From: Cytophagales bacterium
Lineage (GTDB): Bacteria > Bacteroidota > Bacteroidia > Cytophagales > Spirosomataceae
DNA: 64,000 bases
Direction of reading: 5' to 3'
Assembly: GCA_024742395.1 (NCBI GenBank)
Contig: JANSYO010000005.1
Location: forward strand, 1-64,000
A program made the translations under genes and the position numbers. This document shows, piece after piece, positions 1 through 64,000 of this stretch; the stretch's first letter is position 1, and each line of letters opens with the position of its first letter. The notes beneath the pieces were generated by a model that made no database searches, was not told the DNA's origin, and was given only the letters and a program-made list of their open reading frames with translations.

Positions 1-23
1 AGAGTGTAACCCGTGTCAGTTAG

Positions 24-40
24 AAGGCTTAAAGCCTTTT
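24..40. terminator. Short hairpin before the first gene
   Basis: A 6-bp stem AAGGCT/AGCCTT with a 3-nt loop ends in four T. It may terminate a gene to the left of the window. The stem is short and the T tract weak, so this is only a possibility. Confidence 0.3.
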
Positions 41-114
41 AGTCTATAATACTGCCGTTTAACATTTTTTATCACCAAGCCTTTTGCAGATTTCTTAAAT
101 TCGTATTACTTCTT

Positions 115-996
115 ATGAAAAGAGCCAGAACTATGATAAGGACATTGAGCATTTTACTACTCTATTTCTTAAGTACCTCATTTTCTGATGCTCAATTTAA
201 CTTTCCAAATCTTAGTCCACATACCCATCTTAAACAACAGGTTGGTTACACCAACATCGAATTAAGGTATGATAGACCTGCGGCCAGAGGAAGAAAGATT
301 TTTGGCGGCTTGGTGCCTTATGATAAAATTTGGAGAACGGGTGCTGCTGAAGCTACCACACTTTCTTTTGACCAGGCAGTGGAGATAGAAGGTAAAAAAG
401 TAAAAGGAGGTACTTATGCCTTGTTTACCATACCTCATGAAGATTATTGGGAATTAATTCTAAATTCAGACGCAGATCAATATGGAGCTTACGGACACAA
501 TCCAAAGTTGGATATACTGCGAGTGACAGCTTCTACACAAACATTGAACGACTTTCAGGAGTCTTTGACTCTTAGCTTCGATTTTATTCCTAATGATGCC
601 ATTCTTTATATTGCCTGGGCAAAAACTAAGGTAGCTTTCAAAATAAGTACAGGTACCAATGAAGAAGTTTCTCATTTCATTAAAGATTCGCTTTTAACAG
701 AACTTTCTATAGACTCTGACCTTTATGCCAATGGTGCTTCTTTTATGTTAACCCATCATCAGTCTCTGGATACTGCTTTAGTTTTGGCCAATAAATCATT
801 GGCGATGAATGAAACTGAGTATGGCCATCATACAAAAATGAAAATCTTACGTTTACTTGGCAGAAATGACGAGGCAAACAAAGAAATAAATGCAGCACTT
901 TCGTTTATCAGAAATCATCCCCACTATTCTGAGAACGACAAGAAAATTTCTACTCAAGAATGGGTAAAGGAATTAGAAAAAGAAAACACAAACTAG
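115..996 (+). CDS. Secreted DUF2911 domain protein
   Basis: The N-terminus has a hydrophobic segment (about residues 8-26, ending SDAQF) that reads as a Sec signal peptide. The mature part begins with a DUF2911-type block, recognisable by the sequence around RPAARGRKIFGGLVPYDKIW and by GGTYALFTIP. The C-terminal third, from about residue 195, is helical and TPR-like. ATG 115 is the first in-frame start and ATG 133 would also keep the signal peptide. DUF2911 proteins are common in Bacteroidota and have no settled function. It sits 56 bp upstream of a co-directional M16 protease, so the two may be co-transcribed. Confidence 0.85.
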   Translation: MKRARTMIRTLSILLLYFLSTSFSDAQFNFPNLSPHTHLKQQVGYTNIELRYDRPAARGRKIFGGLVPYDKIWRTGAAEATTLSFDQAVEIEGKKVKGGTYALFTIPHEDYWELILNSDADQYGAYGHNPKLDILRVTASTQTLNDFQESLTLSFDFIPNDAILYIAWAKTKVAFKISTGTNEEVSHFIKDSLLTELSIDSDLYANGASFMLTHHQSLDTALVLANKSLAMNETEYGHHTKMKILRLLGRNDEANKEINAALSFIRNHPHYSENDKKISTQEWVKELEKENTN

Positions 997-1052
997 TTAA
1001 TTAGCATAACAAGAGAACTTTTGACCAATTGTAGAATAATAATAACTCAAAT

Positions 1053-3974
1053 ATGAAAAATACACCAACACAAATTGGCGGCAAAGCCATCCCATCTTTA
1101 TTGATGGGTTTACTTCTGCTAGCCTCTTCTGGCTTAATGGCACAGAGCAAAGCAGAAAAAAAAGTAGAAAAGTTAAAAGCAAAATTGGAAGCTGCCATAG
1201 AACAGCTACCTGTTTCTGACAAAGCACAGGAAAGTATAGAAGAGGTAGTTTTGAGTAAGCCAAAATTACCTGCTCCAAAAAAGGGAGCTACAGTAGAAGG
1301 TATTACTGAATATACCCTAAGTAATGGATTAAAAGTGCTTCTTTTCCCTGACCAAACACAGCAAACTGTCACCGTTAACATAACCTATCTGGTGGGTAGC
1401 CGCCATGAAGGATACGGTGAAACCGGTATGGCTCACTTACTGGAGCACATGGTTTTTAAAGGATCTCCTAAACACCCTGATATTCCTAAAGAGCTTTCTG
1501 ATCATGGGGCTCGTCCTAACGGGACCACCTGGTTAGACAGAACCAATTATTTTGAAACTTTCAATGCAACAGAAGAAAATCTGAAGTGGGCTTTGGATCT
1601 GGAATCTGACCGCATGGTAAACTCCTTCATTAAAAAAGAAGACCTGGAATCCGAGTATACGGTAGTTCGAAATGAATTTGAAATGGGTGAAAACAACCCA
1701 AATTCAATTCTAATGGAACGCATTAATTCTGCGGCGTACGTTTGGCACAATTACGGAAACAGCACCATTGGCTCACGCGAAGATCTGGAACGAGTGCCGA
1801 TTGAAAAACTTCAGGATTTTTACAAAAAATACTATCAGCCAGATAATGCTGTGCTTATTGTCGCAGGTAAAATTGACCCGGAGAAAACCTTGGCAATGGT
1901 AAATGAGTATTTTGGACCTATACCACGCCCTACTCGTAAACTTACAGATACATACACCAAAGAGCCTGCACAGGATACTGAAAGGAACATAGTGTTAAAG
2001 CGTGTAGGTGATGTACAATATCTAGGAGCTCAGTATCATGTTCCACCGGCTACTCATCCTGACTATGCTTCTGTGGATGTTATTGCTGATGCCATGGCTT
2101 CACAGCCAAGTGGTCCTTTGTATAAAGCAATGGTAGATGGAAAATATGCTGCTGCCATTTTTGGTTATGCACGTGCCTTAAAGGAACCTGGTCATTCCTA
2201 CTTCGGTGCAGTAGTTCCTAAAGACAAAGACATCAATGAAGCCAAAGAAGTATTTTTAAAAACACTTGATACTGCTCTTACCCGTGAGTGGACAGATGAA
2301 GAAGTAAACCGTGCCAAAACACAAACGGCCAAATACCTGGACCAAGTAACCCGAAATTCTGAAGCTTTTGCAAAAATGCTAAGTGAGTTTATTGCTTTGG
2401 GAGACTGGCGTACTTTTTTCCTTTTTCGGGATGCCGTTGCCAATGTAACACCTGACGATGTAGCCAGAGTAGCTAAAACTTATTTTAAACCATCTAATAG
2501 AACAGTGGGAATGTTTATACCTACTGAGGAGCCAGACAGAGTACATATTCCTGAAGCTCCCGATGTGAATGAATTGGTAAAAGACTACCAAGGACGTGAG
2601 GACGTATCGCAAGGGGAAGCTTTTGAGGCCACTCACGCTAATATCATGGAGAGATCTCATGAAGGTACATTTAGCAATGGAATGGAATACTCGCTTCTTT
2701 CAAAAGGTACTCGCGGAGAAACAGTAGTAGCCAATATGACCTTGAGAATTGGAGATAAAGAATCTCTCTCAAATGTAGGCATGACAGATAACCTAACGGC
2801 CTCTATGCTCATGAGAGGCTCAAAAACTATGACCCGTCAGCAGATGAAAGATAAGCTGGATGCCCTAAAGAGTTCAGTAAGTATTAGCGGAGGAGGAAAC
2901 ACTGTATCTGTTTCCATTAACTCTACCCGTAAGAGTTTGCCTGAGGTTTTAGCTATTGTAGAAGATGCTTTGAAAAACCCCGTTTTTGACGAAACAGAGT
3001 TTGCCAATTTAAAAGAAGAAATGAGAGCGGGTTTAGAGTCTCAGCAGTCTGACCCCATGGCTCTGGCACAGACTACCTTTAGAAAAACAATGAGCAAATA
3101 CCCAAAAGGTGATGTGCGATATGTTCCTTCAATCGAAGAGCAACTGCAATACCTGAGCGAGGCCACCATTGATGGCATGAAGAAAATTCATAGTAATCTG
3201 TATGGAACCGCCAATGCCACCGTGTCTGTAGTAGGTGATTTTGATGAAGAAGCTACTAAAGCCGACTTAGAGAAGCGTTTTGGCAATTGGAACAGTCCGG
3301 TCAAATTTGTTCGTATGCCGAATGAATATCAGGAAAACCCTGCCGGAGGAACCAAATTGAATACTCCAGACAAAGCCAATGCCATGATGATTACTGGAAT
3401 TAACTTAAAACTAAAAGACGATGCTCCAGACTATATGGCTCTTTATGTAGGAAACTATCTGCTGGGTGGTGGCTTTCTAAATAGCCGACTGGCCACCAGA
3501 ATCAGACAAAAAGAAGGTATCTCCTATGGTGTGGGAAGTCAGGTACAGGCTTCGCCTATTGACGAAAGTGGTATCTTCTTGACTTACGCCATTTATGCAC
3601 CGGAAAACTCAGCCAGATTACAGGAGGCACTTCTTGAAGAAATTAATAAGGTAAGAAACGAAGGGTTTACTGAAGATGAGTTGGCTAAGGCCAAAGAAGG
3701 TTTGCTTCAAGCCAGAACTCTTTCTCTTTCAAAAGATGGGGAGCTAGCTGGTAAGATGAATGGTTACCTTTATCTTAACCGTGATCTTGATTTTGACGCA
3801 GATATGGATGAGAAACTTAAAAACTTAAGTTTGGAAGAGGTAAATACGGCCTTCAGAAAATATGTTGACCCATCTAAACTCACCATTATTCAAGCCGGTG
3901 ATTTTGAAAAGAAATTTGCTGCTCCACAAGGAGAAACAACTCCGGCAGCCGGAAAAATTTCGGGAGGAGAGTAA
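1053..3974 (+). CDS. Double-length M16 zinc metalloprotease
   Basis: This 973-residue protein has an N-terminal signal peptide (about residues 12-31) followed by a Lys/Glu-rich linker. Two tandem M16 (pitrilysin/insulinase-type) halves follow. The first has the inverted zinc motif HLLEH at residues 128-132 and the typical downstream stretch of acidic residues. The second, from about residue 530, lacks HxxEH and corresponds to the inactive half. M16 enzymes form clamshell chambers that degrade short peptides. Export to the periplasm is inferred from the signal peptide. A strong hairpin terminator follows the stop codon. Confidence 0.93.
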   Translation: MKNTPTQIGGKAIPSLLMGLLLLASSGLMAQSKAEKKVEKLKAKLEAAIEQLPVSDKAQESIEEVVLSKPKLPAPKKGATVEGITEYTLSNGLKVLLFPDQTQQTVTVNITYLVGSRHEGYGETGMAHLLEHMVFKGSPKHPDIPKELSDHGARPNGTTWLDRTNYFETFNATEENLKWALDLESDRMVNSFIKKEDLESEYTVVRNEFEMGENNPNSILMERINSAAYVWHNYGNSTIGSREDLERVPIEKLQDFYKKYYQPDNAVLIVAGKIDPEKTLAMVNEYFGPIPRPTRKLTDTYTKEPAQDTERNIVLKRVGDVQYLGAQYHVPPATHPDYASVDVIADAMASQPSGPLYKAMVDGKYAAAIFGYARALKEPGHSYFGAVVPKDKDINEAKEVFLKTLDTALTREWTDEEVNRAKTQTAKYLDQVTRNSEAFAKMLSEFIALGDWRTFFLFRDAVANVTPDDVARVAKTYFKPSNRTVGMFIPTEEPDRVHIPEAPDVNELVKDYQGREDVSQGEAFEATHANIMERSHEGTFSNGMEYSLLSKGTRGETVVANMTLRIGDKESLSNVGMTDNLTASMLMRGSKTMTRQQMKDKLDALKSSVSISGGGNTVSVSINSTRKSLPEVLAIVEDALKNPVFDETEFANLKEEMRAGLESQQSDPMALAQTTFRKTMSKYPKGDVRYVPSIEEQLQYLSEATIDGMKKIHSNLYGTANATVSVVGDFDEEATKADLEKRFGNWNSPVKFVRMPNEYQENPAGGTKLNTPDKANAMMITGINLKLKDDAPDYMALYVGNYLLGGGFLNSRLATRIRQKEGISYGVGSQVQASPIDESGIFLTYAIYAPENSARLQEALLEEINKVRNEGFTEDELAKAKEGLLQARTLSLSKDGELAGKMNGYLYLNRDLDFDADMDEKLKNLSLEEVNTAFRKYVDPSKLTIIQAGDFEKKFAAPQGETTPAAGKISGGE

Positions 3975-3991
3975 GAAAATACGCTAGTAAA

Positions 3992-4031
3992 AACAAGAAA
4001 GAGGCAGCCGTAAGGTTGCCTCTTTCTTGTT
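3992..4031. terminator. Strong bidirectional hairpin terminator
   Basis: A perfect 15-bp stem (3992-4006 with 4017-4031) encloses a 10-nt loop, with AAGAAA/TTTCTT ends that give T-rich 3' sides in both directions. It lies between the convergent M16 protease gene and the small gene at 4065-4388, so it probably ends transcripts from both. Confidence 0.8.
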
Positions 4032-4064
4032 ACTGGGTAGTATAAAATGATTGCTTATCCTTTT

Positions 4065-4388
4065 TCAACTCCAGGTAAACTGACTGAATTTGATTTCATT
4101 CTCTTTCATATACTGACCAAATTTACTGTAGGCATCATTGTTATGAAAACGCTTTTTAATTGCTCTCAATATTGCCTCTTTATTGGTTGCAGAGACATTG
4201 AACAACTTCGCCAACTTCTTCACCTCCTCTGCCTCAACAGTGTAAAAATATTCGTAATCTGAATCCCCCAGAAGTTCATTCACTCTTTTACCTATGTCGT
4301 AACCTTCAAATTTCAGTTGATTTTGAGGATCAAAATATACCCTCATCCAGATTTTAATTTCGGCATTTTCAAATTCATAGAGTATCAT
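4065..4388 (-). CDS. Hypothetical protein, 107 residues
   Basis: A small soluble, acidic and charged protein with no signal peptide, membrane segment or motif that I recognise. Its middle (around VEAEEVKKLAKLFN) is helical, followed by a basic helix. It starts at ATG 4388 and runs convergently into the M16 protease gene. Real coding is supported by composition, a full-length frame between two recognisable genes, and the terminator placed just after its stop. No function is proposed. Confidence 0.65.
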   Translation of the reverse strand: MILYEFENAEIKIWMRVYFDPQNQLKFEGYDIGKRVNELLGDSDYEYFYTVEAEEVKKLAKLFNVSATNKEAILRAIKKRFHNNDAYSKFGQYMKENEIKFSQFTWS

Positions 4389-4432
4389 ATTCCCACATAA
4401 TATTCAATTCGTGCCAATCAACCCTTCTCAGT

Positions 4433-4972
4433 CTATTGAGAATTAGCCAATTTGACAAATATGACTAAATTAATAAACTCATCGTTTTTTATCTCACAAT
4501 CATGCATTGTTCCTTCCTTTGTAAAGTTCATTTTGTTTAATAAACTTATACAATTTGTGTTTGCTTCCTCAACAAAAGCTTCAACCCGATGCAATTTTGC
4601 CACTTCAAAGGCATATTTAAGTATTTGAGGCAGAACCTCAGTAAGCACGCCTTTTCCCCAATTGCGAGGCATGAGCCAAAAACCAATCTCGGCTTTCCTA
4701 TTTTCACAACTAAGGTTATTGAATCCTGCCGCACCCAAAAACTCACCTTCACTTTTAGTACAAATGGCCCACCAGATTCCCGTTCCTGTTTTTTCAAGAT
4801 CGGCATACCAGTTTAATTGCTCTTTGGTTTCTTTTATTGTTGCAAAACTTACACCATAATATCGAATAACATCCGGGTGGGAAAGGCCGGCAAAAATGTT
4901 TTCCAAATCTGAAGACATTATTTGCCTAAGAAGTAGGTTTTCGGTTAATATTTCAGGAAAAACTTCATTCAT
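4433..4972 (-). CDS. GNAT family N-acetyltransferase (RimJ/RimL type)
   Basis: The protein opens ILTENLLLRQI, the usual first strand of RimJ/RimL-like GNATs, then has AAGFNNLSCENRKAEIGFWL and a pyrophosphate-loop region WGKGVLTEVL, followed by VEAFVEEANTNCISLLNKM. It should transfer acetyl from acetyl-CoA to an amine, and the substrate cannot be read from sequence. I chose ATG 4972 because an ATG at 5005 would overlap the upstream gene by 23 bp and add non-homologous residues. The gene starts 10 bp after the membrane zincin gene, so they are probably co-transcribed. Confidence 0.85.
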   Translation of the reverse strand: MNEVFPEILTENLLLRQIMSSDLENIFAGLSHPDVIRYYGVSFATIKETKEQLNWYADLEKTGTGIWWAICTKSEGEFLGAAGFNNLSCENRKAEIGFWLMPRNWGKGVLTEVLPQILKYAFEVAKLHRVEAFVEEANTNCISLLNKMNFTKEGTMHDCEIKNDEFINLVIFVKLANSQ

Positions 4973-4982
4973 ATTTTCTCTT

Positions 4983-5552
4983 TCAAGGCAGCAGTATTTT
5001 ACCAATTATTCCCCAAAAAACTAAGCCTGTAAGCACAGATAACCAAAGATTAACAATTCCCAAAACTTTGTTATTCCTGAATGCCAAAAAACTAAAATAC
5101 ATAATAGCAAAAATGACAAGTAATATTGAAATAACTGCCGGAACAACCGGATCTATGCCACTGTAGGTACTGAAATTATACTCGTCAAAATTGGGTTGGC
5201 CAGAAAGCCCTTTAAACCTACCAATTAAATACGGAATATTAACCAAACCTCTGAGCATTGTCACAGCCCCAAGAATCATCCATGCAGGTGAGTCCCTTTT
5301 TCGTGAAATAATAAAGGCCAGAACAAGAATGGTTAATGATACCATTGGACCAGCAATGGTGGCCACTGCCTTCTCTGCGGCAGATAATGTCTCTGTATCT
5401 GCACTTACAGAAGCATAGTGTAGAACTATATTGTCTGCACCAAAAATATGGTAACTGATAAAATGGCCCAGCTCATGTGCCAGAGCATTGAGAGGAACAA
5501 AAATAAGACCCAGGGGAATCCATCTATATAAGTCTTTTAATACCTGAACCAT
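4983..5552 (-). CDS. Integral membrane M50-like zincin
   Basis: This 189-residue protein has four to five hydrophobic segments. A zinc-binding HELGH motif at residues 26-30 lies within or next to the first, the arrangement seen in M50/site-2-protease-like families. A second conserved-looking block GPMVSL follows at about residue 68. Intramembrane proteolysis is possible, but no PDZ or CBS domain is present and the usual second motif with a zinc-ligand Asp is not obvious, so the substrate and even activity are uncertain. The GNAT gene follows 10 bp downstream. Confidence 0.75.
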   Translation of the reverse strand: MVQVLKDLYRWIPLGLIFVPLNALAHELGHFISYHIFGADNIVLHYASVSADTETLSAAEKAVATIAGPMVSLTILVLAFIISRKRDSPAWMILGAVTMLRGLVNIPYLIGRFKGLSGQPNFDEYNFSTYSGIDPVVPAVISILLVIFAIMYFSFLAFRNNKVLGIVNLWLSVLTGLVFWGIIGKILLP

Positions 5553-5602
5553 AAGCTATATAAACTTAGACCTATCTAAAATACAGCTTTCATTGGTCAG
5601 AA

Positions 5603-6244
5603 TCAAAAATGTAATTCTGAGAGATCTGTTTCATGAAAAGAATGTAGTACGAAATCTGAAAGATGTTCAATTTTATTCAAACCTGAATTACTGAAACCAG
5701 CTACTTTTAACCCTGCCTTGCGGGCAGCCATTATGCCTGAGACCGAATCTTCCACAGCCAGGCATTCTGAAGAAAGTAAATTTAATTTCTTAATCGATTT
5801 CAAATAAACATCCGGTTCCGGCTTACCTCTTTCTACCATATCAGCAGAGGTTATAGCACATACTTTTTGTGCAATTCCTGCCTTTTCTAAGACAACCGGT
5901 ATAACTTCATAAGGTGAATTAGTAGCCAGAGCAATCTTCCTTCCTTTTTGGCTCAATCTATTAATAAAGTTCTTTATACCCGGTATTATACAATCTTCTT
6001 CTTTGATTAACTCAATCACCCTTAAAACTACATCCATTTCTACTTTCTTAAAATTCCTATGTTGCCAAGGGAATCGTTTAAACCAAAAATCAGTAACTTC
6101 CGCAGTAGTCATATTTTTGGTCAATTGGGTCAAATCAGGGCGAAGCTGAACCCCTAAAGCAGAAAATACCTCCATTTCTGCTTGTGCCCAGAGTGGTTCT
6201 GAATTAACAATAACCCCGTCCATATCAAAAATTACAGCTTTCAT
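5603..6244 (-). CDS. HAD-superfamily sugar-phosphate phosphatase
   Basis: The phosphatase signature DMDGVIVNSEP at residues 7-17 supplies the catalytic aspartates. ATNSP matches HAD motif II, and GKPEPDVYL and VEDSVSGIMAA match motifs III and IV. The cap is helical (subclass I), and the length of 213 residues fits the hexitol/2-deoxyglucose-6-phosphate phosphatase group related to beta-phosphoglucomutase. The exact substrate is inferred only at family level. The stop codon of the DinB-like gene upstream is 10 bp before this start, so they likely form an operon. Confidence 0.88.
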   Translation of the reverse strand: MKAVIFDMDGVIVNSEPLWAQAEMEVFSALGVQLRPDLTQLTKNMTTAEVTDFWFKRFPWQHRNFKKVEMDVVLRVIELIKEEDCIIPGIKNFINRLSQKGRKIALATNSPYEVIPVVLEKAGIAQKVCAITSADMVERGKPEPDVYLKSIKKLNLLSSECLAVEDSVSGIMAARKAGLKVAGFSNSGLNKIEHLSDFVLHSFHETDLSELHF

Positions 6245-6254
6245 AGAAAGAAAA

Positions 6255-6776
6255 TCATCGAGTCAAAATACTTAAATAATTGACCCATGGACCTACTTCT
6301 TCTTTGTATTGTTTGGCTAACACCCTGCATATTTGAGCTATATGGCCCAGATCATGCACCGCCCAGGTAGAAATTAATTGTTTCAATGTCACCTCACCAA
6401 ATTCAGGATGTACTCCTGTTTTCATGTGGTCGGTCTCTTTTATTTCAAGGGAGAATAAGAAGGCAAGGCTCTTCTCTCGCTCTATTCTGAAATCATCTAA
6501 AATCTGCAAAATTGACTTATCCCTTACTATAACTGATCCTTCCCTGTCAAATGGCTTAAAAGACTTATCATCATTCTCAGATAAAATCACTTTGATTCTA
6601 CTAACCCAATCAGTTCTCTCACCATGTACCAAGTGATTCAAGATCTGTTTTGGACTCCATGTTTCAGCACCTTCGTTGCTGTTTAGCCATGATTCAGGCA
6701 GATTTGTGAGTAAGGAAGATAGCGTATTCGGCGTTTGAGAGAGTATATTAATCGAAGAGTTTAATTCGAATTCCAT
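6255..6776 (-). CDS. DinB-superfamily protein
   Basis: A four-helix-bundle DinB/YfiT-like protein. The metal-site histidines are visible as WSPKQILNHLVHGE (near residue 48) and WAVHDLGHIAQICRV (near residue 145). Such proteins often act as metal-dependent thiol transferases or hydrolases, and many are uncharacterised. It is the first gene of a probable two-gene unit with the downstream HAD phosphatase. The gene at 33,105-33,629 is a second, more distant family member. Confidence 0.85.
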   Translation of the reverse strand: MEFELNSSINILSQTPNTLSSLLTNLPESWLNSNEGAETWSPKQILNHLVHGERTDWVSRIKVILSENDDKSFKPFDREGSVIVRDKSILQILDDFRIEREKSLAFLFSLEIKETDHMKTGVHPEFGEVTLKQLISTWAVHDLGHIAQICRVLAKQYKEEVGPWVNYLSILTR

Positions 6777-6822
6777 TCAATAAGTAGAGTTTTTTTACTA
6801 TTTCAACGTCTTATTTGAACGT

Positions 6823-7863
6823 TTACTTTCCAGAAAAGGCTTTTTTTACGAATTCAAGCTGCTTGTTTACAATTTCCTGATTATGTCCATGTCCTGCACT
6901 TTGTGCTATAGCATATTGCTTCTCAGGAGCTATTATTTTATCAAAATAGACTTTATTTAATTTCATTGACGTTAAAATATCATTCTGGCCCTGAATGAGA
7001 AAAACCGGCACCTCAAAGACCAAACCATCTCGCATAAAATCTATTTCAGAGACCATAGACTTTATCCCTAGTTTTTGATGCCCTACAAGATTTAGAAAGG
7101 AATAATCGTCTCCATCATACCTTGCTTTACCATCTTTTTCATTATCATATTCAGCAGCTATTTTCCACCAGTATTCCGGAGCAGCCACAGATCTATCAGC
7201 TTCGTATTTTTTTACTATTCGTAACAATTGCCCATACTTCTGAGCATTGTCATAAGGTGGTTTGCCCAGTACTTCTAATTTTTCCTTTGCGGGCTCATCT
7301 TTACTTGCCTTCACCAAAGAAAGTGTCTCCTCATAAGCATGGACAATATTTTTTTCAAAATTCACGAATTGAGCATGGCCTATATACGCATGAAATAATT
7401 CCGGATTAGCTAAGGCCATTTTAGCCCCAAGAATGGAGCCCCAAGATGTGCCAACCAAGACCAACTTTTCTTTGTTGAGCTTTTTGAGCAAATATCTTGT
7501 AACTTCTATGCCATCTTCCACCATTTGTTCTACGGTCAATGGATTCTCTATGTAAAAGTCTACATCTACTTCAGTAGGTATATTACGACCATAGGTTTTA
7601 CCCGCACCTCTTTGATCCCAATTAACCAGAATGAAATCCTTTTCCCATCCCGCGTACATGACATTTGCATATAGACTCATGGTACTTCCGGGTCCACCAT
7701 GAATAAAAAGTATTAGTGGTTTAGAGAGATCCTCCCCATCAATAGTTACCCATTGTTCTATTCCTCCAATACGAACGAACTGGCTTTCATGTAATGAATT
7801 ACCTTGTGCGAAGGTGACTGTATAGAAAAATAACAAGCTGAATAAAATAGTGAGTACTTTCAT
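6823..7863 (-). CDS. Secreted alpha/beta hydrolase, prolyl aminopeptidase-like (S33)
   Basis: A signal peptide (about residues 1-19, ending FAQGN) precedes an alpha/beta-hydrolase domain. The oxyanion segment HGGPGS, the motif NWDQRGAGKT and the nucleophile elbow GTSWGS match the proline iminopeptidase (S33) family. The catalytic His is probably in SAGHGHNQE near the C-terminus. It most likely hydrolyses small amide or ester substrates outside the cytoplasm. Export is unusual for classical prolyl aminopeptidases but is common for Bacteroidota relatives. Confidence 0.87.
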   Translation of the reverse strand: MKVLTILFSLLFFYTVTFAQGNSLHESQFVRIGGIEQWVTIDGEDLSKPLILFIHGGPGSTMSLYANVMYAGWEKDFILVNWDQRGAGKTYGRNIPTEVDVDFYIENPLTVEQMVEDGIEVTRYLLKKLNKEKLVLVGTSWGSILGAKMALANPELFHAYIGHAQFVNFEKNIVHAYEETLSLVKASKDEPAKEKLEVLGKPPYDNAQKYGQLLRIVKKYEADRSVAAPEYWWKIAAEYDNEKDGKARYDGDDYSFLNLVGHQKLGIKSMVSEIDFMRDGLVFEVPVFLIQGQNDILTSMKLNKVYFDKIIAPEKQYAIAQSAGHGHNQEIVNKQLEFVKKAFSGK

Positions 7864-8006
7864 ATTTCAAGAGTTGAGAATTGATAACAAATCAAAGTTA
7901 GAATTCATAAATATGAAAATTAAAAGCCTTTTGATAAGCGGTTTAAAAGAACCCACCAACAGCTATTATGTTTAATTTTAGATGTATGAGTGGGTAGATT
8001 CGCTAC

Positions 8007-8369
8007 CTAAACAACTCCCTTACAAATATCCAAAGCTTTATTAAGTAGAAACACTATCTCTTCAATCGGTAAATCAATATTAGGATCTATTCTGAAAATC
8101 TTCATCCTTGCTCTGCTCCCGACTTCCAGTATTGGATGATCCAGTAATTTACCCTCTACAAAAAGTATATAAGGTTCTTTTGTCTTTTTATCTGTCCATA
8201 AGTAACAGAACATTTTCTTTTTATAGCAGAAACAAGGCATACCATATTTCCTGGTTTCAGAAACAAGAGAATCCTGAGCTAAAATCAAGCTTCTAAGTGC
8301 CAAAAGGCAACTTTTCACCGGTTCTTCCTTGCTTAGGTAAAACGAATTAAGTTCATGTACAGCATCCAT
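8007..8369 (-). CDS. DUF1801-like protein
   Basis: A 120-residue cytosolic protein whose layout fits the DUF1801/YdhG fold: a helical N-terminus, a KYGMPCFCYKKKMFCYLW core and a C-terminal helix after RIDPNID. These proteins are related to the CyaY/frataxin-like fold and have no confirmed activity. It is transcribed after the LytTR gene, with 22 bp between them. Confidence 0.75.
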   Translation of the reverse strand: MDAVHELNSFYLSKEEPVKSCLLALRSLILAQDSLVSETRKYGMPCFCYKKKMFCYLWTDKKTKEPYILFVEGKLLDHPILEVGSRARMKIFRIDPNIDLPIEEIVFLLNKALDICKGVV

Positions 8370-8391
8370 AGTGGCAAGATAACCAATTTGA

Positions 8392-8709
8392 TTAAAAGGT
8401 CTTAGTCAGCAGATTTTTCAAGAAATCTCGCTTGCGTCTGGGTATTATTATTTCCTCATCATTTCTAAGTGTGATATAAGCAGTATCTGAAGTAAAATTG
8501 GAATTCAATATAAAGGATCTATGAACCAAATAAGAGCGATCAATGCGGACAAAATTCTTTTGGCGAAGCAATTCCTGAAAGGTTTTAAGGCTGTAGCCAG
8601 ATACCACCTCTCTTCCATTTCGTGTATGAATTATGGTGTAATTAGAATCTGCTCTAAAGTGGGTAATCTGACTTAAAGAAAGCTCAAGTATTAGTTTGGG
8701 TAGTGTCAT
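8392..8709 (-). CDS. Stand-alone LytTR DNA-binding protein
   Basis: Nearly the whole protein is one LytTR domain: ITHFRADSNYTIIHTRNGRE, the strongly conserved FVRIDRSYLVH, and IIIPRRKRDFLKNLL. No receiver domain is present, so it is not a classical two-component regulator. It would bind DNA through the LytTR beta fold. ATG 8709 gives 105 residues, and a GTG at 8745 in the same frame would add 12 residues. The next gene on the plus strand is divergent, so the 290 bp between them may hold operators for both. Confidence 0.85.
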   Translation of the reverse strand: MTLPKLILELSLSQITHFRADSNYTIIHTRNGREVVSGYSLKTFQELLRQKNFVRIDRSYLVHRSFILNSNFTSDTAYITLRNDEEIIIPRRKRDFLKNLLTKTF

Positions 8710-8999
8710 GGCGGTCGTATTTATTTCACAATAGGTAATCTTCACAAAAGTTAGATGATAAGAATCAAATCTTCAATTGTCATTCCAAAGCTAATCGCAT
8801 TATTCTCATTGCCATCAATTAGTACGCGACAAAAGGTAGACAGAAGTTAACAAGCTGATTATTAAACTTTTATATATCTTCAAAAATGTCAACTTTATGT
8901 ACTTCTTAGGCATTACGCAGTTTAGAATACACTAATTCAGTAAGAGTATCTCATGTATTTCTCATTATTTTAACTTATTTGAATAGTTATTTCTATTCT

Positions 9000-10859
9000 A
9001 TGAGCCTGAAAAACATACTCTTAGCCATATTCTGTTTTGCATTTAGCATTCATTCTAAAGCACAATTGTATGGTAAAGAGGATAGCCTTTTAACTGCATA
9101 TAAAAAAGGTAAAGCAGATACGAATCAGGTGAAAACAATTAATCATTTGGTGAATGTTTTTCTCTACAGTGAACCAGAAAAGGCAAAAGAATTTATTAAG
9201 GAAGGCTTGATACTCAGTAATAAACTTAATTATCAAAAAGGCCAGAACATGTTCCTTTACCAAAAAGGAGCCTATTACACAAATTTGCCAAATTATGACT
9301 CCGCGGTTATCGCATATAATCAAGCTCTTAAATATGCTAGATTAATCAAGGATCAACGAGCTGTGGTACGTGCTATGAATGGTAAAGCCGTGGTGAAAAT
9401 AGAATCGGGGCATTACGATGAAGCCATTCAGCTTTTAAATGAAACGATTCCATTTATTCATGAGACAGAAGATACCTTGACTCTGGCCGTTACTTACAGC
9501 CACCTGGCTAACTCATACAAAGCCAAAGGATACACTAAAGTAGCTTTGGAGTATATCCAAAGAAGCATTAAGGAACTGAAAACTTTAGATGCAGAGATGA
9601 GACTGGCAGATGCTTATTATTTAATGGGAGATCTGGAAGTAGACTTAAACCACTATGAAGATGCTTTTGCGAACTATGAAAAAGCGGCAGTAATTTACAG
9701 AAAACAAAAGGACTATTATTTCCTGACCGAACTTCTATACTCATTATCGTGGCTTTCTGTTAAGAAGGAAGACTGGATTAAGGCAGATAAAATGCTAGAT
9801 AGTACCCGAGTACATGCAAATTCTCACGGCTTGGATTATATCCTGGGAAAGGTAGCCAACCTCAATGCCCAGGTACAATTAGCCAAAGGCAATTATCAAG
9901 AAGCAGAAAGGTTTGTTAATCAAACACTTAAAGAAGCAAGACGACAGGGAGACAAGTTAGAAGAGGCCAATGCCTTAAGTTTAAAAGGAAAGCTTCTCAA
10001 TAAAATGGGAAGAGCCGCACAGGCCATCCCGCTACATAATGAAAGCCTAAAATATTTTGAGGAAAATAATGTACTCGGCGGACTGATATTCGTATACGAA
10101 AATCGCAGCGAAAGCTATAAGAATATGGGCAAGTACAACCTGGCACTTAATGACATAGAAGCCTATAAATTGTGGAGTGACAGCTCCGCAAACATCGCCA
10201 AAACCAAGCAGATAGAAGAACTCAGAATCATTTTCGATACGGAACAAAAAGAAGCTGAAATAGAAAACTTGGCTTTGGAGGTTGATAAATCAAATCTTCA
10301 AAAATCTCTTTTTGCAGGAGGCATGTTTTCAGCTATTTGTATCGCGGGTCTTCTATATTTTGGTTACAGACAAAGAAGCAAAAGAACAAAAGCGGAGTTT
10401 GAACAAAAAGAAGCATTAGTAAAGTCAGAACTGGCGTTTAAAAGGAAGGAATTGGTCACGCAAACTTTGCATTTAGTAAACAAGAATGCACTTATAGAAG
10501 ATCTAAAAAACGACCTTAAAGAAATAAGAAAAACCTCTGAAACACACACAAAGGAAATAGGAAAAATCATTAAAGACCTACAACAAGAAAATGCCTCAGA
10601 TGCCAACTGGGAAGTTTTTAAAAGTCATTTTGCTGCAGTACACAATGATTTTGATATAAAACTCAGAAGTAAAGCCCCTGATATTACAGATAATGAAATA
10701 AGACTTGCTGCTTTCATTAAGATGAAATTGAGTACCAAAGAAATAGCTGGCATGTTAAACGTTCAGCCTGAGAGCGTTACCAAATCGAAATACCGACTGA
10801 AAAAGAAATTTAACCTGGACGCAGACGAAGATTTTGATGTCTTTCTGGATCAAATTTGA
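9000..10859 (+). CDS. TPR membrane sensor with C-terminal LuxR-like HTH
   Basis: ATG 9000 starts a clear signal sequence (SLKNILLAIFCFAFSIHS); an upstream in-frame TTG at 8979 is less likely. TPR-like helical repeats fill about residues 30-400, a single membrane helix sits near residue 440 (LFAGGMFSAICIAGLLYFGY), then a coiled coil and a C-terminal winged/LuxR-like HTH (EIRLAAFIKMKLSTKEIAGM). This topology, with a periplasmic TPR sensor and a cytosolic HTH, is a Bacteroidota regulator type. Its C-terminal 140 residues closely match the protein at 13,323-14,714, so the two are paralogues with different sensor halves. Confidence 0.88.
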   Translation: MSLKNILLAIFCFAFSIHSKAQLYGKEDSLLTAYKKGKADTNQVKTINHLVNVFLYSEPEKAKEFIKEGLILSNKLNYQKGQNMFLYQKGAYYTNLPNYDSAVIAYNQALKYARLIKDQRAVVRAMNGKAVVKIESGHYDEAIQLLNETIPFIHETEDTLTLAVTYSHLANSYKAKGYTKVALEYIQRSIKELKTLDAEMRLADAYYLMGDLEVDLNHYEDAFANYEKAAVIYRKQKDYYFLTELLYSLSWLSVKKEDWIKADKMLDSTRVHANSHGLDYILGKVANLNAQVQLAKGNYQEAERFVNQTLKEARRQGDKLEEANALSLKGKLLNKMGRAAQAIPLHNESLKYFEENNVLGGLIFVYENRSESYKNMGKYNLALNDIEAYKLWSDSSANIAKTKQIEELRIIFDTEQKEAEIENLALEVDKSNLQKSLFAGGMFSAICIAGLLYFGYRQRSKRTKAEFEQKEALVKSELAFKRKELVTQTLHLVNKNALIEDLKNDLKEIRKTSETHTKEIGKIIKDLQQENASDANWEVFKSHFAAVHNDFDIKLRSKAPDITDNEIRLAAFIKMKLSTKEIAGMLNVQPESVTKSKYRLKKKFNLDADEDFDVFLDQI

Positions 10860-10890
10860 ATTACTCAAAGCCAACAGAACTTTGGGATAT

Positions 10891-10923
10891 AAAAAAGGTG
10901 ACCTAAATCAGGTCACCTTTTTT
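10891..10923. terminator. Bidirectional terminator between sensor gene and katG
   Basis: A 14-bp perfect stem (10891-10904 with 10910-10923) with a 5-nt loop has A6 on the left and T6 on the right. It therefore works as an intrinsic terminator for both convergent genes. Confidence 0.88.
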
Positions 10924-10944
10924 AAATTGTAAGATTTTAAACAA

Positions 10945-13197
<2,253 letters not shown>

Positions 13198-13322
13198 GGT
13201 TGAATTTATTAAAAGTTTTTATCGATATTTTATATAGTAATATAGATATTGTTTATATCATTTCGTATTCATCTCAGACTTAGATATTTAATCATTTCCT
13301 TTGAGTATAGCGATCAAAAAAA

Positions 13323-14714
13323 TTATATATCCCACAAGAAGCGGTCAAAGTCTACCTCTTTTCCCAAGGCCAGTTTCTTCTTTAATCTGAATTTTGATTT
13401 GCGAACACTTTCTGCCTGTACGTTGAGAATTTCGGCAATCTCTTTTGTAGTTAATTTCATCTTAATTAGTGCCGCTAATCGTATTTCCTGATCTGTCACT
13501 GATTCGTTAATCGACCTTATTTTCAGATCAAAATCATTATGAATTTCGTTAAACTGAGCTTTAAATACTTCCCAGCCAGCTTCAGAAGCATTTTCTCTTT
13601 GCAGTGTTCGTATTATTTTAGAAATCTCCTTAATACTTCTCTCACTACTTTTTTGGTAATCGTTCAAGTCTTCTTTCAGATCCTGTAACACAGCATTTTT
13701 ATTTACAAGATGTAGTGTTTGAGAAACCAATTGCTTGTTCTTAAGATTCAAATCTTCTTGTATCACCGCCTCCCTTCTTTCTGCCAAAATCTGATTTCTC
13801 TTTAATATCCATCGATAAACTAAATAGGATATTAATGCCAGTGAACTTAACAAGGCAAAAGTTTGCCACATAAACCTTGCTGAAAGATTTACAGCCTCTC
13901 CATTTTCATAGTTTTTCCTGGCTTGCATAAGCTCAGCCCACCAGCCAAAACCGGCTTTCCTCTGTAATAAATCAGGACCAGCAATCAAGAGCAATTCTGG
14001 CTCATTGTTTTCAAAATTCATAAACTGACAATCCTGACCTGTTTCTGCAAATGGTGACTGATTAAAATTCAATCCCAGAACAAGATCGTCTGAATTACCC
14101 ATAACCGAAATCATATCAGAGCGTACTTCTGCGGCATCCAAAGCTTTATCTCTAACTCTGAGTTCGTCTATTGCTCCGGTAAAAAAAACTTGTTGTTTTC
14201 TATTGGTGCCAATATAAACCTCGGGAGTTTCGCCTTTGGGGCCGTTTGTGTTATCTGTTACAAACCCGTCAATGGTACCATCAATATATAATGACATCAT
14301 TTTTTGATTATTGACCACTGCTACATGATGCCAATTCTTGTCGTTAAGTTTTCTTGAAGAGTATAGCGAAGGCTTATTTTGACCATCCGCTTTATAAACC
14401 ATAAGCTTGTTTTCATTGAGGTCTCCGGTTCCATTTATATACTGTAATGCAAAACGGACCTGCCCACTTTCCTTTGCAATTTCTTCAAAAATGGTAGAAT
14501 TGCTATTCCTTAAAGTATCATTAGAATTAAATGCAGCATGTGTTTTAATCCAAAATGACAAAGTAAATTTAGAGTCTTCTGAAAAGCTTTTAGAGAAGGG
14601 TTTATAGGTAATAAAGTCATCCTTCCCATCAAAAACGAGTGACATATTCTGTGCAACTACTGCACCTATGTCAGCAAATAATATGAGAAGAATAAAAGCA
14701 AAGGGCTTACACAT
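13323..14714 (-). CDS. LamG-domain membrane sensor with C-terminal LuxR-like HTH
   Basis: A signal peptide (about residues 1-21) is followed by a LamG/concanavalin-type jelly-roll domain (about residues 25-205; FTLSFWIKTHAAF and WHHVAVVNNQKMMSLYIDG are typical). A membrane helix lies near residue 287, then a coiled coil, then the same HTH module as the TPR sensor upstream (EIRLAALIKMKLTTKEIAE). LamG domains bind glycans or other ligands, so a periplasmic ligand may control the cytosolic HTH. It is transcribed in the same direction as katG and lies upstream of it; 152 bp separate them. Confidence 0.85.
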   Translation of the reverse strand: MCKPFAFILLILFADIGAVVAQNMSLVFDGKDDFITYKPFSKSFSEDSKFTLSFWIKTHAAFNSNDTLRNSNSTIFEEIAKESGQVRFALQYINGTGDLNENKLMVYKADGQNKPSLYSSRKLNDKNWHHVAVVNNQKMMSLYIDGTIDGFVTDNTNGPKGETPEVYIGTNRKQQVFFTGAIDELRVRDKALDAAEVRSDMISVMGNSDDLVLGLNFNQSPFAETGQDCQFMNFENNEPELLLIAGPDLLQRKAGFGWWAELMQARKNYENGEAVNLSARFMWQTFALLSSLALISYLVYRWILKRNQILAERREAVIQEDLNLKNKQLVSQTLHLVNKNAVLQDLKEDLNDYQKSSERSIKEISKIIRTLQRENASEAGWEVFKAQFNEIHNDFDLKIRSINESVTDQEIRLAALIKMKLTTKEIAEILNVQAESVRKSKFRLKKKLALGKEVDFDRFLWDI

Positions 14715-14782
14715 TAAGACTCCAGAATTTCATGGTATTGCAAAATACAAAAAAAAGTGAGCCTCGTAAACCCCAGGAATTC

Positions 14783-14866
14783 TTAGAATTTACCTCCTCG
14801 CTTTCTCCAAACAATGTAGAGAACAATTAAACCACCGATAAAAAATACCATATATGGACAAGGCAT
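14783..14866 (-). CDS. 27-residue single-pass membrane microprotein
   Basis: An ATG at 14866, 10 nt after the stop of the TIGR01777-family gene, opens a 27-codon frame ending at TAA 14783-14785. The product begins MPCPYMVFF, has one hydrophobic helix of about 14 residues (VFFIGGLIVLYIVW) and ends in the basic tail RKRGGKF, a positive-inside topology. Codon use is sensible and the frame fills an otherwise empty gap. Translation by coupling to the upstream gene is likely but not shown. No function is known. Confidence 0.55.
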   Translation of the reverse strand: MPCPYMVFFIGGLIVLYIVWRKRGGKF

Positions 14867-14876
14867 ACACTTTGTC

Positions 14877-15788
14877 TTATTTTGTTGTATAAATCTCTTT
14901 TAATGCGTCTTTAAGATCAGAATAAATAAATTGATACCCGGCTGCTTCCACCTTTACACTTGAAACCTTATTGCCTCCCAGGACCAACTGAGCTCTTTCC
15001 TGAAGGAGTGTTTTCAGCACCCATTTAGGAACATTTGGTGCCCAAATAGGCCTATGCAATACCTCGCCTAAATGTTTGACAATCTCTTTATTTTGAGCTG
15101 GGTTTGGTGAAACAGCATTGTAGGAATCTTTAAAGGACTCACTGACAGAAGCGGTATAAAATAACTGACATAAATCTTCTATATGAATCCAGGACATCCA
15201 TTGATGACCATCACCAATTGGCGAACCCACACCTAGTTTTACAGGTAGAGCCAGCTGCGGTAATGCTCCTCCGTTTTTATCAAGCACAATCCCAATCCTA
15301 AGTTTAACTTGTCTGGCATGGGTTTGCTCAGCAAATTCCTCTACAGCCCTTTCCCAAAGAACCACCACATTCGAAATATAATCCTGACCGCTTTCATGTA
15401 CCTCAGTTAAAAGCTTATCTCCTGTATCAAAACCGTAAATTCCAATGGCTGAAGCTGAGACTATCACTTTAGGCGGATTTCCAGTTTCATTGAATTTTTC
15501 TGCAAGAAATTTTAAGGGCTCTACTCTGGATTCAATGATCTCTTGCTTACGTTTTTTTGTCCACTTCTTATCTGCTATTCCGGCACCAGCCAAATGAATC
15601 AGGCAGTCTACTCCTACCAGGGCCTCCATTTCAATGGTTTCATTTTTCAAATCCCATTGAAAATATTTAACTCTGGAGTTTTTTCTTTTTGATCGACTTA
15701 GTATAGAAACAGTATGACCATTTTCTAACAAAATTTCTGTTAGTCTTTTTCCTACAAGGCCAGTACCACCGGTAATCAGATAGTTCAT
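14877..15788 (-). CDS. TIGR01777-family NAD(P)-binding epimerase-like protein
   Basis: An extended short-chain dehydrogenase/reductase fold of 303 residues. The N-terminal Rossmann motif ITGGTGLVGKRL binds the nucleotide, IHLAGAGIADKKW is diagnostic of the TIGR01777 (YfcH/SulA) group, and the C-terminal DUF1731-type tail (PIWAPNVPKWVLKTLL) is present. Members are cytosolic and mostly uncharacterised, and some plant relatives affect cell or plastid division. The usual SDR active-site YxxxK is not clear, so the reaction cannot be assigned. Confidence 0.9.
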   Translation of the reverse strand: MNYLITGGTGLVGKRLTEILLENGHTVSILSRSKRKNSRVKYFQWDLKNETIEMEALVGVDCLIHLAGAGIADKKWTKKRKQEIIESRVEPLKFLAEKFNETGNPPKVIVSASAIGIYGFDTGDKLLTEVHESGQDYISNVVVLWERAVEEFAEQTHARQVKLRIGIVLDKNGGALPQLALPVKLGVGSPIGDGHQWMSWIHIEDLCQLFYTASVSESFKDSYNAVSPNPAQNKEIVKHLGEVLHRPIWAPNVPKWVLKTLLQERAQLVLGGNKVSSVKVEAAGYQFIYSDLKDALKEIYTTK

Positions 15789-15937
15789 GTTGATATTTTT
15801 CTTATCTCAATAACTATTTCAGTCCCTGATAAATTCAATTCTTATCTCGATCGAATCATTTCCTTTAGAATCTCGTTATGTTTTCAAAGTTAGGATTGGT
15901 ACTTTTACAATCCTTTTGAGAAACAAAACAACAAGAG

Positions 15938-16288
15938 ATGCTTGTAAACATATTCAAATCTAAGATACATCGGGTTAAAGTTACACAGGCCGAGTTAAAT
16001 TATGTGGGTAGCGTAACTATTGATGAAGATCTATTAGAAGCAGCCAGTATCAAAGAAAATGAAAAGGTACAGATTGTGAATAACCACAATGGCGAAAGAC
16101 TAGAGACCTATGCAATAAAAGGGAAAAGAGGTTCAGGCATAATTTGTTTGAACGGAGCAGCAGCAAGAAAAGCACAACCTGGGGATATTGTTATCATAAT
16201 TTCTTACGCTTGGATGACTCCAGAAGAAGCTGAAAATCATAAACCTATTGTTGTTTTTCCAGACGAAAATAACAGAGTGGCTAAATAG
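15938..16288 (+). CDS. panD: Aspartate 1-decarboxylase
   Basis: Converts L-aspartate to beta-alanine for pantothenate synthesis. The proenzyme cleaves itself between Gly24 and Ser25, the YVGS site seen here at residues 22-25, and the new N-terminal Ser becomes the pyruvoyl cofactor. The conserved LNGAAAR motif and the length of 116 residues fit the family. It is a single gene followed by a hairpin. The coaX gene at 29,901 supplies a later step of the same coenzyme A route. Confidence 0.97.
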
Positions 16289-16306
16289 GCTCTCTAAACC
16301 ATAAAG

Positions 16307-16349
16307 AAAGGTCAAATTGATGTACATTTGTGCACATTTTGACCTTTTT
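16307..16349 (+). terminator. Hairpin with T tract after panD
   Basis: A 10-bp stem AAAGGTCAAA/TTTGACCTTT (16307-16316 with 16338-16347) has a 21-nt loop that itself contains the self-complementary TGTGCACA, followed by T residues. The next gene starts only 11 bp later, so this may be a terminator that allows partial read-through. Confidence 0.65.
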
Positions 16350-16359
16350 CATTTTCTAG

Positions 16360-17352
16360 ATGAACATTAAAAATTTACTCAAATTCGGAGTTTCCTTAGG
16401 CCTGGCCACCTTGCTTTTATGGTACGTTTTAAAAGGTATTGATTTAAATATCCTTTGGGAAAATGTAAAAAACGCCAATTACTTCTGGGTGGTAATAGCG
16501 GGTTTAATGGCCCTGGTAGCCCACTGGAGCAGAGCATATAGATGGAAACTTATGCTGCAGCCAATGGGTTATGACCCTTCGGCTTTCAGAAGTACAATCG
16601 CTGTGCTTATTGGCTATGTAACCAATCTTGTTTTACCAAGAGCTGGAGAATTTGCCCGATCTGCCAGTTTACAGGATTTGGAAAAAGTACCCTTTGAAAA
16701 ATCTTTCGGAGCCGTAGTAGCAGAGAGGCTCATTGATGTATTTGTTTTGCTCTTTTTAATTGTACTTAACTTAAGTCTTGAATTCACTCGCTTAAAAGAC
16801 TTCTTTTTTGACCTGATTGGCGATAAGGTTTCGAATCCAAGTCTGTTAATTGGAGGTTTGGTGGGCGTAACCATTGTATTTGGTTTGTTTTTTCTTTGGG
16901 TACGAAAAAACGACCAAAAACTACAAAGGTTTGGCTTCTATGCCAAAATAAAGAAACTCGTAACGGGCTTATGGGAAGGTTTTACAAGCGTAAGAAACCT
17001 GAAAAATCCAAAAGCTTTTATAGCTCATACGCTGATCATTTGGACCATGTATTATCTTATGACCTGGTTCTTATGTTTTTCAATGCCACAAACCGCCGAA
17101 CTGGGTCCTTTGGCTGGCTTAACTATGCTTGTAATGGGTACCATTGGCATGGCGGCTCCTACCGTAGGCGGTATTGGAAGTTATCATTTCTTAGTAGGTA
17201 AAATAGTTGCATTATACGGCCTGAATGCCCAGGATGGGATAACACTCGCTACTTTTATGCATACCATGCAAGGAATTATTTTCGTCATTATTTTTGGATT
17301 AACTGCTTTGGCTATTTCTTTTTTTATCAGAAACAAAGACCAATTGTCATGA
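16360..17352 (+). CDS. UPF0104/YbhN-like membrane protein (LPG synthase TM family)
   Basis: This 330-residue integral membrane protein has about seven hydrophobic helices and family blocks such as HWSRAYRWKLML, VLPRAGEFARS and AAPTVGGIGSYHF. These match the transmembrane domain shared with lysylphosphatidylglycerol synthase (MprF) flippases. The catalytic aminoacyl-transfer domain is absent, so a flippase-like or unknown lipid role is more likely than aminoacylation. It lies directly after the panD hairpin. Confidence 0.87.
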   Translation: MNIKNLLKFGVSLGLATLLLWYVLKGIDLNILWENVKNANYFWVVIAGLMALVAHWSRAYRWKLMLQPMGYDPSAFRSTIAVLIGYVTNLVLPRAGEFARSASLQDLEKVPFEKSFGAVVAERLIDVFVLLFLIVLNLSLEFTRLKDFFFDLIGDKVSNPSLLIGGLVGVTIVFGLFFLWVRKNDQKLQRFGFYAKIKKLVTGLWEGFTSVRNLKNPKAFIAHTLIIWTMYYLMTWFLCFSMPQTAELGPLAGLTMLVMGTIGMAAPTVGGIGSYHFLVGKIVALYGLNAQDGITLATFMHTMQGIIFVIIFGLTALAISFFIRNKDQLS

Positions 17353-17483
17353 TTTTAGACCGCCAGATGACTTTTTGACCTTAATTTGAATTTGGAGTCA
17401 ATTTTGATCGTTTATATCTTAGTTACTTAAGACTATAAACTAAGTCTAAAGAAAAGAATTAACATTTAAAATATATAGAACAA

Positions 17484-18191
17484 ATGAACGGCATTATCTT
17501 ATTAAGTATAGTTTTTATGGGAATCAGCTGGCTGGTTTCTAACAGGCTAAAAGGTAAGTTTAAGAAATACTCAAAGGTAGGATTACATAATGGTTTGAGT
17601 GGGGCAGAAATAGCAGAAAAAATGCTTCATGACAATGGCATATATGATGTCAAAATCACACACGTAGAAGGACAATTAACTGACCACTACAATCCTCAAA
17701 ACAAAACAGTAAACCTGAGTACAGATGTTTATCATGGAAGAAGTGTGGCCGCTGCGGGTGTAGCAGCTCACGAGGTTGGTCACGCAGTTCAACATGCCAC
17801 AGCTTATGCAGCCTTAAGAATGCGATCTGCCATGGTACCAGCTGTGAGCTTCGCCTCAAGAATGATGGGAATGTTAAACATGTTCCTTTTTATGGGTGGA
17901 TTCTACATGATTACACAAGGCTCTGCCATGGGTAACATGCTATTGATTGCTCTAATTGGAATTAATGGAGCCTTAGCTGCTTTTTCATTAATAACACTTC
18001 CTGTAGAATTTGATGCCAGCAAAAGAGCATTAAACTGGATGGAGCGAAGAAATGTAGTAAGTCAAAATGAGCATGGCATGGCAAAAGATGCACTAAAATG
18101 GGCTGCTCTAACCTACGTCGTTGGAGCATTGGCTGCCGTGGCAAACCTTGCATACTACCTAATGATTTTCTTAGGTAGAGGAGATGACTAA
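17484..18191 (+). CDS. Membrane zinc metallopeptidase, YugP-like
   Basis: A 235-residue protein with an N-terminal membrane anchor, the zinc motif HEVGHAVQH at residues 96-104, and further membrane helices around residues 125-165 and 205-230. The DVYHGRSVAAAGVAAHEVGH block is typical of the YugP-type (DUF2268-unrelated) neutral zinc peptidases. Physiological substrates are unknown. A terminator follows the stop codon. Confidence 0.88.
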   Translation: MNGIILLSIVFMGISWLVSNRLKGKFKKYSKVGLHNGLSGAEIAEKMLHDNGIYDVKITHVEGQLTDHYNPQNKTVNLSTDVYHGRSVAAAGVAAHEVGHAVQHATAYAALRMRSAMVPAVSFASRMMGMLNMFLFMGGFYMITQGSAMGNMLLIALIGINGALAAFSLITLPVEFDASKRALNWMERRNVVSQNEHGMAKDALKWAALTYVVGALAAVANLAYYLMIFLGRGDD

Positions 18192-18210
18192 GTGATTTAA
18201 AAATGGCAAT

Positions 18211-18244
18211 AAAAGGCAACTATTCTCGAGTTGCCTTTTTTTTT
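18211..18244. terminator. Intrinsic terminator after YugP-like gene
   Basis: A 10-bp stem AAAAGGCAAC/GTTGCCTTTT (18211-18220 with 18230-18239) with a 9-nt loop is followed by a run of T to 18244. It overlaps the stop codon of the convergent CvpA gene and is probably shared by both. Confidence 0.85.
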
Positions 18245-18791
18245 ATGGCTTCGCCTCAATTGCGGCATCTTTCATCTCTTTGAATTTATCAAAAATTTCA
18301 CCAGCTGATGGAAGAATTCCTCTAAGTTTAGAGATAAGATTAGGAGCAAAATTTTCTAAAAATGGATAAATTTCTGATTCCAGTATATATTTCTCGGGGA
18401 TACCAATACCTACCGCTGAGCCAATCCAAATTAATACAGAAAGCCCAAAAAACCACAGAAGTGCACCAAGAGCAGCTCCGGCAATACCATCCATTACTCC
18501 AAGAAAAGTGAGTCGCAAAGCCTTCCTAAATGCCCAGCCCAGCTTATTGACAAAGAATATAGTTGGGAAGAATATTAGAAGAAAAGAAAGATAAGGCATG
18601 AGAGTTCCGGACGCATTGATCCCCGTAAATTCACCAATTAAATCCATCCCTATTCCTAAAAATCGAAACCCGAAAATGATGGCCAGGACAAAAGCCAAAA
18701 GGCCGATTACCTCAACAAGTAAGCCTCTTTTATAGCCGGTGAAAGCTCCCATTACAATAGGAATGAGTAATAATATATCAATTGAAGCCAC
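18243..18791 (-). CDS. CvpA family membrane protein
   Basis: Four hydrophobic helices and the opening block DILLLIPIVMGAFTGYKRGL identify the CvpA family, whose E. coli member affects colicin V production and envelope homeostasis. The C-terminus is a charged cytosolic tail. GTG 18791 is the start because no ATG fits the conserved N-terminus. The GatB/YqeY gene lies upstream on the same strand, with 76 bp between them. Confidence 0.87.
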   Translation of the reverse strand: MASIDILLLIPIVMGAFTGYKRGLLVEVIGLLAFVLAIIFGFRFLGIGMDLIGEFTGINASGTLMPYLSFLLIFFPTIFFVNKLGWAFRKALRLTFLGVMDGIAGAALGALLWFFGLSVLIWIGSAVGIGIPEKYILESEIYPFLENFAPNLISKLRGILPSAGEIFDKFKEMKDAAIEAKP

Positions 18792-18867
18792 GTAAAATCG
18801 GTTTATTTAAAAACAAAATCCCTATTAGTTAAGGTGCTAAATAGGGATTTCTTAAAGATTAACGGAT

Positions 18868-19320
18868 TTATCCCGCAAGTAATGCCTTTACCATAGTAGA
18901 AATAGAACGACCATCAGCCCTACCGGCAATGGCTTTTGTAGCAGCACCCATCACTTTACCCATATCACCCGGGCCACTGGCACCTACCTGAGCAATTACC
19001 TTGCTTATGGCTTCCTTTAGTTCATCTTCAGTCATGGCTTTAGGAAGATAAGCCTCAATAACTGCAATTTCGGCTTCTTCTTTCTCTAAAAGATCTTCAC
19101 GACCTTGCTGCTTATAAATATCTGCTGAGTCTTTTCTCTGCTTCACTGCTTTTTGCAGGATTTTCAATTCTTCTGCTTCAGATAACTCTCCAGATCCACC
19201 AGATTTAGTTTCTTCAAGCAAAATTACTTTTTTGATATCTCTTAAAGCTAAAAGCTTTACCTTATCTTTTGCCAGCATGGCAGCCTTAATATCTGCGTCA
19301 ATAGTCGTTTTTAAAGACAT
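18868..19320 (-). CDS. GatB/YqeY domain protein
   Basis: A 150-residue free-standing YqeY-like helical domain, homologous to the C-terminal tRNA-binding part of GatB. It shows LKTTIDADIKAAMLAKDKVK at the N-terminus and the conserved GPGDMGKVMGAATK near the C-terminus. The ATG at 19320 matches the family start, and an in-frame TTG at 19344 would add a non-conserved extension. A role in tRNA or amidotransferase biology is suspected for the family but not established. Confidence 0.92.
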   Translation of the reverse strand: MSLKTTIDADIKAAMLAKDKVKLLALRDIKKVILLEETKSGGSGELSEAEELKILQKAVKQRKDSADIYKQQGREDLLEKEEAEIAVIEAYLPKAMTEDELKEAISKVIAQVGASGPGDMGKVMGAATKAIAGRADGRSISTMVKALLAG

Positions 19321-19382
19321 AATTTTTGTTTGAAATAAAGACAAAATGAGGTAAAACCACCTCTCAATGCCTAACAGAATGT

Positions 19383-19390
19383 TAACTTTG
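19383..19390 (+). promoter_or_regulatory. Candidate -7 element of pdxJ promoter
   Basis: TAACTTTG matches TAnnTTTG and lies 20 bp before the pdxJ ATG, the same distance as the katG element from its gene. No well-spaced TTG is seen upstream. Confidence 0.4.
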
Positions 19391-19410
19391 TAAAAAATAG
19401 AAAGACAAAA

Positions 19411-20127
19411 ATGACGAAATTATCTGTCAATATCAATAAAATAGCCACCCTCAGAAACTCACGAGGAGGTGATGTACCTAACCTTGTAAGCGTAGCTATT
19501 GATTGCGAACGATTTGGTGCTCAAGGTATCACCATTCATCCAAGACCAGATGAACGTCATATAAAATACCAGGATGTTTATGAATTGAAAGAAATCGTAA
19601 GTACTGATTATAATATAGAAGGTAATCCTACAGAAGGAAGATTTATAGAAGTAGTTATGGATACCTGCCCTACTCAGGTAACATTAGTACCGGATAAATT
19701 GGGGGCAATCACTTCCAATGCCGGCTGGGATACCATTACAAATAAAGCACTCCTAAAAGATCTTATTCAGTCTTTCCAAAATGCCGGAATCAGAGTTTCC
19801 ATTTTTGTAGATCCTGACATTAAAATGGTAGAGGGTGCTGCAGAAACAGGTACAGATAGGATTGAGTTATATACAGAGAGTTTCGCTCAACAATTTCCAC
19901 GTAATCGCGAAGCAGCTATTGCCCCATTTGTAAAAGCGGCCGAAAGAGCAAATGAACTTGGCCTTGGTTTGAACGCAGGACATGATCTCAGCCTGGAAAA
20001 CCTTTCCTATTTTCATCAAAACATCCCTGGATTACTTGAAGTCTCCATTGGTCATGCTCTAATTTCAGATGCCCTTTATTTAGGTCTGGAAAACACAATT
20101 CAGCAGTATCTCAGACAGCTTCAATAA
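19411..20127 (+). CDS. pdxJ: Pyridoxine 5'-phosphate synthase
   Basis: Condenses 1-deoxyxylulose 5-phosphate with 3-amino-1-hydroxyacetone phosphate, the final ring-forming step of DXP-dependent vitamin B6 synthesis. The 238 residues form one TIM barrel. Visible family motifs are [14 protein letters not shown], the substrate-loop [15 protein letters not shown] and [13 protein letters not shown]. It stands alone with its own candidate promoter. The 214 bp after it hold no gene that I can support. Confidence 0.97.
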
Positions 20128-20274
20128 TTTTTTGAAATAGTTGAATTAATAAATAATTCTCTCTTTCATATATTTCAATTTATTCTGAAACTATCGATTA
20201 TTCTATATGTTCAATATTATTAAATACCAAGGAGTGCACGGTATATTCAAACATCAAAAGAATCAGTGTATTCA

Positions 20275-20295
20275 CTTTTAGGTGAAACCTAAAAG
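20275..20295. repeat. 9-bp perfect inverted repeat
   Basis: CTTTTAGGT and ACCTAAAAG flank a 3-nt GAA spacer in the gap between pdxJ and the convergent helicase gene. It could fold into a hairpin but lacks a T tract on either side, so it is not a standard terminator. Confidence 0.45.
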
Positions 20296-20341
20296 GGCTC
20301 TGTAGCTTGAATAAGTCCCCGGCAATCTGGTTATTTGACCT

Positions 20342-22657
20342 CTATTCTACTACTCTCAATTTAGCAAAACTTAGTAAGAGGGTCTTTTCTCCCTGAGTTT
20401 CGAAGTCAACTGTAGCTTTATGGCTAGCACCCATCATGTCCATTTTGGTAATTCTCCCAAAACCGAATTTTTGATGTTCTACTTTTACTCCCGCTTTTAA
20501 TTCAGAGGGGTTAGAAGGCACAAAATTGCCCGAAGGTTTATGTTCGGCAGGAGGTTTTGCTTTGCTTACCGGTTTTAGATTGCTCAGTACCCGTTGTTTA
20601 GCACTGGGTGGATTTGCACTACTGGATGGTGGAGCACTCACTTTCTTGCTGAATGAACTTATGACATCACCATCGTCTGAAAATGACTTTCTAACCGGCT
20701 TGTTCAGTTTAGGCATTGAAAGATATTGCTCATCTATCTCCAACAAAAAGCGGCTGGGCTCACAATAGGTTAATCTTCCCCAGTTGTATCTGGAATCTGC
20801 ATAGCTAAGTGTAAGATTTTGCTCAGCACGTGTGATAGCCACATAAAATAGTCGTCTTTCTTCTTCCAGATCTGCTCGATTATTCAGCATCATTTGTGAA
20901 GGGAAGAGATTTTCTTCAAGGCCTACCACAAAAACGTGCTTAAATTCCAAACCCTTGGAACCGTGAATAGTCATCATGGTCACCCTGTCATTATCACCAT
21001 CCTCATCTTCCTGATCTGCAGAAGTAAGCAACGAGACCGTCTGAAGAAATGCTGGCAAACTTTTATCATCGTTCTCCTCATTATCTACAAACTGTTTCAC
21101 AGAGTTTAATAATTCCTGGATGTTCTCATATCTTGCCAGGCCTTCTACTGTTTTATCTGCATAGAGTTCTCTTAAAATTCCAGTGGTTTTTGCAATATGA
21201 GCAGCCATCTCATGAGCATCTTTACCTCTGTCTAACTCACCCATAAACCCTTTAATCAGATCTGCGAATGAAGCAATCGCATTGGAGGTTCTTCCACTCA
21301 TATATTGATTTATGTGGCACACCACATCCCAAATGGTCGTATTGTTCTCTGTGGCAGACAACACTATCTTGGCTACTGACTGTGCTCCAATACCACGTTT
21401 TGGTAAATTAATTATCCTCTTAAAAGCCTCTTCGTCCTGCTGATTGACCGTAAAACGCAAATAAGCCAGGAGGTCTTTAATCTCCTTTCTTTGATAAAAA
21501 GATAATCCGCCAATAATTCTGTATTTTATATTAATCTTTCTGAGTGCTTCTTCAAAAGCTCTGGACTGTGCATTGGTTCTATACAAAATAGCGAAATCTG
21601 AATTTGTCAATCCTTCTCTCACTTTTTCTTCATAGATCATATTGGCTATAGCTCTGCCTTCTTCGTTATCTGAAGCAGCCTTCAATACCTCAATTTTTTT
21701 GCCCTCGTCGTTATCTGTAAATACATTTTTCTGCAATTGATCCTGATTCTTCTGAATCAAAGAATTTGCAGCATTGACTATATTCTTTGTTGACCTGTAA
21801 TTTTGCTCCAGTTTAACGGTAACTAACTCCGGGTAATCCTTCTTAAAATTCAGAATGTTTTGAATATTGGCCCCGCGAAAGGCATAAATACTTTGAGCAT
21901 CATCACCCACTACGCAAATGTTTTGATGCACAGCAGCCAGTTTTCGTGTTATTAAATATTGAGAAACGTTAGTATCCTGAAACTCGTCTACCAGCACATG
22001 TCTGAATTTATGCTGATACTTATTCAAGATTTCAAGATGATCTCTGAACAGAACATTCGTGTTATATAAAAGATCATCAAAGTCCATCGCATTCGCCTGG
22101 AAACAACGCTGAGCGTAGGTCTTATAAATCCTTCCTATTTCCGGCATTCTTGCTCCTGCATCCTCTTCTCTGAAAATAGGATTTTGATTATACATCTCCC
22201 ATGAAACAAGCGAGTTCTTAGCATTGGAGATTCTATTCAAAACATAATTCACTTTATATACTTTATCATCCAGAGTAAACTCTTTGATAATCGATCGAAG
22301 TAAAGATTTCGAATCATCCGTATCATAAATGGAAAAATTAGAAGTATAGCCTAAGACTTTTCCTTCAAAACGTAGAATTTTAGCAAATACTGAGTGAAAG
22401 GTTCCCATCCATAGATTTCGGGCATTAGGACCTATGAGCTCTTCAATTCTATGCCTCATTTCCTCCGCTGCCTTATTCGTAAAGGTCAAAGACAATATAT
22501 TAAAAGGGTCTACACCTTGTTCTATCAACCAGGCAATTCTATAAGTTAGTACTCTTGTTTTACCGGAACCCGCACCCGCAATAATCATTAAAGGGCCATT
22601 GGGATGGGTTACAGCCTCAAGCTGGGGTGGGTTTAGTTTTTCTAAAAATTCAGTCAC
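20342..22657 (-). CDS. UvrD/PcrA-type superfamily 1 DNA helicase
   Basis: An ATP-dependent 3'-5' helicase of 771 residues. Motif I is AGAGSGKTRVLTYR near residue 28, Ia is LTFTNKAAEEM, II is VDEFQDTN, III is VGDDAQSIYAFRGA, IV/V includes MTIHGSKGLEF and VI is LFYVAITRAEQNL. A Pro/Ser/Lys-rich linker leads to a C-terminal Tudor-like tail (GVKVEHQKFGFGRI), as in PcrA, which contacts RNA polymerase. It starts at GTG 22657. It belongs to nucleotide excision repair and replication-conflict resolution; the name pcrA or uvrD cannot be separated from sequence alone. Confidence 0.94.
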   Translation of the reverse strand: MTEFLEKLNPPQLEAVTHPNGPLMIIAGAGSGKTRVLTYRIAWLIEQGVDPFNILSLTFTNKAAEEMRHRIEELIGPNARNLWMGTFHSVFAKILRFEGKVLGYTSNFSIYDTDDSKSLLRSIIKEFTLDDKVYKVNYVLNRISNAKNSLVSWEMYNQNPIFREEDAGARMPEIGRIYKTYAQRCFQANAMDFDDLLYNTNVLFRDHLEILNKYQHKFRHVLVDEFQDTNVSQYLITRKLAAVHQNICVVGDDAQSIYAFRGANIQNILNFKKDYPELVTVKLEQNYRSTKNIVNAANSLIQKNQDQLQKNVFTDNDEGKKIEVLKAASDNEEGRAIANMIYEEKVREGLTNSDFAILYRTNAQSRAFEEALRKINIKYRIIGGLSFYQRKEIKDLLAYLRFTVNQQDEEAFKRIINLPKRGIGAQSVAKIVLSATENNTTIWDVVCHINQYMSGRTSNAIASFADLIKGFMGELDRGKDAHEMAAHIAKTTGILRELYADKTVEGLARYENIQELLNSVKQFVDNEENDDKSLPAFLQTVSLLTSADQEDEDGDNDRVTMMTIHGSKGLEFKHVFVVGLEENLFPSQMMLNNRADLEEERRLFYVAITRAEQNLTLSYADSRYNWGRLTYCEPSRFLLEIDEQYLSMPKLNKPVRKSFSDDGDVISSFSKKVSAPPSSSANPPSAKQRVLSNLKPVSKAKPPAEHKPSGNFVPSNPSELKAGVKVEHQKFGFGRITKMDMMGASHKATVDFETQGEKTLLLSFAKLRVVE

Positions 22658-22752
22658 GTTTTTCTACTCTGATATGCTAAATACAAAGATAAGGAAGACA
22701 AGGCGTAATTAGTGGAAATTTGGATAACTTGAGGTTCTTTAAGTGAAACCTC

Positions 22753-24402
22753 TTGGCAAAATTCTTACATATTCAGCAATTCGGAAAGCCTTTACACTAT
22801 GGCCCTGAATTGCAGACCATGCTAATAAAATTAGGGTTTACTCTTTTGAGCAATGGCCAAACCTATCAGCAATTTAGTCAGAAAGCCAATTTCAAAAATT
22901 TCCCTTCAGACGCATGGCTTACTGATATGTTTCCTGTTAAACCACTTGTTAATATTGATGCTTTAAAAGATTTAGACATAGGCTTCTCAGGTGTCTATCT
23001 TCATAAAATGAGGTTTTCTGCTGACCTTTTCAGAGACTATTTTGGAATCAAACAACTTTACTATTGGTATCAAGACGGTTTACTGATAGCATCAAATGAC
23101 CAAATGGCTATTTTGGCCTGCCTGCCCTCCACTCCAGAACCAAATCTTTTGGCTATAAAAAACTATTTAAATGACCGTTGTCACTTAAGCCCAAGTACAT
23201 TTTTTGAAGGCATTAATCGCGTATTACCGGGGGAAAGAATAAATTTCTCTTTCTCAGGGATAGAGAAAAGTTACTTTTGGCCAGTAAAGAATATCCCTTT
23301 TAAAGATCAAAATGCCAGCTCATATATTGAGAGCCTTAAACACAGAATTGCACATTTTTCAAACCATCATAAAAAGATATATGTGGCAATTAATGGTGGA
23401 ATTTATAGTGCTTCCTTGGCTTCTCTTCTCAGGAAATATTTATCTAAAGAAATTAAAGGGATATTTCATACAAGTAATAATTCTAACCCATTTTACTCCA
23501 ATAGGGCTCATGCCGTAGCAGTGGTTCATGATTTTGACTTAATCAAAACCTCTGAACCCACTGACATTTTGAAAAATCTTCAATACCTGACAGCTTTAAC
23601 AACCCGCCCCATCTGTCCTTCCACCAAATCTATTGCTTTGCTCAGCACAGTCAAAAAAGCGCAAGGCGGAATTCTTTTTACTGGTCATGGCGGTGAAGAA
23701 ATGAGCCAATCTTTTGAGTTTTATAAACGCACGCTGGTTCAAAAACAAGATTTCGATTTACTTAAAAGTGTTCTGGAAAAAGAACATAAGCTAAGTGGTG
23801 TAAAGGACAACTTTGAACTTTATTTTATACGTGAGTTATACAAACTTTTGACGGGTTCCTTTTTTCAAAAAATTGCGTTCATTCTCTTAATTCCTCAAGT
23901 AAGAAAGCCATTCATCTTTAGATTTATCAAAATCAAATTAAGATCAAGTGATAGAAATAAACGGACACCTAAAACTGACCGTTTAGGCCAGGATAGACCC
24001 ATTAGTTCTGAGCTTAATACTACTCTAGAAATACTCGACACCTTAGGAAATCAATTAAAAGTGCAGCTTGCATTTCCCTTTTTAACTAAAGAAGAAATCA
24101 GAACACAGGTACTCGAAAAAGATGACCATTTGAAAACTTCAGCTGCAGAATTACTCCCAGATATTTTCAAAGACGATAAAAAAGATAAAGAGAGCAACTC
24201 CGGCGAAATTAAAATTTTGAGATTGATTCAACAGGCGTTGCCATTATTTCATGATAAACATCCTATTTGGCAATATATTGAAAAGAAAGAATTTGAAAAT
24301 GAAATTTCCCAATCTGAAGAATTAATACTTAGCTCAGAAAAAGTGAGTAAACTTCTTCGAAAACTCTATTTAGGTATTTGGCTAAACGAATTTTATACAT
24401 AA
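22753..24402 (+). CDS. Degenerate asparagine-synthetase-like protein
   Basis: The protein follows the AsnB layout: an Ntn-type first half (RDYFGIKQLYYWYQDG resembles the AsnB RDPFGIKPLYY block; FEGINRVLPGE the FxGI.RLPPG block) and a PP-loop second half. The N-terminal catalytic Cys is absent, because the frame opens at TTG 22753 directly after an in-frame TGA. The PP-loop SGGLDS is replaced by INGGIYSAS. Both active sites therefore look damaged while 549 codons stay open. It may be a non-catalytic relative with another role. A terminator with a CGAA tetraloop follows. Confidence 0.7.
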   Translation: MAKFLHIQQFGKPLHYGPELQTMLIKLGFTLLSNGQTYQQFSQKANFKNFPSDAWLTDMFPVKPLVNIDALKDLDIGFSGVYLHKMRFSADLFRDYFGIKQLYYWYQDGLLIASNDQMAILACLPSTPEPNLLAIKNYLNDRCHLSPSTFFEGINRVLPGERINFSFSGIEKSYFWPVKNIPFKDQNASSYIESLKHRIAHFSNHHKKIYVAINGGIYSASLASLLRKYLSKEIKGIFHTSNNSNPFYSNRAHAVAVVHDFDLIKTSEPTDILKNLQYLTALTTRPICPSTKSIALLSTVKKAQGGILFTGHGGEEMSQSFEFYKRTLVQKQDFDLLKSVLEKEHKLSGVKDNFELYFIRELYKLLTGSFFQKIAFILLIPQVRKPFIFRFIKIKLRSSDRNKRTPKTDRLGQDRPISSELNTTLEILDTLGNQLKVQLAFPFLTKEEIRTQVLEKDDHLKTSAAELLPDIFKDDKKDKESNSGEIKILRLIQQALPLFHDKHPIWQYIEKKEFENEISQSEELILSSEKVSKLLRKLYLGIWLNEFYT

Positions 24403-24431
24403 AAAAAGGAGCTCGAAAGCTCCTTTTTTTT
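24401..24431. terminator. Bidirectional terminator with CGAA tetraloop
   Basis: A 13-bp stem (24401-24413 with 24418-24430) is closed by CGAA and flanked by A7 and T8. It overlaps the stop codons of the two convergent genes, so it serves both the asparagine-synthetase-like gene and accC. Confidence 0.88.
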
Positions 24432-25773
24432 ATAAATCACTAAAATCAAAATCATCCAAAAAGTTAGTGGTAAAAATTCCCGATCTAAACTTCTCGTTAT
24501 CCATCAATTTTAAATGGAAAGGAACAGTAGTTTTGATTCCTTCAATATAGAATTCTTCCAATGCTCTTTTCATTCGTACTATCACCTCTTCTCTGCTCTG
24601 ACCAGTAACAATAACCTTGGCAATCATTGAGTCATAATTAGGAGGAATGGTATAACCTGCATATACATGGCTATCTACACGTACTCCATGCCCACCAGGC
24701 ATATGCTTTGATTTGATCGTTCCCGGACAAGGTCTAAACCCATTTGCAGGATCTTCAGCATTGATACGACATTCCATCGCAAATCCTTTCGGGAAATAGC
24801 TTTTACCAGAAATCATCACTCCTGCAGCCACTTTTATTTGCTCCTTAATCAAATCAAAATCTGTAACTTCTTCTGTGATGGGATGTTCTACCTGAATACG
24901 AGTATTCATTTCCATGAAATAGAACTCGCCGTGCTTATCAACAAGAAACTCTACAGTACCAGCACCTTCATATTTGATAGCCGCTGCACCTTTTATGGCA
25001 GCTTCTCCCATTCTTCTTCTTAGATCATCATTCACAACAGGTGAAGGTGTCTCTTCTACCAGCTTCTGATGTCTTCTTTGAATAGAACAATCTCTTTCTG
25101 AAAGGTGGCACACTCTACCTTCCTGATCACCTACTATCTGAATTTCAATATGCCTTGGCTCTTCTACAAACTTTTCTAAGTACAAGCCGTCATTTCCAAA
25201 AGCTGCTCCAGACTCCATTTTGGCGTCATCCCACATTTTTTGAAAATCACTTTCTTTACGGATGATTCTCATTCCGCGTCCACCACCGCCGGCAGTAGCT
25301 TTAACTATAACAGGATATCCTATTTCCTTTGCCAGCTTCATTCCTTGATCTACTGATTCAAGCAGACCATCAGAACCCGGAATTACAGGAACTCCGGCTT
25401 CAGCCATTGTTTTTTTTGCTGTAGCCTTATCTCCCATTTTATTAATCTGATCAGCTGATGCACCAATAAACTTGATTCCATAATCTTCACAAATCTTTGA
25501 GAACTCGGCATTTTCAGAGAGAAATCCATAACCGGGATGAATTGCATCTGCATTTGTAATCTCTGCAGCAGAAAGAATATTTGGAATATTTAAATAGGAT
25601 TTAATACTCGGTGCAGGTCCTATACATACGGCTTCATCAGCAAAACGTACATGTAGACTTTCTTTATCTGCTGTAGAGTAAACTGCCACTGTTTTAATGC
25701 CCATCTCATGACAAGTACGCATTATTCTTAAGGCAATCTCCCCACGGTTTGCAATCAATATTTTCTTAAACAT
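24430..25773 (-). CDS. accC: Biotin carboxylase subunit of acetyl-CoA carboxylase
   Basis: Carboxylates the biotin of AccB with bicarbonate and ATP, the first half-reaction of malonyl-CoA formation. The 447 residues carry the ATP-grasp loop [13 protein letters not shown], the biotin-binding region [12 protein letters not shown], and [12 protein letters not shown] with the metal ligands and catalytic Arg. The gene starts 27 bp after accB, as in the usual accBC operon. Carboxyltransferase genes accA and accD are not in the window. Confidence 0.97.
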
Positions 25774-25800
25774 ACTAACTTGTTTAAAAGACCAAAGAAA

Positions 25801-26289
25801 TTATGAAGGATCTACCAGGAATAATGGCTGATCGTATTCTACTGGGGTAGCATCTTCTACCAGTACTTTAACAATTTTCCCTTTTACTTCTGATTCTATC
25901 TCATTGAATAACTTCATTGCTTCAATGATACATACTACATCACCTTCGGCAATGCTATCACCTACTTCTTTATAGTTAGGTTTATCAGGGCCAGCCGAAC
26001 GATAGAAAGTGCCTATCATAGGAGACTTCACCTCAATTAATTTAGAATTCGCCTCTGCAACTGGTGCTGGTGCCGCCGCTGCTGCCTCAGCAACTGGGGC
26101 TGGTGCCGCTGGCGTCGCAGCTGGGGCTGGAGCTGAAGCTACAGTTGGAACACTGGCAGGAGCCTGAACTACCACAGAAGCCACATTTCTTTTTATGTGT
26201 AATTTCAGATCAGCTGTCTCAATATTGATTTCATCGAGGTCTGATTTAGAAATGTAATCAATTAGTTTTTGAATATCTTTTGTTTCCAT
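25801..26289 (-). CDS. accB: Biotin carboxyl carrier protein of acetyl-CoA carboxylase
   Basis: Carries biotin on Lys126 in the motif EAMKL, within a C-terminal biotinyl domain of about 80 residues. The middle (about residues 35-80) is a flexible Pro/Ala-rich linker, and the N-terminus is the helical AccC-binding segment. The promoter candidate just upstream, after the efp terminator, suggests that accBC is at least partly expressed apart from the genes before it. Confidence 0.97.
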   Translation of the reverse strand: METKDIQKLIDYISKSDLDEINIETADLKLHIKRNVASVVVQAPASVPTVASAPAPAATPAAPAPVAEAAAAAPAPVAEANSKLIEVKSPMIGTFYRSAGPDKPNYKEVGDSIAEGDVVCIIEAMKLFNEIESEVKGKIVKVLVEDATPVEYDQPLFLVDPS

Positions 26290-26321
26290 CTTAACGATAA
26301 GGGTAAGAGTTTAGAGAGCTA

Positions 26322-26350
26322 CAAATGTATAAAGAAATGATCGCCATCAA
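26322..26350 (-). promoter_or_regulatory. Candidate accBC promoter
   Basis: On the minus strand TTG (26348-26350) is followed after 18 bp by TACATTTG (26322-26329), close to the Bacteroidota TTG-n19-TAnnTTTG pattern, 33 bp before the accB ATG. The TTG lies at the edge of the U tract of the efp terminator. Confidence 0.5.
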
Positions 26351-26377
26351 AAAAAGAAAGTTGCCCGTACAGGGCAA
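26349..26377 (-). terminator. Terminator after efp
   Basis: On the minus strand TTGCCC and GGGCAA (26372-26377 with 26361-26366) form a stem with a 5-nt loop, followed by a T-rich run ending with T7. It begins 6 bp after the efp stop codon and separates efp from accBC. Confidence 0.75.
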
Positions 26378-26382
26378 TCTTC

Positions 26383-26952
26383 TTATTTCTCTTTGACGCG
26401 AGAATCGTACTCGTATGTTGTTGTATTTACCTTGATAAGTTCATCATTCTCAATGAACAAAGGTACCTTTATTGTTGCTCCTGTTTCTACAGTAGCAGGC
26501 TTAGAAGGGTTATTGGCGGTATCTCCTTTAACACCTGGTTCTGTGTAAGTTACTCTTAACTCCACATACATTGGCATTTCCACCACCAAAGGCTTTTCCT
26601 CTTCAGCATGAATTAAAATATCTACATTCTGTCCTTCTTTAAGAAGGTCGCTTGCCGGAACCATATCAGCAGGCAAATTTATCTGTTCAAAAGTTTCATT
26701 ATTCATGAAATGATAGCCAAGATCATCATTGAAAATATATTGAAACTGATGTCTTTCTATTCTTGCTGTATTAACACTTACACCTGCAGTAAAGGTATTG
26801 TCTAATACTCTACCTGTGTTTATGTTTTTGAGCTTTGTTCTTACAAAAGCAGGTCCCTTGCCGGGTTTAACATGTTGAAACTCAGTAATGATGTACAAAT
26901 CATTATTGTACTCAATACACAAGCCATTTCTAAAATCAGCTGTTGTTGCCAT
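26383..26952 (-). CDS. efp: Elongation factor P
   Basis: Relieves ribosomes stalled at polyproline stretches. The 189 residues form three beta-barrel domains: KOW-like, then the EFP/eIF5A OB domains. The loop reaching the peptidyl-transferase centre is KPGKGPAFVR, with Lys32 at the tip, so a lysine-type modification or an unmodified form is expected rather than rhamnosylated arginine. It lies 21 bp after fabH and ends at a terminator. Confidence 0.96.
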   Translation of the reverse strand: MATTADFRNGLCIEYNNDLYIITEFQHVKPGKGPAFVRTKLKNINTGRVLDNTFTAGVSVNTARIERHQFQYIFNDDLGYHFMNNETFEQINLPADMVPASDLLKEGQNVDILIHAEEEKPLVVEMPMYVELRVTYTEPGVKGDTANNPSKPATVETGATIKVPLFIENDELIKVNTTTYEYDSRVKEK

Positions 26953-26973
26953 TTATACTTGAATTAATTAATT

Positions 26974-27960
26974 CTAATAAGCCCACTTAATATAAGCTGA
27001 GCCCCAGGTAAATCCTCCACCGAAAGCAGCTAAAATAAGATTATCTCCTTTCTTCAATTTAGATTCATAATCAAAAAGACATAAAGGAATGGTAGCTGCG
27101 GTAGTGTTACCATATCTATCAATATTCATCATTACCTTGTCTTCACCTACTCCCATTCTTCTGGCTGTGGCGTCAATAATACGTTTATTAGCCTGATGTG
27201 GTACAAGATAAGCAATATCGTCACCGTTAAGGTTATTCGCCTCCATTATTTCGGCCGCAGTATCTGCCATTCTTGTTACGGCAAACTTAAACACTGCCTG
27301 CCCTTCCTGTCTAATGTAATGTAGTTTTTGGTCTACTGTTTCATTCGAGGCAGGGAATCGGCTACCACCACCCTTCATTATAAGATGATTTTCACCAGTG
27401 CCATCAGAATGCATTCTGAAGTCAATGAGGCCATTTCCTTCTGAATCTGGTTCCAGCATAACTGCTCCGGCTCCATCTCCAAAAAGAATGCAGGTGGTTC
27501 TGTCTTCCCAATCAATTATGGACGACATTTTGTCTGCTCCTACCACCACCACTTTTTTGTATCTGCCTGATTCAATAAACTGGCTACCCGTAGATAATGC
27601 ATAGATAAATCCTGAACAGGCCGCAAGAACGTCAAAACTTCCAATAGATGGAATTCCTACCTGAGTACAGACTAAATTCGCAGTAGAAGGGAAAAAGTAG
27701 TCTGGTGTTACCGTGGCAACAATAACTAAATCCACCTCCTCAGGTTTAGTATTGGTCTTTTTCAGAAGGCTCTTTACAGCTTCTGCGGCCATAAAAGAAG
27801 TACCTAAGCCCTCCCCTTTTAATATTCTTCTTTCTTTGATTCCGGTTCTGGAAGTTATCCATTCGTCATTAGTATCAACGATTTTTTCCAGATCGGCATT
27901 GGTCAGCTTATCCTCAGGGAGGTATGCACTAACTCCCGTAATAGCGGCTTTAATACTCAT
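26974..27960 (-). CDS. fabH: 3-oxoacyl-ACP synthase III (FabH)
   Basis: Starts fatty-acid synthesis by condensing acetyl-CoA (or a branched primer) with malonyl-ACP. The thiolase-fold triad is visible as Cys115 in AACSGF, His in VPHQANKRI, and Asn in DRYGNTTAA. At 328 residues it has normal length. It is third in a cluster with plsX and rpmF, which in many bacteria joins lipid initiation to ribosome synthesis. The substrate preference (straight or branched primers) cannot be read here. Confidence 0.96.
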
Positions 27961-27993
27961 AAAAGGTATAGGTTCTTTAGGGTTTATAGACGA

Positions 27994-28935
27994 TCATTCG
28001 CCAAAAACTTCTGCAATTTTAGCATTTACTCCTGAATCTACCTGCCTCTGAGCAAGTAAAATCATATTCTTTATGGCAAGAGCTGAGGAAATTCCGTGTC
28101 CCACGATAACATTTCCTCTTACACCAATTATTGGGCTACCACCCACTACCTCATAGTTCATTCTGTTGATCAATTGATCATCAATCCCCTGAGAGTGAGC
28201 ATATTCATAGAGAGACTCGCCCATTTTATAAATGACATTTCCGGTAAAGCCTTCAGTCACTATCACATCTGCCTTTCCTTCAAAAAGATCGCGGCCCTCA
28301 ATATTCCCAATAAAATTAACTCGTTTATCGTCTTTAAGCAATTGATAGGTCGCTTGAGCCACTGCTGACCCCTTACTTTCCTCTTCGCCAATGTTTAACA
28401 GAGCTACTTTTGGTTTTTGAATTCCAAAAGAAAGAGAAGCATACATAGAACCCAGCTCTGCAAATTGAACCAACAATTCAGGCTTACAATCGGCATTAGC
28501 ACCAATATCAAGCATCAGGCTGTAATCCCCGCTTTTCAAAGGAAAAAAGCCGGCAATAGGTGGCCTCTGTATATTACCGTAAGTTTTTAAAACAAAAAGC
28601 GAATGCACCATCATAGCCCCGGTATTTCCGGCACTACAAAATGCATTCGCGTCTTTAGTTTTTAACAAGCCAAAGCCTACACCAATACTGCTGTTGGGCT
28701 TTTGAGAGAATGACTTGGCAGGATGCTCATGCATCCCTATCACCTCATCGGCATGTATTATTTCTATCCTCTGCTTTTCAAACTCCAAACCATTTAGAAT
28801 AGTCTGAATTTCATCTTCTTTACCTACCAGAATCACTGAAGCCACATTAGGCAATTCTTCCAGAGCCAAAACAGCTCCTTCTACAGCTGCCTTCGGGGCA
28901 AAATCACCACCCATTGCGTCAACTGCTATTTTCAT
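27994..28935 (-). CDS. plsX: Phosphate acyltransferase PlsX
   Basis: Converts acyl-ACP to acyl-phosphate, the donor for PlsY in phospholipid synthesis. The protein opens with KIAVDAMGGDFAPKAAVEG, which is diagnostic, and has further family blocks (FCSAGNTGAMM, VTEGFTGNVIYK). At 313 residues it is of normal length, peripheral to the membrane and with no signal peptide. It is placed between rpmF and fabH, 46 bp and 33 bp away. Confidence 0.97.
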   Translation of the reverse strand: MKIAVDAMGGDFAPKAAVEGAVLALEELPNVASVILVGKEDEIQTILNGLEFEKQRIEIIHADEVIGMHEHPAKSFSQKPNSSIGVGFGLLKTKDANAFCSAGNTGAMMVHSLFVLKTYGNIQRPPIAGFFPLKSGDYSLMLDIGANADCKPELLVQFAELGSMYASLSFGIQKPKVALLNIGEEESKGSAVAQATYQLLKDDKRVNFIGNIEGRDLFEGKADVIVTEGFTGNVIYKMGESLYEYAHSQGIDDQLINRMNYEVVGGSPIIGVRGNVIVGHGISSALAIKNMILLAQRQVDSGVNAKIAEVFGE

Positions 28936-28981
28936 TGAGGTTTGGCTTAAATCAGATGTATTTGAGAAACTGATAAACGGC

Positions 28982-29167
28982 TTACTTAAAATCTTCTGCT
29001 ACTAACTGACCCTTATAATAAAGGTTTCCTTCATACACGTGTGCTTTGTGACGCACGTGGATTTCACCTGTAGTTGCATCTACAGACAAGGCTTTAGTAG
29101 CAAGATTATCGTGAGTTCTACGCTTATCTCTTCTGGTTTTCGAAATTTTTCGTTTCGGATGTGCCAT
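28982..29167 (-). CDS. rpmF: Ribosomal protein L32
   Basis: The 61-residue protein opens [19 protein letters not shown], the standard L32 N-terminus, and has no cysteine, so it is the zinc-independent form. It is 20 bp downstream of the yceD-like gene, the conserved yceD-rpmF pair. Confidence 0.96.
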
Positions 29168-29187
29168 TATTACCTATTATTTATTTG

Positions 29188-29730
29188 TTACAATTTCTTT
29201 TTAAAATCTTTAAGAGCATCCCACATTGGGTTTGACTCCTCCTTTCTCTCCTCTTCTTTTTGACTTACATCCGGATTCTCAGAAGAAAAAACCAATCCTG
29301 AAGCCTCTTCAGACTCATCCCTAAATTTAGGATGAAGTTTTTTCATCGGTACTGAAAGTCCAATATAATCAAAAATATCCCTCGCAATGTTTATTTCGGC
29401 TGTCCCAAAAGGTATTATTTCAACATCTTCCGATACCACCTCATTTCTATCCCCAAATTTATAAACGTATTGCTCGCTTATATTTAATGGTTCTTCAAAC
29501 ACCTCAAGGCTTCTGTCACAAATCAGCTTTAAAGTACCTGTAATATGGTAATCTAAACGCATCATTGATGACGACTTGTCAAGAACAAGGGCTAACTTAA
29601 ACTCCCCACTCTCAATTATATCCTGATCAAAGGATTCAAAAAAATCATCCTTGCCCTCAAACTCAAATTCGTGACTCTTTTCATCGAGACCAAGAACGTT
29701 TATGCTATACTGCTGATGTATTTTTTTCAC
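29188..29730 (-). CDS. yceD: YceD/DUF177 family protein
   Basis: A 180-residue acidic protein of the DUF177 family, identified by its place immediately before rpmF, the CDRSLEVFEEPLNISEQYVY block (the usual two-cysteine form is reduced to one Cys here) and the EIDIARDI-like segment EINIARDIFDYIGLSVPM. The plant and bacterial relatives are needed for 23S rRNA processing. It starts at GTG 29730, 18 bp downstream of a perfect -7 motif. It is the probable first gene of the yceD-to-efp transcript. Confidence 0.88.
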   Translation of the reverse strand: MKKIHQQYSINVLGLDEKSHEFEFEGKDDFFESFDQDIIESGEFKLALVLDKSSSMMRLDYHITGTLKLICDRSLEVFEEPLNISEQYVYKFGDRNEVVSEDVEIIPFGTAEINIARDIFDYIGLSVPMKKLHPKFRDESEEASGLVFSSENPDVSQKEEERKEESNPMWDALKDFKKKL

Positions 29731-29747
29731 CTTTTATCAGAAAGGGT

Positions 29748-29756
29748 GCAAATTTA
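29748..29756 (-). promoter_or_regulatory. Candidate -7 element of the yceD-rpmF-plsX-fabH-efp operon
   Basis: The minus strand reads TAAATTTGC, an exact match to TAnnTTTGC, 18 bp before the GTG start of yceD. The gap to coaX is divergent, so the opposite promoter must lie nearby. No clear -33 TTG is spaced correctly. Confidence 0.5.
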
Positions 29757-29900
29757 CAACCTTTTTTATTCATTCTAAAGTTTTGCCAAAATATATTAAA
29801 GATAATACGATCTATACATGATATATATGAGAAGAAATATCTTTTCTCTATACCAATTTGCTCATTATTTCTAATTTAGTATTTCCTTAATCTATTTCAA

Positions 29901-30665
29901 ATGCTTGTAGCCGACATCGGTAACACCGACATCGTATTTGGTCTATTTCAGAACAGTTCTCTGAGTAAAACGTTTCGTATTCCTGCAAAAAAAGGTGAAT
30001 CTGCTCCCTTTTTTAGTTTTCGGTTAGTGAATTACTTTTTAGAAAACCAAATTGACCCAAACTTGTTTAAAACTACCGTTTTAAGTAGTGTGGTACCCGA
30101 GCTAACACCAGTTTTAGAAGAAGTTTTAAAGGAAATAAGTCAGACCGATGTCATTATTGTCAGGCCAGGCATCCATAGAAGAGTGACTGTGGGCATTGAT
30201 AACCCAGATCAGCTAGGTACCGATTTGTATTCAAACGCCGTAGCTGCCTTTACGAAATATACTTGTGCCTCTATTGTTGTTGATTTTGGCACAGCCTTGA
30301 CTTTTACTGCCGTAAATAAAGAGGGAGAAGTCATGGGCGTAGCCATTGCCCCAGGTCTCAAGACGGCTGTGAACTCACTTTTTTCTAACACCTCTCAACT
30401 CCCAGATGTACCTCTGGAACTTCCAATTACAGCCATAGGAAGAAATTCCATGACCTCTATTCAATCGGGTATTTTGTACGGATACGAGGGACTCGTCAAA
30501 AATCTCGTGGACAAGTTCAAGTCAGAAATGAATGACCCTTTGATAAAAGTAGTTGCCACAGGCGGCTTGTCATCTATAATTCCCGGTTTAAAAAGCTGGT
30601 TTGATGAAGTGGATATCAATCTTACCTTAAAAGGTCTTGGGATAATAGGTGACGATTATAAATAG
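29901..30665 (+). CDS. coaX: Type III pantothenate kinase
   Basis: Phosphorylates pantothenate, the first committed step of coenzyme A synthesis. The 254 residues show the ASKHA-fold signatures of CoaX: DIGNTDIVFGLF at the N-terminus, PDQLGTDLYSNAVAA for substrate binding, VVDFGTALTFT for the second phosphate loop and ATGGLSSII. Type III enzymes need a monovalent cation and are not inhibited by CoA. Its 3' end overlaps the convergent nadD by 10 bp. Confidence 0.96.
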   Translation: MLVADIGNTDIVFGLFQNSSLSKTFRIPAKKGESAPFFSFRLVNYFLENQIDPNLFKTTVLSSVVPELTPVLEEVLKEISQTDVIIVRPGIHRRVTVGIDNPDQLGTDLYSNAVAAFTKYTCASIVVDFGTALTFTAVNKEGEVMGVAIAPGLKTAVNSLFSNTSQLPDVPLELPITAIGRNSMTSIQSGILYGYEGLVKNLVDKFKSEMNDPLIKVVATGGLSSIIPGLKSWFDEVDINLTLKGLGIIGDDYK

Positions 30666-31228
30666 AAACCTTTCAATTCAATGTGCTTCTTCACAGGTTC
30701 TGTTACCATATAGCGTATAGATCGCCTTTCTTTAATAGCATTACGAATGAATGTGGCGGAAATGTCAAGTAATGGAGATTCCACAAATTTCACAGACGCG
30801 TGCTCACTAAAATCATGCGGGGCCGTATTGGGTCTTGGATAAACGTATAATTGAAAATATTCGAGAATTTTGTCGTGATTTTTCCAATTCTTAAACTGAA
30901 CAAGGTTATCCTCACCCATAATGAGCACAAACTCGTGTTGAGGAAATTTCTCAGATAAAACAGCCAATGTATCAATGGTATAGCTCGGTTTAGGCATACT
31001 AAACTCAATATCTGAGGCCTTGAGCCTGAAATTATCAGCAATGGCCTTCTCCACCATTTCCAGCCTGTCAAACTCATGAAGGAGACCTTTATTCCTTTTG
31101 AAAGGATTCTGTGGAGAAACTACATACCAGACTTCCTTTAAGTCTGTATTGGCTGCCATGGTATTGCCAATAATTAAATGACCAATATGTATGGGATTAA
31201 ATGATCCGAAAAATAAACCTATCTTCAT
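30656..31228 (-). CDS. nadD: Nicotinate-nucleotide adenylyltransferase
   Basis: Adenylates nicotinate mononucleotide in NAD synthesis. It shows the nucleotidyltransferase opening GLFFGSFNPIHIGHL with the HxGH motif, the middle block SPQNPFKRNKGLL, and the C-terminal SATFIRNAI motif (ISSTxIR type). It is 24 bp downstream of gmk on the same strand. Its last 10 bp overlap the end of coaX on the other strand. Confidence 0.95.
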   Translation of the reverse strand: MKIGLFFGSFNPIHIGHLIIGNTMAANTDLKEVWYVVSPQNPFKRNKGLLHEFDRLEMVEKAIADNFRLKASDIEFSMPKPSYTIDTLAVLSEKFPQHEFVLIMGEDNLVQFKNWKNHDKILEYFQLYVYPRPNTAPHDFSEHASVKFVESPLLDISATFIRNAIKERRSIRYMVTEPVKKHIELKGFYL

Positions 31229-31252
31229 TTACTTTTTACTATCAATAGGAAG

Positions 31253-31852
31253 CTACACCCTCAATGGTTTTTCTTCAATTTGTAAAGCACCAGAATTAAA
31301 CGAGTCATACAATTCTTCAGCTTTAACTAAAGATTCTTCAAGATTATCATTGAGCAAGATCACATCGAATTTATCCTGAAATGTCATTTCGAACTTAACT
31401 TTAAAAAGTCGCTTTGACAAACTATCTTCTGTCTCCGTTCCTCTTTGACGAAGTCGTTTTTCTAACTCTTCTTCTGAAGGTACTTTCACAAAAATTGCCA
31501 ATGCTTTCTCTCCAAAATATTCTTTGAGTTTCAGACCACCTTTAACATCTACATCAAAAATTACATTTTTACCTTCGTTCCAAAGCCTGTGAATTTCTGA
31601 TTTCATGGTACCATAATACCCTCCGGGGTAAACCTCTTCCCACTCTACAAAGGCTTGTTCCTCAATTCTCTTACGAAATTCATCAATACTAAGAAAGTAA
31701 TAATCCTTCCCGTCTATTTCATTTCGTCCACGCCTGTCACGGGTACAAGCAGAAATAGAAAATCCCAGATCTGACCGATTAGATAAAAGATGTTTTACTA
31801 TGGTAGTTTTACCTGAGCCCGATGGGGCACAAAATATAATGGCTTTACCCAT
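31253..31852 (-). CDS. gmk: Guanylate kinase
   Basis: Converts GMP and ATP to GDP. The P-loop is APSGSGKTT at residues 9-17, followed by the GMP-binding region [19 protein letters not shown] (here with SACTRD) and [11 protein letters not shown]. At 199 residues the length is normal. It is the first gene of a gmk-nadD pair with a -7 motif 18 bp before its start. Confidence 0.96.
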
Positions 31853-31869
31853 GCTTTTTATTTATTGCA

Positions 31870-31877
31870 CAAAAATA
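31870..31877 (-). promoter_or_regulatory. Candidate -7 element of gmk-nadD promoter
   Basis: TATTTTTG on the minus strand fits TAnnTTTG, 18 bp before the gmk ATG. It coincides with the U tract of the terminator of the upstream anti-sigma gene. Confidence 0.4.
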
Positions 31878-31909
31878 AAGAAACCACCAGACAAATGCCC
31901 GGTGGTTTC
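31871..31909 (-). terminator. Terminator of the sigma/anti-sigma operon
   Basis: The minus strand has a 9-bp stem GAAACCACC/GGTGGTTTC (31901-31909 with 31880-31888) and a 12-nt loop, followed by TTTATTTTT. It lies 21 bp after the stop of the anti-sigma-like gene. Confidence 0.75.
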
Positions 31910-31929
31910 TCCCTAATCTATTCTTAAGT

Positions 31930-32247
31930 CTAAAAGTAAATATCGATCAGCTTGATTTCAGAAACCAATAACACCAAGACAATGGTGGCCAATTGAAGTT
32001 TAGATTTTATATCTGCTATCGTTTTGTCAGGACAGCACTTCTTCTCAATTTTCTGGTTAAGTGCATCCTTTATAGATTTCTGAAGCTCATAACCCTCTAT
32101 GCATGGTAAGCAATGATCCATTTCTGTTCTAAAATGCTCCATGTCCTCTTTACTGGCCGATCCATCCAAAACTGCAGTAATCATTTCCATACATCGCTCG
32201 TGATTCTCGCAGTGGTGCTTCATTTCACCTTTAATTGCCTCGCTCAT
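31930..32247 (-). CDS. Probable zinc-type anti-sigma factor
   Basis: A 105-residue protein rich in Cys and His: HHCENHERC near residue 11, MDHCLPCIEG near residue 43 and KKCCPD near residue 69, then a hydrophobic C-terminal stretch (TIVLVLLVSEIKLI) that may anchor it. The gene follows the ECF sigma factor gene with 38 bp between them, the usual pair order. The exact HxxxCxxC zinc site is not perfect (His is directly before the first Cys), so zinc binding is inferred. It likely sequesters the neighbouring sigma factor. Confidence 0.75.
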   Translation of the reverse strand: MSEAIKGEMKHHCENHERCMEMITAVLDGSASKEDMEHFRTEMDHCLPCIEGYELQKSIKDALNQKIEKKCCPDKTIADIKSKLQLATIVLVLLVSEIKLIDIYF

Positions 32248-32285
32248 TTCAAAAAATTATTAATCAAATTCCTTAGTGATAAGAA

Positions 32286-32885
32286 CTACCTTAGTTCTTT
32301 GTATCCCATGTTTGTAGCGTAAGAACGCAACTTCTCTTTCAATAAGTTCCGAGCACGGTGTAACCTTGATCTGACAGTACCAATTGGGATGTCTAAAATC
32401 TTAGCCATTTCCTCATAGGTAAAGCCTTCAATATCACAAAGAATGATCACTGTTCTGAAGTCAACTGGCAAGCCATTCAGGGCTCTTGTTACTTCATCAC
32501 CAATAAGGTCCTGAACCATTTCTGTTCGCAAATCTACCGTACCGTTGTACTGTGGTTCATCTGCTGAATTGTAAATAGTCTCAACCTCCTGATAATCTAT
32601 CTTCGCTGGCTCTTTACTCTTTTTACGATAATCGTTTATGAAAGAGTTTTTCAGGATTCTGAACAACCACGCTTTTGCGTTGGTTCCTTTCTGAAATGAA
32701 TTTATAAAGCGAAATGCTTTTAAGTAAGTGTCTTGTACCAAATCATTGGCATCGTCTTCATCGTTTGTCAGACGATAAGCGAAATTATACATTGAATCTA
32801 TGTGTGGCATAAATTCACTGTTAAAGACACCATATTTCTCTGTCTCGCTGTAAGTCGGCTTTTTTTCCAAAACTTCTGCTTCCAT
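32286..32885 (-). CDS. ECF-type RNA polymerase sigma factor
   Basis: A 199-residue sigma-70 family member. Region 2 is visible as MYNFAYRLTNDEDDANDLVQ and AWLFRILKNSFINDYRK, and region 4 as DFRTVIILCDIEGFTYEEMA with the HTH ending GTVRSRLHRARNLLKEKL. Regions 1 and 3 are missing, as expected for the ECF group. It is co-transcribed with a putative anti-sigma gene. The regulon is unknown, and oxidative or envelope stress is typical of the group. Confidence 0.94.
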   Translation of the reverse strand: MEAEVLEKKPTYSETEKYGVFNSEFMPHIDSMYNFAYRLTNDEDDANDLVQDTYLKAFRFINSFQKGTNAKAWLFRILKNSFINDYRKKSKEPAKIDYQEVETIYNSADEPQYNGTVDLRTEMVQDLIGDEVTRALNGLPVDFRTVIILCDIEGFTYEEMAKILDIPIGTVRSRLHRARNLLKEKLRSYATNMGYKELR

Positions 32886-33104
32886 GTCTTAATTTCTTTT
32901 TAAATACTTCCCTTCCTATATTATTTCCTACTTATCTCAATTTGTATTTGATGTTGCTACATCTAAATCACACTCGAAGATATAGATTTATTTTTAAAAA
33001 TACATGTAGATACATTTAAAATATCTAAAAGGCATTTTTTAATGACAAATGGGGCTATTTGTGCATCTTTGTTCTTTAGATGACAAAAACAATACCCTCG
33101 CACT

Positions 33105-33629
33105 ATGAAGTGGAAAGACCTGCCAGAATTACCGCAATTTTACGATAGATACATCAAACAGGTGACAGACCAGCCCCTTTTGGATGCATTAAGAACCCAT
33201 GAACCTACTGCCATTATGGCTGACATGGATAAATTGGCTCAATTAGGAGATCAAGTTTATGAACCTGGCAAATGGACCATAAAAACGGTGATTCAGCATA
33301 TGATTGACACTGAGAGAATTATGGCCTACAGAGCACTTTGCATAGCTCGAAAAGACAAAACCATTTTACCCGGATTTGATGAAAACAGCTATGCTGATAA
33401 CACCTCTCATCTTCAAAATAACCTGGAGGATTTAGTCAATGAATGGCAAATTCTAAGAGTTTCAAACATTCTTCTTTTCAGGTCCATGTCTGAAGAAATG
33501 CTCTTGACAAAAGGACAAGCTTCTAACAAAATTATTACACCTGCTGCCTTGGGTTTTGTCATTTGCGGTCATCCCATACATCATTATAAGGTAATCAAAG
33601 AACGATATTTTCCCATTTTAGGGAACTAA
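33105..33629 (+). CDS. DinB-superfamily protein (second copy)
   Basis: A 174-residue DinB/YfiT-like four-helix bundle. Probable metal-ligand histidines lie in [14 protein letters not shown] (near residue 65) and [12 protein letters not shown] near the C-terminus. Function is unknown; family members are metal-dependent transferases or hydrolases. It shares the fold but little sequence with 6255-6776. The pseudouridine synthase gene follows 40 bp later on the same strand. Confidence 0.85.
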
Positions 33630-33669
33630 TATTGATAGATACGACATAAACCTAGATTTAGTTTACAGA

Positions 33670-34392
33670 TTGGTAAGAATAAATAAATATCTCAGCGAAG
33701 TAGGCTTTTGCTCAAGAAGAGCAGCAGATAAACTTATTGAAGAAGGTAGGGTGACCATCAATGGCAAAATACCCGAAATGGGCACAAAAGTTGGCCCAAA
33801 TGACCAGGTGGCCGTAGATGGCAAGAATGTAGGCGAGCCGCAGAGTGACTTTGTTTACATTGCTTTAAACAAACCGATAGGAATCGTATGCACTACTGAC
33901 ACACGGGTTGAAAAGAATAACATTGTAGATTTTATTAATCACCCAAAACGTATTTTCCCAATAGGAAGACTAGATAAACCAAGCGAAGGCTTGATTTTCC
34001 TTACTAATGATGGGGATATGGTGAATAAAATTTTGCGTGCCCGCAATAACCATGAAAAAGAATATCTGGTTACCGTGAACAAACCTGTGACCCGCGACTT
34101 TATTATGAAAATGGCGAATGGTGTGCCCATCTTAGACACTGTGACGAGGAAATGTAAAGTAGAGAAAGTGGGGGTCTTTGAGTTTAAAATTATTTTGACT
34201 CAGGGCTTAAACCGACAGATCAGACGCATGTGCGAATATTTGGGATACCGCGTAACTAAGCTGAAAAGAATACGCATAATGAATATTAAATTAGATTTAC
34301 CAACAGGTAAATGGAGATACTTTACAAAAGAAGAGCTCGCCGAAATAAACAGATTGACTGCCGGATCTACTAAAACCTTTGACTCAAATTAA
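33670..34392 (+). CDS. rRNA pseudouridine synthase, RluB/RluF type
   Basis: Isomerises uridine in 23S rRNA. An N-terminal S4 RNA-binding domain ([20 protein letters not shown]) precedes the RsuA/RluB-type catalytic domain with [10 protein letters not shown], which carries the catalytic Asp, and [15 protein letters not shown]. The start is TTG 33670, since no in-frame ATG fits and the S4 domain begins at once. The target position cannot be told; the block around LKRIRIMNI and the short length favour RluF-like enzymes. Confidence 0.92.
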
Positions 34393-34393
34393 G

Positions 34394-35701
34394 CTAATCT
34401 TCGTATACATTCTTCGATGGAATCCTTGTAAGTAGAGCAAATCCAACAACGAATAGCACGAGAATAAGTAAAACAGAATTTCTCATACTTCCCGTTTGCT
34501 GAATAATAAATCCGAACAGGAATGTCCCCAGTGCTGTAGCAAGACGCTCACATACATCGTAGAAACTAAAATAAGATGCGGTATCCTTGGTATCATCTGG
34601 TATTAGTTTGGCGTAAGTACTTCTTGAAAGGGATTGGATTCCGCCCATTACCAGACCTACTACCGCTGCTATTACATAAAACTGCTCAGCTGTAGTAGTA
34701 AAATAAGCGGCTAATGGTACTGTGGCCCATAAACCAATTTCTATTCTCAGGGCAATTGTATTTCCAAATTTCTTTGATAAAAATGAGGCTAAATATGAAC
34801 CCGGAATGGCTACCAACTGGATTAGCAATATGGTGGTAATCAGTCCTGAGGTTGGGATTTTTAATTCTTTGTCTGCAAACAGAGCTGCAACATAAATCAC
34901 CGTCATAACGCCCATATCGTATATAAAGAAAGCTGCCAAAAAACGTTTAAGGTATTTCCGTTGCTTCATTTCGTTGTACACCTTTCTCAGTTCCTGAAAT
35001 CCTTTGGCTATCCACTTTCTTTCAAACTTTTTACTCCTGTCTTTCGGCAAATAGTAAAATGGAATTTGGGCAAAGGCAGCCCACCAAACACCCACCGTAA
35101 TAAAGGCAATTCTGGAAGTAAAACCCGAATCTGAATCTGCCTGACTCAGGCCAAAAAGCTCAGGCTTCATGATCATGGCTAAATTAAACAATAGCAATAA
35201 GACACTTCCAAAATAGCCAAACGCAAAGCCTCTGGCCGAGGTTTTGTCAAACCTGTCTTCAGTTACTATATCTGGCAAATAAGAATTATAAAAAACCACA
35301 GAACCTCCCCACCCTATTAAAGACAGGCCAAACGCTACAACAGAAGCAGTAATATTGTCTTTGGTAAAGAAGAAAAAGTAGATACAACTAAGAGCACCTA
35401 AATAGCAGAAGAATTTCATAAAGAATTTTCTTCGGCCACTGAAGTCTGCAACACCGGTAAGTAATGGACTAAGAAAAACCAGAATCAAGGTGGCTATTGA
35501 CAACGTGTATGAGTACACTACATCATTATTAACCTGGAAACCCATGAAGTTAATTATATCTCCTCCCTGCTCATTCACAGCCGTAGCATGAAAATAGATA
35601 GGAAAAATTACCGAAGTGATAACAAGATTATGAACAGAATTAGCCCAGTCATACATACACCAGGCATTAATTACTTTCTTCTGGTTCTTCAGAAACTCCA
35701 T
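34394..35701 (-). CDS. MFS transporter, UMF1 family
   Basis: A 435-residue protein with about twelve membrane helices. The N-terminal WCMYDWANSVHNLVI block and the mid-protein GGIQSLSRSTYAKLIP motif are typical of the UMF1 (Atg22-like) branch of the major facilitator superfamily, often annotated as permeases of unknown substrate. Its stop codon lies 1 bp from the end of the convergent pseudouridine synthase gene, so the two genes are packed tail to tail. Confidence 0.9.
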   Translation of the reverse strand: MEFLKNQKKVINAWCMYDWANSVHNLVITSVIFPIYFHATAVNEQGGDIINFMGFQVNNDVVYSYTLSIATLILVFLSPLLTGVADFSGRRKFFMKFFCYLGALSCIYFFFFTKDNITASVVAFGLSLIGWGGSVVFYNSYLPDIVTEDRFDKTSARGFAFGYFGSVLLLLFNLAMIMKPELFGLSQADSDSGFTSRIAFITVGVWWAAFAQIPFYYLPKDRSKKFERKWIAKGFQELRKVYNEMKQRKYLKRFLAAFFIYDMGVMTVIYVAALFADKELKIPTSGLITTILLIQLVAIPGSYLASFLSKKFGNTIALRIEIGLWATVPLAAYFTTTAEQFYVIAAVVGLVMGGIQSLSRSTYAKLIPDDTKDTASYFSFYDVCERLATALGTFLFGFIIQQTGSMRNSVLLILVLFVVGFALLTRIPSKNVYED

Positions 35702-35802
35702 GAAGCTTTAGGGTTTGATTAGAAAAGGTCTGGCAAGATAATAGAAATTAATGACTGTGCCATCAGTTGCTAATATTCCACAAAATCAATCTAGACCGGT
35801 TC

Positions 35803-36576
35803 TTATAACGTGACTTTGGTCCCTACCTCTAAGCCATTTACTATATCAAGAATTACGTTCTCTCTTTTCCCGTTTGCAATGAACGTAGGAATATTTTTAG
35901 CAGCCGTCTCTTTGGCTACATTAAGTTTTGAGGCCATCCCTCCTCTTCCTTCTCCTTCTTGCTTTTCTTTGTCGTTGACAAACTTTTCCACATCCTGCCC
36001 TACCTTCACCGTTTTTATTAGCCTGGTGTGATCATCCTCAGGGTCACCATCAAATAAGCCATCGGTACTGGTTAATATAATCAACATATCTGCCTGAATC
36101 AGCTCTGCCACCAATGAAGCCAGCTCATCATTGTCTGAAAACATCGATTTTGTTAATGAAACAGCATCATCTTCATTGGCTATTGGAATCACACCTTCAG
36201 ATAGCAAACCTTCATAACAATTGATCATGTTTTCGCGGTGCATACCAGGATTAAAATCCCTTTTTGTGGCCAGAACCTGAGCACAGTTCATTCCGTAATC
36301 TCGAAAGAAATTGTAGTACAATCTCATCATTCTTGGCTGCCCAATGGCCGAGTAAACCTGTCTTTTTTGTGCTTTATCTTTTATTTTAGACTTCCCCAAA
36401 ACTTCCATTCCTGCTATTACAGAACCAGAAGAAACTAAGACACAAATAATATCTTCTTCGTACAATGTGGCGATTTGCCGAACCAAACCCTGCAACACTG
36501 GTCTTACGATCCTGTTGCCTTTATTGGTCATAACATTTGTACCTACTTTGATTACAATTCTTTTTCTATACATCAT
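35803..36576 (-). CDS. proB: Glutamate 5-kinase, kinase domain only
   Basis: Phosphorylates glutamate in proline synthesis. The amino-acid kinase fold shows VIKVGTNVMTN at the N-terminus, VSSGSVIAGM, PIANEDDAVS and the loop GRGGMASKLNVA. At 257 residues it lacks the C-terminal PUA domain of E. coli ProB (about 367 residues), the short form found in several phyla. No proA gene adjoins it. It begins at ATG 36576 (a second ATG follows at once) and is the last chromosomal gene before the integrated element. Confidence 0.88.
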   Translation of the reverse strand: MMYRKRIVIKVGTNVMTNKGNRIVRPVLQGLVRQIATLYEEDIICVLVSSGSVIAGMEVLGKSKIKDKAQKRQVYSAIGQPRMMRLYYNFFRDYGMNCAQVLATKRDFNPGMHRENMINCYEGLLSEGVIPIANEDDAVSLTKSMFSDNDELASLVAELIQADMLIILTSTDGLFDGDPEDDHTRLIKTVKVGQDVEKFVNDKEKQEGEGRGGMASKLNVAKETAAKNIPTFIANGKRENVILDIVNGLEVGTKVTL

Positions 36577-36722
36577 ATGGTATGGATAAATACGAGCTTA
36601 ACACTGATGCAGTTCAGCTTGGAGCTAAACTGAACCCAGAATTTTTTAATTAAATTTCAATGATTTCGGATAATACCGTATGAGGCTAAGCTAGAACCTC
36701 AATTGACAAAATGATAAATAAA

Positions 36723-36747
36723 TGCAGAGAGGAAGGGATTCGAACCC
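36723..36747 (-). other. attachment-site fragment: 3' end of a tRNA gene
   Basis: Read on the minus strand this is GGGTTCGAATCCC followed by TTCCTCTCTGCA: a T-arm with the TTCGAAT loop, a 7-nt 3' acceptor strand (CCTCTCT) and a G discriminator, which suggests tRNA-Ser. No tRNA 5' part precedes it on that strand, and the outer T-stem pairs fail (U-U and G-U), so this is a fragment and not a gene. The integrase gene begins 147 bp away, as expected for one end of an element inserted in a tRNA 3' end. The 36,577-36,893 gap otherwise holds only the integrase promoter region. Confidence 0.78.
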
Positions 36748-36848
36748 CAAAATCTCATACAACTTTAAAAAACTTTAAAACATCTCACTATAAGCACTTT
36801 ATAAAAATATTAATCTATTTAGATTGTTTAACATTGATTTAAATTTCA

Positions 36849-36856
36849 TACTTTTG
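36849..36856 (+). promoter_or_regulatory. Candidate -7 element of integrase promoter
   Basis: TACTTTTG matches TAnnTTTG and a TTG lies 22 bp upstream, slightly beyond usual spacing. It overlaps the first of three 11-bp repeats, so binding there could block transcription. Confidence 0.45.
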
Positions 36857-36887
36857 GACTAAATATGGACTAGATATGGACTAGATT
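36855..36887 (+). repeat. Three 11-bp tandem repeats before the integrase
   Basis: Three units of TGGACTAGATA type (the first has AA in place of GA, the last ends TT) stand head to tail, one per DNA turn, finishing 6 bp before the integrase ATG. They may be integrase arm sites or an autoregulatory operator. Confidence 0.6.
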
Positions 36888-36893
36888 TTATAT

Positions 36894-38111
36894 ATGGCAA
36901 CGCTAAAATTCTTTCTTCAATCAACAAAAGACCATTCGCCAATCTACATAAGATTGCGTGATGGCAAAGAAATTGATTTGAAGGCAAAAACAGGATTAAT
37001 AATAAATCCGTCTAATTGGAATAATAAAAATCAAAGACCTAAAAACACAAAAAGCACCGAGCTCAAAAAACTAATCTTTGAACTTGAAAACATAAAGGTA
37101 CGAATCTTAAAGGCCTACAATGAAATTCAACTAAGAAAACTTCCAATAACTTCTGATTGGTTCAAAAGAGCTATCACAGGAAATCCTTTTGAAGAGAAAG
37201 ACCCAAGCCTAGTTTCATATTTTGAAAAGTATATTTCCATTAAAAGTGAAGAGGTATCAGAAAGGGGAATTCAAAAGATAATAGTACTTAGAGACACCAT
37301 AATCGAGTTTGAAAAAATCTGGAAGAAGAAAATTGAAATAGTAGATGTAGACTTAAATTTTCAAAACGATTTTATCAAATTCTTAAGTTCAGAAAAAGGA
37401 TATCGCCAAACTACAAAACATAGGACAATTAAATTTTTAAAAACAGTATGCAGGCACGCCAGAACAAGTGGCTATGAAAGCAGTCCACAACTTGACCTAC
37501 TTGGAGTTAAAGACGGGCAGGTTAATATAGTTTACTTAACTCCCGAGGATATAAAAAAAATAAAACGAGTCAAGCTAGACTTCTCCTATCTTGATAATGC
37601 AAGAAAATGGCTACTGTTAAGCTGTTACTTAGGGCAAAGGGGTGGCGATCTATTGAACATAACTTCGAAACAAATCACGGAAAAATCTGGATCTAAGGTT
37701 CTAGATATGAGACAGCAAAAAACAAAAAAGGAGCTCTATGTTTTGCTGACAAAAGAAGCTTTAGATATATTAGAAGAAAATGATAACGAATTCCCACGGA
37801 AAATTAGCCTTCAAAATTACAATCTATATATAAAGGAAGTTTGCAAATATGCAGGTATCAATGAAATTACCTTTGGTTCAAAAATTAATCCTATTACCAA
37901 AAAGAAAGAAGATGGTCACTTCGAAAAATGGGAATTAGTTACAACACATATTGGTCGAAGATCATTTGCCACAAATTATTATGGCAAGGTGCCTACTCCT
38001 TTACTTATGGCACAGACTGGACATACCTCAGAGCAAATGTTCCTAAAGTATATAGGAAAAGGGAGAACCGATCAAATTTTAGCTTTAGCAAACGCCTTTA
38101 AAACAATATGA
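36894..38111 (+). CDS. Tyrosine recombinase (integrase)
   Basis: A 405-residue Bacteroidota-type phage integrase with an N-terminal arm domain, a SAM-like core-binding domain (about residues 110-210) and a C-terminal catalytic domain. Active-site residues are Arg249 in YLGQRGGDLL, the HxxR box in THIGRRSFATN, the second His in TGHTSEQM, and the nucleophile Tyr386 in FLKYI. It would catalyse integration and excision at the tRNA attachment site just upstream. Its stop overlaps the next start in ATGA. Confidence 0.95.
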   Translation: MATLKFFLQSTKDHSPIYIRLRDGKEIDLKAKTGLIINPSNWNNKNQRPKNTKSTELKKLIFELENIKVRILKAYNEIQLRKLPITSDWFKRAITGNPFEEKDPSLVSYFEKYISIKSEEVSERGIQKIIVLRDTIIEFEKIWKKKIEIVDVDLNFQNDFIKFLSSEKGYRQTTKHRTIKFLKTVCRHARTSGYESSPQLDLLGVKDGQVNIVYLTPEDIKKIKRVKLDFSYLDNARKWLLLSCYLGQRGGDLLNITSKQITEKSGSKVLDMRQQKTKKELYVLLTKEALDILEENDNEFPRKISLQNYNLYIKEVCKYAGINEITFGSKINPITKKKEDGHFEKWELVTTHIGRRSFATNYYGKVPTPLLMAQTGHTSEQMFLKYIGKGRTDQILALANAFKTI

Positions 38112-38977
38112 ATATCATTAATAAAATAGACATCCTTTTTAAGGAACTTCAGTATGGTCATGATATGGTGTCCAAGTTCATGTCTTTTTACAAAACCTAC
38201 AATTTTGACAGAATGTCAAAACTACTCATAGAATTACAAAATGAAGTAGGCAAGATTGAATTTGACTTACAAATTCATAATGAATCAATAATTCATCAAA
38301 ATAAATTATTGATGCAATCCTTTCAAACTTGGGTTGATCAATTACAACAACATATTCGTAAAGTAAACTTTGATTATGCATTTGGAAAATCTGATCACAT
38401 CAAAGAATATCAGATTCACCAGGAGACGACTAAAATTATTGAAAATCTAGATATCCCTAGAAACTCTTATAGCAAACTTCCAGATGGAGCAGGGGCAGAT
38501 TATATATTTATGTCCAAAGTTCAATACTTAGAAATCATAGTACATCAAATGAAGGCAAGGATTGTAAATACTAAAGTTTGGCTAGGAATAATATCCGTTC
38601 TTCTTGAAGAAACAAGAACGTACTATTACAAAAACCCTGAAGCATATGTCCACTTTAAAAGTAGAAGGCCTTATCCAGAGGTATTTAATAATACCGATGC
38701 CAGTTTCATCTTCAAACATTTCTTTAATGACCCTTATGTTACAAAAACAGTTAAATCCTACAGTTTCATCTACTTTAAATTTGAAAAAGAAGAGCAGTTT
38801 CTGCACGAGGGAATTAGTCAAAAATTCTTTTCTAAATGGATAAATGATCACTTTAAAACAGATTTTGATAAAATTCGAGATTACGGAACTGGCTTCAAAG
38901 AATTTGACGCAATTTATGAAAATTTAAAAAGCAAAATTCACAAATTCCCAAAGCCCGCATCAGGCGAAAACTATTAA
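38108..38977 (+). CDS. Hypothetical protein, possibly RteC-like
   Basis: A 289-residue helical protein, soluble and Lys/Phe-rich, translationally coupled to the integrase by a 4-bp overlap. I do not see a motif that I can name. Size, helical content and place next to a Bacteroidota integrase resemble RteC, which controls excision of CTnDOT-type elements, but that match is a guess from context. An intrinsic terminator follows the stop. Confidence 0.6.
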   Translation: MNIINKIDILFKELQYGHDMVSKFMSFYKTYNFDRMSKLLIELQNEVGKIEFDLQIHNESIIHQNKLLMQSFQTWVDQLQQHIRKVNFDYAFGKSDHIKEYQIHQETTKIIENLDIPRNSYSKLPDGAGADYIFMSKVQYLEIIVHQMKARIVNTKVWLGIISVLLEETRTYYYKNPEAYVHFKSRRPYPEVFNNTDASFIFKHFFNDPYVTKTVKSYSFIYFKFEKEEQFLHEGISQKFFSKWINDHFKTDFDKIRDYGTGFKEFDAIYENLKSKIHKFPKPASGENY

Positions 38978-38988
38978 CTGTTTTTTTT

Positions 38989-39013
38989 AATACAGAAATC
39001 TGTATTTTTTTTT
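38989..39013 (+). terminator. Terminator after the integrase operon
   Basis: AATACAG and CTGTATT (38989-38995, 39000-39006) pair around AAAT, followed by T7. It ends the integrase and RteC-like transcript. Confidence 0.75.
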
Positions 39014-39071
39014 ACGAAGGTTTGCTCTAAATGATATTTAGGTTTGTGTCCAAATCATTTTTTTTAATTCC

Positions 39072-39302
39072 ATGAAAATTAGAAGCAAACAAACCATAGA
39101 GGCACAGCAAAATCAAGAAGCCCTTAAACATAAAGAAATTCTATCCAGAACTGAAACAGCAAAACTTCTAGGAATCAACTTGAGTACACTCTGGAAATGG
39201 ACTCGAGACTCAAAGCTCACTAGCTATGGCCTTGGTCACAAGGTGTTTTACAAGTACAGCGAGGTTGTGCAGGCATTAACCCCTTTGAATACTAAGGACT
39301 AG
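39072..39302 (+). CDS. Excisionase-type helix-turn-helix protein
   Basis: A 76-residue protein with one MerR-like/HTH_17 DNA-binding domain: LSRTETAKLLGINLSTLWKW, followed by a recognition wing. Proteins like this act as excisionases (Xis) or regulators in Bacteroidota elements. It starts 58 bp after the terminator and is likely the first gene of a new transcript. Confidence 0.85.
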   Translation: MKIRSKQTIEAQQNQEALKHKEILSRTETAKLLGINLSTLWKWTRDSKLTSYGLGHKVFYKYSEVVQALTPLNTKD

Positions 39303-39346
39303 TCCTACTTTATCTCATTTACTTATACCGATAATAATTAAATATC

Positions 39347-39694
39347 ATGAATAATATTTTATTCTGGAGGAATTGCTATGAATTAGAATTAGTCGCCATT
39401 GAGGGAATAATTCAAGAATTAAAGGCTAATAAATTAAAGTATTCTAATAATAGAGAATATCAATTAAATCCGAATCTAATGAGAAAAATCAACTCGATTG
39501 ATAAATACCTAACAGCTATTACTGGTTTTATAAAAGTCATCCAGAGATATAAAGAATCAATTGATAATTACCATTTAGATTATCTCAAAAGCTATCAAGA
39601 ATTAACGGAAGAAATTGCCCATTTAAATCTCAGATGCAATTATTTATCTAAAATAATACTTAACAAAAATGAAGAATCAACAAGTGAATATTAA
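39347..39694 (+). CDS. Hypothetical small helical protein
   Basis: A 115-residue, mostly alpha-helical and charged protein with no recognised motif. Its 3' end overlaps the start of the ATPase gene by 26 bp, in a different frame, which suggests linked translation. It may be an accessory protein of the replication or mobilisation module (inference from position only). Confidence 0.65.
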   Translation: MNNILFWRNCYELELVAIEGIIQELKANKLKYSNNREYQLNPNLMRKINSIDKYLTAITGFIKVIQRYKESIDNYHLDYLKSYQELTEEIAHLNLRCNYLSKIILNKNEESTSEY

Positions 39695-40739
39695 AACCCA
39701 AATAGAAAAAATGTATATACAAAGAAAGGAGATTCTACGTAGAAGTTATGAGAAAATTCGCTTCAGCGAACCTTTAATTTCAAAAGACGATCTTGGAATC
39801 ATATATCCGAATACAATTACCACAATTCAAGGTCAGAAAGGTGTACATAAAAGTAGAGTTACAGAAGCCTTCTGTGCCCGAGTTTTAGATACGAGTAATA
39901 CAAATGAACATTTAGGAATGGACCTTAAAACAAAAGAAAATATATTCCTGCTATATGTCGACTCTGAAAGAAATCATAAAGATCAACTTCCTTATGCGGT
40001 TCAGAAAATTAGAAAAAAGGCTGGATATAGGATTGATGAAATAGTTCCAAACTTTGATATTCTATCTCTAATTAATGTAGCTAGAAGTAATCGGTTTGAA
40101 GCTTTAAACAATCATATTAAAAGACTTCAAGAAGAAAACCCAAAAGAGCATATAATGATTGTCTTTGATGTTATTACAGACTGTATTGGTAGTTTCAACG
40201 ATGTAAACCAATCAATGCTCTTAATTGATCTTATGAATGATCTTATCAATACTTCAAACGTCTCTTTTATCACTGTAATTCATGAAAATCCGAAAGGAGA
40301 TAAAGCCAGAGGCCACTTGGGTACTGAGATAATAAATAAATCATCGCAGGTTATTCAAATAAGCATGGAGGGGCAATTAATAAAGGTCAAGTTTTTACAT
40401 AGCAGGAATACAGGAAAAATCCCTGAATGGAATTTGGAATTTGACAAAAAAACCAATGGCTTAGTACAGGCAAGAAATAGTACAATCTTAGGAGCGATGA
40501 ATAAGAAACAAAATGCTGCCCCTATTGAAGATTTACAAAAATTCATTTTAGCCTTAGGTAATAATACCTTTGACAAAAAGGATCTTATTGAAAAAATAAA
40601 AACAAACTTTGAAGTAGGAACCCGAACTTTGGAAGACAGACTCAATACGCTTAAAAAACTTGGAATTATTAAAAGTGTAATGGTGGGAAATAAATCCAAA
40701 ATTACTATTTACTCAGACAAGCAGATGCAATTATTATAA
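39669..40739 (+). CDS. RepA/DnaB-like RecA-fold ATPase of the element
   Basis: A 356-residue protein with a RecA-like core: Walker A is GQKGVHKS near residue 58 (with His in place of the second Gly of the usual GxxGxGKS), Walker B is IMIVFDVITD near residue 160, and a sensor-like segment is FITVIHENPKGDKARGHLG. The C-terminus has a winged-helix look (RTLEDRLNTLKKLGIIK). Such proteins serve replication or mobilisation of Bacteroidota elements. ATG 39669 overlaps the previous gene. Confidence 0.8.
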   Translation: MKNQQVNIKTQIEKMYIQRKEILRRSYEKIRFSEPLISKDDLGIIYPNTITTIQGQKGVHKSRVTEAFCARVLDTSNTNEHLGMDLKTKENIFLLYVDSERNHKDQLPYAVQKIRKKAGYRIDEIVPNFDILSLINVARSNRFEALNNHIKRLQEENPKEHIMIVFDVITDCIGSFNDVNQSMLLIDLMNDLINTSNVSFITVIHENPKGDKARGHLGTEIINKSSQVIQISMEGQLIKVKFLHSRNTGKIPEWNLEFDKKTNGLVQARNSTILGAMNKKQNAAPIEDLQKFILALGNNTFDKKDLIEKIKTNFEVGTRTLEDRLNTLKKLGIIKSVMVGNKSKITIYSDKQMQLL

Positions 40740-40740
40740 G

Positions 40741-40786
40741 CTTTGCAATATGCAGCCCCTATATATAGGCATTGCACATTGCAAAG
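40741..40786. repeat. Nested inverted repeat after the RepA-like gene
   Basis: CTTTGCAAT (40741-40749) and ATTGCAAAG (40778-40786) form a 9-bp stem, and the space between holds the 12-bp palindrome CCTATATATAGG (40758-40769). The repeat begins 1 bp after the stop codon. Without a T tract it is not an ordinary terminator, and it may be an origin, a nick region or a regulatory structure. Confidence 0.55.
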
Positions 40787-40961
40787 ATGTATAAAACAAG
40801 AAACGTATATCAACTATCGTTAGTACCGCCAATCCATTCGACTTCGCTTAACCAATATGACTCCTTTGAGAGAGATCCCTATTTTGGAAGAAATTAACAT
40901 TTAAAGAACCAAACATAGTACTTTGACATTTTTCTTTTAATTAGAAGGGTTATTCTCTTAG

Positions 40962-41135
40962 ATTGCTTTATTCGGAGATAAGAACCGTAATTCCCAAACT
41001 AAAGGTCGAGATGTGGTTTTATTCCCAGACTTGTCTGAATCTGGTAAAACTTTTGAACTTTGGCAGGCAAAAATGAAGGAAATAAAAAACAGATTAAAGT
41101 TAAGTCAATTGATATTTCTGGCTATGTTAGAGTGA
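40962..41135 (+). pseudogene. C-terminal fragment of a DUF6371/primase-like gene
   Basis: An open stretch of 57 codons without a start begins just after TAG 40959 and reads GRDVVLFPDLSESGKTFELW, then a charged helix. The VVLFPDL...FELW pattern is the end of the Toprim-like DUF6371 proteins that often follow RepA-like genes in Bacteroidota elements. The N-terminal bulk is missing. Upstream sequence to 40,787 shows no frame worth annotating. The family name is recognised from pattern, not from a search. Confidence 0.55.
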
Positions 41136-41274
41136 CCATACCTCCTTTTCCGAGTTTTTCAGTAACTACATTTACTTCAAATTTTATATCATCCGTAATT
41201 TCAAAGCCTTCAGGTAGGCCTACTTGGATACTTTTGATAGTTTCTTTTATTAATGTGGAAATGTCATCATTCAT
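41122..41274 (-). CDS. Trypco2-like protein, probably truncated
   Basis: ATG 41274 opens a 50-codon frame whose product runs ISTLIKETIKSIQVGLPEGF and ends GGMVTLT. This resembles the N-terminal half of trypco2 (trypsin-co-occurring domain 2) proteins, which usually run on for another 40-50 residues. Its stop lies inside the DUF6371-like remnant on the other strand. Frame quality suggests that it was a real gene. It may still be made as a short protein. Confidence 0.5.
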   Translation of the reverse strand: MNDDISTLIKETIKSIQVGLPEGFEITDDIKFEVNVVTEKLGKGGMVTLT

Positions 41275-41327
41275 ATTAAATTGGTCGAATTACAAGGTGA
41301 TTAGGGAGCTTTATTTCAATATAAAAT

Positions 41328-42473
41328 TCACTCCAAAACACTTTTTGTTTTCTTTTCTATATCAATCAAAATTTTTAGGAGTGCTTCTTTACTCTGACTA
41401 GAATCTTGAATATTGACAATTCCAGATAAAACCAAATCATGCAAGGCCTTCACGTCTAGAGCAACCTTAAAACTATCTTGTTCAATTTTGTAAATTAATT
41501 TTCGAAAATCGCTACAAAGATTTTCCATCTTATCTAACCTATGGTCATATTTTTCATACTTATCTCTTTTTAGGTCTAATGAGGATTGTAGAAAGTTAAA
41601 AAGTGCATATTCACCTATTTTCTTTATATTAGTTTGCTCTTTTGCGTTCCCGAATTCATCAAGTGATTCTTCAATTACCTCATAATATCTATCAATAAGA
41701 TTGTTTAAAATTTCCTCTACTTCTCGAGTTATTAAATCTTCCTTTTTCTTTGAAAGAATGTCGGAAGCACTATCAATATTTTTTTTTATTAGAGCCTGTA
41801 CCTCAAGGAGTTCTTCGTACTTATTGTTTGCATGATTAGCTACAATAGAGAACATATGATTAAATGAGGACGAAAGATACTCAAGTGTCTGTTGATAATT
41901 CCCAAAAAGTTGTGCTGCTTGATCTGATAGAAATCTTTGATACGCCTTAAATACGATCAATCGATTGATTTCAAGCACTTTCTTTATATTTCCACTTTCT
42001 GCCGTTCTTTTAAGTATATTAGTTTGTAAAGGTTTGCTATTCTCTATCTCATAATATTCCTTAATTAATGGTAAATTTGATTTGAGGACTCTGATAATCT
42101 CCTTTAAGTCAAAGTGAACTAGTTTAAGATGATCCTTTAAATTCTCATCATTTTCATTCTTTTTCTCAGCCAGATCCTTCTCTCGATTATTGACGTTTTG
42201 TTTGTATTGAAGTTTGTTTGCTTGAAATTGAATCCAAAAAGCAAGAAATGTTAAAATAACACCAGCAATAGCTACAAAAGGGTTCATAATACCACCTATT
42301 GTATCCCCAATTTGCCCGGTTCCTGAAAAATCCAATGCATCAGACTTGCTAGATTGAACTAAATACTTTGGAGCAAAAAAAGAGAAAATGAGCATAATGA
42401 AGGCCAATATCGATAGACCTATTGTCCACCATTTCCATTTGCTATGTGCCTCTAATTCTTTTTCTGGAAACAT
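41328..42473 (-). CDS. Membrane coiled-coil protein, putative phage abortive infection type
   Basis: Two membrane helices near residues 14-36 and 61-84 bracket a short loop. The second is preceded by GDTIGGIMNPFVAIAGVILT, a pattern seen in putative phage abortive-infection (PutAbiC-like) proteins and relatives. The remaining 290 residues are long charged helices and coiled coil, presumably cytosolic. It may sense or act on infection at the membrane (inference). It stands between the decayed maintenance genes and a broken nuclease gene and has 381 residues. Confidence 0.75.
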   Translation of the reverse strand: MFPEKELEAHSKWKWWTIGLSILAFIMLIFSFFAPKYLVQSSKSDALDFSGTGQIGDTIGGIMNPFVAIAGVILTFLAFWIQFQANKLQYKQNVNNREKDLAEKKNENDENLKDHLKLVHFDLKEIIRVLKSNLPLIKEYYEIENSKPLQTNILKRTAESGNIKKVLEINRLIVFKAYQRFLSDQAAQLFGNYQQTLEYLSSSFNHMFSIVANHANNKYEELLEVQALIKKNIDSASDILSKKKEDLITREVEEILNNLIDRYYEVIEESLDEFGNAKEQTNIKKIGEYALFNFLQSSLDLKRDKYEKYDHRLDKMENLCSDFRKLIYKIEQDSFKVALDVKALHDLVLSGIVNIQDSSQSKEALLKILIDIEKKTKSVLE

Positions 42474-42520
42474 CTATTTCTTTCAGATAAATTTTACTAA
42501 AAATAAGTTAAAATACTGAT

Positions 42521-43246
42521 TTAAGACTTCACCTCAATAAGACAAAACTTAAACTCAGAATTATCAATCTTAGAATAAGGTATCCAATTTATTTGATACC
42601 TATTTTCTAGATCAAGTTTATGAAAATATTGCCCTTCAGAGGTCCAATGCAGTTTGGTGCCCTTTTTTGCCTGCATTGTTACAGCGTCAACTATAAAACC
42701 CTTACTTTTAACTTTTTCGAGGTTCCAGCCTCTGTCAATTTCCTTAATTAGGGCTTTATTATGACAAGAGAAATGACAATCTATTGAGTTTGACCCATTA
42801 ATGTTTTTGAGATATTTACGATCATTAGTAAGCATGATCACATATCCCTTTTTAGCACTTTCAGGTTTCTTTAGATATTGCTCTACTCTGTAGATATCCC
42901 TTCTAAGGCCAAATCTACCTGCATCTACTGCACCTTGTTGCGTCAGGTTGAATTCCTCGCCATGGTGATCTGTGCAGGTCATTTTGTTGGTTTTGTATTT
43001 CAGCTCAATCGGAATCTCTTCCCCGGTCTCCGTCCGACAAACGATATCAATTGGTGTTCTTCTGGGCTTGTCCTCTTTTACTCCTGAGCATTTGATCATT
43101 TGGGTTCATACAGGCTTTTCTAATCGAATAGAGTAATTAGGGTAAAATTTATTAATATGCAGGGCTAAAGCAAGCTTTAAGTCATCTTCAGAATGGAAGA
43201 TTGGCCGTCTTTTTCCTAACTCATTAAGTAATTTTTTTAAATTCAT
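42521..43246 (-). pseudogene. PD-(D/E)XK-like nuclease gene with in-frame TGA
   Basis: From ATG 43246 the frame reads through PIFHSEDDLKLALALHINK and RLEKPV, meets a single TGA at 43106-43108, and continues in the same frame through TQMIKCSGVK to a full C-terminal part ending at 42521. The second part carries TPIDIV and IPIELKYKT, the Asp and Glu-x-Lys of a PD-(D/E)XK site. An ATG at 43099 could still start a 192-residue product containing that core but lacking the N-terminal helices. It is most simply a nonsense mutation. Confidence 0.72.
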
Positions 43247-43439
43247 GGAGAGTATTCATTGCTATAAACCCATTAAGAACAAGTGTGTCACTATTATTCA
43301 AATATTGCTTTGAAAGAACTGTCAATAAATCGTGTGAAGGAAATATTCCAAGTGAATTGAGAAATGAAGTATTAGTTTTTATTTAAGTCGGGCATCCTTT
43401 ACCTGAAATTAAACCTAACCATTTATAAATGGAAAATAT

Positions 43440-44078
43440 CTATTTTGACTTGTCAACTTTATAATTACGTAGAGCTTCATCAATTTGCTCTACAAAACTT
43501 AGATATGCAGATTTAAACTTTTCGAATTTCGGACTTTCCATTAGCCCCCAGAATAATTCGAGATTTAATTCATATTTATTGCTTTCAGTATTTAGACTTA
43601 ATTCCGAAGCTAAGTCTATTTTATCTAAAAAATTAATTAGTTTTTCTTCAATTAATTTTTCTAGAAAATGTTCTTCCAATTTATTTAAAGTATCTCTGAA
43701 ATCATATCCTAACCTAAATCTGTCAATTTGACCTTGTCGTTGTTGTATATCTTCTGACCCATTTCTGTTTTGGTTATAACATTCATTTATATCACTATTT
43801 TGATAGTAGCACTGAAAAATACACCCCATTGCTGTACGGGCAAAATAGTAGGACAAGTCTTTAAATTTTACTTTTCTTTTTGGGTCAACATCTTCAGGTA
43901 TGAAAGGAATTGTATCGCCAAGTAATTCATATTGAGATTCAACTGTACCCCAAACTCTTACTTTATGAGTTCCGTAACATATATCTTCAGATTTATTTAT
44001 TTCCAAACCATAATAATGACCAAGTTCGTGGTAAATTACTCTTTCAACTTCTTCAGGTGAGTATCTATCTAGTTCCAT
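43440..44078 (-). CDS. HExxH-containing hypothetical protein
   Basis: A 212-residue protein with a zinc-binding motif HELGH at residues 17-21 (VIYHELGHYYGLEI), close to the N-terminus, so it belongs to some zincin fold. The rest, rich in Tyr, Glu and Asn, gives no family that I can name, and the third zinc ligand is not certain. It follows the 106-residue gene by 4 bp and the ATPase gene further upstream, so it may belong to the same defence operon. A regulatory protease or a non-enzymatic zinc protein are both possible. Confidence 0.7.
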   Translation of the reverse strand: MELDRYSPEEVERVIYHELGHYYGLEINKSEDICYGTHKVRVWGTVESQYELLGDTIPFIPEDVDPKRKVKFKDLSYYFARTAMGCIFQCYYQNSDINECYNQNRNGSEDIQQRQGQIDRFRLGYDFRDTLNKLEEHFLEKLIEEKLINFLDKIDLASELSLNTESNKYELNLELFWGLMESPKFEKFKSAYLSFVEQIDEALRNYKVDKSK

Positions 44079-44082
44079 ATTT

Positions 44083-44403
44083 TTAAGTCAAAGATATTAT
44101 CAAATTGGCTAAATGATTAATCTCATTAAAAGCTTCCTCGCTCGAAACATCCACTAATTTATTGTTTTGAACATGAACAGTTTGAATTCTAACAAAAGTT
44201 AAAAGTTTATGTAATTCTCCAATTCCATTATTTGTAGTGAATTCTTTATTCTCACCGGCTAATTGAGAAGCATGATTGAGTACTGCACGAATTGGAAACC
44301 ATGTTTTTTCGAATAAGAAACAATGTAAATTGAGCCCGTTACTAAAATGTATCTTTCCTTTTCTACAATCTTCGATTGCCTTTTCTAGATGTTCAAATTT
44401 CAT
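44083..44403 (-). CDS. Small hypothetical protein, ScoMcrA-head-like pattern
   Basis: A 106-residue protein. The stretch TWFPIRAVLNHASQLAG followed by FTTNNGIGELHKLLTFVRIQ resembles the small head domain seen before ScoMcrA-type and HNH nucleases (the usual form has YPxKAv.. and GGxx..L..LGF). The match is by eye and weak. It precedes the HExxH gene by 4 bp and follows the ATPase gene by 51 bp, so the two genes are probably a unit. Confidence 0.6.
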   Translation of the reverse strand: MKFEHLEKAIEDCRKGKIHFSNGLNLHCFLFEKTWFPIRAVLNHASQLAGENKEFTTNNGIGELHKLLTFVRIQTVHVQNNKLVDVSSEEAFNEINHLANLIISLT

Positions 44404-44454
44404 GACTTGAATTTTAAGATTATATCGTGCTAATGTTAAGTTTAATAGAAATGG

Positions 44455-46329
44455 TTAACCATCTATTCTAGACAAGATAAACTCAAAAAGAGGTCTAAAT
44501 ACTTCGAAATGTACTGGATCAAGATTAGGTACAACGTTTTTAGCAAAGTTTACTTTTTCACCTGTAAACTTTATGAAACCATCTGTACGGCTAGTATCAA
44601 CACGGTAATATTCATTTAATCCTGGGACATTGTAGAATAAAAATTCAATTGGCATTAATGAGTTTTTTCCATAAGTGCCTCCATGAGGGTTAATTACTTG
44701 TCTCGAAATATTTTCTATGTTTGGTACTGGCAGCAGTAAACTATAACCTTCTTTATTATCAATTTTTTTTGTTAAACATTTTGTCGGGTCATCCTGTACA
44801 GTATTGCCTAATTGACTCCAATCCAAATATGCTTCATCGAAATCAAAAAGGGCAAAGAATATTCTGTTTGGGTATGCATCAAAAAGGTTACCTCTTTTTA
44901 TAAGATTCCTTAAAAAGCTGCAATCAAAAGCATTTTGGATTTCGAATTTTCTTTGATCTTCAGGAAAGAGTTTTTTCCAAGCCTCCTCAAGAATAATCTC
45001 ATCAGAAATTCCTTCTGTAAATAATATAGCACCACTCGTCGAATTTATAAAGTGCATTATATTTAATCGTGCCTCGCTCTCCGTTAATACAATTTTGCCT
45101 CCTGAGAGAGTCTCAATAGCTCTTGCTTTTGATATTTTTTGATTAGTTATTGAAGAATTGTTTAGTGAAAATAAGTTTATCCAAGGATTATTTTCCAATG
45201 GAGCTAATGTGACAGCACTATGGCTTGTCATTAATACATGATTATCAACGGTATCCATCTGATCCGTAATTTCAAAGACTTGTTTTAGGAAATCAAATTG
45301 CCATTCAGGATGTAGAAAAGAGTCAGGTTCGTCTAGAAGTGAAATGCAGTTACGACCTTTGAAAATCTCTATAATTGCGTATATATAAACTGACTGGAAT
45401 TGGCCATCACTAAATTGGTTAATCCCTAAGGTAACTCCTGAATGAAGTACTACTTCTATTGAAATTTCTTCTAACATTTCAATAGTTTTTAGGTTATCAA
45501 AGCCTTGAAACAACTCTTGAATACTCAGATTGGAAAATTTCTCTTGGAAATCCGATACGTCTAAATAGAGAATATACTTATCATCATATGGATTATCATT
45601 TCCCGAAAGATATCCTTGAGCTCTAACTCCTCTAGTCGGTTCTAATAGATCAATAGTATCAAGTTTATTTAGAAACTCACGAGTGATTCCTTGAGACTTC
45701 CAATACTTTGTTTCTTCAACCACAGGGTCAATCTCATACCCTGATCTTTTTGCAAAGTAAGGTCTTTTTAGGGTTATTTTTAATTCATTACCTACTGACC
45801 TTATTCCCAGTTTTTCAAGAATAAATCTCCTAGCTTTACAATCTTCAGATTGAAGAATTAAAATGGATAAAAGCAATGATTTATATTCATCTCCAATTCC
45901 TATAAATTTCCTTGTTTCACCTGAATTAGCTTCCCTAAGTGACCTCTTAAATTTGCTTAGGTAGTTGTTAATTAGTGAAGCAATTTGTGGATTATGTCCT
46001 GAGTAATAAATTAGAATGTTATCGGGAAGGAGGGACATTCTAGGCTTTGAAGCCTCATTTCCCGTTTCGTTCAGGAAGACTTCTCTCTCCCAGTTCCATT
46101 GAACCCTAACCTCTACATTGTCTTTTTCATAATTCAAAGTATAATTGAACCGGGTCAAATAATCATCTTCATATAACTGTCTAAAGATTTCAATAATGGC
46201 TTCAAATAAGTTGGATTTACCGGTGCCGTTCTTACCAACGAAAACATCAATAAAACTCTCTGTATCAAAATCAATAGTGAGATTTCTGAGATTTTTATAT
46301 CGGGCTATGTGTAAATTTTTAATTCTCAT
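44455..46329 (-). CDS. AAA ATPase with TOPRIM-like C-terminus (OLD/RloA-like)
   Basis: A 624-residue SMC/ABC-type ATPase. Walker A is GKNGTGKSN at residues 32-40, Walker B is SLLDEPDSFLHPEW (near residue 330), and a switch-like TSHSAVTLAPL follows. The C-terminal part carries LFTEGISDEII and ALFDFDEAYLD, the Glu and DxD pattern of a TOPRIM fold, as in OLD-family nucleases. It starts 8 bp after hsdS, so it is the fifth gene of the hsd operon, like the R-linked orf (rlo) genes found inside type I loci. Antiphage nuclease activity is inferred from family. Confidence 0.85.
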   Translation of the reverse strand: MRIKNLHIARYKNLRNLTIDFDTESFIDVFVGKNGTGKSNLFEAIIEIFRQLYEDDYLTRFNYTLNYEKDNVEVRVQWNWEREVFLNETGNEASKPRMSLLPDNILIYYSGHNPQIASLINNYLSKFKRSLREANSGETRKFIGIGDEYKSLLLSILILQSEDCKARRFILEKLGIRSVGNELKITLKRPYFAKRSGYEIDPVVEETKYWKSQGITREFLNKLDTIDLLEPTRGVRAQGYLSGNDNPYDDKYILYLDVSDFQEKFSNLSIQELFQGFDNLKTIEMLEEISIEVVLHSGVTLGINQFSDGQFQSVYIYAIIEIFKGRNCISLLDEPDSFLHPEWQFDFLKQVFEITDQMDTVDNHVLMTSHSAVTLAPLENNPWINLFSLNNSSITNQKISKARAIETLSGGKIVLTESEARLNIMHFINSTSGAILFTEGISDEIILEEAWKKLFPEDQRKFEIQNAFDCSFLRNLIKRGNLFDAYPNRIFFALFDFDEAYLDWSQLGNTVQDDPTKCLTKKIDNKEGYSLLLPVPNIENISRQVINPHGGTYGKNSLMPIEFLFYNVPGLNEYYRVDTSRTDGFIKFTGEKVNFAKNVVPNLDPVHFEVFRPLFEFILSRIDG

Positions 46330-46337
46330 ATCCGTAG

Positions 46338-47972
46338 TTATTGCTCCAAAACCTCCCTTAAACTACTCTTCATCAAATCCTCAATAAGCTCTGTATTCTT
46401 TTCAATCTCACTTTCTAGTTCATCACAAAAAGCCATTAAGGCATTTACTTTTTCTACGATGGCTTTTTGTTCTTCCAAGGGTGGGAGGGCAATAGGAATT
46501 ATATTCATTCTCTTTTGAGGCATCTTGGGTTGTGCCATTCCTGTAATATAATCCTCTAAACTTATAGAATTAATGTACTTTTCAAGATATTCCAGTATTT
46601 CGAAAAATATCGAATCAATAACGTGGGCATGGTTATTAACCCAATACTTTCCTTTTGCAAAAAAGGCAATTGGGGTAGAGCGATTAATCAAATTCGCACC
46701 ATCTTCTCCAATAAGTAATAAATCTTTATCAAAAATGAAATCATTCACACTGTCGATTACCCCTGAAGCTCCATAGTAATCATATTTGCCATTGATTCTA
46801 TCAGCCTTTGTTATTGGTTTCCTTTCTCCATCTCTATTTATTACTATCTCAGCGAACCTACACCAAACCCATCCCTCAGGTAATTCATATGGAATTTCAT
46901 CTTCCTTGATTGGTGGAAGGGGTTTTTCTTTTTTGATTTTTCCTTCTTTGATGAGTTGGGCTTTTTCGGCTTTGATTTTTTCCAGAAGGGTGGGGGCTGA
47001 TTCTAAGGGAGTTCCTTGAGCTTGCCGTTGGTTTCTCCATTTTTCGGTCAGTTTTCCTTGAACGGCAAGTTGGAGTATACTTTCTCTCAGTTTTTTAACT
47101 GCAATTTTTTCAGTGAAGAAGGTTTTAAAATGGTTTTGTAAAAAGGCCCATTCCTTTTTTGTGTCACCATTGGTTAATTGCTGTAGAGCGGAGGTAACAA
47201 AGTCTTCTTTCAGTTGTACTCTGGCTTTGGTTTGCTCTTCCAGAGCCTCGACTTCTTTGAAAAGTTCATTGACAATTTCAACGATGGCTTTTTGTTCTTC
47301 GAGAGGGGGGAGTAGAAATTTAGCATTTAATAAATGCTCTCTAGAAATACCAGGTATTATTCCATTAGAAAGCTCTTTTAGCTTTATTACATAGCTATCT
47401 GCAAAGATTTTTACGAATTCATTTATCACCCATCCATGGCATCTAACTGCCATTATTTGACGAGCAATATGAATCTCTCCCACCTTATTAACAACAACTT
47501 TTCCAATTGTACCCTTGCAAGAAATTAAAACATCATTTACATATGATATAACTTTTGGTGTATCTGTCCATCTTGAGAGAACAATTTCACCTCCTTGTAT
47601 TTGACTCGCCCCAGTTAAATAAGGATATTTTTGCGGATATTGAGAATATTCTTTAGGAGTCAAATCTTGTCCAGAAAGTAATTGTATTGTTTCTCCCAAA
47701 TTGCAATAGAGCCAGTTTTTAGGTATTTCGTTAATTCTCTCATCAATTTTTGGAAATGGTTTTTCTTTGGGGATTTTCTTATCGTTAATTAGTTGTTTTT
47801 TCTCTTTCTTAATTCTTTCAAGCAAAATATGAGCTGACTCCACTTCTGGATTTTCTAAACGCCATTTTGAGGTAAGATTTCCCTGTACAGCCAACTGCAA
47901 AATCAATCCTTTTAGCTCCTCTGCATTTTTGGGGTATATTGTGAGTTCTTTAAAGTGTTCGAGTAGGTGCAT
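46338..47972 (-). CDS. hsdS: Type I restriction-modification specificity subunit
   Basis: A 544-residue HsdS with two target-recognition domains, about residues 75-210 (from IPKNWLYCNLGETI) and 365-500 (from LPEGWVWCRFAEIV). Two copies of LxxLILQLAVQG and of LPPLEEQKAIVE supply the conserved coiled-coil regions that set the spacing of the bipartite target. The start follows directly after the hsdM stop (TAA ATG). The target sequence cannot be predicted. Internal direct repeats could allow domain exchange. Confidence 0.94.
   Translation of the reverse strand: MHLLEHFKELTIYPKNAEELKGLILQLAVQGNLTSKWRLENPEVESAHILLERIKKEKKQLINDKKIPKEKPFPKIDERINEIPKNWLYCNLGETIQLLSGQDLTPKEYSQYPQKYPYLTGASQIQGGEIVLSRWTDTPKVISYVNDVLISCKGTIGKVVVNKVGEIHIARQIMAVRCHGWVINEFVKIFADSYVIKLKELSNGIIPGISREHLLNAKFLLPPLEEQKAIVEIVNELFKEVEALEEQTKARVQLKEDFVTSALQQLTNGDTKKEWAFLQNHFKTFFTEKIAVKKLRESILQLAVQGKLTEKWRNQRQAQGTPLESAPTLLEKIKAEKAQLIKEGKIKKEKPLPPIKEDEIPYELPEGWVWCRFAEIVINRDGERKPITKADRINGKYDYYGASGVIDSVNDFIFDKDLLLIGEDGANLINRSTPIAFFAKGKYWVNNHAHVIDSIFFEILEYLEKYINSISLEDYITGMAQPKMPQKRMNIIPIALPPLEEQKAIVEKVNALMAFCDELESEIEKNTELIEDLMKSSLREVLEQ
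46456..47300 (+). repeat. 20-bp direct repeat inside hsdS
   Basis: The 20-mer beginning ACGATGGC and ending TTCTTC occurs at 46456-46475 and 47281-47300, 825 bp apart, in the codons for the two EEQKAIVE segments. Recombination between copies would delete or duplicate one target-recognition domain. The feature spans both copies and the DNA between. Confidence 0.85.
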
Positions 47973-49409
47973 TTAGCTGAGGGCTTCGGTCAGTACGTTG
48001 ATAATTTTTTCCTGTATGCTACTCACCTTATCTGTGGAGGCATTGTATTTTTTGAGAATAATATCTGGTGAGTCTAAATCATCATTTTCCTGATGTGGGT
48101 TTTTGATGTCCAGATTATATCCCTTGTCTTTTATTTCTTTGGCATCTACTTTCCAGGCATATTTGGCAAAGTCCTCATCCTCACGATTTGTCCACCAAGC
48201 CTTCTCTAAATCAAACTCTTTGATGTCAATCGGTTTGCCTTTGTTATAGCTTTTGACTCCTTCAGGGTACGGGTGTTCAAAATACCAGACTTCTTTCGTT
48301 GGTTTTCCTTTATCGAAAAACAGCACGTTCGTTTTTATGCCGGTGTAGGGGTTAAATACACCATTTGGTAAGCGAATGATGGTATGTAGATTACATCGCT
48401 CCATCAATTCTTCCTTGATTCTGGTTTTTACACCTTCCCCAAATAGGGTTCCATCTGGTAATACCACCGCACAGCGGCCATTATCCTTTAACAAACGAAT
48501 GATCAAGGCCAGAAAAAGATCTGCTGTTTCTTTTGTTCTAAACTTTTGAGGAAAATTGGTCTCGGTACCGTCTTCTTCCACACCTCCAAAAGGTGGGTTA
48601 GTCAAAATGACATCCACCTTATCGCCAGAACCCCAATCGCTATACGGTTTTGAAAGAAGGTTGTCTCTTCGTACAGCAGGTACATCAAAACCATGCAACA
48701 TCAGATTGGTAGTACACAAAAGGTGAGGTAACGGCTTTTTCTCTATTCCAGTAATGGAGTTTTGAAATTTCTCCCTCTCTTCAGGCGTGTTTACCTGTTT
48801 TCTGATGTGATCTATGGTACAAGTCAAAAAGCCACCCGTTCCGCAGGCTGGATCAAGCACTTTTTCGCCCAATTGTGGATTGACCATATCCACCATAAAT
48901 TGGGTAACAGCTCTTGGCGTATAGTATTCACCGGAAGAACCGGCAGATTGCAGCTCCTTTAAGATGGATTCATAGATATCATTAAAAAGGTGGCGGTCTT
49001 TGCTACTGTTAAAGTCAATCTTATTGATCTCATTAATTACCTGACGAAACAGCGTTCCGTTTTTCATGTAATTATAGGTGTCTTCAAAAACCGATCGTAT
49101 GATTTTAGCCTGAGGGCTACTACTTATATCCAGATCTTTCAGGGTAGGGAAGAGCTCGGTATCTATGAACTCCATTAACTCTTCTCCAGTCAAACCTTCT
49201 TCATCGGCAGCCCATTTTTGCCATTTAAGTTTATCAGGAATCGGGCTTTTATAATTTTCAATGGTCAGTTCCCATTCCTCTTCTTTATCGGCAAAGATTT
49301 TCATGAAAATCATCCATACCATCTGCGAGATACGCTGTGCGTCACCATCAACTCCGGTATCTTTCCGCATAATGTCTCTTATGCCTTTTATGTTTGTTGT
49401 TATACTCAT
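47973..49409 (-). CDS. hsdM: Type I restriction-modification DNA methyltransferase
   Basis: An N6-adenine methyltransferase of 478 residues. The helical HsdM N-terminal domain is followed by motif I DPACGTGGF at residues 186-194 and motif IV NPPF at 271-274, which bind S-adenosylmethionine and the target base. It is the methylating part of a type I complex with HsdS and HsdR. The start overlaps the HNH gene stop by 1 nt (TAATG), and hsdS follows directly. Confidence 0.96.
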   Translation of the reverse strand: MSITTNIKGIRDIMRKDTGVDGDAQRISQMVWMIFMKIFADKEEEWELTIENYKSPIPDKLKWQKWAADEEGLTGEELMEFIDTELFPTLKDLDISSSPQAKIIRSVFEDTYNYMKNGTLFRQVINEINKIDFNSSKDRHLFNDIYESILKELQSAGSSGEYYTPRAVTQFMVDMVNPQLGEKVLDPACGTGGFLTCTIDHIRKQVNTPEEREKFQNSITGIEKKPLPHLLCTTNLMLHGFDVPAVRRDNLLSKPYSDWGSGDKVDVILTNPPFGGVEEDGTETNFPQKFRTKETADLFLALIIRLLKDNGRCAVVLPDGTLFGEGVKTRIKEELMERCNLHTIIRLPNGVFNPYTGIKTNVLFFDKGKPTKEVWYFEHPYPEGVKSYNKGKPIDIKEFDLEKAWWTNREDEDFAKYAWKVDAKEIKDKGYNLDIKNPHQENDDLDSPDIILKKYNASTDKVSSIQEKIINVLTEALS

Positions 49410-50260
49410 TAAGCTTGTTTTCTTCCTTTTATTAAATCTTGTAAGTCCTGAACTGAGAGATATTCTCCATCTATATCTCTCCTATGAAGCATCCGATGGC
49501 AATTGGAACAGACCAAAGCCAAATCATCTAGATTATTTATTCTTGCACCTTGACTTATTGGTATTTTGTGGTGACACTCAATAAACCCTTCGCCCAAATC
49601 TCCGTACTGCTTGACGAAATCAAATGAGCAGCACTCACAAAACATCCGATTAGCTTCTGTTGCCTGACTTTTTTTGGTCTTTACAAGCTTGCTGACTCTT
49701 TCTCGAAGGATGTGTTTTTGATAAACAATTTTTTCAATACCTTCCAGAGCCTCAATGTCAATTGGGCCCAGATTCTGATTAAGAATTTCTTCTTCAAGAA
49801 TTTGAACGTTTTCTTTAAACATCCCTTGAAAACTATTCCATACATTAGTTTGTATGTCAGGAAGAGTTCCATTTGGATCAAGCAAGCTTATTTCATAAGA
49901 GCCACCTCGATTTGGTCTTAAAAAGTCCAGTGAATTTGGTTTAGGGTTATAAGCATTTGGGGCTCTTGCAACAACCCTCACTTTTCTTTCCCATTTATAC
50001 CGAATCAGATTTCCAATTTTCACATGGTAGTCAACAGGGGTTACCAGATGGGTTAGTTGAACACTTCCCGTAATATTCGTTTTTTGAAATAATAGAATTA
50101 GGTCTCCTATTTCTGGTTTTAGGGCTTCTTTTTCATCTATATATCTGCTTGACCAGTTAAGCCAAAATTCATCTTCGTCTTCAGGGGCATAATAGGCGAT
50201 GGCATTTCCATCGTCTTTTTTGATATTCTTGACCCACAAAATGTCCTCTGAACTATACAT
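49409..50260 (-). CDS. HNH endonuclease embedded in the hsd operon
   Basis: The C-terminal HNH module is complete: CECC, GFIECHHKIPIS and LALVCSNCHRMLH (residues about 209-262) give the zinc cysteines and catalytic His. The N-terminal 100 residues (ILWVKNIKKDDGNAIAYYAP, GDLILLFQ, GSVQLTHLVTP) look like a PUA/EVE-type beta fold, which in known type IV nucleases reads modified bases. That fold is inferred, not certain. It overlaps hsdR before it and hsdM after it by TAATG junctions. Confidence 0.85.
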   Translation of the reverse strand: MYSSEDILWVKNIKKDDGNAIAYYAPEDEDEFWLNWSSRYIDEKEALKPEIGDLILLFQKTNITGSVQLTHLVTPVDYHVKIGNLIRYKWERKVRVVARAPNAYNPKPNSLDFLRPNRGGSYEISLLDPNGTLPDIQTNVWNSFQGMFKENVQILEEEILNQNLGPIDIEALEGIEKIVYQKHILRERVSKLVKTKKSQATEANRMFCECCSFDFVKQYGDLGEGFIECHHKIPISQGARINNLDDLALVCSNCHRMLHRRDIDGEYLSVQDLQDLIKGRKQA

Positions 50261-52620
50261 TAGGCAATGTTACTGTAAATCTCTTTTTCTAATTCTTTAA
50301 TGGCCTGTTCAAAATCCTCTTTCTTGCCAAATGCTCTTACCAACTCCACCACAGAGCCTATTTTATTGAAGGGATCCAGCTTTAAAATAGCTCCCTTTTC
50401 TATAGAGGTAATACCTTCATTTTCGTATTTGTCCAGCAAACTGATCAATACTTGTCTGGCTGTTTCATTGTATTTGCCAAAATAGTTTCTTTTTCGCACG
50501 TTATTGGCTCTTTCCTGTCTGGTAAGAGGAGGCTGGTTAAACGCTACGTGGCAAATTAAGTCAAAAGGGTCGAGGTCTAAACCAACTTCTTCCTTTAGAG
50601 CATCGAGTAATACGCCATGCTCTGCCAGCTCCTGAATCAAGGCTTCTTTCTTTTCCGTGGAATTCCAGGTATTGATGAAATCATCTAAAGAAGAATAGGT
50701 TTTATCAATGTTTGACTTCGTGTAGTCTTTTAGCGATTCAGTAATAAGCTTACCATCTGCACCGTAGTACTGCACCCTTTCCTGAGCAATGGAAACCGGT
50801 ATATCCTTCACATAATATTTTGATACTCGTAGCTCTGTATTATCAATGAAATCTTCATTGTCATTGTCAAAAGTTTGAGTAGCTGTGTTATCCTCCACCG
50901 TATTTATTACCTCAATCACTTCTTCAAATTCTTCTTCTGTTCGGGGCTCATAAACACTTACCGGTTCACCGTCGAATTTAGGGTCGGCAAAATGATTGGT
51001 ATTCTTTCTGAAATCCATGATGGTGAAGTAAAGCTTGCCTTCGTTTTCTCTAATTCGGGTACCACGGCCTATGATCTGTTTAAATTCAGTCATGGAGCCG
51101 ATATTGGTGTCCAACACAATAAGCTTCACCATTTTGGTGTCAATACCCGTGGTAAGCATTTTGGAGGTAGTTGCTATAACTGGGAATCGTTCTTCAACAT
51201 CGGTGAAGTTGTCCAGTTCTCTTTTTCCAACTTCATCGTCTCCGGTGATTTTGACTACATAGTTTTCATTTTGAGAAACCAGGTCAGCATTCTCATTTAT
51301 CAGGGCCATTCTCATGCGGTTGGCATGGTCAATATCGGTACAGAAAACAATGGTTTTGGCGTAAGGATCAGATGCCCTCAAGAATGAAGTGACACGCTTA
51401 GCAACAATTTGCGTTCGCTCATCAATTACGAGATTCCGATCATAATCTCTTATGTTATAAATTCTGTCTTCAACTTCATTTCCATACTTATCTTTTAAAC
51501 CCTGTGTGGGTCTCCAGCCCTCATCGACGGTAGTACTTACCCGTATCACTTTATATGGAGCCAGAAATCCATCTTCAATTCCCTGTTTCAGAGAATAGGT
51601 GTAAACAGGCTCTCCGAAATAATCTATGTTTGAAACGTCTTTGGTTTCCTTTGGAGTAGCCGTTAGACCTATCTGGGTAGCATTTTCAAAGTAATTAAGC
51701 ACTTCTCTCCAGGCAGAAGCTTCTGAGGCACTTCCCCTGTGACACTCATCTATTATAATTAGGTCAAAAAAGTCACGACTGAACTCCTTGTAAGCATTTT
51801 GAGCTTCCTCTGTGCCAGTCAAACCTTGGTAGAGTGCAAAGTAAATCTGATATGATTTATCAATTTTCCGATGCTTGACAATATGCATGACATCATTACC
51901 GAAAGGAGAGAAATCGCCATTTCTGGTTTGCGTAAGCAGTGCGTTGCGATCCGCCAGAAATAGGATCCGTTTTTTGACTCCAGATTTCCAAAGACGCCAA
52001 ATAATGTTAAATGCAGTGTAGGTTTTACCTGTGCCAGTAGCCATTACAAGTAAGATTTTCTTCTGATCTTTTGCTATAGCCTCTACGGTTCTATTTATAG
52101 CATTTTGCTGGTAATATCGGGGAGATTTGCCTGAATCTTCTACATAGTATTCTTGCTCTATAATCCTACGAACAGGCAGGTGATCCAATCCGGCATTATC
52201 AATGTATTTGTTCCAAAGTTCCTCAGGAGATGGAAATTCGTCCAAACTAATTTCTTTCTCAATCTCGCCTTCTTTGATTGTTTTATCATGAAAAAGAAAG
52301 GAGTCTCCGTTACTGGTAAATACAAAAGGTACCTGAAGGATATCAGCGTATTCCAAAGCCTGTTGCATTCCGCTTCCCACAGAATGTCTATTGTCTTTCG
52401 CTTCAATTATAGCAATTGGCTGGCTTGGCTTGTAGAACAGGAGGTAGTCAGCTTTCTTTCCTTTGCCTCGGGTACACATCCTACCCTGAACAATCACTCT
52501 CCCATCGGTAAAGTAATATTCTTCCCGAACTTGTCGCATCATATCCCAGCCAGCTTTCTCAATAGCTGGATTAATGAATTTGGTACAAATATCTCTTTCA
52601 GTCAGGGATTTCTTGTTCAT
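50260..52620 (-). CDS. hsdR: Type I restriction endonuclease subunit HsdR, EcoEI type
   Basis: Motor and nuclease subunit of 786 residues. The N-terminal PD-(D/E)XK site is Asp58 in KADYLL and Glu73-x-Lys75 in IIEAKD. The SF2 helicase has Walker A ATGTGKT (194-200), motif II DECH (291-294), motif III LTATP and motif VI IGRGTRI. The C-terminus with LTRQERANNVRKRNYFGKY fits the EcoEI R C-terminal domain. It translocates and cuts unmethylated DNA with HsdM and HsdS. It is the first gene of the operon. No obvious -7 motif was found upstream. Confidence 0.95.
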   Translation of the reverse strand: MNKKSLTERDICTKFINPAIEKAGWDMMRQVREEYYFTDGRVIVQGRMCTRGKGKKADYLLFYKPSQPIAIIEAKDNRHSVGSGMQQALEYADILQVPFVFTSNGDSFLFHDKTIKEGEIEKEISLDEFPSPEELWNKYIDNAGLDHLPVRRIIEQEYYVEDSGKSPRYYQQNAINRTVEAIAKDQKKILLVMATGTGKTYTAFNIIWRLWKSGVKKRILFLADRNALLTQTRNGDFSPFGNDVMHIVKHRKIDKSYQIYFALYQGLTGTEEAQNAYKEFSRDFFDLIIIDECHRGSASEASAWREVLNYFENATQIGLTATPKETKDVSNIDYFGEPVYTYSLKQGIEDGFLAPYKVIRVSTTVDEGWRPTQGLKDKYGNEVEDRIYNIRDYDRNLVIDERTQIVAKRVTSFLRASDPYAKTIVFCTDIDHANRMRMALINENADLVSQNENYVVKITGDDEVGKRELDNFTDVEERFPVIATTSKMLTTGIDTKMVKLIVLDTNIGSMTEFKQIIGRGTRIRENEGKLYFTIMDFRKNTNHFADPKFDGEPVSVYEPRTEEEFEEVIEVINTVEDNTATQTFDNDNEDFIDNTELRVSKYYVKDIPVSIAQERVQYYGADGKLITESLKDYTKSNIDKTYSSLDDFINTWNSTEKKEALIQELAEHGVLLDALKEEVGLDLDPFDLICHVAFNQPPLTRQERANNVRKRNYFGKYNETARQVLISLLDKYENEGITSIEKGAILKLDPFNKIGSVVELVRAFGKKEDFEQAIKELEKEIYSNIA

Positions 52621-52946
52621 GGGCTAAAAGGCTACAGAAATCAGAATTTCATTTTGGTGGTTGAATTTTGGTAAAAATAATACTAAAGTGATCGTGAAGC
52701 CACAGAAATACTAAAAATAGAGCGGGTAATAATTTTGAGAAGAAGAAATACGGGGTTTTTCCCATAAAGAAACCCTCAGTTGATTGTTAGTTTTGAATGA
52801 ATCCCAAAATTTACAAAGTCGTGAATTAATGACGACGGTAAACTTTTTTTGTATTCACTTTTGATTTAACGGATATCTTCCTCAAAATGAACGAAGTATA
52901 TTTGATTGGTAAAACCGTTTTGCCCAGTAAAACATTCTTTAATACT
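52621..52946. other. Divergent intergenic region between hsdR and beta-helix gene
   Basis: This AT-rich gap of 326 bp must hold the promoters for the minus-strand hsd operon and the plus-strand beta-helix gene. CACTTTTG at 52857-52864 differs from the -7 consensus in one base and could serve the latter. I see no further gene, tRNA or strong hairpin. Confidence 0.4.
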
Positions 52947-54683
52947 ATGAAAGTCTTCTTAACTTTAGTTCCCGTTTTAATACCGATTCTGGCTGTGACA
53001 CAAAATACGTTTTACGTGTCACCTTCAGGTAATGATGATCATGATGGTTTAATCCCGTCCCCTTGGAAAACTTTTCAAAAAGCGTGTGACAATGTTTCAC
53101 CGGGTGACACGGTCTTTTTCAGAGGTGGTACATACAGAGAAATTGGAATAAACTGTTCGGAAAGTGGAACTGTCATATCACCAATAGTCTATACGAATTA
53201 CGCTGAAGAAGTACCTGTTTTTTCGGGTAGCACATTTAATGTGATTAGAAGTGGCTTTCTCCAAATAACCGCAAATAATGTTATCGTCTCCGGACTTAAA
53301 TTTCAAGAATTCACTGGAAGAGAAAATTTCGGAATTAAAGTTACTGATGTGTCACACAACGTGACACTTTCAAATTTAAAACTCAGCAACCTTTATTTTT
53401 CAAATATTCCCAATGAAAGGCCTGACTCATCCTATCAAACCATGAATCCAATTCTGGTTTTTGGCTCTTCTATATCTAATCCCATAAGTCAGATCACAAT
53501 CGACAATTGCGAAGTATCAAATTGCCGAACAGGTCAAAGCGAAGCAATTGCAATAGTTGGAAATGTTGAGAATTACACCGTGTCACATAACACAATTAGT
53601 AGCACAGGCAATATCGGTATAGTAGCTGCTGGTTATTATAAATGGAACATAAATGGTTTAGAATTAATACAGACCAGAAATGGGTTAATCAAAGGCAATA
53701 TCGTAGATGGATGCAAAGGTCTAAAAGCCTTAGCCGCCGGAATTTATATTGATGGGGCTAAGGAAGTGATTGTTGAAGGAAATATATGCAAAAATGGTCA
53801 AAGAGGATTTGCCGTTAATTGTGAAAACCATACCAATGTATCTGGTGCCACCGCCTCAAATAATATCCTCCGTAGTAATCTTGCTTACAATAATTCACGA
53901 GGCGGTATTAGCATTGGCTCATGTCGTGGAGGTGACACGTGCAAATATGCAATTGTACAAAGCACATGGGTAATTAATAATACCACATATAATAATTTTG
54001 ACAATTCTGTCTTAGAGCTTACTGAAACAATGCCAATAGATTTTGGGGAATTAATATTAGATGCATCGGAAAACACACAAATTCGAAACAATATATTTTC
54101 TTCCACAATTTCTGGTAGATGGAATCTCCAAATAAGCAATCAAAAAACTCCTCAATTTGTCAATAATTTAGATTCAGACTATAATATATGGCAATTCGCA
54201 GAACCAAATTGGCCGGTTTTTCAGCTAAATAATTACATCGTTAATGGTCTTTCTGCCTATCAAAACTCCTCTGGACAAGAGCAAAACTCACTTTTTCAGA
54301 ACATTAACTTTAAAAACCCTTCAACAGGCGACTTTAGATTGATTAATGAGTATTCACCTGCGTTTGATTTTGGAGACACTCAAAGCACAACAATCTCTTT
54401 TGCTGGTGTCACAGATTTATCAGGAAAAGCAAGAATGAAGCACCTAAAACTTGATGCCGGTGCATACGAATATACGTGTGTCAAATCAGATATTAGTATT
54501 AACACCCCTTTACCGTATGACATTTACCACTTTGAAACAGTTGGTTCTATAAATTTCAACACCCTCGTGACACAAAACCAACGTGTCACACTAGTTGCCA
54601 AGAAAGCAATCAATCTTCAATCAGGTGCATTAACAAATTTAGGTTCTGTGTTCAAATTGGAAATTGGCGGGTGCGTAGAGTAG
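52947..54683 (+). CDS. Secreted right-handed beta-helix protein with 3-coathanger domain
   Basis: ATG 52947 gives a signal peptide (MKVFLTLVPVLIPILAVTQ); an upstream ATG at 52887 would bury it. TFYVSPSGNDDHDGLIPSPW and GDTVFFRGGTY are the usual opening of DUF1565/PbH1-type beta-helix proteins, and repeated N-asparagine ladders follow to about residue 450. The last 70 residues match the 3-coathanger stack domain found in Bacteroidota surface proteins. It probably binds or cleaves a polysaccharide, and no lyase site is evident. It is cargo between two defence loci. Confidence 0.82.
   Translation: MKVFLTLVPVLIPILAVTQNTFYVSPSGNDDHDGLIPSPWKTFQKACDNVSPGDTVFFRGGTYREIGINCSESGTVISPIVYTNYAEEVPVFSGSTFNVIRSGFLQITANNVIVSGLKFQEFTGRENFGIKVTDVSHNVTLSNLKLSNLYFSNIPNERPDSSYQTMNPILVFGSSISNPISQITIDNCEVSNCRTGQSEAIAIVGNVENYTVSHNTISSTGNIGIVAAGYYKWNINGLELIQTRNGLIKGNIVDGCKGLKALAAGIYIDGAKEVIVEGNICKNGQRGFAVNCENHTNVSGATASNNILRSNLAYNNSRGGISIGSCRGGDTCKYAIVQSTWVINNTTYNNFDNSVLELTETMPIDFGELILDASENTQIRNNIFSSTISGRWNLQISNQKTPQFVNNLDSDYNIWQFAEPNWPVFQLNNYIVNGLSAYQNSSGQEQNSLFQNINFKNPSTGDFRLINEYSPAFDFGDTQSTTISFAGVTDLSGKARMKHLKLDAGAYEYTCVKSDISINTPLPYDIYHFETVGSINFNTLVTQNQRVTLVAKKAINLQSGALTNLGSVFKLEIGGCVE
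52995..54589 (+). repeat. Ten copies of the heptamer GTGACAC/GTGTCAC
   Basis: Copies start at 52995, 53016, 53104, 53349, 53361, 53580, 53932, 54406, 54567 and 54583, five in each orientation, all in the beta-helix gene. Several encode Val-Thr or Val-Ser pairs. Two appear as close inverted pairs (53349/53361 and 54567/54583). Confidence 0.8.
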
Positions 54684-54920
54684 TTAAAAATTGACCATTT
54701 ACTGAAAAATTCAACTTCTGAACTTAATTAAGTTGTGTTAATAATTCTGAGAATAATTTTGTGCCACACCTTTTGTAAAAGCTAATCTGAAAATATATGT
54801 CTCCCTTAAAAAGTATAAGGTAAAAAATAGAAAAGACCAAATAATAAATGTCTAAGGCATGAGTTCAATTAATTTCCTATTTTAGAAATTATTTAGGCTA
54901 ATCTATTAAACACAATTGCA

Positions 54921-55397
54921 ATGTGGCATTTAATTCCCGCAGCTATAATTGGTCATCTAATTCTCACAAGGGATGAAGACTCAGGATTCTATGAAAAAAT
55001 AGAACTGGACTACCGACGTATTTATGTCTGTCACTCTTTTTACGACTCACGTTCTTACAAACAATTAATTAAGAAACTCAAACTATCTGAAGATTTTAAA
55101 ATTTGGAACCATTCGATTCCGGAGCACAAACAGCGGAAGGTGAAAAATGATGAGGAATTGAGAGCTATTTTCAGAAGGCAAATGGCAGGATGTACGTATG
55201 TATTTGTTTATGCGAATAGCAATCTTCCCCAAAAATCGTACGTAAAAATGGAGCTTGAAGTAGCACAAGAGTTGGGAAAGACTATTTATGCGGTAAGACC
55301 AAAGGGAACATACTACATTCCTCAATTCATTAAGAAATTTGACCCTGAATATATCTGGAATGATATCAGGACTTTACAGAAAACTTTGGGGAGATGA
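54921..55397 (+). CDS. ThsB-like TIR-fold protein (DUF1863/MTH538 type)
   Basis: A 158-residue protein. After a hydrophobic N-terminus (WHLIPAAIIGHLIL) comes a TIR-like core: RRIYVCHSFYDSRSYKQLIK as strand A and box 1, then IWNHSIPEH, CTYVFVYANSNLPQKSYVKM and ELEVAQELGKTIYAVRP. The pattern matches the DUF1863 TIR-like group, which includes the Thoeris ThsB sensors that make NAD-derived signals. The candidate catalytic Glu lies in VKMELEVA. No ThsA (SIR2-SLOG) gene is present. Its stop overlaps the start of the Roco-TIR gene by 4 bp. Confidence 0.8.
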   Translation: MWHLIPAAIIGHLILTRDEDSGFYEKIELDYRRIYVCHSFYDSRSYKQLIKKLKLSEDFKIWNHSIPEHKQRKVKNDEELRAIFRRQMAGCTYVFVYANSNLPQKSYVKMELEVAQELGKTIYAVRPKGTYYIPQFIKKFDPEYIWNDIRTLQKTLGR

Positions 55398-58300
55398 GTA
55401 GAATAGAAGAGGCGAAAAGGAGAATTAGGAAGTGTCTTGAAAATTTAGACCCATATTTAGATTTGAGAGCATCAATGATCGGTGATGTAGGTTTTGAGAT
55501 TCCTGAATTAATGGAATGTGTGCATTTGGAAAGAATGAATTTGTCGTGCAACTATATTTCTGATATTTCTTTCCTAAGAAGATTTAAAAATTTAAATGTA
55601 CTTAATCTCTCTGAAAATAGTATTTCAAACATTTCAACATTACGCGAGCTAAACTCTTTAGAACACTTAGATCTAAGCTCCAATAAAATTGGTGAAATAA
55701 CGGAATTGGGCGAATTGCAAAAATTGAAGTCACTCATAATTGGAGGAAAAAATTTAGAGGATATTTCTATAATAAATGAATTGCAAAATTTAGAATCATT
55801 GGAATTGTATGGGATTAGCGGTTCCTCAACCTATCAAGGTCTCACAGGAATCCAGAATTTGAATTCTTTATCTTTATCTGGCTTCGGTCCCGAATATGTA
55901 GACAGAAATTGGCTTTCTGGATTTCCCTATTTGAGAAACTTAGGCTTACACTTTGGACTTTGTGATATTTCTTTTGTTGCCAATTTGAAACATCTAAAAA
56001 ATTTGTGGCTGGATGATAATCGTCTTGAGGATATTTCTGAAATATCTGAATTAAAAAGTCTAATATCACTGGATTTGACTGGGAATTTTATTGAAGATAT
56101 AGATAGCCTAGCCAAATTAAGTGAGTTGACATCTCTTAAAATGGGGGGGAATCGTGTTAAGTCCCTTTCTTCAATTACTAAACTAGATAAGCTGCTCACT
56201 TTAGACTTGAGATCAAATGCAATTAATAATATTTCGGAATTGGGTCACTTGAGAAATTTGAGATCATTGAACATAAGTCGTAATAAGATTGATGACATTT
56301 CAGTTTTGGCTAATTTGACAAATTTGATTTCAATTGATTTGTCTGAAAATAATATTGGGGATATCTCAGCTGTAGCCGACCTAGTTGATCTGAAAAACTT
56401 GAATGCACAATCATTAAAACTTAATGATATATCGGCTCTATATCGTTTGGAAAATATTGAAAAATTGTCAGTTGGTGGAAATAGCTTGCAGGACATATCT
56501 GTTTTATCCAAGATGGGAAAGTTAAAATATATTAATTTGACCAATAATAAAATTTCAGATTTTAGTCCGTTGTTAAAAAATGAAAATTATAAGAATGGAG
56601 ATTTTGAAAATCTTTTTTTTGATTTTAATCCAATATCTTTTGAGCTCCAAGAAGCATTAAAAGGTGGATATCAAGTATTAAATACCTTTTATGAAAATTT
56701 GTACGCAGAGGGAAGCATACTAAATGACCACCTAAAAGTCGTTGTTCTCGGTAACAGCACTGCAGGGAAAACATCTTTGCTAAACTACCTTGGTAAAAAA
56801 GAATTCGACCAAGAGGAGGTAACTACCCACGGCATTTCCCGGGTCATGGATTTCGAGTTCGACGGCATAAAGCACGTTAACTTCTGGGATTTTGGCGGGC
56901 AGGATTATTATCATGCTACGCACCGTCTTTTTATCACGACAAATAGCATTGGTATCATTGTTTGTCATCAGGACTTGGAAGACCGAAAAGTAGAGGAAGA
57001 AACCATTGAATATGTAGAAGTCAGTGAAGGAGGAGAAAATAAAAAGATTGGTGTTCCTGTATGCATTAAACATTATCCATATTCCTATTGGTTAAAATCC
57101 TTCGCTCATCTTACCAAAGCGGATACAATTGAGGATAACCAGTATAACAAACGATTTTATTCGAAAGTCTTTTTGGTAGAGAATAAGTGTGCAGCCAGAG
57201 TTTCAAATGTTGATATGAAGCTTTCAGGTGAAGTCATGAAGAAAACACCTTTTGAAGTTGTCAATAATAATTTTTTCCAACTGGACATTCGGGAAGCCTA
57301 TCATTACGAAAAAGGCAGAGATACCAATGAGCAAGCTGAAGACTTCCATTTTGCTTTCAGAAAATTTGAAAGAAGATTAAAAGAAGAACTGCAAAAAAGC
57401 TTTTCAGACAATAACTTTAAGGTTATTGCGAATTATCCCGTCATTCGTGATATCATCGCCAGTTTGGCAGAATCCATGAAGGATGGGGTTGGCGAAGAGA
57501 GTTTATCTAATCTGTTAGCAGAATTGAATATCCCTATTGAGTTTGCATATGAGAAACTCCCCGTTTGGATTACTTATGAAGAGTATAAGGGTATCATCCG
57601 GCAAAACAGCAAACTATTCAATGAATCTACGTACCGTTTTGTTACCACATACCTCAGAGATTTTTGCGGGCGTATCTTATATTTTGAAGATATCGAGAGC
57701 TTAAAGGACATTGTATTTATTGACCCTCAGTGGTTACACACTCGCATTTACCTGTTTTTAAACAAAGATTTTGTTAAGGAACGGCAAGTCAATTGGCGGG
57801 GAGAAACGCTCACCTTGAAACAAGGCGAGTTTATTTTAGAAGAAGTAGATAAGAAATTTGAGGGAGATTATCTGGATGCTTTGCAATTACTGGATTTGAT
57901 GAAGGCTTTTGAGCTAGCTTTTGAGATACCTGAACAAAATCCAAGACGATTTATTGCTCCACAGTATTTGCCTGGAAAGCCTCCTATATCGGATGCCCAA
58001 TTGAATAAATTAAAATACTCCTACCATGATTTGGCCTTGACTCTGGAGTTTGGGCAATATTTGCCACCATCTCTCATTTCCCGGATTATCTCACAAAAGG
58101 GCCATTTGATAAAGGAAAACGATGAACCACTTTGGCGAAACGGTTTGGTATATGAGGAAAATGGACAAAGCACTTTTGTTTTATGTATTCCTGATGAAAA
58201 CAAAATTGAGGTTTATCTCAAGTCAAAATATGATAATACTAGGAATATTTTGCTTCGTGATTTTATGGTATTCATGGAGGAGAAATATAAGGAAGAGTTG

Positions 58301-58999
58301 GAAGAAATGTATGTAAGGCTTCCTAATGAACAAGGGAAGGTTAAATGGAAAGATTTACTTATTGCAAAAAGGGAAGGGGGAAATAAAGCAAAAAATTTTG
58401 ACAAATCATTTGATAGAGAATTGGTTGATTCCAAGCCTTTTGAGTTTTTGTTCGAGAAGTTTGAGAGGGAGCCGGTTAGAATATTCTTATGTTATTCCAC
58501 AGGGGACAATCGAGAAAAGTATACTTTGTTTAAGAAGCTAAAGCCCGCTTTGGAGGCTTTTGGGAAGAATGAAAATGTTAAAATAGAACTTTTTCATGAC
58601 AAAGAAATGCCAACAGGCTCAGATTGGCTCCAAACTATAAGAGAGAACATCCGAAGTAATGATATCCTCATTTGTCTATTATCTAATGACTTTTTCAACT
58701 CAAACTTCATAGACATGGAAGAACATGGTAATGTTTTAAGAGATATTTTGGCCGAAAAAAGGAATAGCCTAATAGCACCAATTTATCTAAAAGACTGCCA
58801 AATAAAAGAAGGAAAACATATAGCCAATTTTAATATATGGAAACCTGACCCAAGTGAATATGGACTAAGTGTTAGCTCAGCTAACTTTAGCTTTAGCAAC
58901 TTAATCGGCCATGCAAATGATAGTTATATTGATAATTACGTGAATGGGTTTGTGAGTAGTATTTCGGGAGAGATTTTAAAAGCTGCTAGGCTTAAATAA
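55394..58999 (+). CDS. LRR-Roc-COR-TIR protein
   Basis: A 1201-residue multidomain protein. About 16 leucine-rich repeats of roughly 22 residues (DISxLxxLxNLxxLxLxxNxI) fill residues 40-400. A Roc GTPase follows with P-loop GNSTAGKTS at 453-461 and G3 DFGGQ at 499-503; then a COR domain (FIDPQWLHTRIYLFLNKDF) and a C-terminal TIR domain from about 1029 (RIFLCYSTGDN) with LSNDFFNSNFIDMEE, where Glu1109 or 1110 may be the NADase residue. LRR sensing, GTPase switching and TIR output resemble NLR-like immune proteins. ATGA overlap couples it to the ThsB-like gene. Confidence 0.88.
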   Translation: MSRIEEAKRRIRKCLENLDPYLDLRASMIGDVGFEIPELMECVHLERMNLSCNYISDISFLRRFKNLNVLNLSENSISNISTLRELNSLEHLDLSSNKIGEITELGELQKLKSLIIGGKNLEDISIINELQNLESLELYGISGSSTYQGLTGIQNLNSLSLSGFGPEYVDRNWLSGFPYLRNLGLHFGLCDISFVANLKHLKNLWLDDNRLEDISEISELKSLISLDLTGNFIEDIDSLAKLSELTSLKMGGNRVKSLSSITKLDKLLTLDLRSNAINNISELGHLRNLRSLNISRNKIDDISVLANLTNLISIDLSENNIGDISAVADLVDLKNLNAQSLKLNDISALYRLENIEKLSVGGNSLQDISVLSKMGKLKYINLTNNKISDFSPLLKNENYKNGDFENLFFDFNPISFELQEALKGGYQVLNTFYENLYAEGSILNDHLKVVVLGNSTAGKTSLLNYLGKKEFDQEEVTTHGISRVMDFEFDGIKHVNFWDFGGQDYYHATHRLFITTNSIGIIVCHQDLEDRKVEEETIEYVEVSEGGENKKIGVPVCIKHYPYSYWLKSFAHLTKADTIEDNQYNKRFYSKVFLVENKCAARVSNVDMKLSGEVMKKTPFEVVNNNFFQLDIREAYHYEKGRDTNEQAEDFHFAFRKFERRLKEELQKSFSDNNFKVIANYPVIRDIIASLAESMKDGVGEESLSNLLAELNIPIEFAYEKLPVWITYEEYKGIIRQNSKLFNESTYRFVTTYLRDFCGRILYFEDIESLKDIVFIDPQWLHTRIYLFLNKDFVKERQVNWRGETLTLKQGEFILEEVDKKFEGDYLDALQLLDLMKAFELAFEIPEQNPRRFIAPQYLPGKPPISDAQLNKLKYSYHDLALTLEFGQYLPPSLISRIISQKGHLIKENDEPLWRNGLVYEENGQSTFVLCIPDENKIEVYLKSKYDNTRNILLRDFMVFMEEKYKEELEEMYVRLPNEQGKVKWKDLLIAKREGGNKAKNFDKSFDRELVDSKPFEFLFEKFEREPVRIFLCYSTGDNREKYTLFKKLKPALEAFGKNENVKIELFHDKEMPTGSDWLQTIRENIRSNDILICLLSNDFFNSNFIDMEEHGNVLRDILAEKRNSLIAPIYLKDCQIKEGKHIANFNIWKPDPSEYGLSVSSANFSFSNLIGHANDSYIDNYVNGFVSSISGEILKAARLK

Positions 59000-59042
59000 A
59001 GTAATTTGGGAAGTAATTAAAGCTATCGCACGAACACAGAGT

Positions 59043-62000
59043 ATGGAATCCTTAAAAACAGAACCAAAATTCTCTCAAAGAATCAAAGAAGTTATTTCAC
59101 TTTCAAGGGAAGAAGCACTTCGTCTTGGCCATGATTATATAGGTACTGAGCATTTCATACTTGGGATGATTAGTGAAGGTAATGGAATGGGATTAGAATT
59201 AATCCGCAAAACAGGCATTAAAACTATTGAATTAAAGCAGAGGATAGAGTCTGTAATTCGTTCCAAAGGTGCGAATTACATCAATAACCTATCGAACTTA
59301 CCTTTAACAAGGCAATCTGAAAAGGTATTAAAAATCTCACATTTGGAAGCAAAGATATTCCATTCAACGATTATTGATACCGAGCATTTATTACTAGCTA
59401 TTTTAAGAGATACTGATAATTTGGGTTGCCAAATCCTAAATAGATTTAAATTGAATTATAATCTAATTAAGGAAATTCTTGAGATTCATTTAATAGGAGA
59501 AACTAATAATATAGAAAATGTTGATACAACAGAAGCAACATGGAATGAGAAGATACTAAGACTTAGTCAAGTAGCTAGGAAGTTAAATGTTAGTATTAAT
59601 ACTATAACTGAACATCTCGCAAAAGAAGGAATAAAAATTAGTACTAACCCTAATTCAAAAATTAGATCCTATAATTTACTTTTATTACAGGAAATGTTTA
59701 ACACTAACTCGCTTATTGGTGAAGTAAAGGTTAAATATAGTGAAGTTGTCGAGGAAAATAAGCTAAGTTTAAATCATGAGGTTGCTAACAGAATTAATAA
59801 GTCTTTGGAAGATAAAAGTCTTACGACGCTGGATCTCAGTTATTTAGAATTACGTCGTATTCCAAAAGAATTAAAAAATATAACACACATTAAGAAAATA
59901 AAGCTTAATGGAAATAATTTAACGAACATTGAAAATATTCCGGATGGCGTTGAAGAAATTGATTTAAGTAATAATTCAATTTCTAAAATTGAAGAACTTC
60001 CTAATTCAATTTTACATCTAAATTTAAATTCGAATAAAATTCTTCAAATAGGAGATTTACCAATAAGTCTACGTAAACTAAATGTAAATGATAATCAAAT
60101 AGAAAGGCTTGTTATAACTAAAGGTTTAAAAACATTAAGCATTTGTAATAACGCCGTTAAATCTATTTCCAACAAACAAAAATATTTTGAACTTACCGAA
60201 TTATATCTTTTTGGTAATCCAGTCGAAAATTTACACCCAAGCACATTAGGTGAAAATGAGAAAACTAATTGTTTAAGTTTGGTCAAAAACTTTTTTGTTG
60301 AATTAAGAAGAAAAAAAGAGATCAATCGAAATGTAAAACTGGTATTGATAGGGAATAGTAATGTAGGTAAAAGCAGTATCCTGAATGCTTTAAAAGATCT
60401 TCCCTGTGATGAAAACATAAAATCAACACATGCAATTGCCTTAGATTCCTTTAAATATTCTCATAAAGATTTTCCAGTACATTTTAGTGTATGGGATCTA
60501 GGTGGGCAAGAAATTTACTATGGCACTCATCGGATATTCATGACTTCTACAGCTATTCAATTGCTGGTATATGATGAGATTACTGAATGTATTTCGGTAT
60601 CACCAGATCGTATTGTTGAAGGTGAATTGGTTAGGCACATAAACCTTCCATTTTACCTGAGTCGAATTAGAGAACTTAGTCCGGATAGTGAAGTAATTAT
60701 AGTACGGAATAAAATTGAAGTGCCTTCTAATCCTATAAACTACAGCGACGTTTTCTATAATTATCGTCCTTTTCCAATAAGTGTTTTTTTATCGAAGGGC
60801 ATAGAAACTTTGAAAACTGAAATTTGGGAAAAAGCTAAGTCTCTAGAATTATATGGGATGGAAGTTCCTTTCTATTGGGAAAAAATCCGAAAAATAATTC
60901 TTGAACATAATGGCGAAAATGCTTTGTCTGGTAAGTTAATCACCATTGAATTATTTACAAAATTATGCTTAGAGGAAGGTGTTCTAGAAGAAGGAGTAAA
61001 AGATCTAATTGTTTACCTACATAATACAGGGGCCATTTATTATAAAAAAGAACTGGGTGAATATATTATCCTGGATATTATTTGGGCTCTAAATGCCATA
61101 TATAAAATACTAGACAGAGAAAGTAATTTCTATAAAGAAATGCGATCGCTATCATATGGCAAATGTAATGTAAGAACAGTTTTCGAAGACTTAGATACAA
61201 CTAATCAAAAATACTCTATTGAAGAAAAATGGCTATTTCTTAATTTTATGAGAAGTAGTGGTATGTGCTTTCCTTTTAAAATTAAAGAAAATGAAGAAGA
61301 TAACTTAGATACCCAATTTGTATTTCCGGAATTTTTACCGAGGGATAAACCCGATGTAGTGGATCTATGGGAAATGAAAAAAGGGAAGAAGTGTATTTGG
61401 GTCAAAAAATTTAACTTTTTACCCTATTACCCATTGCACGGGTTTATAAACTCTTTTGGCTCAAAAACGCCCTTTAATTTTATTTGGCGTAATGGAATTT
61501 TAATTCTTTTTGAAAGAAAAGATTATACTGGCTTTCTCATTGAGGCTGATTTCGATAATAATAAGCTGATACTAACAATTGATGAAACAGTGTCTGAATG
61601 GTTTGATGCTATTACTGATGCAATAATAGTACATGGAGATAATGATGAAGCAGAATGGGAATTAATACATGGTTCTAAGATTCCAATAAAAGAAAAAAAG
61701 GAAGTAAGTGATTTAGATAAATTAAAGGATATTGAACAAAAAAATATCTTCGAAGCTATTGAGAAAAAAAGAGCAGGAAAATTGGTGATATCATATGCTA
61801 AAGAAGATTTGGATCAACTAAAGCTAATTGTAGAATATTTGGAAGCACAAGGTATTGACTATTGGTATGATGAAAATCTTTCTAATCGTGAAGATTGGAC
61901 ATTAGAAATTGAAAAGGAGTTTAAAGAAGCTGGAGGTTTTCTCATATTGCTAAGCCATCATTACATGCTACCAAAGAAAAAGTTTATTCATGAAAACGAA

Positions 62001-62207
62001 GTGCCAATTATTCTGGATGGATTCAAAGAAAAAAAATTTGCCACGATCTTAAAAGTTGGGGCTTTCGACCTAAATGAAGACGCACCAATTTCATGTATTA
62101 ATATGTATTCTAAAGGTGAGGTTATGCCTGATTTAATGAAGGACGAAAGCCAATGCAAACATTATATAAATAGGTTTGTAAGTGATGGTATAATGAAAAA
62201 GTTCTAG
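59043..62207 (+). CDS. Clp_N-IF2N-LRR-Roc-COR-TIR chimera
   Basis: A 1054-residue protein with an unusual N-terminus. Residues about 5-150 are a two-repeat Clp_N domain (REEALRLGHDYIGTEHFILG) very like ClpC. Residues about 165-215 (RLSQVARKLNVSINTITEHL, then TNPNSKI) match the N-terminal domain of Bacteroidota IF-2. A short LRR block follows (235-390), a Roc GTPase with GNSNVGKS at 437-444 and DLGGQ at 485-489, a COR domain, and a TIR domain from about 913 (LVISYAKEDLD) with Glu984 or Glu986 near the catalytic place. It starts 43 bp after the previous gene. Confidence 0.88.
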   Translation: MESLKTEPKFSQRIKEVISLSREEALRLGHDYIGTEHFILGMISEGNGMGLELIRKTGIKTIELKQRIESVIRSKGANYINNLSNLPLTRQSEKVLKISHLEAKIFHSTIIDTEHLLLAILRDTDNLGCQILNRFKLNYNLIKEILEIHLIGETNNIENVDTTEATWNEKILRLSQVARKLNVSINTITEHLAKEGIKISTNPNSKIRSYNLLLLQEMFNTNSLIGEVKVKYSEVVEENKLSLNHEVANRINKSLEDKSLTTLDLSYLELRRIPKELKNITHIKKIKLNGNNLTNIENIPDGVEEIDLSNNSISKIEELPNSILHLNLNSNKILQIGDLPISLRKLNVNDNQIERLVITKGLKTLSICNNAVKSISNKQKYFELTELYLFGNPVENLHPSTLGENEKTNCLSLVKNFFVELRRKKEINRNVKLVLIGNSNVGKSSILNALKDLPCDENIKSTHAIALDSFKYSHKDFPVHFSVWDLGGQEIYYGTHRIFMTSTAIQLLVYDEITECISVSPDRIVEGELVRHINLPFYLSRIRELSPDSEVIIVRNKIEVPSNPINYSDVFYNYRPFPISVFLSKGIETLKTEIWEKAKSLELYGMEVPFYWEKIRKIILEHNGENALSGKLITIELFTKLCLEEGVLEEGVKDLIVYLHNTGAIYYKKELGEYIILDIIWALNAIYKILDRESNFYKEMRSLSYGKCNVRTVFEDLDTTNQKYSIEEKWLFLNFMRSSGMCFPFKIKENEEDNLDTQFVFPEFLPRDKPDVVDLWEMKKGKKCIWVKKFNFLPYYPLHGFINSFGSKTPFNFIWRNGILILFERKDYTGFLIEADFDNNKLILTIDETVSEWFDAITDAIIVHGDNDEAEWELIHGSKIPIKEKKEVSDLDKLKDIEQKNIFEAIEKKRAGKLVISYAKEDLDQLKLIVEYLEAQGIDYWYDENLSNREDWTLEIEKEFKEAGGFLILLSHHYMLPKKKFIHENEVPIILDGFKEKKFATILKVGAFDLNEDAPISCINMYSKGEVMPDLMKDESQCKHYINRFVSDGIMKKF

Positions 62208-62215
62208 ATTAAGTG

Positions 62216-62407
62216 ATGAATTCTTTTAAAAATGAAGTTTTCATTTTCTCAAAAGTGAAGATTGCTCATGTGGTAAAGGAAGTTTATGACTTCTTAACAG
62301 ATAAATGATTGAAGGTTTTTGATTCGGAGTATACGCTATCAGAACGTTCTAAACTATCTGATTTTATAGGAAGGCTACAAGAAGAACCGTATTTTTTCCT
62401 AAGTTAG
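62216..62407 (+). pseudogene. Gene remnant interrupted by TGA
   Basis: In the 397-bp gap after the chimera, ATG 62216 opens 30 codons (KVKIAHVVKEVYDFLTDK), hits TGA 62306-62308, and stays in frame for 32 more codons (VFDSEYTLSERSKLSDFIG) to TAG 62407. The amino-acid quality on both sides suggests one broken small gene. I recognise no family. The rest of the gap to 62,604 shows nothing that I can support. Confidence 0.4.
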
Positions 62408-62604
62408 AAAAAAGGTTCTATATTCATCTGATGAAATAATATACTTGACAAATTGGTATAAGTATGAATGCATTGTTAATGAATTTAATTTAAAAAATGA
62501 AAATTCCACCAAGGATTGCCGAGATGTTTAGGGGGAATTTTCTGTCATTTAGATTTACTTTTCATTTTTAATTTGATTCTTCAAATTCTTTATTAACAGT
62601 TCAA

Positions 62605-63654
62605 ATGGGATTTCTAAGCGATTTAAATGAAGGCTTAAAATCTTTTGGTAAAGGTTTTAGAAGTGTAATAACCTTCGGAGCTTCTGATAGACTTGAAGAA
62701 GCTAAAAATATCTACAATCTGCGAAACAGAGAACTAGAAAATGTTCAGAAAGATTTTCTTAGAGAAAGAGAAAGAACAATGGAAGTTCTTGGTGATGAAG
62801 CACATAATAAAGTTGTTTCAGTAGAACTTTTAAAAGAAATTAGAGAACGATTTAAGGCATTGAAATCTGAAAATAGTTTTATATATAAAATTAGATTGAT
62901 TGATTATGGTATTATCAGACTTAAGCCTTCAACTATCTTCAAAAACGTATTCAAAAGTGTTGCCTTATCATCTGAGCTTTTTATAGATATAAGTAGTGAT
63001 CTTGCGACTATAAATGGTCTGTATCACAAATCATTTGCATCTAAACATGTTGTTTCCAAACATTATGCTTCAAACCATGCAAGTGTTTTGGCAAAAACAA
63101 AATCGACCACATATTTAAGTTCAAAACCATTTGTGGCCAAGGCAACTGGTGTTAAGCTATTAGGTGGTAAAGCAGTAACAACAGCAGTATTAACTAAATC
63201 AACTATGGCAGGAACTACTATGGTTGCGAGCAAAGGTATATTGACAGGGGTTTTAGGTACATTTGCTTTACCCTTTGTAATTATAGGAGGAGCATTATTT
63301 GAAAATCTGAATGTTAGGAGTAAAATTGAAAACATCCAAAAAGAAGTATTTAAACTAAATAATGAAATTGATGTCTTGAATAAAAAAATAATTAAATGCA
63401 TCAAAATTCAGAATAGTTCACAGGAAAGGTTAGCAAATGTAATCGAGGTCCAAAAAAATATTGAAACTTCTGTTTTCATTTTAGAGCAAGAAATAGTAGA
63501 AATTTTTGGAAGCTTCAAATTAGTGAAAAGAATATGGGCTAAATTTTGTCTATTCTTTGGCCTTCCTAATAAAGACCTTACGAAAATTAGAGGGGCAAAA
63601 GTTAGAACTAAGCAACAAATAAATCAGTTAATAAGGCTTGTAAAACAAAACTAG
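62605..63654 (+). CDS. Hypothetical protein with central glycine-rich hydrophobic segment
   Basis: A 349-residue protein. Charged helical N-terminus (to about residue 100), a Ser/His/Lys-rich middle (KHVVSKHYASNHASVL), then about 60 residues of Gly, Ala, Thr, Val (GVKLLGGKAVTTAVLTKSTM, GILTGVLGTFALPFVIIGGA) that could insert in membranes, then coiled coil. This layout recalls pore-forming or bacteriocin-like proteins, but I recognise no family. It lies 2 bp before the next gene, so they form a pair, and may be the effector or partner of the Roco-TIR genes. Confidence 0.7.
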   Translation: MGFLSDLNEGLKSFGKGFRSVITFGASDRLEEAKNIYNLRNRELENVQKDFLRERERTMEVLGDEAHNKVVSVELLKEIRERFKALKSENSFIYKIRLIDYGIIRLKPSTIFKNVFKSVALSSELFIDISSDLATINGLYHKSFASKHVVSKHYASNHASVLAKTKSTTYLSSKPFVAKATGVKLLGGKAVTTAVLTKSTMAGTTMVASKGILTGVLGTFALPFVIIGGALFENLNVRSKIENIQKEVFKLNNEIDVLNKKIIKCIKIQNSSQERLANVIEVQKNIETSVFILEQEIVEIFGSFKLVKRIWAKFCLFFGLPNKDLTKIRGAKVRTKQQINQLIRLVKQN

Positions 63655-63656
63655 AA

Positions 63657-64000
63657 ATGAGCAATTCTTTGCGAAAATATGAGAATTCAGATAACAACAT
63701 TCAACTAGTCGATGCTGTTAAGAGTTTATTCACTACTGCAGGAAATATTTCAGAAAAGTTTGAAATTCTTAAAATAGAAACGAATAAACTCATGTTGGAA
63801 TCACAAAGAATTCAAAGTGAATCAGAAAGAATTCAGAAAGATTTTGATTTGGAAATGTCCAAAGAGAATAACATGCATACCGAGATAATGCATCTTTTGG
63901 AGGAAAGAACCTTAAATATCAACAAAGCGATTGCAAGCGGAGATTTAAAAATCTTAGAATTGGTAGTTGATCTTTATAAATCACTCGATAATATAAGGGG
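63657..64000 (+). CDS. Coiled-coil protein, cut by window edge
   Basis: ATG 63657 opens a frame that is still open at the window edge (114 complete codons). The product begins MSNSLRKYENSDNN, continues with a long heptad-like charged region (ESQRIQSESERIQKDFDLEM) and has no membrane segment so far. It is placed 2 bp after the glycine-rich protein gene, so translation is probably linked. No function can be given from the visible part. Confidence 0.65.
   Translation, partial: MSNSLRKYENSDNNIQLVDAVKSLFTTAGNISEKFEILKIETNKLMLESQRIQSESERIQKDFDLEMSKENNMHTEIMHLLEERTLNINKAIASGDLKILELVVDLYKSLDNIR

Follow-up and report, generated by a model that had tools for sequence, protein, structure and literature searches.

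A characteristic trait of plant NLRs is the integrated decoy, as in RGA5, Pik and RRS1. The bacterial Thoeris system pairs ThsB with ThsA, an effector of the SIR2 or another STALD type. The ClpC N-domain is an adaptor docking site in Bacillus, where the Glu of its TEH motifs makes phospho-arginine contacts. Phage SPO1 Gp53 is described as binding ClpC mainly via the N-domain (PMC6873191), mycobacterial ClpC2, a partial ClpC1 homologue, as able to serve as a sponge for a ClpC1-directed toxin (PMC10030653), IF2 as having a role in phage Mu transposition (PMC3334882) and CapRel as sensing Gp0.4-FtsZ (PMC13423816), whilst decoys are proposed for inactive enzyme copies (PMC7159879). Among the literature matches listed, we found neither a bacterial integrated decoy nor a phage protein binding the IF-2 N-domain.

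Here we analysed a stretch of 64,000 nucleotides of Cytophagales DNA (the window), in which five consecutive genes on the + strand include one whose product joins the N-terminal domains of two host proteins to an LRR-Roc-COR-TIR protein. The features are as follows.

54921..55397, + strand: gene 1, stand-alone ThsB_TIR-type protein, 158 aa (Pfam PF08937, 2.2e-07; PADLOC ThsB, 1.6e-07)
55394..58999, + strand: gene 2, LRR-Roc-COR-TIR protein, 1201 aa (Pfam, motif positions)
59043..62207, + strand: gene 3, ClpC-N / IF-2-N / LRR / Roc / COR-A / TIR protein, 1054 aa, the central feature
59058..59534, + strand: grafted ClpC N-domain, aa 6-164 of gene 3, Glu kept in both (G/D)TEH motifs
59544..59747, + strand: grafted IF-2 N-terminal domain, aa 168-235 of gene 3
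59763..60317, + strand: LRR region of gene 3, about aa 241-425 (Pfam LRR_4; alignment with relatives G078 and G345)
60336..61304, + strand: Roc (aa 432-558) and COR-A (aa 612-754) of gene 3 (Pfam; own-genome COR-A search)
61785..62204, + strand: C-terminal TIR of gene 3 (Pfam TIR_2, aa 915-992)
62605..63654, + strand: gene 4, 349 aa, without known family or relative (Pfam, PADLOC, NCBIfam and genome, plasmid and viral searches)
63657..64000 in the window, + strand: gene 5, 2 bp after gene 4, 117 aa in full, ending at contig base 64010

Much of the layout claimed in an earlier note on this DNA was recovered. Genes 1 and 2 overlap by 4 bp (55394-55397), a 2-bp gap (63654/63657) separates genes 4 and 5, and a type I restriction set (R, M, S) adjoins the cassette upstream on the - strand. 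Moreover, genes 1, 2 and 3 all carry TIR or TIR-like domains above the Pfam cut-off, two of them as LRR-Roc-COR proteins with a C-terminal TIR. The note had also placed the genes inside an integrative element, for which the sole conjugation-like match seen fell below its cut-off (19.1 vs 40 bits), and had called the product of the gene at 62605 membrane-active, a description that found no backing. This product, that of gene 4, has no Pfam, PADLOC or NCBIfam match, its AlphaFold2 single-sequence model is too low in confidence for use (pLDDT 42.0), and it is present in its own genome only (1/149 genomes), with no match in plasmids or viral contigs. Its link to the system is uncertain, and a gap of 397 bp precedes it, compared with 43 bp between genes 2 and 3. 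The part of gene 5 within the window has no family match above cut-off. The surroundings also contain an AAA/PtuA-like gene and, downstream of the cassette, TIR-Sel1 genes, one by Pfam and a second by our own reading. GC3 is 0.36 in gene 1, 0.33 in gene 2 and 0.16-0.28 by segment in gene 3. Promoter-like sites were fewer than in shuffled sequence (29 vs 38.2) and terminator-like sites about equal (5 vs 4.0). A GCX_COOH domain, typical of Bacteroidota, was found at 52887-54683 (27.5 bits vs a cut-off of 26).

The stand-alone protein of gene 1 scores 31.7 bits against ThsB_TIR (cut-off 21.2). As no ThsA-type effector was identified among genes 2-5 (Pfam, PADLOC), membership of Thoeris is not established. 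LRR_4, Roc, COR-A and TIR_2 each exceed the Pfam cut-off in genes 2 and 3, and both are Roco proteins, with a Roc GTPase followed by COR and a P-loop (GNSTAGKT at aa 453 in gene 2, GNSNVGKS at aa 437 in gene 3). Neither contains NACHT or NB-ARC (Pfam, E 0.05), and they therefore fall outside the STAND/NACHT definition of bacterial NLRs. TIR_2 spans aa 1030-1144 of gene 2, and the TIR folds contain Glu 111 (gene 1, at the usual place of the catalytic Glu by motif position), Glu 1110 (gene 2) and Glu 986 (gene 3, invariant across the alignment of three proteins), which we take to be the TIR catalytic Glu. Fold and Glu together predict TIR effector activity for all three genes. The C-terminal 155 aa of gene 3 gave no PDB sequence match at E 0.1. 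A search of 390 genomes from the order found relatives of gene 2 at 1e-20 in 4 others.

At the N-terminus of gene 3 stand two Clp_N repeats (84.5 bits in Pfam) that constitute a ClpC N-domain, followed by IF-2-N, LRR, Roc, COR and TIR. No AAA family is listed by Pfam, and the protein is thus not a ClpC/Hsp100 by definition. The earlier note missed this start, the main feature of the gene. HMMs built without gene 3 match it at 4.5e-77 (ClpC-N) and 1.4e-23 (IF-2-N). By our reading, the graft boundaries appear to lie near natural domain ends: the match to ClpC ends where the acidic linker begins, and that to IF-2 opens within the first few residues of IF-2. Many ClpC matches reached query residue 268; the part after about 165 was taken as chance extension, because the matching frames are mostly of ClpC length. 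The AlphaFold2 single-sequence model of the gene 3 N-terminus (pLDDT 39.3) was not used.

The same ClpC-N and IF-2-N HMMs matched none of 133 Roc-bearing frames, representing 120 other distinct Roco genes. These frames came from 134 loci read stop-to-stop (1235 frames, 133 with a Roc signature, none from L046 or L196); 13 Roco frames start at a locus edge and may be cut at the N-terminus, and 109 of the 120 genes have an uncut frame. An earlier set of 108 proteins lacked L046 (no Roc pattern), and in it L121, L154, L162, L178 and L179 were clipped past Roc by the first Met. No second fusion of this kind was found among the matches listed from 149 and 395 genomes, and the genome-contig search covered the best 80 of 425 relatives. 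The closest Roco-TIRs, G078 and G345, are 33-35% identical to gene 3 and both begin directly with the LRR, suggesting that the two domains were added. Of the 95 plasmid records matched by gene 3, none aligned across more than 80% of the query; the 30 listed align with Roc-COR (23-28% identity), with the ClpC N-part or, in a single case, with a stretch of the LRR. There was no relative in viral contigs.

The LRR-Roc-COR-TIR core is common (33/94 Roco frames with TIR, 93 loci) and so is not in itself new. The NLR-like logic put forward in the earlier note, a Roc-COR switch with TIR output, fits the domains. Sensing by the LRR, also proposed there, leaves the two grafted host domains out of account, and these are better sensor candidates. 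As for the recurrence of the gene order that it suggested checking, 3/93 loci have a ThsB-like gene in the vicinity of one for a Roco-TIR (L101, L189 and L187, 4.7 kb apart in the last), two of which also went into building the ThsB HMM, but the five-gene set was not seen again in the loci compared. The ThsB and TIR HMMs included the window proteins plus two (ThsB) or four (TIR, Roco) loci later found. The ThsB HMM also matched two Roco frames and, in L157, a frame of 822 aa; none of these was counted as a ThsB gene. BLAST of six related loci (two being short contigs or stretches) returned no match to genes 4 and 5 and a match to gene 1 in one locus only, at 25%.

The ClpC copy is 74% identical to the ClpC of its own genome and 75% to that of G022, which belongs to one other genus of the same family. 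In a tree of 22 rows (gene 3 and 21 ClpCs, with loci L022, L023 and L024 left out), the copy groups with the ClpCs of the host genus and G022 (97/91), next to G022 (95/86). A ClpC group that shuts out the gene 3 copy remained compatible with the data in an AU test (p 0.121), and thus the position next to G022 is less sure than the grouping with the g1/g21 ClpCs. The copy appears to be of the same lineage as the host protein, at this support (97/91; p-AU 0.121). Its branch measures 0.4, whereas those of the clade's four ClpCs measure 0-0.03, and we read the grouping and the long branch as a probable capture followed by fast change, which could be relaxed constraint. Codon comparison nonetheless demonstrates amino acid constraint on the copy. 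Relative to its own clpC, codon positions 1/2/3 differ by 23/12/63% (154 codons), and relative to G022, pN is 0.137 and pS 0.79; synonymous sites are saturated in nearly all pairs, and for this reason no dN/dS value is given. The copy keeps 71 of the 87 columns invariant in the 21 ClpCs, and of the 16 columns that changed, the start Met accounts for one and is uninformative. The changes include GTEH to DTEH in the second repeat and R39 to S, both at invariant positions.

The IF-2 copy is 45% identical to the product of its own infB, which by our reading sits after rimP and nusA. It has matches in 145 of 149 genomes, its own included, and the IF-2 HMM left out five loci (L080, L091, L096, L097 and L099). 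The copy is short and has a very long branch, and no placement was reached in the tree, whilst its family assignment is clear by HMM.

We tentatively propose, at a little short of an even chance, that the gene 3 product acts inside the cell as a Roco-TIR immune receptor, in which two integrated copies of host domains serve as decoys for sensing phage proteins that attack ClpC or IF-2. Its N-terminus would display the ClpC and IF-2 N-domains, and phage proteins attacking or hijacking either host protein would bind the copy. Binding would shift the LRR/Roc-COR switch through GTP loading and a change of oligomeric state, bringing the C-terminal TIRs together, so that NAD would be cleaved or an NAD-derived signal made and the infection stopped. 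The sequences themselves show the domain order, the lineage of the ClpC copy, the constraint on it and its uniqueness in the sample; the immune role, the decoy sensing and the NAD consumption we infer. In favour of decoys we counted the tandem of two unrelated host N-domains before a complete LRR-Roc-COR-TIR protein, the graft boundaries, the grouping and constraint of the ClpC copy, the lack of grafts in the closest Roco-TIRs, the surroundings (restriction set, AAA/PtuA-like and TIR-Sel1 genes) and the precedents of Gp53, ClpC2 and immune proteins that sense phage through DnaJ and FtsZ. Against them we counted that this is one gene in one genome, the AU result, the poorly placed IF-2 copy, fast change that could reflect relaxed constraint, and the lack of an IF-2-N-binding phage protein among the papers listed. 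A second, neighbouring TIR module seems to be formed by genes 1 and 2, which differ in composition from gene 3 and overlap each other.

The grafts may on the other hand be working interaction modules and not bait, in a receptor that monitors proteostasis or translation or stays silenced by proteolysis. ClpC-N would then bind adaptors or client proteins in the host's ClpC pathway, and IF-2-N would dock on the initiation machinery, as a process guard like bNACHT25 with DnaJ. We consider this rather unlikely: the Glu of both TEH motifs is kept, but DTEH in the second repeat and S at position 39 replace residues that the 21 ClpCs never vary. A search for arginine kinase (PF00217) gave no match, with controls equally silent. 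Two sources offer precedents for interaction modules: NLR-related bNACHT25 needs DnaJ and is a proposed guard of a host process (PMC12169576), and a rare group of vWA-MoxR conflict proteins contains ClpN repeats (PMC7159879).

Along the lines of the earlier note, sensing could fall to the LRR, and genes 1-5 could make up a single Thoeris-like system whose TIR signals act on the gene 4 product; the grafts would then be passengers. We consider this improbable. Passengers would be expected to decay, yet the ClpC copy is constrained. The close spacing of genes 1 to 3 (4-bp overlap, 43-bp gap) and the ThsB-like genes near Roco-TIR genes in L101, L189 and L187 speak for such a system, whereas the gene set is absent from the six related loci compared (two short), searches of 148 other genomes, plasmids and viral contigs gave no relative of gene 4, which stands 397 bp off, and the GC3 of genes 1 and 2 departs from that of gene 3. 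Very improbable, lastly, is a functionless fusion through accident or misassembly. A single open frame crosses both junctions within a 121,769-bp contig, gene 3 is AT-rich in each of its five segments (GC 0.26-0.32) and the ClpC copy shows amino acid constraint, to be set against a draft assembly of 440 contigs with 3.84% contamination and a single occurrence. Moreover, with identities of no more than 74% and 45% to the corresponding host genes, the copies are not a join of those genes.

Returning to integrated decoys, it is possible, and we hold it with somewhat less confidence than the proposal above, that gene 3 is the first bacterial immune receptor of this kind, with captured ClpC and IF-2 N-domains as bait for phage proteins attacking proteolysis and translation. 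If so, bacteria, like plants, would have evolved built-in baits, a convergent evolution of the same immune logic. Phages of Bacteroidota would encode ClpC- and IF-2-directed factors, making both proteins directly testable phage targets. Immune receptors carrying domains nested in host gene trees would then offer a sequence-only route to guard and decoy receptors.

Gene 3 resembles plant NLR-IDs in combining an LRR receptor with a nucleotide switch and a domain copied from a host protein, and additionally has a TIR. It differs in being bacterial, in having a Roc-COR GTPase for NB-ARC and a C-terminal TIR, and in carrying two differing host domains as an N-terminal tandem. Its core is the same as that of bacterial Roco-TIRs such as G078, G345 and L101, whereas the grafts occur in gene 3 only (0/120 distinct Roco genes, 109 with an uncut N-terminus). 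Gene 1 matches ThsB_TIR, but unlike in Thoeris its neighbours are Roco-TIRs and genes 2-5 lack ThsA. In the accessible parts of the reports on bNACHT25-DnaJ (PMC12169576) and CapRel/Gp0.4-FtsZ (PMC13423816), phage is sensed via a host housekeeping protein, as we propose for gene 3; the host protein there is a separate molecule, whereas gene 3 has domains of two host proteins built in. Mycobacterial ClpC2 controls its own promoter and is also bound by a small molecule, with no immune effector described in the portion of the source available (PMC10030653). MoxR-vWA FtsH ternary systems, with ClpN fused to vWA, resemble gene 3 in having ClpN repeats within a predicted conflict protein, but neither LRR-Roc-COR-TIR nor an IF-2 domain is described for them in the accessible text (PMC7159879). 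Taken together, the Roco-TIR core and bacterial guard systems (DnaJ, FtsZ) are already known, and what appears new here, judged from sequence, is that host domains of two proteins are built into a bacterial receptor.

All five plus-strand genes lie where the earlier note placed them, and the overlap and gap described there match too:

54921-55397, plus strand: gene 1, ThsB-like
55394-58999, plus strand: gene 2, Roco-TIR
59043-62207, plus strand: gene 3, Roco-TIR of 1054 aa with grafted ClpC and IF-2 N-domains
62605-63654, plus strand: gene 4
63657 onward, plus strand: gene 5

The ThsB-like identity of gene 1 is borne out by Pfam (ThsB_TIR), as are LRR, Roc, COR-A and TIR in both genes 2 and 3; what had been overlooked is the Clp_N domain (Pfam) of gene 3 and, behind it, an IF-2 N-domain. 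Gene 4 and the in-window part of gene 5 match no Pfam family over the cut-off. On the minus strand upstream there is an AAA/PtuA-like gene together with the genes for type I restriction; a TIR-Sel1 gene (Pfam) and, as its translation reads, a probable second one lie past the window end. We read this setting as a defence island; the earlier note's integrative element around it is no more than putative. Among these neighbours are:

44455-46329, minus strand: AAA_15 ATPase directly after the restriction S gene, best PADLOC match PtuA (3.7e-67), possibly a further defence gene
49409-50260, minus strand: HNH endonuclease gene between R and M of the restriction set
4023-5357 and 8253-9509 of locus L028 (contig 60001-80000), minus strand: proteins with an N-terminal TIR-like domain then Sel1-type repeats (the first by Pfam, the second by reading), bringing the TIR genes to at least 5 in about 15 kb

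Gene 3 opens with a ClpC N-domain at residues 6-164, which matches a profile built without gene 3 at 4.5e-77. The copy is 74% identical to the genome's own ClpC, 75% to that of G022 (another genus of the same family) and 59-72% to the remaining 19 aligned ClpCs. In a maximum likelihood tree of 22 N-domains it clusters with the ClpCs of its own genus and G022 (97/91, starred), placed beside G022 (95/86), on a branch of 0.4 against 0-0.03 for that clade's four ClpCs; a topology excluding it from this group is not rejected by the AU test (p-AU 0.121). The copy is under amino acid constraint, since over 154 codons it differs from the genome's own clpC at 23, 12 and 63% of positions 1, 2 and 3. This constraint is looser than in ClpC itself; pN is 0.137 between copy and G022 and 0.065 between G022 and the own ClpC, with synonymous sites saturated. 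The 21 ClpCs share 87 invariant columns, 16 of which are altered in the copy (one being the start Met), six of them at residues 67-76 between the repeats. R39S and G107D fall within the repeats, and both TEH motifs keep their Glu.

Next, at residues 168-235, comes the N-terminal domain of translation factor IF-2 (1.4e-23 to a profile built without gene 3), 45% identical to that of the genome's own infB, which we read as lying after rimP and nusA. At E 0.01 this segment finds matches in 145/149 genomes, own included, mostly single long frames of IF-2 length. Its shortness and divergence prevent its placement in a tree. Elsewhere in the order, an IF-2 N-type domain also appears to be used outside IF-2, as judged from one predicted protein:

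1498-2268 of locus L099 (genome G138), plus strand: 256 aa, two tandem IF-2 N-type domains, no room for the IF-2 GTPase

Behind the grafts, the LRR, Roc, COR and TIR of gene 3 align to the C-terminus with same-family Roco-TIRs of genomes G078 (33%) and G345 (35%), both of which begin at the LRR with no preceding domain. Neither N-domain profile matched any of 133 Roc-bearing frames (120 distinct genes, 109 with the frame uncut at the N-terminus by a locus edge) among 1235 frames from 134 loci. No second fusion was among the matches listed for the whole protein against 149 relatives or for its first 386 residues against 395 phylum genomes, and viral contigs searched with gene 3 gave none.

The Roco-TIR class itself is not new. 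TIR is present in 33 of 94 Roco frames from 93 loci, four of the 33 having gone into the HMM, and these span, for example, Cyanobacteria, Bacteroidota, Verrucomicrobia and Acidobacteria. Gene-3-like Rocos occur at 1e-20 in 34/390 genomes of the order and gene-2-like ones in 5/390 (8/355 in the phylum at 1e-15), own included throughout. Roco-TIRs carry varied extra domains, such as an N-terminal AAA_35 ATPase in locus L114 and the following:

3622-7908 of locus L106, plus strand: 1429-aa Roco-TIR whose long interval from LRR to Roc contains an additional EAD11 domain

Three of the 93 loci have a ThsB_TIR gene in the vicinity of a Roco-TIR gene, a hint that the two genes are linked; two of these three loci had contributed to the HMM.

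Distance from ThsB_TIR gene to Roco-TIR gene
L101: under 0.5 kb, same strand
L189: 0.8 kb, one gene between, opposite strand
L187: 4.7 kb

The recurrence of the five-gene order that the earlier note had looked to is absent from the six loci compared (L030, L187-L191), of which L188 and L190 are weak tests because they are a 5.4-kb contig and an 8-kb stretch, respectively. L030, from G078, has a possible membrane partner of the Roco-TIR:

10745-11185, minus strand: 146-aa protein encoded upstream of the nearest Roco-TIR relative, 10 bp away, hydrophobic stretches by reading, Pfam match sub-threshold only

Within the cassette, GC3 is 0.36 in gene 1, 0.33 in gene 2, 0.16-0.28 by segment in gene 3 and 0.20 in gene 4. 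Genes 1 and 2 overlap, and we read them as one module and gene 3 as another, possibly co-transcribed across a 43-bp gap. Genes 4 and 5 are assigned to neither, owing to the 397-bp gap ahead of gene 4 and because searches found no relatives of gene 4.

Mechanistically, proteins of the Roc-COR kind work as GTP switches, and TIRs act once brought together. GTP-driven monomerisation is described for a bacterial LRRK2 homologue (PMC11052575). Most simply, the sensor would be the grafted pair, since the Bacillus ClpC N-domain is an adaptor docking site and contributes a large share of the contact that phage SPO1 Gp53 makes with ClpC (PMC6873191). A partial ClpC homologue acts as a sponge in mycobacteria (PMC10030653). 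Certain vWA conflict proteins, which are rare, contain ClpN repeats, and a decoy role has been proposed for inactive enzyme copies (both PMC7159879). The bacterial immune proteins bNACHT25 and CapRel sense phage via host DnaJ (PMC12169576) and FtsZ (PMC13423816), respectively. IF2 has been linked with phage Mu transposition (PMC3334882); the IF-2 half of the decoy hypothesis is the weaker, because the papers listed for it include no phage binder.

The double host graft on a known Roco-TIR class is new as far as the literature searched shows: the 10-25 top-ranked papers of each open-access search, judged mostly at title and abstract level, include neither a fusion of ClpC-N or IF-2-N to a Roco nor a bacterial integrated decoy. 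A decoy role, if true, would be the first for bacteria within that literature. In plants the bait is built into the receptor, and we propose the same solution for gene 3.
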